DNA of 64,000 bases from Amylostereum areolatum (lineage: Eukaryota; Basidiomycota; Agaricomycetes; Russulales; Stereaceae): contig SAXG01000019.1 of NCBI GenBank assembly GCA_012932865.1, positions 558,001-622,000 of the forward strand. The letters are read 5' to 3'. Both the position numbers and the translations under genes were made by a program. Below the pieces are notes generated by a model that made no database searches, was not told where the DNA came from, and saw only the letters and a program-made list of their open reading frames with translations. This document shows, piece by piece, positions 1-64,000 of this stretch (position 1 is its first letter; every line of letters starts with the position of its first letter).

Positions 1-579
1 CAGCGAATTGTAGTTTCGAACTGTCAAACAATGTTCCAGATCTCGACAGTGCACACTGCATTGCTACGGATGAGGGGGAGCCTGGGGAGGGCGGGGAGCA
101 GGCACTGGCACAGGATTCTTATCCAGAACATGGAGATAGGATGTTCATGGTCGACATGAGTGGGCTTCTTCGTGATCGGATCCACAACGACCTGATCATG
201 CGCATTAGAATACCAAATCAATGCCTCGACACCACAGAGTTACACTTACCGCCGGCTGGAAGTGCTGTTTGCTCAAGCAAAGGAGCTTTGTTAAAAACAG
301 TGTGTCTCTCGAGACATGCAGCCCAACGAAGTGCATGATTGGCTCCACCACGTCCATCAGATCGTCCAAAGTTGAGCACATTGGCACTCTTTTGGTCCAA
401 GTAGGGAAGAAGTAGACATATTCCAGTGCACTCGTGCAGGGAGGAGTCGGCACCCACAATGTCAAGGTCAGTTTCCTTACGGGAGGAGGCAAGACGCCGG
501 CCACACCATACCGCGGGCGAGGTTGCGTGTATGACGTGTTTTGTTCCTTGTGGGGGACCTTCGTTTCGTACTTGGTGGG
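1..579. other. Unassigned flank left of the first gypsy element
   Basis: I see no recognisable gene here. Short open frames exist on both strands (the longest is about 137 codons on the minus strand at 205-618), but none shows a known motif and the longest runs into the LTR. The stretch is probably host intergenic DNA or an old repeat. Bases 580-584 (GAGTG) are the left copy of the target duplication of the adjacent element. Confidence 0.4.
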
Positions 580-692
580 GAGTGTGTTACAACTTGTCCA
601 AGGTACTTCATTTCCCATTGCCTTACTAGGAAGGACGTCGCTAAACGACGGATTACGACTGTGCCCCAGCTCGTAACCGTCTCAACGACGCT

Positions 693-790
693 GCCACAGA
701 TCGTCACCGTCTCGACGGCATAGCCTCGACGGTGCCACAGATCGTCACCGTCCCAACGGCATAGCCTCGACGGTGCCACAGTTCGTCACC
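693..790 (+). repeat. 41-bp tandem repeat inside the LTR U3
   Basis: About 2.4 copies of a 41-bp unit beginning GCCACAGATCGTCACC lie upstream of the TATA box. The same array sits in the 3' LTR at about 4788-4885. The LTRs of the long family C element have a different, shorter version of this region. Its position in U3 suggests repeated regulatory sites, which is inference only. Confidence 0.75.
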
Positions 791-847
791 GTAGATACTT
801 GATACAACCGTCGCCGAATGTACATATATTTACTCGACCTCCTTTCC

Positions 848-891
848 TATAAAAGGAGGCTCAACGAGCGAGCTATTCCCCAGCTCGTTCT
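848..891 (+). promoter_or_regulatory. LTR promoter: TATA box and predicted transcript start
   Basis: TATAAAAG lies at 848-855. About 34 bases downstream is AGCTCGTTCT (882-891), which is exactly complementary to the sequence just after the LTR (1128-1137). In the self-priming scheme known from Tf1 this would be the RNA 5' end. The start site is inferred, not measured. Confidence 0.6.
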
Positions 892-1127
892 CTTTGTAAA
901 TACAGGACTGTTCTGAATAAGAACCTCCTCTTAAGTATACTAAAGAGAATCCTAAGCGTACTAAGTCGATAGACTCGCCTAAGTCTTCCGCGAAGACTTA
1001 CTGCTTCGCCTATCGACCTTCATCTTCGTATAAACCGAGACGTCTGGATCACCTGATCCCACCTCTCACGCGTAAGAGTACTGTAGCCTGAGCCGCTTGT
1101 CACGTGATAAGGACCGTCCTTAACACT

Positions 1128-1137
1128 AGAACGAGCT
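1128..1137 (+). other. Self-priming PBS (Tf1-like)
   Basis: AGAACGAGCT lies two bases after the 5' LTR. It is a perfect 10-base complement of 882-891, the predicted start of the element RNA. No TGG start matching a tRNA CCA end is seen at the LTR border. This is the arrangement established for Tf1 of Schizosaccharomyces pombe. Confidence 0.6.
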
Positions 1138-1164
1138 CTCCTCTACACTAGCTCACCCTACAGT

Positions 1165-1845
1165 TTGGCGCAGAGCGTCAAACAAAAAACACCCACCACG
1201 GAGCCAGCGGAACAACCCGCTGAGAAAAGACCATCAGACTTCGAAGTCCCTTATCTCCAATCAGATTGTAGTCGAGAATTTCCCAACGGAAAAGAAAATC
1301 ATCACTGGACATTTGATCCCTACAATCTCATCTTTTATCACGACGGAGCTTTCACCGCGAAAGAAAGCAAAGGGACATACGCATACCAGTGGAACCCACC
1401 CATATACAGATACAACCTTCCCCCAGCAGCAGAATACTTCAAAGATAGATCCAAAAGAGAAAAGGAAGACGGAAGCTACGACAATTCACATTGGAAGCGC
1501 CCAGATTATTCAAGACCTCATATCGGGCCCCTCTCATCAGAAGAACTCTGGAAACACCCGGACGCACAGAAAGTCGAAGAGAAACCTTACACCGGGAATA
1601 TTAAGGACTACTGGGAATTTGATCCCGATACCGACACAGACGATATGACAACCGAACCACAGAACCCTCGAACCGAACTCCAGCATCCTCAAGAACCCGC
1701 AGCAGCCGCACCACCTCCAGAGGAAACCGCGCCAGAACCTAAGAGAACTATATCAAACCCCCAAATTAAGTCCGATCCCGGAGGAAGTCGAGAAAGCAGC
1801 CCATCGAGCGCAGCAGAAACGGAAGAACAAACAGAAGAACCCTAA
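1165..1845 (+). CDS. Pre-gag reading frame lacking an ATG start
   Basis: The frame is open for 226 codons from a TTG just inside the element to a TAA at 1843-1845. There is no ATG until about codon 160, so the start is unclear: non-AUG initiation, recoding or splicing are all possible. The product is hydrophilic, with aromatic clusters (WTFDPYN, YAYQWNPPIYRY, IKDYWEFDPD) followed by a proline/glutamate-rich tail. The long family C element encodes the same region at 21315-20303 on the minus strand. Families A and B have an analogous AUG-less pre-gag segment with a WYF-acidic-PYVE signature. No function is known to me. In this copy the frame stops just before the pol deletion junction. Confidence 0.55.
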   Translation: MAQSVKQKTPTTEPAEQPAEKRPSDFEVPYLQSDCSREFPNGKENHHWTFDPYNLIFYHDGAFTAKESKGTYAYQWNPPIYRYNLPPAAEYFKDRSKREKEDGSYDNSHWKRPDYSRPHIGPLSSEELWKHPDAQKVEEKPYTGNIKDYWEFDPDTDTDDMTTEPQNPRTELQHPQEPAAAAPPPEETAPEPKRTISNPQIKSDPGGSRESSPSSAAETEEQTEEP

Positions 1846-1875
1846 CTGAAGCACCCGGATTCCTCACAGGTGCTA

Positions 1876-3601
1876 ATGCAATCCCTGTGGCCCGAAGCGA
1901 CGAAGGTCCCAACACCCAATTCCCCGATACTCGAGAATCAAATAGCCCACATGATAGCCGGAGTAGCGATCGAGCAGGCCAGGCAGCGGATCGACGACCT
2001 CAGGAGGGAGTCGGCCGACGTCCAGGGCATCCTGGAAGATCACAACAAGATGCTCGACGAAGAACTCCACCAGCTGGATTTGAGGTACCTGACGCTCTCG
2101 ACCGAAATGGAGGAACGAGAGGTCAAGCTCCTTCGACGATTCAGGAAGCTAGCGCAGCGGCTATACTCAACGTCGCAGAACTCCGAAAGTTCCTCACTGA
2201 AGTCGGACTCCGAGTCAACTGGCTCAACTGGGAAAGACATACCTTCCGTGCCGCCTACGAAGGAGAAATCCTCCGAAGACGAATGGAAACTACCGGAGTT
2301 CCCCATATGTCGTCACGCGAAGGCCCCGACATCGACCTCATCTTCCATGGACATCACATCTCCCCGGGCTATACTGTTCGACCCGATCCCATCGCATCCA
2401 CCCTCACCAGACCCCCGTTCCTTCCTAACGCCCCTCCACGACCCGTCACCGCCCCCACGCCACCAGGATCCTTACCCATCCCCGGCATCACCCAGATTAA
2501 CCCCGTCCAGCCTCCCATCGTTAGAAACGGATTACCCGAAGAGCAGTTCAGACAGCCCCTGCCAAGAGAGCTATCGGGACAGTCCCTGGTCCTTCCAAAG
2601 CCCGGACAACCGACCGGACGACCGGCCAGCAGTCCGCGACCGATACCTAGGACACCTCCTCGGCTGCCTGCCGTGCCTAGACCGCCAACTCCATTCCCAC
2701 TATCTGCTAGCGACGCTCCCATGCCGTGGCACGGAAACCCAGCCCCTTATCCCTCATTCCTACGTCCGCACCCCGACCACGCTCGAAATCCCGTCACCCA
2801 GGATCCCCGAGTCACCGCACAGCGACGTAAACATGATTCTGTCGAGCCCGACGGAAGACCGTTCAAGCGGATCAGAGAGTTCAGACTCCCCGATGCATCG
2901 GGTGAGGAAGAACTTCAAGGAACTCAAGAAGATAGTCGATCGGATGATGGAAGACCGCGCTCGTCGGAGACAGGAACTCAACCTAACGGACGAGTCGGAC
3001 AGTTCAGCGGACGAATCGGACAGCTCGGCGGACAAATCGGAGAAGGACGACAGGACGAAGGAAGTAGCCGAGAATCCCTCGGACCCATGGAGCGACGAAC
3101 CAACCACGTGGACGCAAGAGAAGTGGGACGCGATTCCCTCGAAGCCGCGGAAACGCTGCTGGAAATGCGGCAAACGAGGCCATCTCCGCCGAGATTGTCC
3201 CCGTCGCAAGAGCGCTCCCCCTCACTTCCCCCGATCTCGGTCCTGTTATCCCCTCCGACCACAGACTCCTCTTCCTCACCCTCGCCCGGACCGTCCGGAT
3301 ATCAGTTACGGTCCAGGAACACTGATGTCCCACCCCCACCTCCGACGTACCGACGCTACCCGCCCGCGCCCACAGACAGCTTCTGGGATTCCTCACGCGA
3401 CGCGAGAGCCTGACGCACGAAGCCGCCCAGCACGCCACTGAGCAGTGGCTGTACTGGGAGGACGCAATGCTCCGCACTCAACAAGAACCACCCTCACGCT
3501 TCAATCACTCCTGGCGCGTCGACGATCTCTTCTGGAAGGAGACGGATTGGGACTTACAGGAAGCGGAGGAGTCGAAGGATCACTGGCCGGAACCCTGGTA
3601 A
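1876..3601 (+). pseudogene. Coiled-coil plus zinc-knuckle protein (family C accessory, one frameshift)
   Basis: ATG at 1876 opens a frame in the same register as the pre-gag. The N-terminal 95 residues are a strongly heptad-like helix rich in E, L, R and Q. A serine/proline-rich linker follows, and near residue 435 a CCHC zinc knuckle (CWKCGKRGHLRRDC) typical of nucleocapsid domains. The frame ends at 3439-3441. Comparison with the long copy shows one extra C near 3360; past it the conserved tail (ending DHWPEPW, TAA at 3599-3601) is in the next frame. In the long element this gene lies downstream of integrase, so it is a second gag-like protein, not the regular Gag. RNA binding is inferred from the knuckle. 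Confidence 0.65.
1887..3413 (+). CDS. Long open frame overlapping the zinc-knuckle gene
   Basis: A second frame is open without a stop for 508 codons over almost the whole zinc-knuckle gene. Its best part (about residues 93-160) looks like a folded domain: VAELRKFLTEVG, WLNWERHTFRAAYEGEIL, then GPDIDLIFHG. The rest is proline/arginine-rich. The long family C copy keeps the same frame from an ATG at 14434 down to about 13352, with a single stop (14093-14095) and then a frameshift, and the residues are well conserved. No ATG precedes residue 133 in this copy, so it would need the upstream start seen in the long element or a frameshift. It may be true overprinting, or a by-product of skewed codon use in the main frame. 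Confidence 0.4.
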   Translation: MARSDEGPNTQFPDTRESNSPHDSRSSDRAGQAADRRPQEGVGRRPGHPGRSQQDARRRTPPAGFEVPDALDRNGGTRGQAPSTIQEASAAAILNVAELRKFLTEVGLRVNWLNWERHTFRAAYEGEILRRRMETTGVPHMSSREGPDIDLIFHGHHISPGYTVRPDPIASTLTRPPFLPNAPPRPVTAPTPPGSLPIPGITQINPVQPPIVRNGLPEEQFRQPLPRELSGQSLVLPKPGQPTGRPASSPRPIPRTPPRLPAVPRPPTPFPLSASDAPMPWHGNPAPYPSFLRPHPDHARNPVTQDPRVTAQRRKHDSVEPDGRPFKRIREFRLPDASGEEELQGTQEDSRSDDGRPRSSETGTQPNGRVGQFSGRIGQLGGQIGEGRQDEGSSRESLGPMERRTNHVDAREVGRDSLEAAETLLEMRQTRPSPPRLSPSQERSPSLPPISVLLSPPTTDSSSSPSPGPSGYQLRSRNTDVPPPPPTYRRYPPAPTDSFWDSSRDARA

Positions 3602-3990
3602 GCGCGCGGATAGACTTTACCCATCATCATGCACTCGGACTTTCTCTCTTCCCTCATCATTACGCCCTCGCATCTACCGCTTACGACACTTCTCGGACTA
3701 ATCACGGACTGCGCCCTCATTCGCACGCATATTTTCCTCGGACTTCTCTACTGTACCAGTTTCTATCGCTATGAGGAAGGCGAAACGCTTGATATTCTCT
3801 CCGCGACGTGTTGGACGCGTCGCCTGCTTACGACTCAGTTTTGATTATGTACGAATCATCGCTTACGATTGCTGGCAATGATTACATCATTGCCCCTCCG
3901 CATCGTAAGGATAAAAAGGAAAGCTACAAAGACCACAACATCCTCAGACATCGTCTAAACAAACCCACTCGCACCACCCACACCAACCAA
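3602..3990 (+). other. Spacer with a small conserved hydrophobic ORF
   Basis: Between the zinc-knuckle gene and the 127-aa gene, a 71-codon ATG-started frame (3629-3844) encodes a hydrophobic stretch (LITDCALI, IFLGLLYC) followed by YRYEEGE and a basic end. The long family C copy encodes the matching residues on the minus strand, ending at 12298. I cannot say whether it is translated. Nothing else is visible here. Confidence 0.35.
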
Positions 3991-4374
3991 ATGTCTTCCA
4001 CCCTCACCTCCTCATCGCGCAACCTCTCCACCACCGACCACACTCCCCCTACCACTCCTCCTCCCTCGCCCGTCCTCTCGCGCACTCCCACGCCCGACCC
4101 ACAAGACAAAGAACTCCTTCGTCATCTCAAGAGAGTCACGGAACTCTTAAACCGTCCAGACGTCGCTCGCGCGATGAAGAGGCCGAGAAGCCTAGACGAA
4201 GAAGCCATGCAAGAGTCGAAGGGAAGATGCGGCATCAAGGGACTCTTCCGAAAACGCGGGCCTCGGTTCAAGAGCCCGGATCACGCGACGTCAGCAAGGA
4301 TAGGACATCGGTTAGGGGCTACTACGATAGACGAAGAGGACCTGAAAGTAGTAGAGGCGTTGTTAAAGCGATAG
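3991..4374 (+). CDS. Conserved 127-aa protein of family C (function unknown)
   Basis: The 127-codon frame starts MSSTLTSSSRN and ends VVEALLKR. The N-terminal 40 residues are Ser/Thr/Pro-rich. The middle is helical and charged (ELLRHLKRVTELLNRPDVA, then AMKRPRS), followed by a basic glycine segment (KGRCGIKGLFRKRGPRF). The long family C element carries an intact gene of exactly the same length at 12152-11769 on the minus strand, with about 80 percent of residues kept, which argues for real coding. It sits between the zinc-knuckle gene and the membrane protein. I recognise no family. A basic nucleic-acid- or protein-binding role is possible but unproven. Confidence 0.65.
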   Translation: MSSTLTSSSRNLSTTDHTPPTTPPPSPVLSRTPTPDPQDKELLRHLKRVTELLNRPDVARAMKRPRSLDEEAMQESKGRCGIKGLFRKRGPRFKSPDHATSARIGHRLGATTIDEEDLKVVEALLKR

Positions 4375-4446
4375 AATAGAATTCTATCGTTGAGGTCCGG
4401 ACAAGGATATAAAGAGTGAACATCAGAAAGCGACAAACCCAGAAGC

Positions 4447-4818
4447 ATGATGCAATCATCACAATCACCCGATCTCGCGATTTTCAATACGCCCACTCCA
4501 CGCTGGCTTATCGCCGTCATCAGCATCATCGTAGGACTTACGATCCTCACATTCATCGCATCAACAATATTCCTTCTCCAATGGCGGAAAGCGAGCGATC
4601 GACAGCATGTTCAAGACATCCCACTAGAACCGCTTCGATTCAGAAATCTACGAGACGTAGATTCTAGAGAGGGGGATAGTGTTACAACTTGTCCAAGGTA
4701 CTTCATTTCCCATTGCCTTACTAGGAAGGACGTCGCTAAACGACGGATTACGACTGTGCCCCAGCTCGTAACCGTCTCAACGACGCTGCCACAGATCGTC
4801 ACCGTCTCGACGGCATAG
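4447..4818 (+). CDS. Small one-pass membrane protein reading into the 3' LTR
   Basis: The 123-codon frame has a short polar N-terminus (about 18 residues), one strongly hydrophobic helix (WLIAVISIIVGLTILTFIAS onward, about residues 20-46), then a basic QWRKASDR stop-transfer and a polar tail. The frame crosses the polypurine tract and continues about 45 codons into the LTR. The long family C copy has the same gene at 11693-11283, also reading into its LTR. By the positive-inside rule the N-terminus would face out. Its 3'-terminal position is that of env in retroviruses, but one helix with no signal peptide or fusion-like features does not make it an Env. Role unknown. Confidence 0.6.
   Translation: MMQSSQSPDLAIFNTPTPRWLIAVISIIVGLTILTFIASTIFLLQWRKASDRQHVQDIPLEPLRFRNLRDVDSREGDSVTTCPRYFISHCLTRKDVAKRRITTVPQLVTVSTTLPQIVTVSTA
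4665..4679 (+). other. Polypurine tract
   Basis: TAGAGAGGGGGATAG directly abuts the TG of the 3' LTR, as expected for the plus-strand primer. It overlaps the membrane-protein reading frame. Confidence 0.8.
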
Positions 4819-5220
4819 CCTCGACGGTGCCACAGATCGTCACCGTCCCAACGGCATAGCCTCGACGGTGCCACAGTTCGTCACCGTAGATACTTGATAC
4901 AACCGTCGCCGAATGTACATATATTTACTCGACCTCCTTTCCTATAAAAGGAGGCTCAACGAGCGAGCTATTCCCCAGCTCGTTCTCTTTGTAAATACAG
5001 GACTGTTCTGAATAAGAACCTCCTCTTAAGTATACTAAAGAGAATCCTAAGCGTACTAAGTCGATAGACTCGCCTAAGTCTTCCGCGAAGACTTACTGCT
5101 TCACCTATCAACCTTCATCTTCGTATAAACCGAGACGTCTGGATCACCTGATCCCACCTCTCACGCGTAAGAGTACTGTAGCCTGAGCCGCTTGTCACGT
5201 GATAAGGACCGTCCTTAACA
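4680..5220 (+). repeat. 3' LTR of the short family C element
   Basis: This is a 541-bp copy of 585-1125 with the same ends, TATA box and 41-bp repeat array (about 4788-4885). It is followed by the target duplication GAGTG at 5221-5225. Confidence 0.93.
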
Positions 5221-5485
5221 GAGTGGGCCATTGCGAGCATGGCAGTACATCAGCAACTTGACACATTTAGTTGGGGAGTTACCGGTATTTGATGGACAGT
5301 TATGAGACAGTTGGCTTCTTGCGCTGTTCAGCCGGTTAAGGAAACTCCAATCAACCCGGTAACTGCCCGCAGCTTGCCGCGCGCGCCCCGGGATTTGCCC
5401 AAAGGCTAAATCGGGCCTGCTCTAAAGTCAATTAACCGTGGGACAGCTGACTCACTCACGCGGCTACTTCACTCACCGTGCCAGC

Positions 5486-6140
5486 TAGAGCTCTTCATGA
5501 GTGGCTATACTCGTGAGTACCTGTATGAGTACCTGTAAGGCACATCCGTGGGTATTGCCATCCGCGGATACGAGTACTCGTGTGCCTGATACTCGTGAGA
5601 GTACAGGTATGACTTTTGAGCTCACAGGTTACCTGTGCAAGTACCTGTCAAATACCTGTCAGATACTTTGGCAGGGTTGATCTTGATATAATTACAAATA
5701 ATAGCTATTGGATTGGTATAAGCATTATCTCTTGCAGATCCTTATGTACTGTTGTTTCCATTGTGGCTCCTTTCTCATCCCTTTCCTCTCCTCTCCTCAC
5801 ATATATGATTGAAAGCCTTGCATGGTACGCTGTATCATAACCTGATGCATGTCTACCTGTACCCAAATGTTACTGGCATTATCCTCACCTTCAAAATGGA
5901 GTGTCAATATGCTTAACAGAGCTTCCAAGGTGAGTCTGAGAAGGCCCCTGCTGCCACTTATATCATATTTTCTAGGAACAACAGGTACTTGTCATACCTG
6001 TGTATCCGCGAGTGGGAGTATCCGTGCCACAGGTACCTGTGTGCCTGATACTCGTGAGAGTGGGAGTATAAGATCTGGAGCCACAGGTACCTGTCTCAAG
6101 GTTGCAGGTACCTGTAAGAGTGCACTCGTGAAGAGCTCTA
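5486..6140. mobile_element. hAT-like MITE, 655 bp
   Basis: Termini TAGAGCTCTTCATGAGTG (left) and its near-perfect inverse at the right end (17 of 18) are flanked by a perfect 8-bp duplication GTGCCAGC (5478-5485 and 6141-6148). Both features are diagnostic of the hAT superfamily. Many ACAGGTACCTGT-type palindromes lie near both ends and are probable transposase-binding sites. It encodes no transposase. The right 42 bases of another copy survive at 21828-21869. Confidence 0.88.
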
Positions 6141-6149
6141 GTGCCAGCG

Positions 6150-6560
6150 CACACCTTCTCTCCTCACGACCACCACCACTCCCACCATCGTCGTCCCTCC
6201 CTCTCTCCGCACTCCCACCACTGCCTGGGCCTCGTCACCCGCTGCCTCGTCGCCCATCCATTCCGTTGCCCCTCCACCGTGTCGCCCCGCTTTGCGTCAC
6301 CCCCGCTTTGCATCACCCCTGCTTTTGCGTCCCCTTTGCTGCCTCGTCTCCTGCACCGCCTTGTCTCCCCTCCATCATCGCATCCCCTCCGTCATTGTGT
6401 CACCCCTGCCATCGCATCTCCCTGCGCCTCATCGCCCCCACCACCTCGTCAACCCCGCCGCCTCGTCAACCGTGCCATCTTGTCGCCTCGATGACTTGCT
6501 GCCTGTGCCTCGTCGCCCGCGGTCTCGCTGCCTGCGGTCTTGTTACCCCTGCAGTTTCGT
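6150..6560 (+). repeat. C/T-rich low-complexity tract
   Basis: Degenerate repeats of CGTC, CACC and GCCTCGTC run through the core of the TIR element. Several frames are open only because the repeat lacks stop codons. The same composition recurs at 38266-39200 in the second copy of the element. Confidence 0.7.
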
Positions 6561-6997
6561 TACCCCCTGGTCTCTAGTTCACCTAGGTTATACTTCAATT
6601 GGTGTTCAGTTGACCAACCTCCCAATGAATACGTGGGTTTTGGACCAGTTTCGAAGTTTGGGTGTTTCGCCTGTTTTATAGGTTATACAACTCGGCAACT
6701 AGCCAAAACATGCCTTAACTCAATGTGATAAGTTGCTGATGTACGGTTCCTCACATTTTTCTGTCCCAAGTTCCTCACATTTTTCCATCCCCAAGGTCAA
6801 ATTTTTTGAACCTGGGTGTTCAAGTCTTTTGTAGGCAGATGTCAAATTCTAGAGTGTGCCATTGCAAGCATGGCAGTACGGGTCCTCGCATTTTTAGGTC
6901 TCAAGGAGTCTTTTGAACCCTAGCATTCAAGTCTTTTGTAGGCAGAGTTTGAATTCTTTGAACCCGGGTGTTCACATTTTTGTAGGAAGAGTTCAAT

Positions 6998-7124
6998 GCT
7001 CACGCTATTTGCATTGGGGTGTGGGAGCATGCAAGCGCTCACATCATTTGTGTTGGGGTGCGGGAGCGCACAAGTGCTCACACCATTTGTGTTGTGGTGC
7101 GGGAGCGCGCAAGCGCTCACTCTA
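6998..7124. repeat. 39-bp tandem repeat, about three units
   Basis: Three successive units contain GGTGCGGGAGCGC, AAGCGCTCAC and CATTTGTGTTG with a 39-bp period. Around it (6745-7286) are related T-rich repeats (CTCACATTTTTC, TCTTTTGTAGGCAGA). No gene is visible between 6745 and 7286. Confidence 0.65.
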
Positions 7125-7286
7125 TTTTGTCCTGCATGATGTGTGATGAACTTATGGTCGTAATTCTACAGTATCCCAGCCTTCTTGCAACAGATGTTAC
7201 ATGACCAAGTAGTGGAAATGACGTGGTTCGCGTGCAACCTGCACACCAGCTACATCATTCAGGCCCCCGGTGTATCCCCTAAGAAC

Positions 7287-7758
7287 TGTTGAACAGACTT
7301 ATCTAAGTCAGTGAGACGCTCAGTCGAAGGGATACTTCGAGTTATATATTATACCTTATCCAAGTCAGTGAGATGCTATAGTAAGGTATGTAAGCCAGAG
7401 AGAAATAAGTAGAAGGTATGAAGGATTGCTCACCTCAGTTGAAGGGATACTTCAAGTGAGGAGGCAGGACGAAATACGAGAGCCTTATATACCCAAACCG
7501 CTGTGCCATAAGAGCCAATCATAAAAGCCATAAGAAAGTGGTGCCATAGTGTAGCATAATTAATCAGCACCAAGAGTGCGCTCAGTCATCCACCACAGCT
7601 TTCATGTGAAAGCGTACAGTAAGAATCACATGCTCCGCACAGCCTCGCACAGCCGATTCCATATTGTTCCGGTTCTTCCCAGAACCTTCCGTTCCTTTCC
7701 GTCACATATTACATAATGTAGTTGAAGCTAGAGATCATCCGTATTACTATCTTCAACA
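7287..7758 (-). repeat. 3' LTR of the copia element
   Basis: The 472-bp segment has TGTTGAA..TTCAACA ends. Read on the minus strand it begins directly after a purine-rich tract (7759-7770). A TATA-like TATATAAGG lies on the minus strand at about 7485-7492. The matching 5' LTR is not in the window because the element is truncated. Confidence 0.85.
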
Positions 7759-7770
7759 CTCCCACTTAAT
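7759..7770 (-). other. Polypurine tract of the copia element
   Basis: On the minus strand AAGTGGGAGTG immediately precedes the LTR start. Confidence 0.7.
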
Positions 7771-7784
7771 GGGATGATCGAAAG

Positions 7785-10700
7785 CTAGCGACTCTCCTTC
7801 GCTTCTACTAAACTCATCCTCCCACTCAAACGGACGTGTGTGTCATAAGGGACAGGCTTGGTCAGAGCATCTGCCACTATATCCGCTGAAGGGGCATGAA
7901 CCAAGGAGACCAATCCATCATCGACACATTCCCGAATGTAATGCCAACGAATATCAATGTGCTTTAGACTTTTACCAGTGACAGGGTTTTGTGCGCTAAT
8001 AAGTGCGCCCCGGTTGTCACCATACAAGGTAAAAGGCACTTGACTCGGGTAGCCGATCTCTTGATAGAGGTTCCTGTACCAAGCTATCTGTTTTGCCGCT
8101 TCTGCCATTGCGACGTACTCCGCTTCATGGGTAGAATGGGAAATCGACTTCTGCTTCTTTGACATCCAGGCGATAGCGCCGCCAGAGTAGATGAAGACAT
8201 ATGCAGATGTCGAGTGACAATTATCCCTATTCTCCGCCCAATCCGCATCAGAGAAACCAAATAGCTTGTCCTTCACTTTGCCATTGTAGCAAATGCGATA
8301 GTCCTGTGTACTAACAATGTACCGCAGAACGTACTTCGCCACTTTCACATGAGCCAAAGTGGGGTTCGAGCTGAACTGTGCCAGCCGTGTGACCGCATAC
8401 GCAATGTCCGGACGAGATCCAATGGCAATGTACATAAGACTGCCAATGAGAGACTGGTAGTACGTCCTTGTGTGTGGGTCTGCGTCTTTGGTTGCCTTTT
8501 CAAGGACAATACCGGATGGCAGGGGAGTGTGAGCAGGGTTCGCTTCAGACATCTCGAAACAGGCAAGCATTTCTGCTATGTTCCACTTTTGATCTATCTC
8601 GATTGTCTTCTGCTTTCTGTCACGAATGATTCGAATCCCTAGGAAAGAAGACAATTCCCCTAGGTCCGTCATCTCAAACCGACTAGCGATGGCACTTTTG
8701 ATGCGCTTGATTTCGCTAAGCGAGTTCCCCATTAACGCCATGTCGTCGACATACAGTATCAAAATGATGACTGTGTTCCCCTCCTGTCGACGATAGACGT
8801 ATAATCCCATATCCAAATAAGTACGGACGAAGCCCAACTCCTTTAGGAGTGCGTCAATTACTGCGTTCCACTACCTCGCAGCTTGTTTAAGACCATAGAT
8901 GGCCTTCAGTAGTAAGACGACTTTCTCCAGATGTGCAGGATCTACGAAACCTTCCGGTTGCTCCATGTAGATTTCTTCCTCCAGTTGCCCATGCAGGAAC
9001 GCCGACTTGACGTCCATGCCATGTATTTCCCAATCTTCTTGCGCGGCCAACGCAAGGCAGAAACGAATCATTTCGAACCGGGCAACGGGGCTGAAGGTTT
9101 CCGTGTAATCCTTGCCGTACTCCTGTTTGAAGCCTCTAGCGACCATGCGAGCACGAAATAGCGTGTCTGATTTACGCTTGAAGACCCATTTGCAAGTGAT
9201 AATGTTCGCATCCTTGGGTCTGTCCACCAATCTCCAAGTTCCCATTTTGTCTAGCGCATTTTTCTCATATTGACACGCTTCCCTCCACTGCACCGCTTCG
9301 CGCGATGCCATTGCTTCCCCAAAAGACTGTGGGTCAGGCGATGCTGCTGTATCCAGCAAAGCCGAAAGCGAAAGCATTCCTCCTATTACGTGACGACGAC
9401 CTCCTTGTCTGCCTATAGTCGCATCGACCTGGCTAGACCTCCCTGCACCGTGCACATTATCTGGATTATTGTAGCGCGGGTTCAAACCTGCACGATTCCA
9501 TTGCGGCCTTTGTTCAGGTGTGACAGGCTCATGCGAAGGTGGGGAGTAGTCTGCATGTGGGGGGTTTGCCAGAGCGTCGTGGCACCGACTAGTTTGAGGA
9601 GTTTGTGGGAGCAGTGTAACTCCTACTGCAGGAGTACGCAGTGGAGTTTGTGGTGGTGAAGGGGATGGAGAAAGAGTGGTGAGGTCAGAGATGACAGACT
9701 CCGTCTCCTTGACCTCTTCCTCTTCATGCTCGGACGGTGGGGTTTCAACTTCTTCCTCACCGCCGTCTTTCTTTTCTTCGTCTGCTGCAGGACCAGGATC
9801 GGCTTGAGTAGGTGTTGATGGTCGAGCGTGACGATGCTTCTCAGGAATTTCAACATCTGGAACTAAATCTTCCAGACGCACAACAGGTGGCGGCTGAACC
9901 GGAGCTGGCAAACTCAGTTTCGCCGGGAAAGAGTTTTCGTCAAAGTCTACCTCGCCGTAGGCAGCAATGACCATGGTTCTCTTTTCCTTTACCCACAACC
10001 AATACCCACTGGCACCGGGTTCATAGCCAATGAATGTCGCAGGGAATGTCTTTCCTTGTAGCTTGTGATGTTTGTCCTTGACTATGAATGCCTTAGCAGC
10101 GCAACCAAATACCCTACGGTACGTGACATTGGGAATATCCTTTCCCTTTGTCCAGCGCTCAAGCGGAGTGTGCCACTGTTGGATCCGAGTCGGTGTACGA
10201 TTATAGATGTGGACAGCAGCTTCGACTGCATACTGCCAGAATCCTAAGCTAAGGCCAGCGTGGTGAAGCGTAGCCATCGCCTTTTCAAGGATTGTACGAT
10301 TGAATCGTTCCGCTCGTCCATTGAGTTGTGGCATGTACGGCACAGACATGTGATGTTCTATTCCCAGTTCTTTGAACCAATCCTCGAGTTCCCGACTAGT
10401 GAACTCCCCTCCATAATCGGAGTGGAAGATTCTTATCTTTTTGCCCGTCTGATTTTCGGCCCACACTCTGAAGTGCTCGAACACTTTCACGAACTCACTT
10501 TTAGCCTTCAGATAGTAGATAGCACCAAAAGACAAACTATTGTTGAGGAACGTAGCCATATAGGTATTTCCTTGGATCGATTTTATACGCATGGGTCCTG
10601 CTAGGTCAGAATGAATCTTTCCTAACACCTGCGTAGCGTGTTTCTCTGAAACCGGGAATGTTTGACGTGTTGACTTTCCCATCTGACAACCATGGCAGTG

Positions 10701-10954
10701 ATCAGAGGGACGAGATGCTGGGTCAACGTGCACTCCTTTGACAACGTCTGGTGTTAACTTTGTGAGTGTACCATGAGAGACGTGTCCGAATTGTTGGTGC
10801 ATAATGTCCGCCGTAGCCATTTTGACCTTTTCCGCTTTTGCCGAGTTGACCATTACTGTGGGCGCAGGGTGTAACGTGATCCAGTATACATTTTCCTGCT
10901 TTGTGACGTGCCTCACAGTAGTGTCTCCCTTTGAAATGGTGCGTCTGCCAGACC
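7785..10954 (-). pseudogene. Ty1/copia polyprotein, 5'-truncated, one in-frame stop
   Basis: One minus-strand frame encodes, in order, an integrase zinc domain (H60, H68, C94, C97 counted from 10976), integrase core residues D124, D187 and E223 (FHSDYGGEF; GRAERFN), a proline/acidic linker, reverse transcriptase (KWVFKRK, ARGFKQ, DVKSAFLHG) and, past a single TAG at 8871-8873, the YVDD box (ILYVDDMALM) and copia RNase H (SDADWAEN) ending EAKESR. The integrase-before-RT order is copia-specific. The TAG replaces the Q normally found after the KQAAR motif, so it is a point nonsense mutation. Gag and protease are missing because the LTR at 10955 cuts the element. The first dozen codons of the long open frame come from that LTR. 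Inactive as it stands. Confidence 0.93.
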
Positions 10955-11463
10955 TGTTAAGGACGGTCCTTATCACGTGACAAGCGGCTCAGGCTACAGT
11001 ACTCTTGTGTATGAGAAGTGGGATCAGGTGATCCAGACGTCTCGGTTATAGGAAGGTTAAGGTCGGTAAGCGAAGCAGTAAGTCTTCACGGAAGACTTAG
11101 GCGAGCTTTCGACTTAGTTTGCGTTAGATTCTCTTTAGTATCTTTAAGAGGAGGTTCTATTTAGAACAGTCCTGTATTTACAAAGAGAACGAGCTGGGGA
11201 ATGGCTCGTTCGTTGAGCCTCCTTTTATAAGAAAGGAGGTCGAGTAAATATATGTACATTTGGTAATGGTCGTATCAAGTATCTACGGGGACATGACTGG
11301 GGCCCAGTGGTGGCTGTGTTGTTGAGACGGCGACGAACTGGGTCGCCGTCGTGGTTGCGTCGTTGGAACGGTTACGAGCTGGGGCACAGTCGTAATCCAT
11401 TGTTTAGCGACGTCCTTCCTATTAGGGCAACAGGAAATGGAATACGTTGATCGAGTTGTAACA
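10955..11463 (-). repeat. 3' LTR of the long family C element
   Basis: The 509-bp segment on the minus strand runs from TGTTACAACTCGATC to TCCTTAACA. It is about 41 bp longer than its partner because of an extra segment in U3. It joins copia sequence directly at 10954/10955. Confidence 0.9.
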
Positions 11464-11693
11464 CCAGCCCCCTCTCTAGAATTGACGTCCCGTTGATTCA
11501 TGAATTGGATTGCTTCCATGGAGATTTCTTGAACGGGTTCTCGATCACTTGCTCGACGCCATCGTTGGAGGAAGATAGATGACACGAGGAGGGTGAGGAT
11601 TGTGAGTCCTACGATCACGCTTAGGACGATAATGAGCGATCGAGGGGTGGTTGTAGTGAACATCGTAAGATCGGGTGATTGGGTGGGTTGCAT
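11283..11693 (-). CDS. One-pass membrane protein of the long family C element
   Basis: The 136-codon frame parallels the one at 4447-4818. A short polar N-terminus is followed by a long hydrophobic helix (SLIIVLSVIVGLTILTLLVS onward), then RWRRASDR and a polar tail that crosses the polypurine tract into the LTR. Conservation of the helix and of the downstream DREPVQEISMEAI-type segment between two diverged copies supports coding. The tail beyond the LTR border diverges completely between the copies, so only the first 75 or so residues are likely to matter. Confidence 0.6.
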   Translation of the reverse strand: MQPTQSPDLTMFTTTTPRSLIIVLSVIVGLTILTLLVSSIFLQRWRRASDREPVQEISMEAIQFMNQRDVNSREGAGVTTRSTYSISCCPNRKDVAKQWITTVPQLVTVPTTQPRRRPSSSPSQQHSHHWAPVMSP

Positions 11694-11768
11694 CGTGCTT
11701 CTAAGTTTTCTTTGTTTTGATGTTCACCCTTTTTATCCTTATCCGGAACCAGGCGATAGAATTCTATT

Positions 11769-12152
11769 CTACCGCTTCAGCAACACCTCTATTACTTTAA
11801 TATCCTCCCCATCTATCGTGGGAGACCCTAACCGATGCCCAATCCTAGCCGTTGTCGCGTGGTCCGGGTTTTTGAACCGGGGCCCATGTTTCCGGAAGAG
11901 CCCTTTGACACCGCATCTTCCCTTCAACTCTTGCATGGCTTCTTCGTTGAGGCTTCTCGGCCTCTTCATGGCGCGAGCAACGTCCGGACGGCTTAGGAGT
12001 TCTGTAACTCTCTTGAGGTGGAGAAGGAGTTCTTCGTGTTGTGGGTCGGGCGTGGGAGTGCACGAGAGGACGGGTGAGGGAGGAGGGGTGGCAGGGGGAG
12101 TGCAATCGATGGTGGAGAGGTTGCGCGAAGAGGAGGCGAGGGTAGAAGACAT
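11769..12152 (-). CDS. 127-aa accessory protein, long family C copy
   Basis: The intact 127-codon gene is collinear with 3991-4374 and has the same length. It shares the Ser/Thr/Pro-rich start, the LKRVTELL helix, the AMKRPRSL motif and the basic KGLFRKHGPRF segment. Two independent intact copies in otherwise decayed elements are the best evidence that this gene is functional for the element. Unknown family. Confidence 0.65.
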   Translation of the reverse strand: MSSTLASSSRNLSTIDCTPPATPPPSPVLSCTPTPDPQHEELLLHLKRVTELLSRPDVARAMKRPRSLNEEAMQELKGRCGVKGLFRKHGPRFKNPDHATTARIGHRLGSPTIDGEDIKVIEVLLKR

Positions 12153-12554
12153 ATTGGTTGTTTTGGGTGGTGCGAGTGGTTTTTTAGACGATGTCTGAGG
12201 ATGTTGTTGTCTTTGTGGCTTTCCCTTTTATCCTTATGATGCAGAGGGGCAGTGATGTAATCATTGCCGTCAATCGTAAGCGGGAATTTGTACATAATCA
12301 GACACTAGTCGTAAGCAAGCGACACTTCCAGCGCGTCATAGGGAGAATACCAAGCATTTCGCCTTCCTCATAGCGATAGGAATCTGTACAGTAGAGAAGT
12401 CCGAGGAAAATATGCGTGTGAATGAGGGCGCAGTCCGTGATCAGTCTGAGAAGTGTCGTAACAATGAATGCAAAGACGTGATGATGATGATGATGATGAT
12501 GAGGGAAAAGGGAAAGTCCGAGTGTGTATGATTGATAAAAGTTCGTCCGCGCGC
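12153..12554 (-). other. Spacer with hydrophobic ORF remnant and ATC/GAT microsatellite
   Basis: This is the counterpart of 3602-3990. It carries a (GAT)n run at about 12480-12502, read as a histidine stretch on the minus strand, and the hydrophobic segment LITDCALIHTHIFLGLLYC followed by YRYEEGE. No ATG start is evident in this copy. Confidence 0.35.
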
Positions 12555-14214
12555 TTACCAGGGTTCCGGCCAGTGATCCTTCGATTCCTCTGCTTCCTGC
12601 AGGTCCCAGTCTTCTTCTTTCCAGAAGAGATCGTCGACAGGCCAGGAGTGGTTGAAGCGCGAAGGGGGTTCCTGCTGAGTGCGGAGTACCGCGTCTTCCC
12701 AGTACAACCACTGTTCGGTGGCGTGTTGGGCGGCTTCATGCGTCAGGTTCTCACGTCGCGTGAGGAATCCCAGAAGCTGCCTGTGGGCGCGGGCGGTGGC
12801 GTCGGTACGTTGGAGGTGGGGGTGGGACAGTGTTCCTGGATCGTAACTGATATCCAGATGGTTCGGGCGAGGACGAGGAAGAGGAGTCCGTGATCGGAGA
12901 GGGTAGCAGGACCGTGATTGGGGGAAGCGAGGGGGATCGTTCTTGCGATGGGGACAATCTCGGCGGAGATGGCCTCGCTTGCCGCATTTCCAGCAGCGTT
13001 TCCGCGGCTTCACGGGAATCGCGTCCCACTTCTCTTGTGTCCATGTGGTCGGCTCGTTGTTCCATTGGTCCGAGGGATTCTCGGCTACTTCCTCTGTCTT
13101 GTTGTCCGTCGGACTGTCCGATTCTTCCGCCGAACTGTCTGACTCGTCCGTTGACTCGTACTCTCGTCTCCAGCATGCGCGGTTCTCCATCATTCCCTCG
13201 ATTATCTCCTGGAGTTTGTTGCAGTTCTCCATCGCCCGATGCATCGGGGAGGCCGGCGTCTCTGCTCCGCTTGAGCGGTCTTCCGTCGGGGTCGACAGGA
13301 TCATGTTTACGTCGCTGTGGGGTGATTCAGGGATCTTGGGCGATGGGATCTCTAGCGTGGTCGGGGTGTAAGCGTAGGAATGAGGCACGGCATGGGAGTG
13401 TTGTCAGCAGAAACTGGGAATGGAGTTGGCGGTCTAGGCATCGCTGACAGCGGAAAAGATGTTCCAGGTACCTGTCGCGGATTTTCCGTTGGGGGTCTTC
13501 CGGCGGGCTGTCGAAGGTCGGACACCAGGGGCTGTCCGGTAGTGTGCTTTCCAGGTACGCTGTTTCCAGCGACGGGAGGCTGGATGGGGTTAGTCTGGGT
13601 GAGTCCGGGGATGGGTAGGGACCCTGGGGGTGTGGGAGCGGTGACAGGTCGCGGAGGGGCATTAGGAAGGGACGGGGGTCTGGCGAGGGTGGATGTGATG
13701 GGATCGGGTCGAACAGTATAGGCCAGGGAGATGTGATATCCATGGAAGATGAGGTCGATGTCGGGGCCGTCGCGTGGCGACATATGGGGAACTCCGGCAG
13801 TTTCCATTCGTCTTCGGAGGATTTCTCCTTTGTAGGCGGCGTGGAAGGTGTGTCTTTCCCAGTTGAGCCAGTTGACCCTGTGTCCGACTTCAGTGAGGAA
13901 TCTTCGGAGTTCTGCGACATTGAGTATAGCCGCTGTGCTAGCTTCCGGAATTGTCGAATAAGTTTGACCTCCCGTTCCTCCATCTCGGTCGAGAGCGTTA
14001 GGTACCTCGAGTCTAGCTGAAGGAGTTCTCCGTTGAGCATCTTGATGTGATTCTCCAAGATGTTCTGAACGTCGGCCGACTCCTTCCTGAGATCATCGAT
14101 CCGTTCTCTGGCCTGCTCGAGCACTACTCCGGCTATCATGCGGGCTATCTGGCTTTCTAGTATCGGGGAATCGGGCGTCTGGACTTCCATTGCTCCGGGC
14201 CACAGGGATTGCAT
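12555..14214 (-). pseudogene. Coiled-coil/zinc-knuckle accessory protein, long copy (frameshift)
   Basis: ATG at 14214 starts the heptad-rich helix (EQARERIDDLRKESADVQ). The frame runs to about 13375, where a small deletion shifts it, and resumes from about 13388 to the TAA at 12555-12557. The second half contains the CCHC knuckle CWKCGKRGHLRRDC and the conserved C-terminus ending DHWPEPW. Combining both copies, the ancestral protein was about 570 residues. The gene follows the integrase gene, overlaps an 83-codon frame (14492-14241) and is overprinted by the second long frame starting at 14434. Upstream of integrase this element has a separate regular Gag with its own knuckle, so it has two CCHC proteins. 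Confidence 0.65.
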
Positions 14215-14434
14215 TAGCACCTGTGAGGAATCTGGGTGCTTTAGTCGGGGTTCCTCTGTGTGCTTCTAATCGGCTTACCCCTTGTTCTTCCGTCTGGTCC
14301 TGACCTAGACGGAGGAGGTACTGACTTAATTGCGAGGATTGCTGCCGATCGAGCGATGAAGCAGTCTCCGCAGAGGGCTCGTTCCTGTTGAGTGTGGTGT
14401 ACTTTGTTGCAGATGAGGCGGAGGCGGTCGACAT
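13352..14434 (-). pseudogene. Overprinted second frame, long copy
   Basis: This frame starts at an ATG (14434, MSTASASSATKYT), reads across the start of the coiled-coil gene in another register, and stays open to about 13352 except for one TGA at 14093-14095. It includes VAELRRFLTEVGHRVNWLNW and GPDIDLIFHGYHIS, closely matching the open frame at 1887-3413. A further piece in the same register is at 13176-12751. Only the ATG in this copy shows where the protein may begin. Confidence 0.4.
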
Positions 14435-14492
14435 TGCTGGGTGTGACGATTGGATTGGTAGAAGTGTTAGCTGTGTTTGGGGTGGTGGACAT
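14241..14492 (-). CDS. 83-codon ORF directly after integrase
   Basis: The frame starts MSTTPNTANTSTNP about 80 bases past the integrase stop. It contains a possible metal-binding pattern (C, HH, then CGDC over about 20 residues) and a basic C-terminus. The deletion derivative lacks this region, so there is no second copy in the window to test it. Coding status uncertain. Confidence 0.3.
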   Translation of the reverse strand: MSTTPNTANTSTNPIVTPSNVDRLRLICNKVHHTQQERALCGDCFIARSAAILAIKSVPPPSRSGPDGRTRGKPIRSTQRNPD

Positions 14493-14571
14493 TGGTGATC
14501 TGTCTTGTTGAACCCATAGGGTTTTTATCCCCTCCTCGTTGGCAGTGCATTCGCCTGAATGGTGTTGATTC

Positions 14572-17500
14572 TCACCAGTGTTTTACTTTTATCTTGCGTT
14601 TCTTTCGTCTTGCTGGCCTTCGCTCTTGCTGTGTTACAGTGATCTTGTCACGATCAGTAGATTCTGTGTTGGTATCTCTGACTGGCTGTGGTAGCAACCT
14701 CGGTGCCTTAGGGTTATTCCGGTGGAACTCTGCAATCGCAGTTTTTGATCCTTCGAGATTAGATGCGGGTTCCCATGTGTTACCGGAGTCTGGGTAGCCT
14801 TTCCATTTTACGAAGTAATGTAATGGTTCGGAATACCTTTTGTCTAGTTTAGAGGCTATTATTGTTTCTACTTCATAGAGTTCCTCATCGTTTACTAGTT
14901 CCGGAGGTGGTTTTTCATAAGCTTCGCCATATTGCTCTGTCTCTTTGAATGGAATTAACAGTGCTGCATGAAATACTGGGTGTATTTTCCATTTCGTTGG
15001 TAGTTCCAAGCGATAGGTTACTGGTCCTATAACTTCTTCAATTTTGAATGGGCCGAACTGTTTTGGTGCTAGCTTGGTTTTCGGGGATACCGTGTTAAGA
15101 TTTTTTCCATCTAACCATACTTGGTCGCCCTGTTTGAGTTGATCTCGTAGTGTGAACGTTTGATCATGCTGCATTTTCATCAATTTAGCAGCTATTTCCA
15201 GACTTGCTTCTGCATTGGCCCATGCGTCCTTAAAGTTCTTTATTCTTTCTTCCACCGTCGGTATTCGCGGATCGGTTGGTATTGTTGGGTTGAAAACTGG
15301 TTGGTGTCCATGTAGGAGTTCAAATGGGGAAGTTTTCGTAGCTGAATGTTGTCGTATGTTGTGTGCGAATTCTGATTTTGGTAAAAGTTTTGCCCAATTC
15401 GTTTGATCTCTGTTGCAAAATGCTCGAAGATATTGTTCTAATTCTTGATTCACCCTTTCTGTCTTGCCATCTGTTTGGGGATGATACGCTGTACTGAGCG
15501 ATGAGATAATTCCAAGACTTTCGCAGATGGATTGGAATACTTTGGACGCGAATTGAGGACCTCTGTTGTCAGAAACGCAGTTTATGAGACCGATGGAACC
15601 GCCTAAGTCGCGACGATGGGAGGAGCGAGAGAGAATAGATGGATTCGAGAGTGTCGAGCCTAGGGTAGTGCAACGTGTGCTACAGTACCGTATGACGAGA
15701 TGGACAGTCTAAGGAAAAGGGAAAAGGGATACTGTCCTTATATACAAGTGGGAACGATGGTGCGATGCGATGCGATAGTGGTGCGAGCAGGGGGAACAAT
15801 AAGAAAGGAGTCATGGGGAGGAGGACGGAAGTCCGGAGCAATGATGTCATAGATAAGGATGCGGAACCCCGTTCGGAAGTCCGGGCAATGACATCATTGG
15901 AGCATGTGATGCGAAGGAAAGTCATGTGCCGTGACGCGTCGTGTGTACAAGGTCTGCAAACGAAGAAAGAAATGGAGCAATCCGTGACATCTGTCTGATA
16001 TCATTCTTTTCCATAGTCCGAATCGTCTGTAGACGTTGTTGATCAGAAGATCAGCTGTCTCTTCTGCGTTGATCGTCTTTAGGCACAGTGTGAATACTGC
16101 GGTTTTGGTGAACCTGTCGACGACTACGTTGATCGAATCAAATCCATTGGAGATCGGAAGATCTGTGATGAAGTCTGATGTGATTGTTTCCCATGGTCGT
16201 TCCGGTATTTCCGTAGGTTGTAATGGATGTTTTGCCGGATGCATGACATTCTTTGTTGACTGGCATACGGGACATCCTTGAACATAGCCTTTTACAAAGG
16301 AAATCATCTTTGGCCACCAAAAGTTTCTTTGTACCAATTCTAGGGTTTTCATTTCTCCTGGATGTCCAATCGTTTGGAGATCATGATGTGATCTTAGGAT
16401 CATACGTCGAAGCTCGAGATTCTGTGGTACGTAGATCTTTCCTTTTCTGATGATCAAATTGTTCTCAAAGTTCCAATCTTCGATTCCTTTTGCAAGGGTA
16501 CGTGGTCCCGATCTTTTGATCGTATCTAGCGCTGTCCAGACTTCATCATCTAGGTGTGAGAAGTTCCTTAGTTCTTTGAGAATCTCTTTATCTCCGATTG
16601 CTTCGACTGTTCCTCTTCCGGTGGCTCTAGCCTTGAATATTGAAGGATGGAGTAGGATTTGTTCGTTGTTGTCTGGAATGTCTTCTTTATGATCTGATCT
16701 TCTAGAAAGTCCATCCGCTTTATTTGTACTTCCTGGTTTGTGCACCAGGGTGTAGTTGAAGCGGGACAGATATAAGCTCCATCGTGCTTGTCGTCGATTA
16801 AGTTTCTGAGCTGTTGTAAAATATTCTAGATTTTTATGATCTGTCCAGATTTCGATCTTGTAGTTTGCTCCTTCTAGATAGTGTCGCCAGTGCTCTAGGG
16901 CTTTTACTACTCCTAAAAGTTCTTTGTCGTATATCTCGTAATTCTGTTCCGCGGGTGATAGTGATTTGGACAGGTACGCGACCGGGTGCCATCTTTCGGT
17001 TTCATCTGGTTGTGATAGGATAGCTCCGTACGCGAAGTTGGAGGTGTCGCTTTCTATACGGAATGGTTTGTTTTCGTCAGGCATGATCAAGACTGGGGAC
17101 GACGTGAATTCGTGTTTCAGTCTGTTGAAGGTATTTTCACATTCGGTCGTCCAGTTCCAGTCATGGTCCTTCTTTGTAAGTTGGAATAGTGGTCTTGCGA
17201 TTTTAGAATAGTCTTTGATGAAGCGTCGATAGAAATTTCCAAATCCGAGGAATGATTGAACTTCTTTTACTTTTCTCGGTGTAGGCCATTCGGATAGTCC
17301 TTGAACTTTGATCGGGTCTATCCGTACCTTGTTATGCGTGATTATCACGCCTAGGTATTTGACTGATGATTGTTCGAAGAAGCACTTTTCTGGTTTCAGG
17401 AAACAGGTCGTTCTGTTCTAGAATTTGAAGAGCTTCTTTCATCAGTTGTCTGTGTTCATCGAGTGTTTCTGTGAATATTAATATGTTGTCCATGTATACC

Positions 17501-18825
17501 ACTACCTTTCCTGTGTCTATTAACTCCTTGAACAGTGCGTTCATCATTGCTTGGAATGTTGCGGGCGAGTTGGTTAGTCCGAAGAACATTACCATTGGTT
17601 CGAACAGGCCCCTGTTTGTTTTGAACGCAGCTTTCCATTGATCTCCTTCTTTGATTCGAACATTGTTGTATCCCCATCGGAGATCGAGCTTTGAGAAGAT
17701 CTTAGCGCCTTTTAATTTGTCGATGAGATCTGAGATGAGCGCGATCGGGTATTCATTTTTTACTGTGATGGAGTTGAGATAGCGATAGTCTTGTACTGGT
17801 CGAAGAGATCCATCTTTCTTCTTGATAAAAAAGAAGGGCGATGATATTTCTGATTTTGATTCTCGGATGTATCCTTTTCGTAGATGTTCGTCTACAAATG
17901 TGTCCAGTTCCTTTCGTTCTGGTACTGTCATTGGATACAGTTTACAATTCCGAGGTTTCCATCCTTCGGTCAGGTCTATCACGTGATTCCAAGGTCTACT
18001 GATTGGAAAGCATTCCGACGCTTTCTTTTTGAATACCTTTTGATACTGTTTGTAACTGGGCGGAATCATCTCATCGAGTGTCTTCTTCTTCTCTCCTATG
18101 GCCGCTCTTTCTGCGAGTTCTTGTGCCTTAGTTGCTCTTGCTGTTATCCAGGTATTGGTTTCGCTTGTTTCTTCTGCAACTGGTATTGTTTCTATGTTAG
18201 CTTTCCCGTAGAATGTTCTGATTGTCTTGATCTCGATGAGATTGGAATCGAATTCGGGATCTTCTTGTTCTTCTATTGTTGCGTGATGGTTTGCCTTCTG
18301 TTCTTCGAACGATTGTGGAAACGGTTTGTCTTTTCCTTGGACGGTCATTGTTTTACTTGTAGTGGAGCACGTACCTGGATATGTTTGTAGTGTAATCTGT
18401 CTCTTTCTCCAATCAATGTTAGGATTGTGTTTTTTGAGCCAAGGGGTTCCTAAGATTACTTCGTCTCCTCCCAGGGCTGTGACGAATAATCCTAAATTTT
18501 CGTGGTGAACTTCTCCGTTGATCCCCTTCATTGTCATCGGAAGGTATACTTTCTGTTTGATCTCTCCCAGAGTGTTTCAAGATCCATCAACATTGTATAT
18601 TGGTATCGGCTTCTTGAGCTGGATTAGATTCATCTTGTGTTTTCGTACGAAATCTGGATGGATCAGGGTGCTACTTGCTCCGCTATCTAGTAGCGCTTTT
18701 GCTGCGGCTTTACGGAACTTTCCATGAAACATAACAGGTATATGAATTGATAGAGCGTGTGTTGCTCCGTCTTGGTATGACCTTATATACACTGTTCTAT
18801 TTACGTCATCTTCTGTTTCCTGCAC
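14572..18825 (-). pseudogene. Family C pol: protease, RT, RNase H, integrase, chromodomain (broken)
   Basis: Protease with the active site LLDSGASST starts near 18825; a TGA at 18577-18579 interrupts it. RT follows (SPFFFIKKKDGSLRPVQDY; polymerase box VVYMDN, where the second catalytic D is N). A frameshift near 17397 separates it from RNase H (YDKELLGVVKALEHWRHY) and integrase (HPGEMKTLELVQRNFWWP; C..C; ITSDFITDLP). The integrase core is cut by a solo LTR (15567-15989) and resumes at 15566 with the DNRGPQF and HPQTDGKTERVNQE region. The C-terminus (15453-14572) ends in a chromodomain (HYFVKWKGYPDSGNTWEPAS) and a basic tail, which marks the chromovirus clade. Family relationship is certain; the enzyme is inactive. 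Confidence 0.93.
15567..15989 (-). mobile_element. Solo LTR of family A in integrase, with TSD TCTGT
   Basis: The 423-bp LTR on the minus strand runs from TGTCACGGATTGCTCC to TTTCTGACA. It is flanked by a perfect 5-bp duplication TCTGT (15562-15566 and 15990-15994). It matches the LTRs at 43120-43524 and 51626-51959, and it is the only complete copy in the window with both ends and a duplication. Confidence 0.95.
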
Positions 18826-18887
18826 AGGAGATTGACTTGAAAATTTTATTGTCTGTGTCCTTTCAACAGCCGTGTTTGAAGGATGAT

Positions 18888-20300
18888 TTAAAAACCCTGA
18901 TTGTCTTTGAACATGTTGGCAGTGCGTGCAAATGTTTCACTGTCCATCTTGTTCACAAGCTTGGTGATCTGATCAATCGGGGATTCTTCTGATGTTAGAT
19001 TCGTTGTTCATGCGTTGATTGTTGTTTGGGTGCGTTTCTCTGGGCAGTTCCTGGAGATGTGTCCTGGCTTCCGGCAGTAGAAGCATGATCCTGATTTCTG
19101 GAGTTCTGTGCGTTCTTGCGGGGTAAGGCGTCTAAAGTTTCAGCCGTTATTTCCTGTTTGAGCGACTCTGGTGGTTGTAACGCTCCCTTTGTTTCCGTTT
19201 CCTCTTCTGAATGGAACGTACATCTGTGGTTTCTTGTACAGGAGTGTGAGATCACTCGTCGGGTTCATTGGTCTTGTGTAATGCCGTTGGAATGCTTGAG
19301 CTTCTCGCCAGTTATTATCAATGCGCAATGCGAGTTCGTACCATTCGCTGATATCGTTCGAGATGTGATCTCTCTTGAGGATCTCGACTACGATATCGTT
19401 GCGCAGTCCTCTCTTGAATTGGTCGATCAGTGCTTTATGATCGTAGCCAGCTTCCATGGCATAGTCTCTGAAGATCGTGATATAATCCTTGGTCTCCATG
19501 GTACCTTGTTCTAGGCGCTGTATGTTGAATCTAGCGTCTCTTCCTGGGTCTATTTCTCCAAAGGTTTGGTCACGGAATGCCGTCCATGGAAGGTGTCAAG
19601 AACGACCGACTAAGGAATGCATCCAATAGCCTTCTAAGTCGCGACACAGGCAGTGGCTCAGAGGAAGGGGGAATCAGGGAACAAAGGGAGAACAGTACAT
19701 TGCACTCTAAGCCGGTAAAGACTAGGAGGAAAGACTAAGAAACTAGATACATGCAGGCCAGCTATATATACTAGGGAGGGGATGTGCACAGACCAAGGGG
19801 CACATCAGCGATGCCATCAAAGGGGATTGATCCACAGGTGTGAGATCAGATAGCGCGAGAAAGCAAGGAAAAAGCGGAGCAAAAGGGCGAACCGTGACAG
19901 AAGGTATCCTTCTGGATTTAGACCGTGATCTCGTATCTTGTCGATCTTACTTATTAAAAGGGACGCCCAGTGGAGGGCAGGTCCATTGGTGAGATGTGAG
20001 AGTATGAAGGTTATCTTACGCATGTTGGCAGCATACATGTTGGGGAAGGCTATGAAGCGAAGTACACACTGTTCTATGAACTTTGCTGCTTTTGCCCGAT
20101 CCCTTCCATCGTATACTCCTAGTGTGTTCAGTTTAAATCCTTTATCCTTGTCTTCGGGTTTTGATCCGGTTGTTCCTGTTCCTTTTGGCGGGGAATTCCC
20201 TGGTAGGTATCTCGATCCTTTCGGAAGATCCGCGGTTGCTTCTCTTCTGAAGACGTAGTTCCGAACTTCTTTTCCTTTCTTGTCATCTGATGCTTCGGAC
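18888..20300 (-). pseudogene. Family C Gag (capsid and zinc knuckle), split by a solo LTR
   Basis: On the minus strand a retrotransposon capsid region (YDGRDRAKAAKFIEQCVLRF, then MYAANMRKITFILSHLTNGP) runs to 19906, is broken by the solo LTR 19594-19900, and continues with DYAMEAGYDHKALIDQFKRG. The frame meets a TGA near 19142-19144, then carries the CCHC knuckle CFYCRKPGHISRNC (about 19045-19086) and ends in DNQGF at 18888. Homologous to the family A and B Gag proteins. Confidence 0.8.
19594..19900 (-). mobile_element. Solo LTR of a further gypsy family, TSD GAAGG
   Basis: The 307-bp segment, read on the minus strand, begins TGTCACGGTTCGCCC and ends CTTGACA. The perfect duplication GAAGG lies at 19589-19593 and 19901-19905. 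A TATA-like TATATATAG is present. The first bases resemble the family A and B LTR starts, so it is a related but distinct family not otherwise seen in the window. Confidence 0.93.
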
Positions 20301-20302
20301 GA

Positions 20303-21315
20303 TCAGTCGGAAGGTGTTGATGGTGATCGTGGTGATGGCATTTTCCTCCCTATTGGTTCGGTCGTGCCAAGTCCTAGGATTGGTTCAATCCTGCCAAATC
20401 CTAGGGGGAATCGAGTCTCATGTCTCGGTTTTGCAGGATTGGCTGGTGTTGGAGTTGCAGGCGTCTGGCGCGGTACATTAGTCTCTCCAGGGGGGACATT
20501 GCCAGGTGCGGTGGCGGGGTCGGGTATCACAGTGGCAGCGTCTCCCATTGATGTGATGTTTTCGGGTCTTCCGAATAGATTTCCTTTTCTTCCTCTTCTA
20601 GTCCCGAAGATGTCGTCATTTGATGCAAGTGATGGAGATCTTGTCGGGTTCTCTGTACTTTCTTCCGTTTCTGCTGTGCTTGATGGGCTGCGCTCTCGAC
20701 TTCCTCCGAAATTGGACTTAGTTTGGGTGCTTGATATAGCTCTCTTAGGTTCTGGCACAGTTTCCTCTGGAGGCGGTGCGGCTGTTGCGGTTTCTTGAGG
20801 ATGCTGGAGTTCAGTTTGAGGGTTCTGTGGTTCAGTTGTTGTATTGGCTTTGTCGGTATCTGGATCAAATTCCCAGTAGTCCTTAATATTCCCGGTGTAA
20901 GGTTTCTCTTCGACTTTCTGTGCGTCCGGGTGTTTCCAGAGTTCTTCTGATGAGAGGGGCCCGATATGAGGTCTTGAATAATCTGGGCGCTTCCAGTGTG
21001 AGTTGTCGTAGCTTCCGTCTTCTTTTTCTCTTTTGGATCTATCTTTGTAGTATTCTGCTGCTGGGGGAAGGTTGTATCTGTATATGGGTGGGTTCCACTG
21101 ATATTCATATGTCCCTTTGCTTTCTTTCGCAATGAAGGCTCTGTCGTAGTAGAAAAGGAGATGATAGGGATCAAATGTCCAGTAACGATCTTCGTTTCCG
21201 TTGGGGAAGTCTCGGCTACAGTTTGATTGGAGATAAGGGATCTCGAAGTCTGATGGTCTTTTTTCAGCGGGTTGCTCCGCTGGCTCCGTGGTGGGTGTTT
21301 TGTTTGATGCTCTGC
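20303..21315 (-). CDS. Pre-gag region of the long family C element (no ATG)
   Basis: The region is collinear with 1165-1845: aromatic-rich segments around YQWNPPIYRY and IKDYWEFDPD, then an acidic/proline-rich tail that continues about 110 codons further than in the short element and ends PSTPSD at 20303. An A-run two bases shorter near the beginning means the TTG used in the short element is out of frame here, and no in-frame ATG appears until about 20546. Either translation starts at a non-AUG codon or the leader is spliced. Confidence 0.5.
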
Positions 21316-21347
21316 GCCAAACTGTAGGGTGAGCTAGTGTAGAGGAG

Positions 21348-21357
21348 AGCTCGTTCT
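21348..21357 (-). other. Self-priming PBS of the long family C element
   Basis: Minus-strand AGAACGAGCT just inside the 5' LTR is complementary to AGCTCGTTCT in the LTR (plus-strand 21591-21600), which lies about 30 bases after a minus-strand TATAAAAG at 21627-21634. Confidence 0.6.
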
Positions 21358-21359
21358 AG

Positions 21360-21827
21360 TGTTAAGGATGGTCCTTATCACGTGACAAGCGGCTCAGGCT
21401 ACAGTACTCTTGCGTATGAGAAGTGGGATCCAGTGATCCAGACGTCTTGGTTATACGAAGGTTAAGGTCGGTAAGCGAAGCAGTAAGTCTTCACGGAAGA
21501 CTTAGGCGAGCTTTCGACTTAGTTTGCGTTAGATTCTCTTCAGTATCTTTAAGAGGAGGTTCTAGTTAGAACAGTCCTGTATTTACAAAGAGAACGAGCT
21601 GGGGAATGGCTCGTTCGTTGAGCCTCCTTTTATAAGAAAGGAGGTCGAGTAAATATATGTACATTTGGTCACGGTCGCATCGAGTATCTACAGGGACGCG
21701 GCTGGGGCACAGTCGTGGCTGCGTCATCGGGACGGTTACGAGCTGGGGCACAGTCGTAATCCGTTGTTTAGCGACGTCCTTCCTAATAAGGCAACAGGGA
21801 ATGGAATACCTTGATCGAGTTGTAACA
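21360..21827 (-). repeat. 5' LTR of the long family C element
   Basis: The 468-bp segment on the minus strand runs from TGTTACAACTCGATC to CCTTAACA. It is clearly related to 10955-11463 but lacks about 41 bp in U3. Its outer end abuts a remnant of a hAT-like MITE. Confidence 0.9.
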
Positions 21828-21869
21828 GGTTGCAGGTACCTGTAAGAGTGCACTCGTGAAGAGCTCTAC
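21828..21869. mobile_element. Remnant (right end) of a hAT-like MITE
   Basis: The 42 bases match 6099-6140 exactly, including the terminal GTGAAGAGCTCTA. The left part is absent: beyond the gypsy element, at 10954, lies copia sequence instead. Confidence 0.85.
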
Positions 21870-22239
21870 CTCGAGTTAGAGGCTAAGTTAGTAGCTTTGA
21901 TGGATGACGATAGTCAGTGTGCTCAATAAAATAGCTGTCTCGTGTAGTACTGCTAGTACTATACTTGCTGTATACTAATAGATTACAATCTCACTGGCGG
22001 AAGTGAGCTGTCCTGACAAGCTTCTGAGAACCTGGGAGTTTGGAGTGTGACTGGCAGAGCTGGATGGATCTGGCATGATAAGATGAGAAAATTGCCAGAC
22101 ACCCAGGCTTCGTCAGACAGGTGCCAGCCGTTCCAGAGATGGGCGGAATTGCTGATGTACATTCGGCGGAGCCTGACTTTGCTTTAGTTCTGTCCGCTCA
22201 CAATGCCCAGAGTGTCTGCAGAATAACTCCTTTTGACGC
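21870..22239. other. Region with no recognisable gene
   Basis: I see no motif here. The 5' exons expected for the downstream membrane-protein gene cannot be found in it. Confidence 0.35.
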
Positions 22240-23025
22240 GGGTCGTCCGGAGCATCAGCTGTCGGCCACCGTCGGACGACGTATTTGGAGCTGCAGCGCT
22301 CGCTTTGTCTTTTTTCACCAACCTGTGGTCGACGTCCCTTGTTGCGTGCAAAGTTTGGTGAGCTATCGCGCTAGCTATATTCTCGACGATTGGGTGCTTA
22401 TATGCGGCCTTTGTCTACGCAGGATACACTGCAGAGCCATTCGGGCGCACATCCAAACTGGGAACATGCGCACCCGGGCTGAAAAGATCATGATGCTGTT
22501 GCTCGAGTCCGGAGCAATCTACTTGTTGATTTGGGTGCGTCTGTGAGTCCTGTGAGGCTACCAGTGCATGATCTCATATGTTCGGCACCCACAGACATTT
22601 GTGGTCGTATACACCTTCCTAAAGGTGATAACGCCAGGGTGGACGCCGGTTCTTACAGACGCCGGTGACAACTTTCTTAAAGGCGCGCTCATCCAGCTTG
22701 TTGTACGTCGCCATTGTGTTCCCTTAGGTTTCGATCCACCGATCACCATTCTGCACCCGCGCTCCCTTAGGGCATTTATCCGACGGTCGTGATTGTCTTC
22801 GTCTGTCTCGAAAGGACGCATTGCGACCGGCACTTTGTGTACCTTCCGCCAACCCCTCGTCGTCCTGAGATCGCCAGCCGATGTATGACCCATCCGGAAT
22901 GCGTCCAAGAACGTGCGATGTCCGTCGAAAGCTGCGGCAACTTTCCAATCAGGTTTTCAAACTCCTCGTCCGATAAACCTGAACACGAGAAGGAATCCGA
23001 TATTGGGCTGACGGGGACCGTGTAG
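22240..23025 (+). pseudogene. Multi-pass membrane protein, 5'-truncated paralogue
   Basis: Four exons are recognisable by GT..AG borders: one ending FFTNLWSTSLVACKVW; one with RAIRAHIQTGNMRTRAEKIM and LLLESGAIYLLIWV; one with VTPGWTP-like and DAGDNFLKGALIQLV; and a last exon starting GIYPTVVIVFVCLERTHCDR and ending at the TAG 23023-23025. They correspond to the C-terminal half of the complete paralogue at 23074-24569. The N-terminal transmembrane exons are missing, so it is probably a truncated copy. It belongs to the large Agaricomycete family of about seven-helix proteins of unknown function. It lies head-to-tail with the complete copy, only 50 bases upstream of it. Confidence 0.6.
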
Positions 23026-23073
23026 CCTGCTTCTGACACTACCCTTGTTTTACCCCTTCGCCCTTTAGCGGGT

Positions 23074-24569
23074 ATGCACACAGGCCGTGACGTTGACTCC
23101 CAAGGATTCTTAACCTTCTACACCACGTCGTTCACAACCACACTCCTCGCGGAAACACTCACATTTGGTGCGCTTTTTCGTCTGCGAGTGTCACCGCTTC
23201 GCATATCTGAGACTCGTCACACAGGTGTTTTTACCCTTCTTATCGTGTTGTCTACTTACCTCCTTGCGTGTGTCGGTATATTTCATCGTGCGCTTTCGCC
23301 ATGTTCATATAGATAATGCCTTGTCCTAGACGGAAGGGGCTGAATGCTGTCGCAAACAGGTCGCTGCTAGGTATCACCATCCTGATGTACGTCGCGGCTG
23401 CGATCCATCTGGCATCGCGAATAGACTCGTTCTACCTCCTCGTGAGCCGGAAGACGTACACTTTCAACAATATCTTCTACAGCCCGCTACACCAATGCAT
23501 GCCGACGGCCTTGCTAGTCCTCGATGTAAGGCTCCTTTGTCCGATCATCTTGCTCGAGTCCGACTCAACCATCGACGGAAGATCATACTCAGCGACGCCA
23601 TCATCCTCTGGCGCGCGTGGATAATCTGGAGCCACAACCGCGTGATGCAGACCGTTTCCGTGGTGCTTATCACGTCTACGCTCGGTAAGTTCAATTGAAT
23701 ACTCCAAAGGTACGAAACTGACAAGTCGCTCGCCCTAGTGCTGTCTACACTCAACTCCAGGAATGTTTGTGGTGTGAATTCCGTCCAGCGTCCATTCGGC
23801 CAAGTTCCAGTGTCGGCATCGTTCTCGGATGGCGCTCTCGGGACCGCGGCGTTTACTCTATCGCTTGCCACGAATCTATGGTCGACGTGCCTGGTTGCCT
23901 ACAAAGCATGGTGAGCCCCTACTCGATCCCCTCCTCCTTGTCTCTGGTTGCGTATTCACGATGAAACCAGGCGACACCGGCGGTTCATTAAGGCCCACCT
24001 TCAGATGGGAAGCACACGCACGAGAACGGAGAAGGTCATGGCGCTTCTCTTCGAGTCTGGGATCGTGTATTGTCTCGTTTGGGTTCGTTGGTTCTCTCCT
24101 TCCGTCCCTGTGGTTATATCGAGTAATGCGCATAGATATTCGTCGTGGCCTACAGCGTCAACGGCCTCCTTCCCAAGCACGTAGGGCCGCAGGACGACAG
24201 TGAACCAATCACGGACGCGGGAGACAACTTTGTCAAGGGTGCTTTCATCCAACTCATTGTACGTCCCGAGCTGACCCCAAAAGACCTACTCATCAAACCT
24301 TGATGCAATCACAGGGCATCTATCCGACAGTCGTTATCATCTTGGTCTGCCTTGAACGCACGCACTGCGATCGGAACTTCACCTATTCCAGTCGACTCCC
24401 CATACAACCCGAGATCCCTCTTCGCCATATAACGGTCACCATGCTGGCGGAATCGCCGAAATCGGTGCTCTTTTCGAATATGCGGGGTGACTCTGTAGAG
24501 TTGTCTACCGTTTTTCATGTCGGGTTCATGAAGGAGGCTGATATAGGACTGGAATCGATGAATGTGTAA
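23074..24569 (+). CDS. Multi-pass membrane protein, fungal family of unknown function
   Basis: About eight exons can be traced: 23074-23167 (TTTLLAETLTFG), from 23225 (VFTLLIVLSTYLLAC), about 23313-23525 (GITILMYVAAAIHLASRI and onward), 23582-23684 (ILSDAIILWRAWIIWS), 23761-23910 (FTLSLATNLWSTCLVAYKAW), 23971-24082 (HLQMGSTRTRTEKVMALLFE), 24136-24258 (ITDAGDNFVKGAFIQL) and 24315-24569 (YPTVVIILVCLERTHCDRNF, then an acidic tail). Each middle exon holds one or two hydrophobic helices, giving about seven. The DAI-x-WRAW motif and the basic RTRTEKVM loop are hallmarks of this Agaricomycete family. Frames stay open across the inferred introns. Substrate and role are unknown. The exact start is uncertain because another exon could lie upstream. 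Confidence 0.75.
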
Positions 24570-24862
24570 CCCGTCCCACTGTCGTTGACGATTGTATGCA
24601 GTGGGCCTCGATCGAAATGTAATTTACATATGCTAGTTGTACATTGTCATCGTGTTATTAACGAGTGACTTCTGTCGTGACCCGATCTTTCCATACATAT
24701 GCACTCCCGTCGCCCTGGGTGATTGCTCGTCAAACCTCAACGTCAGCGCCCTCAACGCCTACATGGAGCCCAGCGAGCCGGAGTCGCGTCAATCGGCTAC
24801 TGTTACCGCGAAGTCATCGTCGTAGACGACGGAAGCAGGACCTCTGTAGGCGACAGTGAGTG
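24570..24862. other. Intergenic, convergent gene ends
   Basis: This is the space between the 3' ends of the membrane-protein gene (plus) and the Hsp70-like gene (minus). Short overlapping open frames are present but nothing is recognised. Confidence 0.4.
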
Positions 24863-27239
24863 TCAGATGCGAGGCCAAAATTCATCCACGTACTCTTTCT
24901 TGACGCCCTGAAAGTTGTTACGTCTGTCAGGGTGGCTGAAAAAGTAGGAGAGAAACGACGCATACCTTGGCGGACCATGTAACATGCGCCTTCAGCTCTG
25001 TGAGTCCCAGCGACATGACAACAGAGTGGTGGCGCTCGTGATAAGGCCAGGATAGTCCGTGCTGAACGAGTATTGGTGCGCTGGATACATCGGCGAAGAT
25101 TGTGCAGAGCGTCGTGAAAGGCTCTATTCATCGGCGGGTTGGAATGGGTTAATGCTAGATAGATAGATGAAGACGTACTTCCAGGCTCGTCCACAAACTC
25201 GGGTATATCGTCGCCCCGATAGCATTTAACTTCATACATTGTCCGTCGCGTTTTCCTCATCTTTTTTGACGATAAATGGAACTTCTCTTCATACTCCCGT
25301 GTCTCCGATACCTGGGTGCCCTAAACGTATACATCCGTAAGTACACCAAAACCAACTAAAAAGGTGAGCGGCGGGTACCTTGACGATTATAGGGTAGAAT
25401 ATATTGGGAAGGTACAGCGCGCCACTAGGATGTACGTGCACTTGCGCCTTGCGTTGTTTGTGGCTCAGCTTTCCTTCATCATAAGGCGCTAATCCTGCTA
25501 CGCCGTATGTGACCTTGGCTACACGGGCCGATACATAGTGATCGATATGGAAAGAAACCGCGCCTTCAGCGACTGCTTTGCCTCTGTGAAATGAAGTCGG
25601 CATATTTCATTAAGTAATAGAGCAGTGCTGATATGGCGTACGTGTGCTCGTCTGGACGGAAGAGATGCAGACCTTCCGCCTCCAGGTGGTCCTTCAAGTT
25701 CGAGAAAAGGTACTCGCTTGCGGCAAAGCCTCCGACGAGGCAGAACATCTTTTTGACCCCACGATATCAATGAGAAAACACAACGTGAGATAAGCGTCTA
25801 CATACCGAAATTTTCCTCGATCCTGTCGCCTTCTTCTGGTCGTCAATGGCGCGAATGATTTCGTGCACCGATGGATCGAAAAAGGAACACATCTCCTCTC
25901 TGGAGACGCCACTTTAGCCCACAACCGGACGGATGAGCGACGTGGCGTACTTGGTGATTTTGAACTGTCCACTTCGAATGCCGACGCTGGGATCGCGATC
26001 CGATATCATGCTACTGAACTTGACCACGGAATCTGCATTTCCTTTGAAGCGCTTCTTCGCGGTTTCGTCGAAGATTGCGCAGATGCTGTCGAGATAGCGC
26101 TTTTCTCCAAAACGCGATGACTTCAGCTTGTCTGAAACCCCGGTGAGCCTGGAGACTCAAACATAACGACACGAGGCGGGCTTACTCTTCAAGAAAGCGT
26201 ATGCACGCTGTCGCACGATGACAGAGCCTTGAAATATGCCTACGCATCGAGATTCCGTGAGTATTTGGGGCACGATACGAAGGACGACAGACATACAGCC
26301 GGATTCGGCGATCTCGGCGATCTTAACTGGGGAGCTTTGCGTGAAGGTGTACGCGCTGATATCCACGGTTCCTCCACCGGCGTCGATGACCATCACGTTC
26401 TTTCCAACCTAAACATCGGTGAGCCTATGCAAAGATGGGGAACAGAACCAGACGTACCTCGGTTGCCTCTGCCATCAAACCCTTCGAGATACAATAGTGG
26501 AAACTGGCTTCGCCTTCCGTCACGAACGTGATCCTGTCTCTCCCGCGCGGCGTGTCTGGAATGAGCCCTGCCATAATTGCCGCTTTGCGCATTGCGCCCT
26601 GTTGGGCCCCTTCCCACCCGTTCGGGTGACTGAGCACAAAGTCGATGTCGCCTTGGACCGAATTCCAGAGCGAGTCCCCGTTGATGTTCGTCTCGCGGAT
26701 CGATGTGCGAGCACGGTCGAACAGGAAGCGGTAGAAATCGGCAAATACGGCGACGATGTCTTTGTGAGGAGGAAGAGTCGCGGTAGGAATGTTGGCGTCG
26801 CCTGTGGCGGCCTTGGGGCGCAGGAGCAGCTTGAACCTGTCGCGAGGGTCGATGAGCTGGGCCGTAACATGCAGATGCGAACATTTCACGTACCATTCTA
26901 GTTTGAGCGGCTCCACCACCGTCGACGCGTCCTCGTCCTCGTCCTCCAGGTCTTCCAACGGCGGTTCCTCGGCGCCTATGGCAACTACCTTGCCTTTGGA
27001 GTCGTAATGGATGATCGTTTGCACCTTGGAATCGCCGGCATCTTGTCCAGGATATCTGCAGCACATTCACCAGCATAATTACCATCCAGAATCGGCATCA
27101 CGCACCGTGTTACGGCGCGAATCTCGGGGACTCGTCCTGGGTCTAGCACTGCGTAGGATACGCCGCTGAATGTGGTTCCCAGGTCGAATGCAATGACGAG
27201 ACGCCGTTTGAGGCCGCTGTATGGTTGGCGAGGAGGCAT
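24863..27239 (-). CDS. HSPA12-like Hsp70-family ATPase
   Basis: ATG at 27237-27239 begins MPPRQPYSGLKRRLVIAFDL. The nucleotide-binding phosphate-1 motif IAFDLGTTFSGVSYAVLD follows, then an acidic linker, HPNGWEGAQQGAMRKAA, FVTEGEASFHYC, the phosphate-2 motif MVIDAGGGTVDIS, FGEKRYLDSIC, the adenosine motif LVGGFAASEYLF, and KAVAEGAVSFHIDHYVSARV. It ends VDEFWPRI with TGA at 24863-24865. Roughly seven short introns interrupt it. The long insertions and missing classical substrate-binding domain place it with the fungal HSPA12-like group, thought to be Hsp70-related ATPases of unclear clients. An in-frame TAA at 25914-25916 (after LIRPVVG) has no obvious intron around it. Either the gene is recently inactivated, or there is a base error or unusual splice. 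Confidence 0.8.
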
Positions 27240-27884
27240 ATAGGAGTGGTGAGGGGACTCTTCTGTAGAGCAGAGTGAGAGGGGTTAGGGAGGGGGAAGC
27301 AGGCCTGAACCAAGTATCACGAGGCGAGTCCGGCGCTTGGGACGGTGTAGGCGTTCTATTTCCGCTGGTCTCATTCACCTCTCGAAGGCTTTTAGATTTC
27401 GCCGTCAATACCTTTCGCGTTCAGCACTTTTCGAGTGGTACGTCCATTCCATTGTCAAGAAGCAGCACAGGCCGCGCACAAAAGCATGGGGGTTGGAATT
27501 GTGACTCGGAGATGACGAGGGAGAGGAATTGAAACGTGGTCGGTTCGACTCGTCAAGTAAGGGACTTATCTCGTTCTCACGCTAGGGTTATGGAGGGTAA
27601 ATATATCATTTACTTACTTAGTCACGAGTCACGACCAGCGCCAGCGGACACCGTCTGCCTGACTTCCCACTTACTCGTTCGTGAGTTCTCTCTTTCAATA
27701 ACCACGGAATCGGTGGGTCCCGAAGAGAGCGCGGACGAAATTTTACAATGCTACCTCCTATGGGTGCAAGGTAAGATACAGCCACGACTCGCGACCGTGA
27801 GTCGTGACGGAACAGCAGAACTTCGCCCACCGGCGTCGACTTGATCGACCCCTGTGGCAACGGCTTGCGGCTATAAACAAACGT
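27240..27884. other. Upstream region of the Hsp70-like gene
   Basis: No gene is recognised. Two inverted GAGTCGTGAC-like motifs (about 27619-27632 and 27783-27812) occur. Promoter elements cannot be assigned with confidence. Confidence 0.35.
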
Positions 27885-28670
27885 CTCGCTGTGAACTAAA
27901 TGCAGGGAAGCCATTTACGTCACAAGAATTATCGGTCGAACTTGGCAGCCTTCGTGCAGTGTCCCTCTGTACACACTTATGGTCGACATCTCTCGTCGCG
28001 TAAAAAGCTTGGTAACTTTTCCATCGCTCCGTGTTCATTTTGGTAACCGCGTTGAGACTGCCCGATACAGGTGCCACTGGCGAATTGTCAAAATGCATCT
28101 TCGAACGGGAAACTTGAACCGTACGCGCACTGAAAAGGCCATGGCTTCGCTACTCGAGTCTGGCACTGTTCACTGTCTGCTCTGGTATGCCTTGCTTCGC
28201 TTCGATCCACCTTTTGGCTCACAATTCTAAAACAGCTCTATGCAGCAGGGTATTCCACCAAGAGTGCAGTGACGAGCAACACGGCGATGGAGAGTGTGAC
28301 AGGCAACCCGGGCCCGGGGAGTCTCACCGACACGAGCAACAATTTCGAGAAGGGCGCACTGATAACTGATACCCCTCGTCGTGCGTCATATCCATCATCT
28401 TCGTTTTCCGTTGTACTCACAACCGACATTTAGGGGGTTTACACAACGCTCGTAAGCGCCCTCGTTTGTCTGGAGAGATCGCGTTGCGACCGGCACTTCA
28501 CAAATCTATCCCCAGTCCCACTCCGACCCGAGATCACCTTCGTCGCGTTATAGTGAACACTCGTGCGGAGAGCACTCGAGAATCGTCGGTCTTCGTGATC
28601 GAACAACCCGAGCCAGCTTTTGAACGATCAGACAAGGAAGCCGACAGAGGCCTAACGGAGAGTAAGTAGA
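27885..28670 (+). pseudogene. Dead paralogue of the multi-pass membrane protein
   Basis: The segment LCTHLWSTSLVA is followed by TAA where the paralogues have a tyrosine codon (VAYKAW), at 28004-28006. The next exon (VKMHLRTGNLNRTRTEKAMA, SLLESGTVHCLLW) and the exon with TDTSNNFEKGALI are still readable. The last exon starts VYTTLVSALVCLERSRCDRHF, meets a stop after TFVAL, and the acidic tail continues in another frame to 28670. N-terminal exons are not found. Stop plus frameshift indicate a pseudogene. Confidence 0.7.
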
Positions 28671-29340
28671 TCATGGTTTCCAATCCCACCCCCCACTTAC
28701 TTTTCTATCTAAATAGTTGCATTGCCACAGCTGAGCGCTGACGCCGGTAGTCATCACGACCAAGGGCATTTGACATTGAAGGATGCCCGGTGGTGGTTAC
28801 AAATCCCGAACCATGATCCTCTCGACAAAACCTGCACGCACCTGTCACCTCCTCACACAATCCTCGCATCGTGCACCGCGTCGACGTGTTTGCGTCCCTC
28901 GGACATCATGCCACGCGGGCGTAACCCGGTGGCTGCCGCCAATACCGACACCAGTACAGCACATGCGATAAATCTAACTCTCGTCTCTCTATAAACAGTC
29001 CACACATCGGCACGAAAATGGAGGGCGCCTGCGATGCTGTGCATCACACTTACGGCAAGCCGTGTGTATGATCGTTCCCCGGGAGTTGATGAGCGTAGTA
29101 AGCGGCACCACAGATTCTACAATTCTAAATACACCTCAGTACCCGCACCCGTACGCTCAACAATGCGGCCGTTCAATCTGCATTTGTATGTTCGTATAAG
29201 TACGCGTACGGTCACTCCATCTCCTGATTCTCTTCTACTGACACCCGCACAGACCATGTCCGAACTCGCATTTTGGCGACGTCTGTCAAAAACCATAAAC
29301 ATGACTGTTCCGCGGCTGATGTCATGAGGTACCCCGCACT
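28671..29340. other. Region with no recognisable gene
   Basis: Plus-strand open frames of 60-97 codons (for example 28722-28994 and 29034-29327) have no recognisable motifs. They could be decayed exons. Confidence 0.35.
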
Positions 29341-31010
29341 GTCATAGTCCCAAGTGGCTTGTTTCACGATCGTCGCGAGCACTAACTAACAAGCGTTCAA
29401 GATCTTTGTTGATGCGCTTTCTTTCGTTCCTTCGTATCCAACCACGGCAGTGATGTCGTTGAACGAACGGCTCCGTCAGCCAACAACCGGATGGCTCTTG
29501 CACCGCTTTTTTATGATGACGGGTTTGAACACGTTCACTAGTTCCCGTTGTATTCCCGCATCCAAACGCAAAATCACTGTTTTCCTCCCCCGAAATTTCG
29601 TTTGAGCCTGCACCGCTGACAACAGTCTGATTCCCGATACCCGTGGCGGCCACCATGGTTCAGAGCCTCACTGTTGAGGGGGTTTAACTCTTGCCGGGCA
29701 GATGGATATTGCTGGCTTTTCCCGGTTCATTCTCCGGGAGACTAGTTTCCAGACTCACCACGAGGACCGGACCCCAGGAAATCGACTGTCGTTCGCGATG
29801 TTTTCAATGAAAGAAACCGGCATGACGTTCAGAGCACCGTGCGCCTCAAGCATAGTGCGTCAATGTGCGGCGAGTGCCTCGAACTACAATCAGCATTATC
29901 TAGTCAAGAAAAGATCGGACAGTATTTCAGCTCGCGTTCCCTTGTTCGGTGGGCGGTCTTGAACTCAAGTGCCAGTGTATCCTTGTCGAATCTCGCTGTC
30001 GACCTTCACGTCCAAAGCCTTTTTTGGTGTCCAGACCCGCATACGGCTGATCGTTGTGACATGATAGGGTAAAGCGAATGTATGCTCCACCGTGCCGACG
30101 GCAGTACCACCCTTAAGCCAAGAAGGCTTAAACGAGGCAGAACGCCTTCATTCTCTGGCTGCCAGTCTCCACTTGGTGCACATAACCGCTGAATTCTTGG
30201 CCGATGTGAAGGGGATTAGCGGTCCCCTGAGAACCGTAAATATGTCAGATTCCGAGTGATTCAACTCTACAATGTCTACTTCACCTGTGCAATGTTGTGC
30301 GTCCTATCTGATAATGCTCGCACGCCATTGGCTTGTCTTTCTCTCTGCAAGAGCATCATGCCCCAGAGGATCCGTTGCCAGAGCAGTAATGAGCGAGTTG
30401 AACAATTTCCGTCAACCAGCGGTCCACGTTTCATGCCGTTGGGAAACTCATCTGTCCGTCAGTGCGGCGCACACATGTATTAGAAGCTCAACTCCACTTA
30501 TCATTGCTAACTTTCTTGCTCATGTTGACATGGTCCATTAGGTGCACTTGGCTTCTTCGAACGCAAGTTCGCCGCCGAGGAATTTCGATAGCGCGATTGT
30601 GGAAGATAACCTGTCGATAAACGCAGCCTGAGGCAAGACAGACTCGACGTGAAACACAGCTTGCGCACCTCGTTCACCGTTCATATTGCTCTGCTTTCCA
30701 CTCCCAGTTTGGAAGACGACCAAAGGAAAATGTCGATAAGGTTTGCCAGAAGATGACCTTACAGACATGAGGTGCAGTCGGGAATGCGCATCGTAGACAG
30801 CATGGCACCTCGTCGGCGGTCTGCTGAATTAGCCTGGCCGATTTGGTTGTCCATACCAGATCCGACAACTTCACCAGTGATGCGGGCCCCCCCCCCTTTT
30901 TTCAAAAACTCCGTAATGCCTGATGAGGGGTGGCGGAGACGCTCTGTATGTCCCCACCTAGTCGAATTTTGGAGAGGAACTGGTCGGGATTACGTATAAA
31001 TTTTAGGTGA
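29341..31010 (-). pseudogene. Decayed class II fumarase (fumarate hydratase)
   Basis: Read on the minus strand, successive pieces match class II fumarase in order: RHYGVFEK and LIQQTADEV near 30970-30820; HFPLVVFQTGSGKQSNMN (substrate loop region) near 30740-30690; FHNRAIEI and LGGELAFEE near 30605-30560; DHVNMSKK near 30530; IGQEFSGYVHQVE near 30210; GGTAVGT near 30120; FEALAAH, ENIAND and LPENEPG between 29890 and 29730; a PGKS-like remnant of the SS loop; MVAATGIGNQTVVS at 29656; and KRINKDLERLL near 29410. Pieces lie in different frames with many stops, so this is a long-dead gene. The real cytosolic/mitochondrial fumarase must be elsewhere in the genome. A C9T6 run interrupts it near 30890. 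Confidence 0.75.
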
Positions 31011-34000
31011 GTCTGGATAGACGTTGTTTACGCAAAACCGCTGAGTCCTTGAGCGCCCCAATCCCTCCCGAAGGAACCTGAAGTCACCGAAAGTATCCTT
31101 CTCGGTACGAACATGTATTAGAACTGCAACGGCGTCTCCGGTCAGTCCTTGCGGAGGGTGTGAGGGTACGAGAGAGCCACCATAGGCACGGGCAGGCTCA
31201 CGGGAGAATGTCCCTACGAGAGAAAGTGTGGTTGCGTGCCAGAGACCGAGGCTGTGTCGGAGTAGGGAAGGGGCGGCAAGGGGGACCCGATGAGTACAGT
31301 CACAGGGAGACGAACGCTGTCAGCTAGGTTTTTTCGTCTTCCGGATCCAGGACGATACAACTCACGCACCGGGATTCTAAGTGGTGACATAGTGTCAGAG
31401 GCGGATAGATAGGCGAGAAAGAATAAGTCTTAGTAGGTTGTAGCGATGAGTGGGGGCGAAATACAAGGTGGCGGTGGCTACGGAAGTTCTCGGAAATGGC
31501 CTCTGAGAGCTCTGCGGACCCTTGGCGCCGCTCCCCCTCCAAATCGCTCCCCGATGGTCAACACATCCACTCTTCAATAGCATCGATTCCGACGGACGGC
31601 TACGCCCATTGTGTTGAAATACATCGGACCATGGCGACAGTCGGCGGCTGCACCCATAGCCCGGATCGCTTCCGACGGAAAGCGGAGCAGCCGGGTTACC
31701 ACAGGCAACATGTGCTTGCGCCTGCCTAAGACCCTCCGCGCGCACTCTACCCCGCGCCCTTCCGATCTGCTCTTCACTTCCAACTCCCGTCTCCTCTCCT
31801 CCTGGCGGCTTCTTTACTATTACCTTACTATGTCGAAACCGGTCGCATCCCAAGTTATCCTTCACCCTACCGCTGGCTGACTCCCTTAAGGTTCTCGGTC
31901 ACCCCCTAGGACTAGACAAGGTGACATCCCCGCATCTCCTTTGTCCCATATCCTAACCGGCCACATGCTTAACCGCGCAGTCCAATACTTTCTCTCGATT
32001 CTTCGCCTGGTATTTGCTCGCTCCGAGTACAAGCGCGAGGCGGCCGCGATGGAAACGCAACCAAAGGTCATCTGCTCGCCAGGAAATGTCGTGCCCCGGA
32101 ATGGCTGATTTAGTGCGCTTCGAACCATCGATCGACATTCCCCAGTGCTCGCGGCTCGGGAAACCCCTGGAGCATCTCAACTGCTCTCGTGCTGCGCAAC
32201 CACTGGCGATCTCAAAGAGCAAGTGACGACCATAGGCCGGCACCTAGGATATTTTGCTACTTGCCATACACTCGAATCGTTGGGTGCGCTGGTCACTTCC
32301 GCCTTCTGTCTGTCTTTTGTTCTCACCCAGAATATCGACAGGCGAACAGCGTCCCTTTCTGACAGTGAAGCCTTAGACGGCACAGAAGTCACCAAACCGC
32401 CAGTCGGTTTCTGGTTTCGCTGGATGTGTTTCATCATCGCCCCCTCCTATTCAAGGTTCGAGTGTGCCTCCACTGCCATCCAGTCCTATATGGTTGACAT
32501 CGATCGCTAGACTGGACGGCTGAACCTCTGGAAGCAAAACATCTTCCGCCAACTCAGGAGAAGGACATTGGTGGTGACCATTGCCGCGCCGCACCGTCTT
32601 CAAGCGTGGGTAGACGTACGTTCTCCTCGATACGTGTTCCCCGCGGTTTAGACAAAAATCCACAGCATCCGTGCATCCACTCGTCAGCAATCATTACTTG
32701 ACATGTCTGGATCTTTGGTTCCCCGCTACCAACATTGGACTTGTCAACTTCACGACGGCGTCCTCGGTAATCTCGGGTCGTCCCTTCGGAAGCGTTCTTG
32801 AACACCACTAATCTGAGACGTGCTTTAAGGCTGGCTCACGGGAGGTCTGCGTTGGGCGTTCCAAGCCAGTGGTTTCCATACAGGGAGAAATGAGGCTGGT
32901 TTTGCGCCGTACGTTAGTTACAACGTCTGTCGTCAGTGTGGAATATAATTTATCATACCTTTACGACATGTGTTCGCCACATCCTTCGGACTCGAGGCTC
33001 ACGCCGTTATGAGAGTCCGTGCTCCATTTCTGTTGGTTTCGGATGTGTATATACTCCTGCACGAACCATACTGCATGCTTTCCGGGCGAGTGCTTGGCAG
33101 AGGGACATAGTAACAGCCGAGCCTTAAGGGAGAGGTGTGGACGAATCGACTCACTATTGTACCTACAGTCCTTCCCATCCCTATACTTCCTCTGCACTTC
33201 CACCAACGCAACAGATACGGTACGGCAGTAGCACATTCCGCAAATGGCTGAAACGCGAAGAGGCAAGGTTGAATCGGCAGGGTAGGTGGTGCGATACGTG
33301 CCTTTGACAATAGAGTCACATTGCTTAGCGCGTTCGCTTTGGTTTGGTTTTGAAGAGAGTTTCCCCTCGTCGTCGGGTCAAGCGCTCATAGGAGAGGGAA
33401 ACCAGGTGACAGTGGACATGAATGTGTGACCAGACCATAGCCCGCTCCGTTCCGAACGTCGTGAGCGATGCCGAGTCTAGGTGGCCGACATACGTTTGGT
33501 CACCCCCCTCAAGTTTCAACATTCAACGTTTTTTTTTCAAACCAACCATCCCTTCGTCGAGCTTTGTCGACTTCATCTCCCAACCCCGCAGTTGTATATC
33601 TCTTCCCAGTTTCGAATCATGTCTATAATCGTGCTGCTCAATGCTCCCCGTATCTCTCTGCTCTGTCGTCACACGTACGATAGCCTGGCCACACCGTCAC
33701 TCACGGCACCATCCTCACATCCTCGTCCACAGTCGTCGCTCACACTAGTGGACGGCCCCTCACTGGAACGAGTTTATTGCGGGAGGCGTTCCCGACAGAG
33801 TGTTTCTCGAAACACAAAACGTATGTTTCACAAGTGAAATGTACAAAGCATCTCACGGTGTCCGGTGCGCAGTCCCTCGCCTTCCCTCATTCCTCAGACC
33901 CTCTATACCATCTGGCACCCCTTCGTTCACAGTACAGAATGACCTCAGGTCTTGGACTACACACCGTATGCGAAGAGCCTCGCTGTCCCGAATATCGGAG

Positions 34001-34336
34001 ATTGCTGTGGAGGCCAAAGAGGGTGCGACACCCATGAAGGAAAGCGAGCAGCGACGGGCACAATTATGGTGGTCGCGTTTCTTCTTCTGCCTCTCCATTT
34101 CCATGACGCTTATACCTTTGCAATATCAATGCTCATGGGGGATCAATGCACAACGCGCGTTGTCGCTTCTGCTCAGTCCAGACTCGAAACACCGCCGCCG
34201 TTGGACCCTGCATGAACCCGATAATACCGCAGGAGCTATTAGTCCGATGGGCTTGGGCTAATAGTCTTAACCCAGTGTGGAACCGTGACGTCATGTACAA
34301 GTCAGGCAAACGAACGTTAACACGGAGCTCCGTGAC
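31011..34336. other. Long region with no recognisable gene
   Basis: Six-frame reading gives scattered open frames up to about 156 codons (31395-31865 on the minus strand) and 153 codons (33800-34261, plus), none with known motifs or convincing exon structure. The last 200 bases before 34337 end in CTCCGTGACA, which resembles the minus-strand start of gypsy LTRs in this window, so part of 33900-34337 may be a degenerate LTR. Otherwise I see nothing definite. Confidence 0.3.
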
Positions 34337-34337
34337 A

Positions 34338-36234
34338 GATCTACCCTCCGGTGCTCTAACACTCTCTCGCCTGGACATCCTGCAAGGGTGGATGCGAGAA
34401 AATCGTCAAAGGAATGCCGAGGAACGCACAGGGCGGGGCGCATTTGGATGGCGCTTGTGGAAGGCATCAATCATGTTGATAACCTTTGAGAGTGACGAAT
34501 GCGGGAGCCAGGTGTTTTCAGAGTCGGGATAGCCGGTCCACTTGACGAGGGTATTGTATGCCTTTCTGTTGCGGGTCGCTTTGAGTCGATGATGTCTTCC
34601 ACATTGTATTCTTCTTTGTCATCAATGAGTCAGGCGGTGGTTGTTCATAGTTTGGACCAGTGCCTTGTCTCCTTGTATGCGGTGAGCAACGAGGCATGGA
34701 AGACTGGATGTATTCGCCACGTCTTCGGCAGCTTCAAGCGGTAGTTGACTGGGCTGATGACGTCAATGATCTCGAAGTCCAAATTGTTTGGGCGAGCTTA
34801 GCTTTCGGTCTCATCGTCTTCAGATTCTTGCCTTCTAGCCATACTTTGTTCTCCGACGGCAAACTGTGTTGATTTGCTGACCCGGGTCGCCATTGGTATG
34901 CTTCATCAAGTCCGATGCGAGGGCGAGGCTGGTCTTGATCTCCTTGTTGAAAACACAGAGGGACCTTCAGTCATAAAGTGAACACAAAGTGACTGGCCGG
35001 GGATTGAACCCAGGACCTCCCATATTCTAGAAGGGTGCTCTAACCAACTGAGCTACCTGTCCGATAGTGGGGAACAGTTGGTAGTTGATATATAGGAATA
35101 TCACTGAGCTCTGATTGTGTGTAACAGGCCAGGGCTTAGCCTTATTTCAACACTCCTGTCGGACTTCTTCAAGTTGACGTAGGCGTTCTTCAACTGTAGG
35201 GACCTTTGAGGAGGGTTTACGGATGGGTACATCTTGGGGAGGAAACCGTAGAGGACTTCAAAGGAGCTTTTCCAGTAGCTGCATGGGTGTAAGAGTTGTG
35301 AGAAAACTCGAAGAAGGGCAACCACTTAACCCAGTCCATCTTGTCGGTAGTTGCAGAATACTCCAGGAACTGTTCGAGGTTCTGGTTTTCACGTTCATCT
35401 GGCCATCTGTCTGGGGGTGATACGCCGTGCTGAGAGCGACTTGATCCCGAGCTTCTCATGAGATGTACGCATCAACCCTGTCCAGCAAATTGGGGTCCAC
35501 GATCCGAGATGATCTTGTCTGCTAGACCATAGTGTCGATATACCTTGTCGAAGAGGATGTTAGCCGTGCCATTCTGGTGATCTTGTCGTGCATGGGGTGG
35601 TAACCACCATCTTGGTGAGGCGATCAACTACGACATTGACGGTGTTATAGCCTTTGCAGTCAGGGAGTTCGACAATGAAGTCGGGTGGAGATGACGCAAA
35701 TGGTTCGATCAGGTACTTGTTCGGGATCATGTCGATGTGGGGTCGGCTGCTCTGTGTCTTGATTGACTGACAGGTTGCACATCCTGCTACGAAGTCGCGG
35801 ACAAAGACAATTCTTGAAGTGACCAGGGTGTCCAGCCAGGGGCAATTCATGGTACATTGTGACAATGTCGCGTCGCAACTCGTCATCTGCGGGGACGTAT
35901 ACCGAACAGGACCAGGCCTCTTCGTAGTTCCATTCCTGGAGGTTCTTGACGAGCGTACATAGTCCGTTTCGTAAGTGGCGTCCAGAGCTTGAACACCTTG
36001 ATGTCCTTGTTTTGCAGTCCGGATACATCGTCGGAGTTCAACATCGCCGAGGGAGGTTAACTGCTCCTGGCCTCGTTGCGTTATCTGGAAGTATTTGGGG
36101 TCGAGCAGGACACGCTCCTTGTTTTCATTTTCAATCACGCCTTGTGTGACAGGTCGTCGAGACATTGGAGTCCGGGGATGGGATATTCCTGGTTTGTGAA
36201 TAAGCGAGAAGTAAATCATGAGGAAAGAGCCCAA
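34338..36234 (-). pseudogene. Gypsy family A-like pol fragment (integrase and chromodomain)
   Basis: This is minus-strand sequence collinear with family A: integrase HHCC region, [43 protein letters not shown] region, YGFLPKMYPSV, then (past a TRIM solo LTR) the chromodomain and its C-terminus. Many stops and frameshifts. The upstream part of the same element continues beyond a DNA transposon at 41585-41998. It has the same TRIM solo LTR at the same site as the family A copy at 50800, so the two share an ancestor that already carried it. Confidence 0.88.
34945..35152 (-). mobile_element. Solo LTR of the tRNA-bearing TRIM, TSD CTCCT
   Basis: The 208-bp segment has TGTTGAAA..TTTCAACA ends and a perfect duplication CTCCT (34940-34944 and 35153-35157). 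It contains a tRNA-like segment on the minus strand (about 34990-35062) with A box and B box. One base shorter than the copies at 59962 and 60256. Confidence 0.93.
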
Positions 36235-36455
36235 GGGGCCTGCTCAATTCTAACCACCCAGTGTTACACCAGTGTCTCCCCGCCCAGTTCTCCCTCGGGG
36301 TGGCGGGCCCTGTGATACCGAGAGGTCGAGGTGTGCGTGTGAGAAACAAGTAAACTACCATATTAAACCTAGATTAGGTTTAATACAAACGTTTCCGCTC
36401 GAATGATCACGTAGACCATACCGAGGAAGACGCGTCGCCGCGCGAGCCTTCGAGA
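36235..36455 (+). repeat. Left long TIR of the Harbinger-like element
   Basis: It is inverted relative to 41370-41584 with a few small indels. A short internal palindrome, TTAAACCTAGATTAGGTTTAA, sits at about 36362-36382. Confidence 0.85.
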
Positions 36456-38101
36456 GACCGACACCGTCGTTGACCGACCCCACACTCGTTTCTCCTCTGT
36501 CCAATCTCTTTATTCTTAATGGACGACGGTCCAAATAACCATTAGGACTGTGATTAGTGATGTTTTAATACCACATTAGTCGAATTAAACCACTAAACTC
36601 ACAGTTTCTAGCTTTGGGCACCCATGGGATCAGTGGCTGTTGCCAGAACAGAGGCAAACAACAAACCGAGTACGATGGGACGATCGGCAACCGGGGAATG
36701 CTGGCCAGTATGGACTCTGGAGAGATTTGAGCGGGAACTTGTGGGCTGGATCAAGGAACAGTTTGGATCCAAACATGGTGTTGTATGTACTCTCTTCCGT
36801 TTACAATATATGCTAACACTTCGAGCAGTTTCAATGAAGGCCAATTTGACGCTCCGCGCACGCACGACCACCCTCTCCCCCTCCTCTTCCTGAAGATGCA
36901 CACCCATTCTGGGTGCTGGCTCTCTCGGCCCTCACGACCTCGGCTCCGACGGCCAGGACCGGCGCTGCCAGACTGCTCACGGCCCCCACAACTGCCACCA
37001 CAGCTACCCCAACCACCGCGACTACCACCACCCGCTATGCAATGACGCGCGGCTCGACATGACACACACAAGCCTTCCCGCACGCCCTGCGCTCCCAGTG
37101 TCCCACATTCCGGCACCCACTCGTCACACACCGGATCGCACAAGAAACGGGTGCGAATGGACGAATCGGACGACGAAAAAGAAGATGAGAGCCACGCAAT
37201 ACCCCCACAGTCAGCAAAAAGCCACCGGAAGGAGAACACGCACCAACGTACCAGCCCGCCCATGCCGTCGACAAGCCGACATCAGCTCGCAAGAGGGTGA
37301 AGGCAACAAAGGTGGAGCCCGAGGATGGTGGACGACCTGTCTTCACCGGTGGCAGTCGCAAGCGCTGTGGTGGACTCAAAGAAGTTTCGGCGCTCCTTCG
37401 GGTGGTCCTTGGCCCCGATGCGGACGATACCTTCGCGCTGGCCAGGCTAACAATTCGAAAGTCTGGCAGAAGGGAAGTTATAAGTCTGTATAAAATGCGA
37501 TGGGCATAGTCTGATGGTTCCGTAGCTTGCCGACCAGCTTTGAAGGGGGCGCGCACTGGCCCTCTCAAGGAACAGTTTTTGCGTCTCCGCGCACTGTATC
37601 CTGCGGTCGAGTGCGTACATCAACTTTACGGGTGGTGAAGGAGATGCAGATATGGAGCCTGACACGTCTAGTGACGAGTACATCAACGCACGCATCAACC
37701 ATGGGCAAGAAGCATAAACAAGAGCTTATCAAGAACCTGACTCGAAGAGTGTGTGTCAGTGGCAGGATCATGGGTGTATGACTTGTTTCATGTGCGGTAA
37801 AGGCTTCAATTTTGCTTCTTATAATATCTGACTTGTATTCATCTCACATTATCAGGTGTCGGAAAAACCCAACAATTCATCGTGAAACGGAGCGACGCTC
37901 TGGTCATATCTCCCTCGTGTCCCTCCCATTACCTGACAGGTGAAGATGAGCTCCGATGCCTGTATCTCGTGGTGTGTCAAGCAAGCGTCGGCTTTAGCAT
38001 CTCTCCCTGCTACTAAGCAAGGTGAGTTCCAGACCATCACATGCTCCTCCTCCACCTCCCCTCGCAGTGCCTCACTGCTGCTGCTCTGACCAACTCCTTC
38101 C
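36456..38101. other. Interior of the Harbinger-like element, unassigned
   Basis: Open frames up to about 177 codons occur on both strands (for example 37035-37568 minus and 37059-37493 plus) and overlap each other. None has a motif I know. A second transposon protein of the Myb type often accompanies Harbinger transposases, but I cannot identify one here. Confidence 0.3.
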
Positions 38102-39573
38102 ATCAGCAATATCACACTTTTTGTTGGGGTGTTGCCGACGGTTTCGGCTCTGTGTTGCCGGTGTTGGGGTGTTGATGGCAGTTGTCAGGCGCCGGCCGAG
38201 TTTGGCAACCCGCAACTCCCCGCAATTCCGGGGCAATTCATTGATCGCACTTCCGGCATCAAATTTTGATCAAAGGGAAAGAGCCGGCCCCTAAACTGCT
38301 TTTGACCGTGAGACTTTCTCCTTCTCATATTTCCCTGCCACGACAGTCTTTCCTTCCTTCCATCTTCAACCACCACCATCCCTTCACCACCGCGTCGCCA
38401 CCATCGTCCCCCTCGCCCACCATCATCCCCCTCGCCACCATCGTCCCCTCGCCACCATCGTCCCCTCCTCCGTCGTCACCATCGTCACCCTTCGCCGCCT
38501 CATCACCGCCCATCGCCCACCTCTCACACCGCCGTCGCCATTGCGTCCACCGCCGCTGTCGCTGCCGCGTCACCGACACTGTCGCCGCCGCGTCACTGCC
38601 GCCGTCGCACCACCTCGCCACCGCCGTTGCCATCTCCTCACAGCTGCCCTCGCCGCCTCGTCACTCCCGCCGATCACCACCTCGTCACTCCCGGCCCTCG
38701 CTGCCCCGTCACTCCCGCTCTCGCCATTCCTCTTCACCGCCCCGTCACGCGCCCGCCTTCGCCCACCATCACCCAGCGCCTTCGCTGCCCCGTCACCGCC
38801 ATCGCCACCTCGTCACAACCGCCGTCGCCATCGCGTCACCGCCGCTGGTCGCTGCCGTGTCACTCCCGCTGTCGCCGCCCGTCACCGCCGCCCTCGTCAT
38901 TGCGTCACTCTCCATACCCTCGCCACCTCGTCACTCCCGCCCTCGCATCTCCTCACAGCCGCCCTCGCCGCCCACGCCTCACAGCCGCCGCCTCGTCATC
39001 ACGTCACTCCCGGCGTCGCCACCTCGTCACTCCCTCTGTCACTCCTGCCGTCACCACCTTGTCACTCCCCCCTCTCGCCGCCCCGTCACCGCCGCTCCGT
39101 CACCGCCGCTACCGTCACTGCCGCTGTCGCACCACCATGGCCAGCCTTGTCACCATGCTGTCGTGTGCCTTGTGTCACCCCCCCGTTGCCGCCTCATCAC
39201 CCTTGTTACAATAGTCTTTTCATCAATCATTATCGTACTTTTCCTTCTCTACTTTTGTGTAGCCCATGTCGTAAGTACTATTGATTAATAATGATATTGA
39301 TTTACCATTAAAATGCTTGGATATGCAATATAAATTAATATATGTATTGAAATGTGTTGTTGTCATGTACTTGAGCCTAAGGTTGTACCCAAATGTATGG
39401 TGAATGGTGAATTGCACTAGTTGGCTCAACTCCATGACAGTTGTCCAACCAGACATGGCCTGGGAGACTGTTGGGGGTGTTTGGGGTGTTTTGTGAGTTT
39501 TTTGTGAGTTTGAGTGTTGGACACTCCGAAACAGGCTCAAACAAGCCCAAACAAAATGTGTTAAATTGCTGAT
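38102..39573. mobile_element. Non-autonomous TIR element with C/T-rich core, copy 2
   Basis: The left end ATCAGCAATATCACACTTTTTGTTGGGG and the right end AATGTGTTAAATTGCTGAT match the ends of the element at 5249-6740. The core at 38266-39200 is again a long CGTC/CACC-rich pyrimidine tract. No clear target duplication remains. It is nested in the Harbinger-like element. Confidence 0.55.
38266..39200 (+). repeat. C/T-rich degenerate repeat tract
   Basis: Nearly 1 kb of degenerate CCGTCGCCACCTCGTCACTC-like units. All three plus-strand frames stay open for 190-340 codons because the units contain no stop, so the open frames are not evidence of a gene. Confidence 0.75.
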
Positions 39574-40029
39574 TCAACGCATTGCGACATATGTGATGCT
39601 CAAAACTCGGCATTAGGCTTGTGCAGAAGGAAGTCACTAGATATTGCGACTCGGATTCTGGAGAACCCCGCACTCATCTGATGATGCGAAGCAGATGGCA
39701 GTTCAATTGATTGACAAGCTCACTAAGGAGCTTTTAGATGCATCTATAAAAACATCCACTCATTTCTGGTACAAGATTTTTATAATCCTCTTTATCTTAT
39801 GATAGTTATCCACTTGCATATCAACCAATTAATAGTGTTATTTGTTTATGCTGGAGGGACAAGATATTAATATATCTCGCGCATCTCCAGACCTGCTGTC
39901 CTGATTTTGTGCTGCTGTTCCATAATCCACTCTTCATCCGCAACATCCCATTCTTCATCCCCATCCATAAACCCATCCTTGCAATCTCGATAGCCTCTTC
40001 AACCTCAGGGTCCCGCCATCATACCAAGG

Positions 40030-40720
40030 GATGTCTTCAGGATGGTCATTATTGTCAATGGAAAAGTTTATGGCATCTGCCATCACAAGGCGCTCAAAGT
40101 CCAGTACGCATCAGCGATCTTTGAAGGGGTGCAGCTGCTTGAGTCCCAGGAAAGCGACCCTTGAGCATCCAAATGCCTGCTCGACGCGTACACGGATAGA
40201 CGATATAAGGCGGTTTAAATGCACGCAATGCGAGCCTTGCATTCAGGTGTTGCTGCTTGACATTTAGGCTCGGTGACATGTCGAAGAACATTATGGGGAT
40301 GAAGGATAGCCTGACAGTCATGATCAATGTTATTCTAAACTATTAGAAACAGAAGGGAAAAACCTTTGTCTGCAAGGACATACTCGCCAGGCTGAAAATG
40401 CTCTTGACGATGTTCCCAGAATATGAGCGTTTCCACAATGTAAACATCGGGAACAGATCCAGGCAAGCCAAGATCAAAATTGATAAAGCGACGAAGGTGG
40501 TCAACGATAGCCTGGATATTAATCTAAACACAGAATAAGGGCGGTTCACACATCAACAACAAGCCTGAACCAAATTACTCACCGCAGGAATTTTTTACGG
40601 CAAAAGAATAGAGACCCCGAACCTCTTGGGGGCTCTGTAAGTTGAATAAGACTTCATCAAGCATACCAATGCAATGGGTAAGCCGTGTCCGTGCATAGAC
40701 CATGCCTTTTCGCGGGAGCG
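40030..40720 (-). pseudogene. Harbinger-type DDE transposase remnant
   Basis: Minus-strand pieces, in order: HGHGLPIALVCLMKSY (about 40680), IVDHLRRFINFDLGLPGSVP (about 40490), EHRQEHFQPGEYVLADKG (around the second catalytic D, about 40380), and RVRVEQAFGC plus FLGLKQL (the RVRVE box with the catalytic E, about 40180). This order and these boxes are those of the DDE_Tnp_4 (PIF/Harbinger) transposases. Stops and a frameshift separate the pieces, so the gene is dead. Confidence 0.7.
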
Positions 40721-41369
40721 ATCACCCCACTGTAACCCCACTCCAAACCAAGCTCATGCAACGTCCCGTGTGACCCTGGAGCATACAGAATTACTGTCCC
40801 AAACCCCATTCCCATCATCTGAGCTGTGAGCAGAGTGTCGGATCCCGCATGCCATATCGTATGAGGAACAGCCTAGCTGATAGCGGACAGGACCGCTGCG
40901 GTTGCGCCCCAGTAGACTGGAAAATGTCATTCTGTCAAGGCGGGAAACAAGGAGCTCGAATGTGGGTCGTCCCATGCTGGACTAAGGATTAGAGCCATCA
41001 AGCCAACTTGATCTATCAACGTACCGAAACATGTGGCGGAACCAGCGGTCAGGATAGGATAGTGCAGTTGTAAAGAACTGTGGACACTTTAAGAAACTGT
41101 GTAGGCCCTCGTTGTGTGTTATCCAATAGTGATGAGAAGGCAAGTAGATGTTGACCAGCAAATAGGAGTATGTCGGTCATAGCTCGGAGTTCATCGGGAG
41201 AGGAGTGATGAATGGTTGATAGTTGGGGATTGTAAGCTGGGGGTAGAAAGAGAGATAGGAAGAAAAGGGCCAGTGCAGCATGTTGAATGACTTCCTGAGC
41301 CTCCTTCTTCGAACGGAATGCATGGCTTGCGGCATGATGGGAAGGAGGAAGCAGAGTGAGAGTGCGAGT

Positions 41370-41584
41370 CACTCGAGAGCGTCGCGAGGCGACGCGCGTC
41401 GTCTCGGATGGTCACGTGATCATTCGAGCGGAAACAGTTTATTAAAACCTAATTAGGTTTAATATGGTATTTACGTTTCTCAAAGGCACAGCCTCGACTC
41501 TCGGATCACAGGCCCGCCACCCGAGGGAGAAATGGGCGGGGAGAAACTGGGTGGTAAAACTGGGTGGTTGAATTGAGCAGCCCC
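41370..41584 (-). repeat. Right long TIR of the Harbinger-like element
   Basis: Inverted partner of 36235-36455. Confidence 0.85.
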
Positions 41585-41998
41585 CAACGTGCCTGTCCCG
41601 GTCTAGCTTCTGTGCCGTCTTGAAGTGCTCAGTTTCTTGTGATCTGTCCAGTTTTCGACGGTGTTGGGGGCCTTTGAGGTAGTGGCGCCAGGCTTCGAGC
41701 ACACGGATGATCGTGAGTAGCTCCTTGTCGTAGATTGTTGTAGATGTGTTCCTCCGGTTCCAATATGGCCTTGGACAGATACGCCATGGATGCCAGTGGA
41801 CGTCATCCACTTTCTGCGAGAATATCCCTCCAGTAGCAAAGTTCAAGGCGTCGACTTCAACGAGGTAAGGCTTCTTTGGTCATGCATGACCAAGACAGGA
41901 GGAAGTAAACAAAGCTTTCAGTGCGTCAAACACAGTTTGGCAGTCCGTCGACCAGTCCCATGTGCAGTCCTTCTCGTCTAGATCAAATAGGGGTCGTG
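41585..41998 (-). pseudogene. Gypsy RT/RNase H fragment
   Basis: Minus-strand RNase H sequence ([32 protein letters not shown]) is the upstream continuation of the fragment at 34338-36234. It ends abruptly at 41998/41999 against a family B LTR lacking its terminal bases. Confidence 0.8.
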
Positions 41999-42888
41999 GT
42001 CCAGTGACTGGCAGATCATCCAAGTCACCCAAGAGAGAGAGAGAGAAAGGAGAATGGATGGCAGGAGAGGGTCCAAGTCCAGGGGTAGGGCCGAAGCAAT
42101 ACGGGGGAACGAAGAGGACACATCTAAGAAAATGGATGGCAGAGGAGAGCCTATATATGTACAGGATCGATGATGCGAGAATGGTGCGAGCGGGGAGAGA
42201 ACAGTAAGGAAAAGGAAGGGGGAGGATGTGGTCCAGAGCAATGATGTCATAGATGGAAAGATAAGAGGAGTCAGGCTGGATGACGTCATGCAGAGCATGA
42301 CATGAGTGTGATCCGCGATACCGCGGTTTTTTGACAGGTACCTGTGGTCTCAAAATCAAGACCTCAATCCTACAGGTATACAGGCACGCAGGTACCTGTA
42401 CCTACGGGTTGGAAACCCGCGGGTGTGCCTGGAGGGTACCAAACAGGTACCCACCGGTATCACAGCCCATGTCCACCTTGGTCACTTTAAATGGTCAATA
42501 GGTAACAAATATGGATGGATAGGTTATCAAGGGTATAGTAGACCATAAGGTGGTGGAAGATGCATTCTGTAGAGTTTAGGAGGGTAGAAGCTTGTTAAGA
42601 GCAAAAATGATGGCTCAGGCATCAATTTTAGGGCCCACAGGTTTTCTCACAGAACCTTTGCAGGTTACCTGTTGTCTCAGAATCATACCTCATCCTTACG
42701 GTATCAGGCACACAGTACATGTATCCGCGGGTTGGGATACCTGCGGGTGTTCCTGAAGGGTACCAAACAGGTTACCCATAGGTATAGCAACTCGTGTCAT
42801 GCCTTGACGTCATGGTGATGGGAAATGTAATCATGCGATCTGAACACGATGTAGCTACAAAAAGGGAAAGGATTGAGCAATCTGTGAC
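41999..42888 (-). repeat. Family B LTR fragment, split by a MITE
   Basis: It matches the family B LTRs at 51960-52332 and 58680-59050. The outer TGTTAGGGATTGG end is missing, and a hAT-like MITE (42291-42806) lies inside. The start of the LTR is near 42888, followed on the plus strand by a family B 3' interior fragment (42889-43119, end of the chromodomain region). Confidence 0.85.
42291..42806. mobile_element. hAT-like MITE, 516 bp, subfamily 2
   Basis: Termini CAGAGCATGACATGAG (left) and CAAGGCATGACACGAG (right, inverted) are flanked by the perfect 8-bp duplication ACGTCATG (42283-42290 and 42807-42814). Internal CAGGTACCTGT palindromes resemble those of the MITE at 5486-6140, but the tips differ. 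Non-coding. Confidence 0.87.
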
Positions 42889-43119
42889 TTACCCCTCTTT
42901 AAGGCGCACTTTCGCTGGGAGCGTAAGTTCTCGTCCATCGTGGATGCAAGAAATTCGGCCTGGTCAGACCATGATTTTAGTGATCGCGGGGCATTGGGAC
43001 AAAGGCGGTGGAATCAGCGATAGCATCCTTGCATGTTGTAATGCAGAGTCGCCGGTTCCTCCATTTGTTCTCAGAGTCGGGGTATCCAAGCCATTTGACG
43101 AGGTATTCAATGCTGCGTT
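42889..43119 (-). pseudogene. Family B 3' interior fragment
   Basis: The sequence is collinear with 52333-52560 (end of pol, chromodomain C-terminus), diverged by several indels. It is cut at 43119 by the family A LTR. Confidence 0.8.
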
Positions 43120-43524
43120 TGTCACGGATCGCTCCATTTCTCCTTGTTTGCAGACCTTGTACACCGACACGTCACGGCACATGACCTTCTTTGCATCACA
43201 TGCTTCAATGACTTCATTGCCCACTTCCGAACGGGGTTCCGCATCCTTATCTATGACATCATTGCTCCGACTTCGTCCTCCCCCCATAACTCCTTTCTTA
43301 TTGTCCCCCCGCTCGCACCACTATCGCATCACATTGCACATTTCCCACTTGTATTAAGGACAGTTTTCTCTTCCCTTTTTCCTAGACTGTCCATCTTGTT
43401 ATACGGTACTGTAGCACACGTTGCACTACCCTAGACCCCGGCACTCTCAAATCTATTGTCTCTTCTCGCTCCTCCCATCGTCGCGACTTAGGGCTCCATC
43501 GGTCTCATAAACTCATTTCTGACA
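43120..43524 (+). repeat. Family A LTR (5')
   Basis: The 405-bp segment runs from TGTCACGGATCGCTCC to TTTCTGACA. The TATA region is degenerate (TATTAAGG). AGACTGTCCAT at 43384-43394 is the predicted RNA start. Confidence 0.9.
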
Positions 43525-43525
43525 C

Positions 43526-43536
43526 ATGGACAGTCT
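43526..43536 (+). other. Self-priming PBS of family A (contains an ATG)
   Basis: ATGGACAGTCT, one base after the LTR, is a perfect 11-base complement of AGACTGTCCAT at 43384-43394 (and 51905-51915). The PBS itself includes an ATG, followed by an open frame to the N gap. Confidence 0.65.
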
Positions 43537-43593
43537 ACCCTACGCCTACCTCGCACCTCTTCCCCCATTTACCTCTGCCGTCTCTACGATGTT

Positions 43594-43618
43594 NNNNNNN
43601 NNNNNNNNNNNNNNNNNN
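43594..43618. other. Assembly gap (25 N)
   Basis: The run of Ns falls exactly where family A leader sequence stops and host-like sequence begins. Its true length is unknown. Confidence 0.99.
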
Positions 43619-45240
43619 GGTCCGAAAGCCCCCAACCTGTCTCCGGGGAACGAACAGATCCTCAACCTCACCGTCGCGCTGACCGGCTTCACACAATCCT
43701 TCACCGCTTCCCAGCGCCTTTCGCGCTGGAGACGGCGCTATTCGGTGCGTTTGCTCACTCGCCCTGGGTCGAGTCGTTTAGGAATCCTCACACCCTTACC
43801 CCATCCTCGCAGGTGTGTTTTCACCCTTCTGATCATCCTGTCGACGTGGTTCCCGGTGTGCGCATCCGTCTGTTCTCTCGTGGACGGGCGTTGTGTGACG
43901 CGGGCTCGCAGGCAGCGGGGGCTTCGCACCGTGCCCAACCTCGCGATGCTGCTCAGCACTCATCATGTACGAACCGCAACGACGCACTGGGCGCTCCAAC
44001 TCAACAGCCTGTCTGCGCTCTCCAAGGGACTCCTCGCCACCGAATCCGTCGCGGAAAACTGCCTCTCACAAACGGCGCTCCCGTTCATTTCATGCGCGTC
44101 GGCGGGAGTGTTGTTCCCCACGGACGTCGCGGTCCTGGTCGACGCGGACCAGCTGTGCGTACCCGCCATCCTCCTGCCCATCAACGTGCGTTCCTTCCCC
44201 TCTCGCCCATCTTGAAGAAGGTCATGGAATGCGCGCGCACACCAGATCGTCCTGGGGGACGCGATCGTCGTCTGGCGCGCTGGGATCTTCTGGAGTCGGA
44301 AATGGGCGCTGTGCGCCGTGTCGGCGGCGCTCCTCCTCTTGACGCTCGGTACATACATCAAATTCCCTCGCTGGAATGAACAAGCGCCCAGGCCGGCTCA
44401 CCGCAGTACTTAATTCCAGTCACGTCCATCCTCGACTCCAGGAATGCGTGCACACGGTCGGGAGGAGCTCCTCGCGGAACTGCGCGTCGGCACGAGCTCA
44501 GGGTTGCGCGTGCGTCGCGTCGCTGGCCACGACGCCGTTGGGCGACGAGCCTCATCGGCTACAAAGCGTGGTGCGTTCCTCTTCTTCCCTTGCTTTCTTC
44601 TTCCCGTCCGTTCCCTGTACCGAGTTGCGCCGACGCGTTGCGATGCCAGGCGCCACCGAGAGCTCGTCCGAAGCCATTTTCAAGACGGAGGCACCAGCAC
44701 GATGTCCGAGAAGATCATGACGGCTGCTCTTCGAGTCCGGGTGCTCTAACCCTGTCTCTGGGTGCGTTGTCCCGCTGGTGCGGACATCCTACTACAGAGA
44801 CCTGACATGGGTGCTGGCAGGCTTCGTCGTCGCGTACGAAGTCGTGGTACCGAGCTCTAACGCCTGGCACGCGATCTCGGGCCCCTCGCGGTGCGCTTCA
44901 ACAAATCGGGTCCGACTTGTCAAGTCCGGTCTCATCCACGTCACAGTGCGTGCCATCCCCCCTCTTCGAAGTCACCGTACCAGCTCACCGTCATTGGGGC
45001 ACATCTCTGGAAAGGCATCTCACCCGGGTCATCATCGTCCTGGTATGCCCTCGAGAAGACGCACTGCGACCGCAACTTCACGTATGACCAGTCCGCGTTC
45101 GTCGTCGCCTGCGGCTCCGCTTCGGTCGGTCACGGTCGACAACGTGAAGCGCGACGGGAAAACACCTAGCGTATTTTCCCGGAGGGGGGTCAATTGACGA
45201 GGCAGATGAGGCTTCGAAGGCGAGGCGAAGAGGATATTAG
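43619..45240 (+). pseudogene. Membrane-protein paralogue inside the gypsy leader (degraded)
   Basis: Exon pieces of the same family as 23074-24569 occur in order: FALETALFG then VFTLLIILSTWF (across an intron at about 43743-43812); the helix-rich exon about 43918-44184; IVLGDAIVVWRAGIFWS (about 44252-44347); SLATT-like then SLIGYKAW, which need a one-base shift; SEKIM then LLFESG, another shift; CLEKTHCDRNFTYD near 45050-45090, another; and an acidic DEADEAS tail ending at a TAG near 45238-45240. Three frameshifts make it a pseudogene, or mark poor sequence next to the gap. GC content is higher than in the complete paralogue. Confidence 0.65.
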
Positions 45241-45274
45241 TTTCAGGAAGGACGCGTGGGACGGCAGTAAAAAA

Positions 45275-45822
45275 AGCCCTTACACCACGGATCTCCCAAA
45301 CGCACCAGTCTTCCTCCCGTTCGACGGTAAACCAATCACCCCCCGAGATGACGCACCCCCTACCCTACCCCTGGTCCGACACTGTCACTGTCAACTGCCT
45401 CGTCCCCGTCCAGAACCTCTGCAAGAAGGACCCGTGGACTGCACACGGCGTCAACTTCCGCATCTTCGAGTGGAGGTGGCATAAGGATTACGGTACGGTC
45501 GTCCCCGCCCTGTATACCCGGATCACTACGTGCATCAACGTAGATCTCGAGCACCTTGAGTTCACCTCTCCACGCCCCCACCTATCACACGTACCTCATC
45601 CAGAACACCCCCAACCCGATCCTCCAGACCAGCTTCACCTCCGTCTCCCAGTTCAACCGCTGGACCCCCGAATCTACCCCGCCCCCAATCCTCCGTCCCA
45701 CCATCAAGGGTAAGACCCTTCGTCACCGCCACCACGAACACAAGATCCGCCAGGCAATAAAAGCCGGCTACCTCACCAAGAAACTCCTCGGCCGTCGCCC
45801 CGTCACGGCGGACTTTTTCTAG
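45275..45822 (+). pseudogene. Family A ORF0 (upstream of gag)
   Basis: KSPYTTDLPNAPVFLPF, then YPWSDTVTVN, NFRIFEWRWHKDYG, then after a frameshift near 45560 PESTPPPILR, HHEHKIRQAIKAGYLTKKLL and LGRRPVTADFF, ending TAG at 45820-45822. Family B encodes the same protein on its minus strand at about 58640-58071, ending at the same TTTTTCTAGA. Its N-terminal codons (CRLYDV) are left of the gap, so the gap plus pseudogene sit inside ORF0. I know no function; it has a basic helical C-terminus. Confidence 0.55.
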
Positions 45823-46413
45823 ACCACCATCACGTCCCCCGCAGTCCCTCGTCCCCCCACTCCAAACTTCCCCCCAGGCGTCTTTCGAGACTACTGTCCT
45901 GAAGAGTACTACATCCTCACCTCGCAGCAGACTAAGGAATCCGTACGTTGGCAGCACAACGAACCAAACCGGCAACGTCAAGACTGGTACTTCGACGACC
46001 GCGACGAACAACCCTACGTTGAAAAATCGGATTTTGCCACTGCTGCGGACGTTCTACAGCGCTTCCTGAACCCTCCTCCTACCAACTCGCCCCCACCCCG
46101 TCGATGTACTGTAGTCGAAGTCCCAGAAGGGATCAACTACAACGACACAACTGGGAAGTGGTACACCTATAGACGGAACAAGAACGGAACCCCAGGATGA
46201 TCAGTAGTTGAGTGGCAGCCCACTTCGTTCAGTCCCATCCAAGATCACTGGTCGTGGCATCATAACCAGCAATTCCTCACCCCCGCCGACTTCCTTGTTG
46301 CAAAACAAGTTGAGGACGAAGTTGAAGAAGCAGAAGAACACCGATGAGAAACCCTACGCCGCCTTGATCAAGAAATCGCCCAATCCCTCACCGTCCCCCT
46401 TCCCTTCGACAAG
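45823..46413 (+). pseudogene. Family A pre-gag region (no ATG)
   Basis: After the ORF0 stop the same frame reads PTPNFPPGVFRDYCPEEYYI, DWYFDDRDEQPYVEKSDF, then GKWYTYRRNKNGTPG and a TGA near 46198. The following frame ends just before the Gag ATG at 46414. It corresponds to the family B segment around WYFNDEEGFPYVEQ. No initiator ATG is visible. Confidence 0.5.
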
Positions 46414-47440
46414 ATGGCCGATGCTGAACCCAAACCTGCCGTCTCCAAGCGGGAGATCGGCCCCAAGCCAAAGCCATTCAAAGGCAATAGACACAACACC
46501 CTCCGGTTCTCCCTTGAGCTCCATATGTTCCTGTGCATTAACAAGGATGTTTATACCACAGATGACGCCAAGATGATGCTCCTCCTCAGCTTGATGGAGG
46601 ACGACACAGCGAAAGCCTGGGCCATGCATTGCCGCATGGAGCTCTTCGACGATGAAGACAGGAAGGAAGATGCTGAAGCCCTCGGCCTCAAGCCCCCGAC
46701 GCTCCACTACAACTCCTACAAAGAGCTCTTCGAGAGGTTCGGTAAAGACTTTGTGCCCGTTGATCTGAAGATAGAGGCTCAGCGTAAGATCAACGAGCTC
46801 GCGATGACCACCTGGGACGTCACCGACTTTATCACCGAGTTTGAGATGCTGGCAACCATGTCGGGGTACGACGACGAGGCGCTAATCCACTTTTTCAAGA
46901 AGGGACTTCAGTGTGACCTTGGCAAGCAGGTGGCCCGGTCATACCCATTCCCTACCAACCTTGCAGAGTGGAAGGAGCGCACCCGCTGCATCAACCACCA
47001 ATGGCTTGAAGAGAACCCGGAGAGGAAGAGCAGTCAGTCCAAGGGGGCTGTCGCGCTCACCTCGAACGGTTCCACCAACAACTTCCTCGTCACGCCGAGT
47101 CGGCGCCTTCACCAACACCATGACCCACCCTGCGAAGCTGACAGATGATGAATGGGCCAAGATGATGCGTGAAGGCAAGTGTTTCATGTGTCGACAAGCT
47201 GGTCACGTCTCCCGCGACTGCCCCAACTGCGACTCGAGCGCGCAACGGGTGGGCGCAGTAGAGACTGGATCCAAGGCCCCTCCCCCGCCGACGAGCACGG
47301 CTCCGCCCACTGCGAAAGCGACCCCAGACCCGTCCAAGACCATCACCGCGATCACTCGCCAGCTGAAAGATCTGGACGCGGAAGGTAAGGAGCAGGCAGT
47401 GGCACTGTTGAAGGATATCCTGGAGTCGCAGGATTTTTGA
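46414..47440 (+). pseudogene. Family A Gag
   Basis: ATG at 46414 (MADAEPKPAVSKREIGPKPK). A retrotransposon capsid domain (LELHMFLCINKDVY; AWAMHCRMELFDDED; FGKDFVPVDLKIEAQRKINE; LIHFFKKGL) runs to a frameshift near 47095, after which the CCHC knuckle CFMCRQAGHVSRDC and an acidic C-terminus ending LESQDF complete it. The normal length of about 340 residues would be restored by one base, so it decayed recently. Confidence 0.85.
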
Positions 47441-47523
47441 AACACCCCCCAATCACGTTGTCTGGCGGAGGCAAAGGACTTATATCATCGGCATCTTAGA
47501 ATTGCTTCTCTGTACTATCATCT

Positions 47524-48519
47524 ATGACCTCATGTGAGCAATCATATCCATCGTGTGTGCACCTCTCTACCGTCACGAAGAACAGGCAGACACCCTCGAT
47601 AACGCTCAAGGTCAAAATGATTGGACGAGCGACAGGCCGACAAATTGATGCAGATGCACTACTTGACAGCGGTGCAGAAGGAATCATCATCAACCGAAGC
47701 TTCGCTGAATGCAAGAAGCTGACTACAGGAAACCTAGAAAACCCGTTCCCTGTGCGTAACGTGGACGGCACCGAAAATATCATGGGCTGGGTGCGTGATA
47801 CGACGACCCAGCAGATCCGGATATACTCGCAAGACTCAAAGGCATATCATAAGGAAGAAGCTGAGTTCTTCATCACCAACATCGGTAATCACAATATGAT
47901 CCTTGGAACAGACTGGCTCGATGAGCATAACCCCACCATAGACTGGCAGCAAGATTGTGTTGACATGCTTCGCTGCCCTCCCTCCTGCACCCTCTCCGAA
48001 CCGACCGTGACAAACCTTGCAACAAAACCGCAAATACCATCATCAATCCGATCACAGCGAAAGGTTCGAGTTGACGAGGCCCCTAAGGTACCTCTAGTCC
48101 CGGACGACCCCTTCCCAGAACCAGTGTATGTCTCCTGGGCCCCTATCCCTACGTATGTCATCCCCGCATGCAGGGTCAAAGGTGTTCGCATCCGCGCATT
48201 CCATCTCTCACCTCTACCTGCCCGGCTTTTCACTGAAGACAACGACGAACGACCCATGGTCTTCCAAGACTGGGAGATCAATGGCCTACATCGCGCTGGG
48301 ATCCTTCCTGAAGTTGACAGCCCTAACCCGGAGGCAGTACCAATCCACGCGGGCTTCACCAAGGCGCAAGAGCTTGCAGAGCACTCAAAGAAAATGCACG
48401 CCCGCAAACCTTTGAAGACTTGGTTCCCCCTCCATACCGCAACTTTGCACCTGTATTCGACAAGAAAACCTCTGAATGACTACCTGACCGGCGACCATGG
48501 AATCATGCCATTGATATGA
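47524..48519 (+). pseudogene. Family A protease and linker
   Basis: A retropepsin-type protease with active site LLDSGAEG (about residue 42), VRNVDGTE and ILGTDWLDEHNP. A long proline-rich linker leads to AGFTKAQELAEHS, after which a frameshift near 48430-48500 displaces the frame from RT. Starts 83 bases after the Gag stop in another frame. Confidence 0.85.
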
Positions 48520-49625
48520 AGGACGGCTTTGAACCCAAGCCCTGCAAGATCTATCCGCTCTCCCCCTCCGAGCAGATCGAGCTCAATACCTTCCTCAACG
48601 ACCACCTGAAGAAGGGCTACATCTGCCCATCGAAATCGTCGCATGCAAGTCCGTTCTTCTTCGTCAAAAAGAAGGATGGGAAGCTGCGGCCTGTACAGGA
48701 CTATCGAGAGCTGAACAAGGGTACCGTCAAGAACGAGTATCCCTTGCCGCTGATCTCAGAAATTGTCGACCGCCTCAAAGGTGCAAAGATCTTCTCCAGA
48801 TGGACGTCCGCTGGGGATACAACAATATCCGCATCAAGGAAGGCAACAAGTGGAAGGCTGCGTTCAGAACGAATCGTGGCTTCTTCGAACCTACAGTGAT
48901 GTGTTTTGGGCTTATGAACTCCCCCGCAATGTTCCAGGCAATGATGAACGAACTTTTCAAGGATCTTATCGACTCGGGCAAAGTCATCATCTACATGGAC
49001 AACATCCTCGTATTCACTCGAACTATGGAAGAACATTGCGCCATAGTATGACAGGTTCTCCAACACCTACAAGACAATGACCTGTTCCTTAAGCCGGAGA
49101 AATGCGTCTTCGAGCAGGACTCCGTTGAATACCTGGGACTCATTATCTCACACGACAAGATCACCATGGACCCCGTCAAGGTAGCTGGTATCCAGGACTG
49201 GCCGACCCTGGACGGTCAAGGACGTGCAATCCTTCCTCGGGTTTGGTAATTTCTACCGACACTTTATCAAGGACTTCTCAAAAATTGCACGACCTCTGTT
49301 TGACCTAACAAAGAAGGACTGCACATGGAATTGGTCGGCGGAATGCCAGACGGCATTTAACGTGCTTAAAGCTGTGTTCACCTCCTCCCCTGTCTTAGTT
49401 ATGCCTGATCCAAGGAAACCCTACCTCGTTGAGGTCGATGCCTCGGACTTCGCTACTGGGGGCATCCTTTCGCAGAGAGGCAACGACGGCCACTGGCATC
49501 CGGTGGCGTATCTGTCAAAGGCCCTATCAGAACCAGAACACAACTATGACATCTACGACAAGGAGCTACTTGCAATCATCCACGCGCTCGAAGCCTGGCG
49601 CCACTACCTCGAAGGCGCCCCCTAA
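48516..49625 (+). pseudogene. Family A reverse transcriptase and RNase H start
   Basis: RT motifs [20 protein letters not shown] and NEYPLPLI lead to a frameshift near 48797, then [31 protein letters not shown] and the polymerase box IIYMDNILVF (D to N in the second catalytic position) with a stop at 49049-49051. The connection domain ([19 protein letters not shown]) and RNase H ([31 protein letters not shown]) follow in further frames. Inactive. Confidence 0.9.
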
Positions 49626-50799
49626 CACCGTCAAAATCTGGACAGATCACAAGAGTCTGGAGCACTTCAAGACGGCGCAGAAGCTGAGCCATGGACAGGC
49701 ACGTTGGGCTCTGTTCCTCACTTGATTTCACTTCTTGCTCATTCACAAACCAGGAGTATCCCATCACCCGGACCCAATGCTTCGACAACCGGATTACAAG
49801 CACGGCATTGAAAATGACAACAAGGAGCGTGTCCTGCTCGACCCCAAATACTTCCAGATACACGCAACGAGGCCAGGAGCAGTAACCTCCCTCGGCGATG
49901 TTGAACTCCGACGATGTATCCGTGACTGCAAAACCAAGGACATCAAGGTTGTTCAAGCTCTGGACGCCATCTTACGAAACGGACTATGTACGCTCGTCAA
50001 GAACCTCCAGGAATGGAACTACGAAGAAGGCCTGGTCCTGTTCGGTATACGTCCCCGCAGATGACGAGTTGCGACGCGACATTGTCAAAATGTACCATGA
50101 ATTGCCCCTGGCTGGACACCCTGGTCACTTCAAGACTTGTCTTTGTCCGCGACTTCGTAGCAGGATGTGCAACCTGTCAGTCAATCAAGACACAGAGCAG
50201 CCGACCCCACATCGACATGATCCCGAACAAAGTACCTGATCGACCATTTGGCGTCATCTCCACCGACTTCATTGTCGAACTCCCTGACTGCAAAGGCTAT
50301 AACACCGTCAATGTCGTAGTTGATCGCCTCACCAAGATGGTGGTTACCACCCCATGCACGACAAAGATCACCAGCAATGGCACGGCTAACATCCTCTTCG
50401 ACAAGGTATATCGACACTATGGCTTAGCAGACAAGATCATCTCGGATCGTGGACCCCAATTTGCTGGACAGGTGATGCGTACACTCAATGAGAAGCTCGG
50501 GATCAAGTCCGCTCTCAGCACGGCGTATCACCCCCAGACAGATGGCCAGACTGAACGTGAAAACCAGAACCTCGAACAGTTCCTGCGAGTATTCTGCAAC
50601 TACCGACAAGATGACTGGGTGAAGTGGTTGCCCTTCTTCGAGTTTTCTCACAACTCTTACACCCATGCAGCTACTGGAAAAGCTCCCTTTGAAGTCCTCT
50701 ACGGTTTCCTCCCCAAGATGTACCCATCCGTAAACCCGTCCTCAAAGGTCCCTACAGTTGAAGAACGCCTACGTCAACTTGAAGAAGTCCGACAGGAGT
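49626..50799 (+). pseudogene. Family A RNase H end and integrase core
   Basis: RNase H end (IWTDHKSLEHFKTAQKL), then the integrase zinc domain (MYHELPLAGHPGH, CATCQ), the core with STDFIVELP, SDRGPQF and HPQTDGQTERENQN (D, D and E present), and YGFLPKMYPSV. A TRIM solo LTR interrupts at 50800. Frameshifts lie near 49620, 49730 and 50060. Confidence 0.88.
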
Positions 50800-51007
50800 G
50801 TTGAAATAAGGCTAAGCCCTGGCCTGTTGCACACAATCAGAGCTCAGTGATATCCTCTATATCAACTACCAACCTGTTCCCACTATCGGACAGGTAGCTC
50901 AGTTGGTTAGAGCACCCTTCTAGAATATGGGAGGTCCTGGGTTCAATCCCCGGCCAGTCCACTTTGTGTTTCACTTTATGACTGAAGGTCCCTCTGTGTT
51001 TTCAACA
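50800..51007 (+). mobile_element. Solo LTR of the tRNA-bearing TRIM, TSD AGGAG
   Basis: The 208-bp segment runs TGTTGAAATAAGG..GTTTTCAACA. The perfect duplication AGGAG lies at 50795-50799 and 51008-51012. The tRNA-like part is at 50888-50961. It occupies the same codon position as the inverted copy at 34945-35152. Confidence 0.93.
50888..50961 (+). ncRNA. tRNA-like Pol III promoter segment in TRIM LTR
   Basis: The 74-base segment can be folded as a cloverleaf. GGACAGG pairs CCAGTCC with one A-A mismatch, the D arm GCTC/GAGC is perfect, the anticodon stem has one T-T mismatch with loop CTAGAAT (AGA in the anticodon position), and the T arm is CTGGG/CCCGG. A box TAGCTCAGTTGG and B box GGTTCAATCC fit the Pol III consensus. 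The AGA triplet would imply serine, but the long variable arm of serine tRNA is missing, so I treat it as tRNA-derived, not a decoding tRNA. Confidence 0.7.
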
Positions 51008-51693
51008 AGGAGATCAAGACCAGCCTCGCCCTCGCATCGGACTTGATGAAGCACTACAATGGCGACACGGTCAGCAAATCAACACAGTTTGCCGTCGGAG
51101 ACAAAGTATGGCTAGAAGGCAAGAATCTGAAGACGATGAGACCGAAAGCTAAGCTCGCCGCCAAACAATTTGGACCCTTCGAGATCATTGACGTCATCAG
51201 CCCAGTCAACTACCGCTTGAAGCTGCCGAAGACGTGGCGAATACATCCAGTCTTCCATGCCTCGTTGCTCACCGCATACAAGGAGACAACGGCACATGGT
51301 CCAAACTATGAACAACCACCGCCTGACCTCATTGATGACAAAGAAGAATACAATGTGGAAGACATCATCGACTCAAAGCCGACCCGCAACAAGAAAGGCA
51401 TACAATACCTCGTCAAGTGGACCGGCTATCCCGACTCTGAAAACACCTGGCTCCCGCATTCGTCACTCTCAAAGGTTATCAACATGATTGATGCCTTCCA
51501 CAAGCGCCATCCAAATGCGCCCCGCCCTGTGCGTTCCCTCGGCATCTCCTTTGACGATTTTCTCGCATCCACCCTTGCAGATGACATCGCGCTCCAGGCG
51601 AAAGCGCGTCTTAAAGGGGGGGTAATGTCACGGATCGCTCCATTTCTCTCTTCGTTTGCAGACCTTGTACACGTGACGCGTCACGGCACATGA
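51008..51693 (+). pseudogene. Family A integrase C-terminus and chromodomain
   Basis: The GPY-like module ([34 protein letters not shown]) is followed by the chromodomain (IQYLVKWTGYPDSENTWLPH). The last codons run through the polypurine tract (AAAGGGGGGGTAA, about 51614-51625) into the LTR. Confidence 0.9.
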
Positions 51694-51959
51694 CTTTCCT
51701 TCACATCACATGCTCCAACGATGTCATTGCCCGGACTTCCGAACGGGGTTCTGCATCCTTATCTATAACATCATTACTCCAGACTTCCGTCCTCCGCCCC
51801 ATGACTCCTTTCTTATTGTTTTCCCCACTTGCACCACTATCGCATCACATCGCATCATCGTTCCCACTTGTATATAAGGACAGTATCTCTTTCCCCTTTT
51901 CCTTAGACTGTCCATCTCGTCATACGGTACTGTAGCGCACGTTGCACTACCCTAGACCC
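51626..51959 (+). repeat. Family A 3' LTR, 3'-truncated
   Basis: The first 334 bases of the LTR, with TATATAAGG at 51871-51879 and AGACTGTCCAT at 51905-51915. The remaining 85 or so bases are absent; family B LTR sequence begins at 51960, and the missing end is not found beyond 59050. Confidence 0.9.
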
Positions 51960-52332
51960 TGTTAGGGATTGGTCCAGCAACTGGCAGATCACCCAAGTCA
52001 CCCAAAGAGAGAGAGAGAAAAAGGATGGATTGGCAGGAGAGGGTCCAAGTCCAGGCGTAGGGCCGAAGCAGTACATGGGGAACGAAGAGGACGATCTAAG
52101 GAAAAGGGGCGCAGAGGAGAGCCTTATATATGTACAGGATCGATGATGTGAGAATGGTGCGAGCAGGAGAGAACAATAAGGAAAAGAAAGGGGGAGGATG
52201 TGGTCCAGAGCGATGATGTCATAGATGGAAAGATAAGAGGAGTCAGGCTGATGACGTCATGTGATGGGAAATGTAATCATGTGACTGAACACGATGCAAC
52301 GAAAAGGGAAAGGATTGAGGCGATCCGTGACA
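51960..52332 (-). repeat. Family B 3' LTR
   Basis: The 373-bp segment on the minus strand runs from TGTCACGGATCGCCTC to CCCTAACA. A minus-strand TATATAAGG lies at 52124-52132. It abuts the truncated family A LTR. Confidence 0.92.
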
Positions 52333-53779
52333 TTACCCCCTCTTTAAGGCGCGCTTTCGCCGGGAGCGCAAGTTCATCGTCCATTGTGGATGCAAGAAAT
52401 TCGGCCTGGGTCAGACCCAATGATTTTAGTGATCGCAGGGCATTGGGACGAAGGCGGTGGAACTCAGCGATAGCATCCTTGGCATGCGTTAATGCAGAGG
52501 CCGGTCTCCATTCGTTCTCAGAGTCGGGGTATCCAAGCCATTTGACGAGGTATTCAATGCCGTGTTTGTTGCGTGTGGGTCGTGAGTCGAGGATGGCTTC
52601 AATCTCGTACTCCTTGTCTTCATCAATCAGTTCTGGAGGCGGTTGAGTGAAGTTGGGGCCATGGGCATCCGTCTCTTTGTACGCTGAGAGAAGCGAGGCA
52701 TGAAAGACAGGGTGGATACGCCATTTAGGGGGGAGTTGAAGGCAGTAAGTCACTGGTCCGAGGACGTCAGTGATAGTGAATGGGCCGTGTCGTTTTGCTG
52801 CGAGCTTAGCTTTTGGACGTGTGGTCTTCAGGTTCTTACCATCCAGCCAGACTTTGTCATCAACTTCAAAACGCACTCCTTCCTGTGTCGAGTCGTGATT
52901 GTAGCGCTTCATCAGGTTGCGTGCCGTTTCAAGACTGGCCTGTGATTCCTTGCATATTTCTTCAAGGTGCTGGAAGTGTTCTTCGACGGCAAGGTTCTTG
53001 GAGATGGGGTTGACAGAGGGGATCATTGTCGGTAAGAAACCGTAAAGCAGCTCGAATGGGGCGCGACCTGTAGCTGAATGGACACGAATGTCGTGTGAAA
53101 ATTCAATGAAGGGGAGGTACTTCACCCAGTCGTCCTGCTGATAGTTGCAGAATGCCCGAAGGTACTGCTCGAACTCTTGGTTCGCCCGTTTGCTTTCACC
53201 ATCCGTTTGAGGGTGGTACGCTGTGCTCATCGAAGCCTTGATTCCGAGTTTGGCGCAAGTCTCCTGCATAACCTTGCTTGCATACTGTGGGCCGTGGTCG
53301 GAGATCATCTGTTTCCACAGCCCGTAGTGTCGCCACACGCCGTCCAGCAAGATGTCGACGGTGCCATTGCTGTCGATTTTTTTGGTGCACGGTGCAATGC
53401 AGATGGCCTCGGAGAGGCGGTCTACAATCATGCAGATAGCATCGTATCCGTCCGAGGGAGGCAGATCAGTAACAAAGTCGGTTGTGATCACCTCGAATGG
53501 GTGTTCTGGGACGGCGTTAGGGATCATGTCGACATGGGGGTGCTGGGGACGGTTCTTGGTCACTTGGCAAACAGCGCATCCTTCAACATAGTCGCGTACA
53601 AAGACCGACATCCCTGGCCACCAGTATTCTTGGCTGAGGAGTTCATACGTCTTGTGGCGACCTAGATGTCCTGCCATTGGTGAGTCGTGGAATGACTTGA
53701 CAATGTCACGACGTAGCTCGATGTCTGCAGGTACATAGACCTTCCCTCTGAACAGAATCATCCCGTCTTCCAGGTTCTA
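52277..53779 (-). pseudogene. Family B integrase with chromodomain
   Basis: The zinc domain (FHDSPMAGHLGRHKTYELLS; C..C in GCAVCQ), the core (ITTDFVTDLP; SDHGPQY; HPQTDGESKRANQE) and the C-terminal module with chromodomain (IEYLVKWLGYPDSENEWRPA) are uninterrupted for 494 codons. A single TAG at 53777-53779, where relatives have TGG, separates it from RT in the same frame. Chromodomain gypsy integrases usually direct insertion to histone-marked chromatin; that is family knowledge, not shown here. Confidence 0.92.
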
Positions 53780-55387
53780 TTCTTGAAGGTCCTTAACAAG
53801 CGATCGTGGCCCGTTGCGAAGGATAGCGTCCATGGCTTGTACAACTTCAGCGTCTTTGGTGCGCGCATCTCGGATGCATCGGCGTAGGTCAGCGCCGCCT
53901 ATGGTGGTTACAGTGCGCAACCGAGTAGTGCGGATACGGAAGTACTTGGGATCTAGGAGGACATGTTCCTTGTTGTCGTTCTCGACCCCCTCTTTAAGGT
54001 CAGGGTGTCTGGACAATGGATCTGGTCGATGGTGAAGGCCCGGCTTGTGCGTTAGTGTGAAATCGAAGCGCGTGAGGAATAACGCCCAGCGGGCCTGCTG
54101 ACGACTCAGCTTTTGTGCTTCCTTGAAGTACTCCAGGTTCTTGTGGTCTGTCCAAATCTCGACTGGATGAGTTGCGCCTTCCAGGTAGTGCCGCCAAGCT
54201 TCAAGTGCCCGAATAATTGCCAGCAGTTCCTTGTCGTAGATGTCGTAGTTGTGTTCCGGCTCAGTAAGCGACTTGGACAGGTAGGCAACAGGATAGAGAT
54301 GACCATCTTGGCTGCGTTGCGAGAGGATGCCTCCGGTTGCAAAGTCTGAGGCATCGACTTCTACCAAGTACGGTTTCGACGGGTCAGGGAGAATCAGGAC
54401 AGGGGATGAGGTGAACGCAGCTTTGAGGGCAGCGAAGGCGTCTTGACACTCTGCAGTCCAGTTCCATGGATGGTCCTTTTTGGTCAGTTCAAACAGGGGG
54501 CGTGCAACCTTGGAGAAGTCCTTGATGAAGCGACGGTAGAAGTTTCCAAACCCAAGGAATGACTGGACATCCTTGACATTACGAGGGGTGGGCCACTCCG
54601 TGATGCCTGCTACCTTGACAGGGTCCATAGCAATCTGGTCGTGTGAGATAATCATGCTGAGGTACTCGACAGAATCCTGTTCGAAGACACATTTCTCTGG
54701 CTTGAGGAAGAGGTCATTGTCCTTCAGGCGTTGCAGCACCTGCGTCATCAGTTCACGGTGTTCTTCGAGTGTCTCTGTGAAGACAAGGATGTCGTCCATG
54801 TAAATGGCGACCTTGCCACTGTCGATGAGATCCTTGAAAAGTTCATTCATCATTGCCTGGAATGTTGCAGGAGAATTCATAAGGCCAAAGAACATCACCA
54901 GAGGTTTGTACAGCCCGCGGTTCGTTTTGAAAGCGGCCTTCCACTCGTCTCCTTCCTTGATACGGACATTGTTGTATCCCCAGCGGACGTCCATCTTGGA
55001 GAAGACCTTGGCACCCTTGAGTTTGTCAACAAGCTCGGAGATGAGTGGGAGTGGGTATTCGTTCTTGACAGTGCCTTTATTCAATGCTCGATAGTCCTGT
55101 ACAGGACGAAGCTTCCCATCCTTTTTCTTGACAAAGAAGAAGGGACTCGCCATGGATGATTTCGACGGGCAAATGTACCCCTTCTTGACGTGTTCATCGA
55201 GGAAGCTGTCCAGCTCTTGCTGCTTGGATGGGGTCAAAGGATACACCTTGCAAGCCTTTGGTTGGAAGTCTGGTTTCAGGTCAATAGCATGGTCCCAGGG
55301 ACGTCGCTCAGGTAGATGTTCAGACGTAGCTTTGTCGAACACCGACTTGAATGAGCGATATTGCTCAGGGACCATATCTTCAAACAT
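53780..55387 (-). CDS. Family B reverse transcriptase and RNase H
   Basis: 536 codons are intact. RT has [58 protein letters not shown] and the catalytic YMDD box (VAIYMDDILVF), unlike the YMDN in families A and C. The thumb/connection has [19 protein letters not shown]. RNase H has [31 protein letters not shown] and EIWTDHKNLEYF. In the full-length element this would be the central part of one Pol polyprotein. Confidence 0.93.
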
Positions 55388-55474
55388 TTTCGTCTTGACA
55401 TCAGCTGCCTGTTCCGCAAGCTGTTGCGCCTTGGTGAAGGTGGCACGTATGACGAGGTTGTTGGACTATTCTTC

Positions 55475-56332
55475 TCATGCTAGTTGTTCAAGGGTGACTT
55501 CCTTTACGACTCCCACAGCACGTAGGCCGTCTTGGGTCCATGAAGCCAGGACAACGTCCGACTGCTCGTCGTCATCTTCTGTGAACCACTTTGCGCCTGA
55601 AGATGTACGGCGGGGAGGACGAACACGAGCATGCTGTACACGGCGGGCAGGGATCACGTACTTCGTGTTGCTTGGGTGGTTGATCACCGTGTGGACACGA
55701 GGTTCTTCGACTTTAACCTCGTCAGCTTCAACGACGTCAATGGGTGGTTGTGGCCCAGACCGATGTTCAGGTTTGATGCGAAGCTTCTTGACCGGAGGTT
55801 TGTGTAGGACGCAAGTGGGTGGGCAGCATGTCATGTTGACTTCTTCTCCATCCCAGTTGATTTCTGGGTTATGCTCCTTCAACCAGTCAGTTCCTAGGAT
55901 CATGTCGTGATCACCGATGTCCGTGACAAAGAATTCGGCTGTTTCTTCATGATACAATTCTGTGGATTGCGCGTAGATGCGAACACGCTGGGTAGTCGAA
56001 TGACGTACCCATCCTATTATGTTCTCCGTCCCATCTACATTCCGGACAGGGAACGGGCGGTCGAGGGTATCTAACGAGAGCCCTTTCTTCTCTGCAAATC
56101 TTCGGTTAATTGTAATGCCTTCAGCACCGCTATCCAGCAGCGCTTCAGCGTCAATTTTTCTTCCAGTGACTCGTCCAATCAGTTTGACATCCAGCAATAT
56201 TGAGGGCGTGTGCCTATTCTTCGTGACCGTTGACAATTTCAAGCAGGTTGGAAGGACACGCTCACTGGATTGCATGGATGATAGTACAGAGAAACAATTT
56301 GATGATGCCATAGAAAAACCTTTGCCACCCAC
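55475..56332 (-). pseudogene. Family B protease and linker
   Basis: Protease with LLDSGAEG, VRNVDGTE and ILGTDWLKEHNPEI. The proline-rich linker ends at a TGA (55475-55477), followed three codons later by a TAG; the same frame then continues into RT (AQQLAEQAADVKTKMFED). There is no ATG at 56332 (GTG); the gene overlaps no Gag codons and is in a different frame from Gag, so it would be made by recoding or re-initiation. Confidence 0.88.
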
Positions 56333-56355
56333 AGACGACGCGACTGGGGGATGTT

Positions 56356-57390
56356 CTAAAAATCCAAACCACCAGCGAGATCCTTCAACATCGCCGCGGC
56401 CTCCTCTCGCTCCTCCTTGCCCAACTTCTTCATCTTGTTGATCAGGACTGACATCTCCTTGACTGGATCCGCATTTGAGGTTGTTGCCGCTTGAGGGGAC
56501 GAGGGAGCATGCGTGGAGGGTACTCCTGAGTTTGAGTCAGTTTCCAACGCTCCTACATGTCTTCCACTGCTTGAGTCCTTGTTCGGGCAGTCACGCAGCA
56601 TGTGACCTGGTTGGTGACAGAGGAAACAACCACCTTCCTTGCGCAGGCGCTCGCGCTCAGCATCAGTGAGACGTCCTGGATGCCCTCCTTGGGTGCTGAC
56701 TGCTCCAACGCGCGGTACACTGCTGGTGGAGGATGAGGGTCGTGCGCTAGTGGTCGATGACGAGGTCTTCTGCTTCCGGTCTGCAGGCGATGCGAGCCGG
56801 CGGTTGCGGAGAAAGGCTTCATTGAGCGCACATGCACGAACCTTCCAGTCATCAATAGTGGTAGGGAGTGGCCAAGTCCTCTCGCATTCCTTGCAAAGGC
56901 CACTGTTCAATCCTTCTTTGAAGAAGTAGAGAACGGACTCGCCTTGGAATCCTGAGCGTGGGAGGAGGGACTCGAATTCGGTGATGTACTGCTGCACGGG
57001 GCGGTCGCCCTGCCTAAGGTCTGCAAGGGCATTCTGAGAGGTGATTGTCTCATCAAACTGCTTGAAGTCCTTGTCGAACTGGGCGAGGACCTCCTTGAGG
57101 ATGAGACACTTCGCACGAGTGGTCGTATTTGCTGGCTTGTTATCCTCGGCATCGAGGATCTCCTCCTGGTGCAGCTCTGCCCATATGCCGGCGACTGAGC
57201 CTTCCATCAGGGAAAGCATCAGCTGTATCTGGTCATCGTCGCTTGCGTACTTCTTGCTATTTGCCCTAAGGAACATGCGGACGGCATTTTTGAAGCAACG
57301 CGACTCTTTGCGATCGCCGGTGAATGGCTTAGGCTTAACGCCTATCTCGCCGGTGGAGGGGGTGGGGGTGGTCGAGGCTGGTTGAGACAT
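56356..57390 (-). CDS. Family B Gag
   Basis: ATG at 57390; 344 codons, intact. The N-terminal Ser/Thr/Pro segment is followed by the retrotransposon capsid domain (VRMFLRANSKKYASDDDQIQ; AGIWAELHQEEILD; FDKDFKQFDETI; SGFQGESVLYFFKEGL). The CCHC knuckle CFLCHQPGHMLRDC lies near residue 252, and the acidic tail ends AAAMLKDLAGGLDF. Usual length for a basidiomycete gypsy Gag. Confidence 0.93.
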   Translation of the reverse strand: MSQPASTTPTPSTGEIGVKPKPFTGDRKESRCFKNAVRMFLRANSKKYASDDDQIQLMLSLMEGSVAGIWAELHQEEILDAEDNKPANTTTRAKCLILKEVLAQFDKDFKQFDETITSQNALADLRQGDRPVQQYITEFESLLPRSGFQGESVLYFFKEGLNSGLCKECERTWPLPTTIDDWKVRACALNEAFLRNRRLASPADRKQKTSSSTTSARPSSSTSSVPRVGAVSTQGGHPGRLTDAERERLRKEGGCFLCHQPGHMLRDCPNKDSSSGRHVGALETDSNSGVPSTHAPSSPQAATTSNADPVKEMSVLINKMKKLGKEEREEAAAMLKDLAGGLDF

Positions 57391-58075
57391 AGTGGTTGCA
57401 GGCGGTTGAAATGGGGGAAGAGGGTTAACAGGAGTTGCAGGGGACTGATGGGGACTTTGAACGGCTGGAGAGCCTGGGGTAGAGGGGGGCAGGGGGACTG
57501 CGAGTGCGTTGCGGAGGGATGCAACACGTTCGTTGTGTGCAAGAGTGATCCTGTAGAATGCTTCTGCAGCGACCTCGAGTTCTTCGTCTAAGAGGAATGG
57601 TTTTTCACCTGTGGCCCAGGTCCAACGATCAACGTCTGTGTCGTAGAAGCTGGGATACCACTCTACGACTGCGCGTCCGTTCTTCTTGTAGATGTACCAC
57701 TTCTTTGTACGCTCGTCGAATCTGATACCAAGGGAAACAGACCAAGGCTGGTCTCGTCGCGGTGGAGGTGGAGGGGAGCCTTCTTCTTGAGGAGCAGTGG
57801 CAACTTCTTCTCGTTTGGGGGTCTGGGGGTTATAGATACGGTCGTGCTCCTGCGCCGCAACATCGATATCAGTCTGTTCGACGTAAGGGAAACCTTCCTC
57901 GTCGTTGAAGTACCACTGGGCAGTGACTCCGTCGACGTGTGTCCAGTGTACGGTTTGTCGTCCACCGAGGGTGAGGGCATAGTACTCGCCTGGGTTAGCT
58001 CCACGAGGGAAGCCGAGAGGGAAGTCTGGAGTGGTGGCACGGGGGGAGGATTCGGAAGCGATGGTGGTGTCTAGA
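57391..58075 (-). CDS. Family B pre-gag extension in frame with Gag (no ATG)
   Basis: Upstream of the Gag ATG the same frame stays open to about 58075. It encodes GEYYALTLGGRQTVHWTHVD, QWYFNDEEGFPYVEQ, SLGIRFDERTKKWYIYKK, AVVEWYPSFYDTDVDRWTWA and a proline-rich linker. The residues match the family A pre-gag, which argues for translation, yet there is no in-frame ATG. The frame lies at -1 relative to ORF0 at the ORF0 stop. Confidence 0.55.
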
Positions 58076-58640
58076 AAAAGTCCGCCGCGATGGGGCGACG
58101 GCCTAAGAGGCGAGCGGTGAGGTAGGAGGCCTTGAGAGCCTGGCGGATCTTGTGCTGATGACGACGCTGTTGCAGCTCCTTGCAGCTGGTGATTGTTCGA
58201 CGGAGTGGTGGTGGCGGAGTAGATTCGGGCGTAGGGAGGGCAAAGTTATAGACGGTGGGGAAGCTTTGACGGACGAGTGATGGTGGCAGATGGGTGTTGG
58301 AACAGGTGTGCCAGGTGGGGGAATGGATGGAAAACTCGAAGCGGTTCTGATCTATATCGAAGCGCACAACAACACGAGCGTAGAGGCAGAGGATCGTCTG
58401 CCTACCGTGACCGTGGTTCCAGCGCCACTCGTAAATGCGGCAGTTGACACCGTGGACTTTCCTGGTGTGCTCTTTGCAGAGGAGCTCGAGGGCGCGTAGG
58501 CGATTGACAGTGACAGCGTCTTCTCGAGGCCAAGGGAAGGGAGTGTCGCGGTTGGAGTTGAAGGTTTGGAGGTTGAATGCGATGAAGATCGGTTGATTGA
58601 GTGGTTCCAGGATGGGGGATTTAACGTCGTAAAGACGGCA
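58071..58640 (-). CDS. Family B ORF0 (no ATG)
   Basis: The frame is open from the PBS: CRLYDVKSPILEPLNQPIFI, FPWPREDAVTVN, NCRIYEWRWNHGHGRQTILC, PTPESTPPPPLRR, QHKIRQALKASYLTARLLGR and ADFF, then TAG in TTTTTCTAGA at about 58071-58080. It matches family A ORF0 residue by residue, but here the ATG that overlaps the family A PBS reads as TAG. About 190 residues, basic, function unknown. Confidence 0.55.
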   Translation of the reverse strand, partial: CRLYDVKSPILEPLNQPIFIAFNLQTFNSNRDTPFPWPREDAVTVNRLRALELLCKEHTRKVHGVNCRIYEWRWNHGHGRQTILCLYARVVVRFDIDQNRFEFSIHSPTWHTCSNTHLPPSLVRQSFPTVYNFALPTPESTPPPPLRRTITSCKELQQRRHQHKIRQALKASYLTARLLGRRPIAADFF

Positions 58641-58668
58641 AGGGATGTGGTGAAGTGGGTGTGGGGGA

Positions 58669-58677
58669 GATTGTCCT
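58669..58677 (-). other. Self-priming PBS of family B
   Basis: Minus-strand AGGACAATC, just after the 5' LTR, pairs with GATCGTCCT in the LTR (plus-strand 58807-58815), eight of nine bases. That site lies about 30-40 bases downstream of the TATATAAGG at about 58842-58850. Confidence 0.5.
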
Positions 58678-58679
58678 AG

Positions 58680-59050
58680 TGTTAGGGATCAGTCCAACGA
58701 CTGGCAGATCACCCAAGTCACCCAAAGAGAGAGAGAAAGGAGGATGGATTGGCAGGAGAGGGTCCAAGTCCAGGTGTAGGGCCGAAGCAGTACATGGGGA
58801 ACAAAGAGGACGATCTAAGGAAAAGGGACGCAGAGGAGAGCCTTATATATGTACAGGATCGATGATGCGAGAATGGTACGAGCGGGAGAGAACAATAAGG
58901 AAAGGGAAGGGGGAGGACGTGGTCAGGAGCGATGATGTCATAGATGAAAGATAAGAGGAGTCAGACTGACGACGTCATGTGATGGGAAATGTAATCATGT
59001 GACTGAACGCGATGCAACGAAAAGGGAAAGGATTGAGGCGATCCGTGACA
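58680..59050 (-). repeat. Family B 5' LTR
   Basis: The 371-bp segment closely matches 51960-52332. The same boundary motifs and a minus-strand TATA box are present. Confidence 0.92.
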
Positions 59051-59956
59051 ATAGTTGGCGGCAGCGATGGTGGCCACAATGCCAATAATAAGGAAAATAA
59101 CTAGTTTGAACCTCTGCTGGCTTGTCAACAGTATTTCTGGCCTTTACGACATGCTTACTCACTAAGTGAACTGGCCTTTTCATCATCGTGGCTGTGTTAT
59201 TGCTCTCAGAAGGCTAACGAGATATTGTTCAGCAATCGGCTTCACCCAGACTACACACCACTCACTAACGACAGTTGACCGATGTCTTCAAAGTGTTCAA
59301 AAGTGAATCGGTGCGGGGCGGGTATACTTGAGCGGAAGAATCGGGAGCAAACACTCATCTTGAGAGAGGGAATGGCGTAGAAATGAAGAGAGAAGGATGT
59401 GTACCATGGCCGTGCCCATTGAAACTTCAAAGGACCTGATCCTGATGTTCCCACAGTCTGAAAGAGAGGGTTAAAACTTGGTCACATAAAATGTTTAACC
59501 AAGTAGTAGTGCAAGTTGTGGATTAATGGTGTTTACACTTTCTACATCTTCGTTTGGATGATTTGACACCATCTGCTTCGAAACTTAGGACATCAGAAGT
59601 CTCAATCTGAGATGTTGAAAGGCGATGTGGTATATGCATGTGTAGGTAAGTTATTAACGTGTCTGAACAATGTTATCCCAGACAAGGGCCATCTGAGTGT
59701 GCAAGTGAGCCGAGAAAAATATTACAAGCACAAAAAGATGCTCATCTCAGTCAGCATGCAGATCATTGGGAACACCCAACATCTCAGTAGCAGTTCTGTT
59801 AGGAAATGTTAATATACAGTGAGATAAGTATGATGACGGACTTACACACAGGCGAAGAACATCCTCCTTGTCTGTAATGATATGGCGGTTGATTAAACTG
59901 GAGGTGGGTCAATCTGTTATGGACGACCTCGAGAGTGCAATCCACTCACTCACCAA
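59051..59956 (-). other. Possible host gene cut by family B
   Basis: On the minus strand an exon-like frame ends at the LTR: LLTSQQRFKLVIFLIIGIVA then TIAAANY, a typical transmembrane helix, preceded by a plausible intron acceptor. No partner exon is found on the other side of the element. The rest (59200-59956) shows no recognisable gene. Confidence 0.3.
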
Positions 59957-59961
59957 CGAGT

Positions 59962-60170
59962 TGTTGAAAACACAGAGGGACCTTCAGTCATAAAGTGAAA
60001 CACAAAGTGGACTGGCCGGGGATTGAACCCAGGACCTCCCATATTCTAGAAGGGTGCTCTAACCAACTGAGCTACCTGTCCGATAGTGGGAACAGGTTGG
60101 TAGTTGATATAGAGAATATCACCGAGCTCTGATTGTGTGCAACAGGCCAGGGCTTAGCCTTATTTCAACA
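59962..60170 (-). repeat. TRIM LTR (3' on the minus strand)
   Basis: TGTTGAAA..TTTCAACA, 209 bp, identical by eye to 60256-60464. Confidence 0.93.
60008..60081 (-). ncRNA. tRNA-like segment in TRIM LTR
   Basis: Same 74-base cloverleaf-like unit as at 50888-50961, with the B box GGTTCAATCC and A box TAGCTCAGTTGG on the minus strand. Confidence 0.7.
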
Positions 60171-60255
60171 CACCCCCGTAAGACCAGGCCTGATGTGATC
60201 TTAGGCACTCGCCACTTGTGCCCAACAGTAATCATGAAGGCGGGTGCTGCTACCA
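60171..60255 (-). other. TRIM interior: PBS and PPT
   Basis: 85 bases. Minus-strand order: TGGTAGCAGCACCCG (PBS-like), about 55 bases of unique sequence, ACGGGGGTG (PPT-like). Confidence 0.75.
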
Positions 60256-60464
60256 TGTTGAAAACACAGAGGGACCTTCAGTCATAAAGTGAAACACAAA
60301 GTGGACTGGCCGGGGATTGAACCCAGGACCTCCCATATTCTAGAAGGGTGCTCTAACCAACTGAGCTACCTGTCCGATAGTGGGAACAGGTTGGTAGTTG
60401 ATATAGAGAATATCACCGAGCTCTGATTGTGTGCAACAGGCCAGGGCTTAGCCTTATTTCAACA
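60256..60464 (-). repeat. TRIM LTR (5' on the minus strand)
   Basis: 209 bp. Carries the second tRNA-like unit at 60302-60375. Confidence 0.93.
60302..60375 (-). ncRNA. tRNA-like segment in TRIM LTR
   Basis: Identical to 60008-60081. Transcription by Pol III from here would end at the TTTT just before the LTR border (minus-strand GTGTTTTCAACA), giving an RNA of about 115 bases. Confidence 0.7.
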
Positions 60465-60496
60465 CGAGTTGAAACAACATCAGAGGGGCTTATGTC

Positions 60497-60961
60497 TCAA
60501 AATATCCCTGCTAGACACTCGCGAGAAATATCCCACTGGATGTTGAAGGAGAGGTCGGTTAGGGATCGGTGGACAGATGTGGCCTGACCGTTTTCCTCAA
60601 GGGTGAACCACATGATAGCCGGAATGAACCTCCTATGGTTCATAGTGGGTGTGGTGGTGCCGGCTCTCAAAGGGACTTCATGCAATGGCATACGAGTGAA
60701 AGAGAGGAATGCGAAACAGTACTTCTCATCCAGAGTAGCATGTGCGCCATGAAGAAACCATTCTCGGTTTACGCTAGGATCGGTGGATACCAGACCACAC
60801 ACCACCTTCAGAGCGTAATTGAGACCAGCGAGGGGTTCGGCAGGTAGATTGAGTTTCGCAATGAGGATTCGAGCCAGACCATCCTTGGTGGGAAGAGGAG
60901 GAGGAAGCGTCGCAGGCTGTGGAGGCGCAACGACAAAAGCGACGGCCTTGGGGCTTGGCAC
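60497..60961 (-). CDS. Hypothetical protein, unknown
   Basis: A 154-codon frame with ATG at 60961 starts MPSPKAVAFVVAPPQPATLP and contains LARILIAKLNLPAEPLAGLN and SLTDLSFNIQWDISRECLAG. It reads like globular protein sequence, not a repeat, and may be one exon of a larger minus-strand gene whose other parts I cannot identify. It lies 33 bases from the TRIM duplication. No family recognised. Confidence 0.4.
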   Translation of the reverse strand: MPSPKAVAFVVAPPQPATLPPPLPTKDGLARILIAKLNLPAEPLAGLNYALKVVCGLVSTDPSVNREWFLHGAHATLDEKYCFAFLSFTRMPLHEVPLRAGTTTPTMNHRRFIPAIMWFTLEENGQATSVHRSLTDLSFNIQWDISRECLAGIF

Positions 60962-61229
60962 GAAGTTGGATAGGGAGTAGTAAGTGCGGAATATGCAAGG
61001 GCGAGGCGAACGGATGAAGGGGCGTTGCGTGCGCGCTTGATGTTGCGAAATGCGCGCCCTGGAGGATGGGGATGGCGTTGGGAGGCGACGGATGGGTCGT
61101 CTGACTTGAAACTCGAGGGCTGGGGCCTCTAGGGATGGTAGGAGAGGTGTGTAGAAGGACGAGGCGAGGGGGGTGCTGTGAGGCGAGATAAAAGCGATGG
61201 GTGTTGGCTAGAGCGCAGGGCCCATAACC
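60962..61229. other. Unassigned flank of the inverted repeat
   Basis: A purine-rich stretch with GGATGGG and GGCGA motifs. No gene seen. Confidence 0.3.
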
Positions 61230-63201
61230 TGTTGAAGTCGCAGTTGAAGGGGCTAGCCAACTAGCTAGGGACGCTCAGAACTGACACAAACAGTGGATTG
61301 CTGCAGCACAGAATGAGCGACTAAGAAACAAGACAGAAACGAGCAAAGGGCATACCTGCAGCACAGAATGAGCGACTGAGGAGGAGCAAACACGTGTGGC
61401 TGCAGGTAGAGGCCATGAAACGTGGGAGGAATCTCGGAATAAGCCGAGAATCGCCCTAAAGCGGTAACTAACTCGAAACTGAAGCTAGGGAAGCTAGCTC
61501 AGGCTGAACTACAGTAAGTACAGTACAATAGCGAACAGTGGGTGAAGTGGAGAGGGCATGTGGAGGGCATAGACGCGGAATGAGGCGATAAGAAGGTGAA
61601 TGGAGCGGAATAGAAGCGAATAGAAGGGCGATAGAATGGAACCTTTGAAAGGCCTAGAAATCAGACATAAATGAATATCTTCGGCAGAAGGTTTATTTTT
61701 CCTGTTTAGTTGATTTGAACAGAAACCCCATCCTCATGCCCACCTCGTCTGTCTGATCACAGTTGACTACCCAAGTGCATACATGGAGCCCCAAAGCTGG
61801 CAGTTGGTCGACTTTGTCGACAAAGTGTTGGCTTCCTGGGTGATAACAACTTAATTCCTGTAGCCAGCAGCAAAAGGCCCAACAATCCTCCTGAGCTTAT
61901 GAATCCATACCATAAGCCTGCCGTCCTTTCAATCTTCTTAGCTTTAAATTGATAAAAGTTAGGCTATTTCTCGGATTGGCGTCTGCCTGGCCAAGACTCA
62001 AGGGCAGATGCCCTGAACGCCGTAGTGGACCAAATGGTCAAGGATCTGCTTCAGTACAGCGCTGGTTTCAGCACAGCTGTTGAATGAACAGACAAAACTA
62101 TCATGGGCCACTTCAAGATTATCATCTCAGAGCTTTCGGAAGCCACAGAGTTACACTGTATGATTTTTGAACCTAGACAGGAAGGAGGCTCTCGGTAAGC
62201 CTCCGCCTCGCCCGCATTTCAACACGTGTGCAGGGAACCTTTCAAAAACCACGACCACATTCTTCACTGCCTGCGATTTCTGCTGTGCCAAGTTTCCAGT
62301 GAGCCTTGAGCTTATATTCTTTTTGGTCACTTATGGATATGAGGTCGGTTATTTCTTGCCTTTTCCCCCTCCGAGTCTAATAATCATTTAGTGGTTTATT
62401 TATCAACATTGACATTCGCCCAAGTACAAAGGCTCGGAAACATTTTGGTGGGAAAGCGAGGTGGTCAATGACCATCTACTCGCAATGGAGACCTTTTATT
62501 GTATGGTTCATTCCTGTGCAAGCATCTCGGGAATCTCGCATGCCCTTTGGAGATTATCCCATCGGATCTCAGCAGCTAATTGATGGACCGCTTACTACTG
62601 GATTTCGAGATATCATCCATGATCGATGGATACCTTCTGGATCTTTCCATTCCCCTCCAGGCCGTACGGGCTTGTCTAGGCCTGCTGGCTGGTACCCGAC
62701 AGGCGGCCATGAAGGGGCTCTTCCAGGCTTCGCCAGCGGAAGAAATTCCTGCTGAAGATATTCATTTATGTCTAATTTCTACGCCTTTATTCCATTCTAT
62801 CGCCCTTCTATTCGCTTCTATTCCGCTCCATTCACCTTCTTATCGCCTCATTCCGCGTCTATGCCCTCCACATGCCCTCTCCACTTCACCCACTGTTCGC
62901 TATTGTACTGTACTTACTGTAGTTCAGCCTGAGCTAGCTTCCCTAGCTTCAGTTTCGAGTTAGTTACCGCTTTTGGTCGATTCTCGGCTTATTCCGAGTT
63001 TCCTCCCACGCTCCATGGCCTCTACCTGCAGCCACACGTGTCTGCTCCTCCTCAGTCGCTCATTCTGTGCTGCAGGTATGCCCTTTGCTCGTTTCTGTCT
63101 TGTTTCTTAGTCGCTCATTCTGTGCTGCAGCAATCCACTGTTTGTGTCAGGTCTGAGCGTCCCTAGCTAGTTGGCTAGCCCCTTCAACTGCGACTTCAAC
63201 A
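61230..63201. mobile_element. Long inverted-repeat element (about 460-bp arms)
   Basis: The left arm 61230-61690 begins TGTTGAAGTCGCAG. The right arm 62745-63201 is its inverse, ending CTTCAACA. Each arm holds a direct repeat of CTGCAGCACAGAATGAGCGA. The 1.05-kb middle has no recognisable transposase. The right flank is gypsy family A protease sequence and the left flank is unrelated; neither a 5-bp nor an 8-bp duplication is seen. It could be a DNA transposon with long TIRs, or two LTR-like repeats in opposite orientation. Confidence 0.6.
61691..62744. other. Spacer of the inverted repeat
   Basis: No recognisable gene. The longest frames (62468-62755 and 62580-62963, plus) run into the right arm and overlap each other. 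Confidence 0.35.
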
Positions 63202-64000
63202 GTACGTGATACGACGACCCAGCGAGTCCGAGGAAGAAGCTGAGTTCATCATCACCAACATCGGTGACCATGACATGATCCTTGGAACAGACTGGCTCGA
63301 TGAGCACAACCCCACCATAGACTGGCAGCAAGATCACGTTGACATGCTCCGCTGCCCTCCCTCCTGCACCCTCTCTGAACCAACCATGATGAACCTTGCA
63401 ACAAAGCCGTGCAAGCCATCATCGACCCAACCGCAACAGAAGGTTCAAATCGATGAAGCCCCTAAGGCGCCTCCAGCCCTGGACAACCCTTTCCCAGAAC
63501 CAACCTATGTCTCCTGGGCTCCGATCCCTACGTATGTTATTCCCGCGCGCAGAGTTTAAGGTGTTCGCATCCGCACATTCCGTCACTCACCCCTACCCAT
63601 CCGGTGTTTCATGGAGGATGACAATGAACAACCCGTAGTCTTCTGAGACTGGGAGATCAATGGCCTACGCCGCGCTGGGATCCTCCCTGAAACTGACGAC
63701 CCTAATCCAGAGGCGGTGCCAATCCGTGCAAGCTTCACCAAAGCGCAAGAAATCACAGAGCACTCAAAGGAGAACACACACAAACCTTCGAGGACCTGGT
63801 TCCTACTCCGTATTGCGGTATTTGATAAGAAAACCTCTGAGCAACTGCCCGACCAATGACTATGGGATCACGCCATCAACATGAAAGAGGGCTTTGAACC
63901 CAAACCGTGCAAAATCTACCCTCTCTCTCCCTCCAAACAAGTCGAACTTGACACCTTCCTTGACGACTATCTGAAGAAGGGCTACATTCGCCCATCGAAA
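63202..64000 (+). pseudogene. Gypsy family A protease to RT fragment, runs off the window
   Basis: Starting within the protease (IITNIGDHDMILGTDWLDEH), it continues through the proline-rich linker (PEPTYVSWAPIPTYVIPARR) with a frameshift and stop near 63557, then AGFTKAQ-like residues and the start of RT ([28 protein letters not shown]). Close to 47790-48640 but not identical, so it is a separate copy. It is cut on the left by the inverted-repeat element. Confidence 0.88.

What the first reader, a model, noticed from the sequence alone, without database searches (positions are those of the whole stretch)
59962..60464. Mini LTR retrotransposon whose LTRs carry a tRNA-like Pol III promoter
Seen directly: two identical 209-bp LTRs, 5-bp duplication CGAGT, TGG-starting PBS, GGGGG PPT, only 85 bp of interior, and in each LTR a 74-base cloverleaf-like unit with consensus A box and B box plus a TTTT stop at the LTR end. 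Known: plant Cassandra TRIMs carry 5S rRNA promoter sequence in their LTRs. This looks like an independent, fungal, tRNA-based counterpart. It raises the questions of which polymerase makes the genomic RNA and whose enzymes move it. Identical LTRs point to recent activity.
Basis: partly seen in the sequence, partly recalled or inferred. Interest (0 to 1): 0.88.

Follow-up and report, generated by a model that had tools for sequence, protein, structure and literature searches.

The report
tRNA-promoter mini LTR retrotransposon (Helenus)
This is a real, recently active, gene-less retrotransposon of a wood-decay fungus that carries a tRNA-like promoter in its repeats; elements of this kind (Helenus) were described in 2024 and were reported from what is very probably this same fungus.

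Summary
Window 59962-60464 holds a 503-bp element on the minus strand: two identical 209-bp LTRs, an 85-bp interior, a 5-bp duplication, PBS, PPT, and a tRNA-like unit with A and B boxes in each LTR. The genome has 172 LTR starts and 54 PBS-bearing copies. Of 42 cleanly ended full copies, 38 have equal 5-bp flanks (34 different); 88 of 117 complete LTR rows are identical. The window copy has an uninterrupted counterpart site elsewhere. The PBS matches the host initiator tRNA-Met 3' end over 13 nt. So it is a TRIM moved in trans.

It is not a new kind: Kojima 2024 (PMC10886601) named tRNA-bearing TRIMs Helenus and lists Amylostereum areolatum as a host; this genome is almost certainly that species.

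Its setting looks less known: 45 of 54 copies lie within 50 kb of one Copia family, in nests mostly one per contig, and that Copia primes on the anticodon arm of the same tRNA whose 3' end the TRIM uses. Pol III transcription and the Copia partner are inferred, not shown.

The parts
59962..60464 (-). whole TRIM, 503 bp
60256..60464 (-). 5' LTR in element orientation, TGTTGAAA...TTTCAACA
59962..60170 (-). 3' LTR, identical to the 5' LTR
60171..60255 (-). interior, 85 bp; no open frame of 150 aa or more overlaps the element
60243..60255 (-). PBS TGGTAGCAGCACC, 13 nt complementary to the 3' end (with CCA) of host initiator tRNA-Met
60171..60179 (-). PPT ACGGGGGTG
   Evidence: sequence
60301..60375 (-). 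tRNA-like unit of the 5' LTR (A box 60357-60368, B box 60313-60323)
60007..60081 (-). tRNA-like unit of the 3' LTR (A box 60063-60074, B box 60019-60029)
60261..60264 (-). T4 in the 5' LTR, candidate leaky Pol III stop
59967..59970 (-). T4 in the 3' LTR, candidate Pol III stop
59957..59961 (.). target-site duplication CGAGT, left
60465..60469 (.). target-site duplication CGAGT, right
34945..35152 (-). solo LTR of the same family, 96%, flanks CTCCT
50799..51007 (+). solo LTR of the same family, 99%, flanks AGGAG (the same insertion in an inverted copy of the host repeat)
60885..61682 (-). fragment of Copia-A, the possible helper: LTR end, half-iMet PBS at 61229 and start of interior
62750..63202 (+). 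Copia-A LTR, about 97% to the C94 copy

Best explanation
It is a TRIM of the Helenus type: a non-autonomous LTR retrotransposon, almost certainly of Amylostereum areolatum. Shown: shared ends, PBS, PPT, 5-bp duplications, counterpart sites without the insert, many identical copies, no sizeable open frame. Inferred: (1) the tRNA-like unit in the 5' LTR recruits TFIIIC and Pol III and starts an RNA near LTR position 80-90; (2) some RNAs stop at T4 in the 5' LTR, others read through and end at the same T4 in the 3' LTR, giving about 0.4 kb of RNA with R of about 115-125 nt; (3) initiator tRNA-Met pairs by its 3' end with the PBS, and a reverse transcriptase supplied in trans by a Copia element copies it, the G-rich PPT priming the second strand; (4) the Copia integrase, reading the shared ends TGTTGAA...TTCAACA, inserts it with a 5-bp duplication, mostly in the Copia nests. 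The likeliest supplier is Copia-A.
For: 38 of 42 cleanly ended full copies have equal 5-bp flanks, 34 different. 88 of 117 complete LTR rows identical. 16 of 25 tested copies have an uninterrupted counterpart of the joined flanks, one of the 16 doubtful; the window copy has one at C76, 93%. PBS 13 nt to host iMet 3' end. Consensus A and B boxes and Rfam/ARAGORN tRNA calls. Copia-A shares terminal bases, 5-bp duplications and a similar PPT; 45 of 54 TRIM sites lie within 50 kb of a Copia-A RT match and 3 of 54 within 50 kb of Copia-B. The published kind has the same features.
Against: No RNA data. T4 stands before the PBS in the 5' LTR, and T4 alone is the stop at only 3 of 16 host tRNA loci. 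Copia-A shares no interior or longer LTR sequence with the TRIM and uses another part of the tRNA as PBS. Copia-B copies also have the CAACA end with the half-iMet PBS (5 of 82 junctions), so ends and PBS do not single out Copia-A. 4 of 42 clean copies lack equal flanks; at least one is a recombinant. TRIM insertions inside Copia-A (12 of 25) do not clearly exceed its 33% share of the stretches read.
Confidence: 0.82

Rival explanations
1. An ordinary Pol II-transcribed TRIM in which the tRNA-like unit is a passenger left by an old tRNA or SINE insertion into the LTR and plays no part in making genomic RNA.
For: The T4 before the PBS would cut Pol III genomic RNA short. The acceptor and anticodon stems look imperfect by eye and the unit is not a proper serine tRNA (sequence). 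Older copies carry changes in the B box too, such as T144C.
Against: A and B boxes are intact in the young copies, and Kojima 2024 reports conservation around these boxes over many Helenus families.
Confidence: 0.25
2. The helper is not Copia-A but another autonomous element that primes on the iMet 3' end and is missing from the assembly, has a shorter PBS match, or was not recognised here.
For: Published fungal Helenus with a 3'-iMet PBS are matched by Copia-39_PHord with the same PBS. Copia-A has a different PBS.
Against: Of 56 exact 13-nt PBS sites in the genome 54 are TRIM and 2 were not read. None of 54 non-TRIM 10-nt PBS sites (from the 100 listed of 118) lies 1-9 kb upstream of one of 80 Copia RT matches on the same strand. 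Gypsy elements were not tested in this way.
Confidence: 0.4
3. A tRNA gene that was hit by an unrelated repeat.
For: ARAGORN and Rfam call it a tRNA.
Against: Shared ends, 34 different duplications and counterpart sites without the insert. The Ser anticodon sits in a body without the long variable arm of this host's tRNA-Ser.
Confidence: 0.01

Closest known systems
Helenus TRIMs (Kojima 2024, PMC10886601)
   Same: Short non-coding LTR element with a tRNA-like A/B-box unit in each LTR, 5-bp duplications in fungi, PBS to tRNA-iMet (3' end in some fungal families), Copia as the suggested helper; A. areolatum named in the text as a host.
   Different: Nothing found that sets it apart; the consensus for A. 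areolatum could not be compared, and its nests and the two primer sites are not mentioned in the parts read (the word centromere does not occur).
Cassandra TRIMs of plants
   Same: TRIM with a Pol III promoter in the LTRs (PMC7215508, passages).
   Different: 5S rRNA-derived instead of tRNA-derived promoter; plant hosts.
tRNA-derived SINEs
   Same: tRNA-derived Pol III promoter in a short non-coding retroelement (as described in PMC10886601).
   Different: This element has LTRs, PBS, PPT and fixed 5-bp duplications.
Centromeric Copia GlCEN427 of Ganoderma leucocontextum (PMC10817607, passages)
   Same: A Copia with a roughly 0.43-kb LTR confined to one region per chromosome resembles Copia-A here.
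   Different: Autonomous element; sequences not compared; centromere status of the nests here is untested.

Membership tests
TRIM | under 1000 bp, two LTRs, PBS and PPT, no protein coding | tested here: met
   503 bp; no frame of 150 aa or more overlaps it
Helenus | tRNA-derived sequence inside both LTRs | tested here: met
Helenus | 5-bp target-site duplications (fungal Helenus) | tested here: met
   38 of 42 clean full copies
Helenus | PBS complementary to a host tRNA, iMet in most fungal families | tested here: met
   13 nt to the host iMet 3' end
Helenus | same family as the published A. areolatum consensus | not testable with these tools
Helenus / TRIMp3 | transcribed by RNA polymerase III | not testable with these tools
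   No RNA data; boxes present, only a T4 run as stop
Cassandra | 5S rRNA-derived sequence in the LTRs | tested here: not met
   Rfam scan of the window at gathering scores finds only tRNA
internal-deletion derivative of Copia-A | shared LTR or interior sequence and the same PBS | tested here: not met
   Apart from the terminal bases, the PPT-like G run and a 15-nt match that is the TRIM sequence flanking the Copia copy, only weak matches; PBS on another part of the tRNA

The most novel reading that the evidence does not exclude
The TRIM is a niche parasite of one centromere-like Copia: it borrows Copia-A's enzymes and target compartment but primes on the other end of the same initiator tRNA (3' end instead of anticodon arm), so that one packaged tRNA serves two primer sites, while its own RNA is made by Pol III instead of Pol II.
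Probability: 0.3. Interest if true: 0.55.

Novelty: already known. Interest (0 to 1): 0.3.

Why it matters
A whole-genome census shows that a published but experimentally untested class of tRNA-promoter TRIMs is mobile and recently active as one nearly uniform young family in a mushroom-forming fungus. That makes the open questions, which polymerase makes Helenus RNA and which autonomous element moves it, testable. It also warns annotators: the genome has 167 tRNA-like 5' halves of this type, while 457 tRNA genes were reported for the published A. areolatum assembly, so a good part of such counts may be LTR-borne (inference; the published list was not compared).

Tried and rejected
Rejected: a tRNA gene hit by a repeat (shared ends, counterpart sites). 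Rejected: a functional tRNA-Ser; the Ser-AGA genes L062, L067, L069 and L070 have a long variable arm. Rejected as a sign of Pol III termination: a junction exactly after TTTT at C32:63123/63124 is a TRIM nested in a TRIM with duplication GTTTT. Rejected: that mirrored copies about 8.6 kb apart mark the ends of a large DNA transposon; the flanks show nested insertions and duplicated segments. Two LTR-PBS pattern hits (C94:408202, C143:112919) have no LTR and are one unrelated repeated sequence. Led nowhere: 5.8S search (no match); homologues of a gag-like frame (none); the progenitor of the tRNA-like unit (best score among 19 host tRNAs is a tRNA-Ile-AAT, 55 of 79 columns; many isotypes were not compared); selection on the boxes (older copies too few).

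Dropped before counts: one search used the 80 best of the 130 RVT_2 matches (151.5 bits and more) and grouped Copia families by score band, not by tree; it used 54 of the 56 PBS sites (C117:151468 and C158:3113 were not read) and 54 non-TRIM sites from the 100 listed of 118. Its random placement ignored contig borders and duplicated segments. One search tested 25 copies with 45-base flanks in the merged stretches, not those in L071-L089. In one search L066 (a TRIM) and L057, L059, L060 (AT-rich, mitochondrion-like by my judgement) were left out of the 16 terminator loci; some of the 16 are duplicates (such as L052 and L054).

Full report
WHAT IS THERE. The window's minus strand at 60464-59962 carries a 503-bp LTR element: 209-bp LTR, 85-bp interior, identical 209-bp LTR. 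Its ends are TGTTGAAA...TTTCAACA, flanked by CGAGT on both sides. The interior begins with TGGTAGCAGCACC and ends with ACGGGGGTG. Each LTR holds a tRNA-like unit at LTR 90-162, scored 56.1 bits by Rfam tRNA (gathering 29) and called tRNA-Ser(AGA) by ARAGORN. A box TAGCTCAGTTGG (LTR 97-108) and B box GGTTCAATCCC (142-152) fit the textbook consensus (recalled). The tRNA-Ser(AGA) genes read from this host are 82-83 nt long with a long variable arm; this unit is 75 nt without it, so it is tRNA-like and not a proper serine tRNA. Its fold is not more stable than shuffles (z -1.16).

IT IS MOBILE AND YOUNG. The own-genome search gave 78 LTR matches, with 40 of 118 candidates scored. Whole-genome pattern counts give 172 LTR starts (up to 3 mismatches; reversed control 1), 167 tRNA-like 5' halves (up to 3 mismatches; control 0) and 56 exact 13-nt PBS sites (control 1); 54 of the 56 were read and are TRIM, 2 were not read. 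With up to two LTRs for each of the 54, a good many of the 172 must be solo or unpaired LTRs. In the stretches read, 51 PBS sites had room for both flanks and an exact interior start; 42 have clean outer ends; 38 of these 42 have equal 5-bp flanks, 34 different ones. Of the four exceptions, the copy at C56:506669 has one flank of the C56:491535 copy and one of the C56:515351 copy, so it is a recombinant. 88 of 117 complete LTR rows are identical to the window's LTR; 11 more differ only by C89T, a second young subfamily; most other variants carry T56C, many with G48A. Identity could also be kept by gene conversion within nests, but the 34 different duplications show many separate insertions.

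COUNTERPART SITES. For 25 copies the two 45-base flanks were joined in a script; 16 met the criterion for an uninterrupted counterpart in the stretches read, at 86-100% identity, one of them (C32:63124, inside a TRIM LTR) doubtful. These are other copies of the repeat that was hit, not alleles. The window copy's counterpart is C76:863841-863924, 93% across the junction. 12 of the 25 (11 different points) lie inside Copia-A.

PRIMER. Four host initiator tRNA-Met loci were read (L051-L054; L052 and L054 have the same flanks); they end in ...GAGGTGCTGCTA. With CCA added, the PBS is complementary over 13 nt without a break.

THE CO-RESIDENT COPIA. A Copia family, here Copia-A, lies in the same nests: LTR about 451-455 bp, TGTTGAAG...CTTCAACA, 5-bp duplications, PPT CACGGGGGAG. 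In two copies its PBS GGTTATGGGCCCTGCGC is complementary over 17 nt to the anticodon arm of the same iMet; the C94 copy has one change. Copia-A has inserted into TRIM LTRs (C139 as a solo LTR, C94, and by its first bases C148 in L083), and TRIMs into Copia-A. In the window a Copia-A fragment begins about 420 bp from the TRIM (60885-61682) and another Copia-A LTR lies at 62750-63202. 45 of 54 TRIM sites lie within 50 kb of a Copia-A RT match and 3 of 54 within 50 kb of the Copia-B band; 36 of 49 Copia-A and 2 of 17 Copia-B matches have a TRIM within 50 kb; 49 of 54 TRIMs have a TRIM neighbour within 50 kb against a random mean of 4.8 (maximum 18 in 2000 draws). TRIM or Copia-A sites occur on 25 contigs; 6 have one site; of the other 19, 18 span less than 110 kb and C76 spans 229 kb. 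Some of these contigs are short, so they could not show more. This suggests centromeres or other heterochromatin (inference). A centromeric Copia with a 427-bp LTR is published for Ganoderma leucocontextum (PMC10817607, passages). The window itself is full of Gypsy and Copia pieces, three of them with chromodomains.

RESULTS AGAINST A SIMPLE STORY. TRIMs inside Copia-A (12 of 25) do not clearly exceed its 33% share of the stretches read. The junction pattern CAACA+half-iMet PBS (82 sites, control 0) is not specific to Copia-A: 36 lie upstream of Copia-A-band RT matches, 5 of Copia-B, 4 of others, 37 of none of the 80 rows used. Apart from chance-level matches, TRIM and Copia-A share only end bases and the G-rich PPT.

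HOW IT PROBABLY WORKS. With no sizeable open frame, proteins must come in trans. Shared end bases, 5-bp duplications, PPT and nests point to a Copia, best to Copia-A; the PBS does not. Either the supplier's reverse transcriptase accepts the iMet 3' end although Copia-A itself primes on the arm, or the true partner was not recognised or is missing. Pol III is plausible from the boxes. T4 at LTR 201-204 is the only run of four or more T in LTR and interior. Of 16 nuclear-type host tRNA loci, 13 have T5 or longer within 45 nt, 3 have T4 only, and in 5 the first run of four or more is T4. So T4 is a plausible leaky stop, and leakiness is what the 5' LTR needs for full-length RNA. All of this is inference without RNA data.

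WHAT IS KNOWN. Kojima 2024 (PMC10886601; [quoted passage not shown] The text names Amylostereum areolatum as a host; Table 1 as held does not list it. The genome here is almost certainly that species: contig C1 has 3,099,494 bases, exactly the maximum scaffold length published for A. areolatum (PMC7227769, passages); total 57.13 against 57.57 Mb, 182 contigs against 248 scaffolds; and a frame beside the element is 98% identical over 55% of its length to an A. chailletii protein, the only hit. So the kind, and probably the family, is known; the published consensus could not be compared. Paper searches for Helenus, TRIMp3 and Amylostereum with LTR listed no second paper on Helenus elements; I saw only listings there, and the library lacks most subscription journals.

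VERDICT. A correct and sharp observation, known in kind since 2024. What remains of interest is the young uniform burst, the nests shared with one Copia, and two primer sites on one tRNA.

Noticed in passing
window 34283-36242 and 49696-51686: Two inverted copies (94% over about 2 kb) of a chromodomain Gypsy stretch carry the same solo TRIM LTR at the same point with mirrored flanks, so a Gypsy copy or segment was duplicated after the TRIM hit its pol frame.
   Followed up: partly
window 7785-10988, 14572-18576, 46348-51693, 52277-58245: Nested Copia and chromodomain Gypsy pieces fill much of the window.
   Followed up: partly
G000 C41:8100-19757, C148:185243-197255, C85:71284-79841: Copia RT matches recur at regular spacing (about 3.7, 4.0 and 4.3 kb), which suggests tandem LTR-interior arrays or assembly repeats.
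   Followed up: no
L074 (C96:474115-474665): Two TRIM interiors face each other with a shortened LTR between them, a head-to-head rearranged copy.
   Followed up: no
window 60500-60886: Frame with no Pfam family, 98% identical to an A. chailletii hypothetical protein; high identity between species hints at a mobile element or strong constraint.
   Followed up: partly
whole genome: 457 tRNA genes were reported for the published A. areolatum assembly; up to 167 could be TRIM LTR units.
   Followed up: partly
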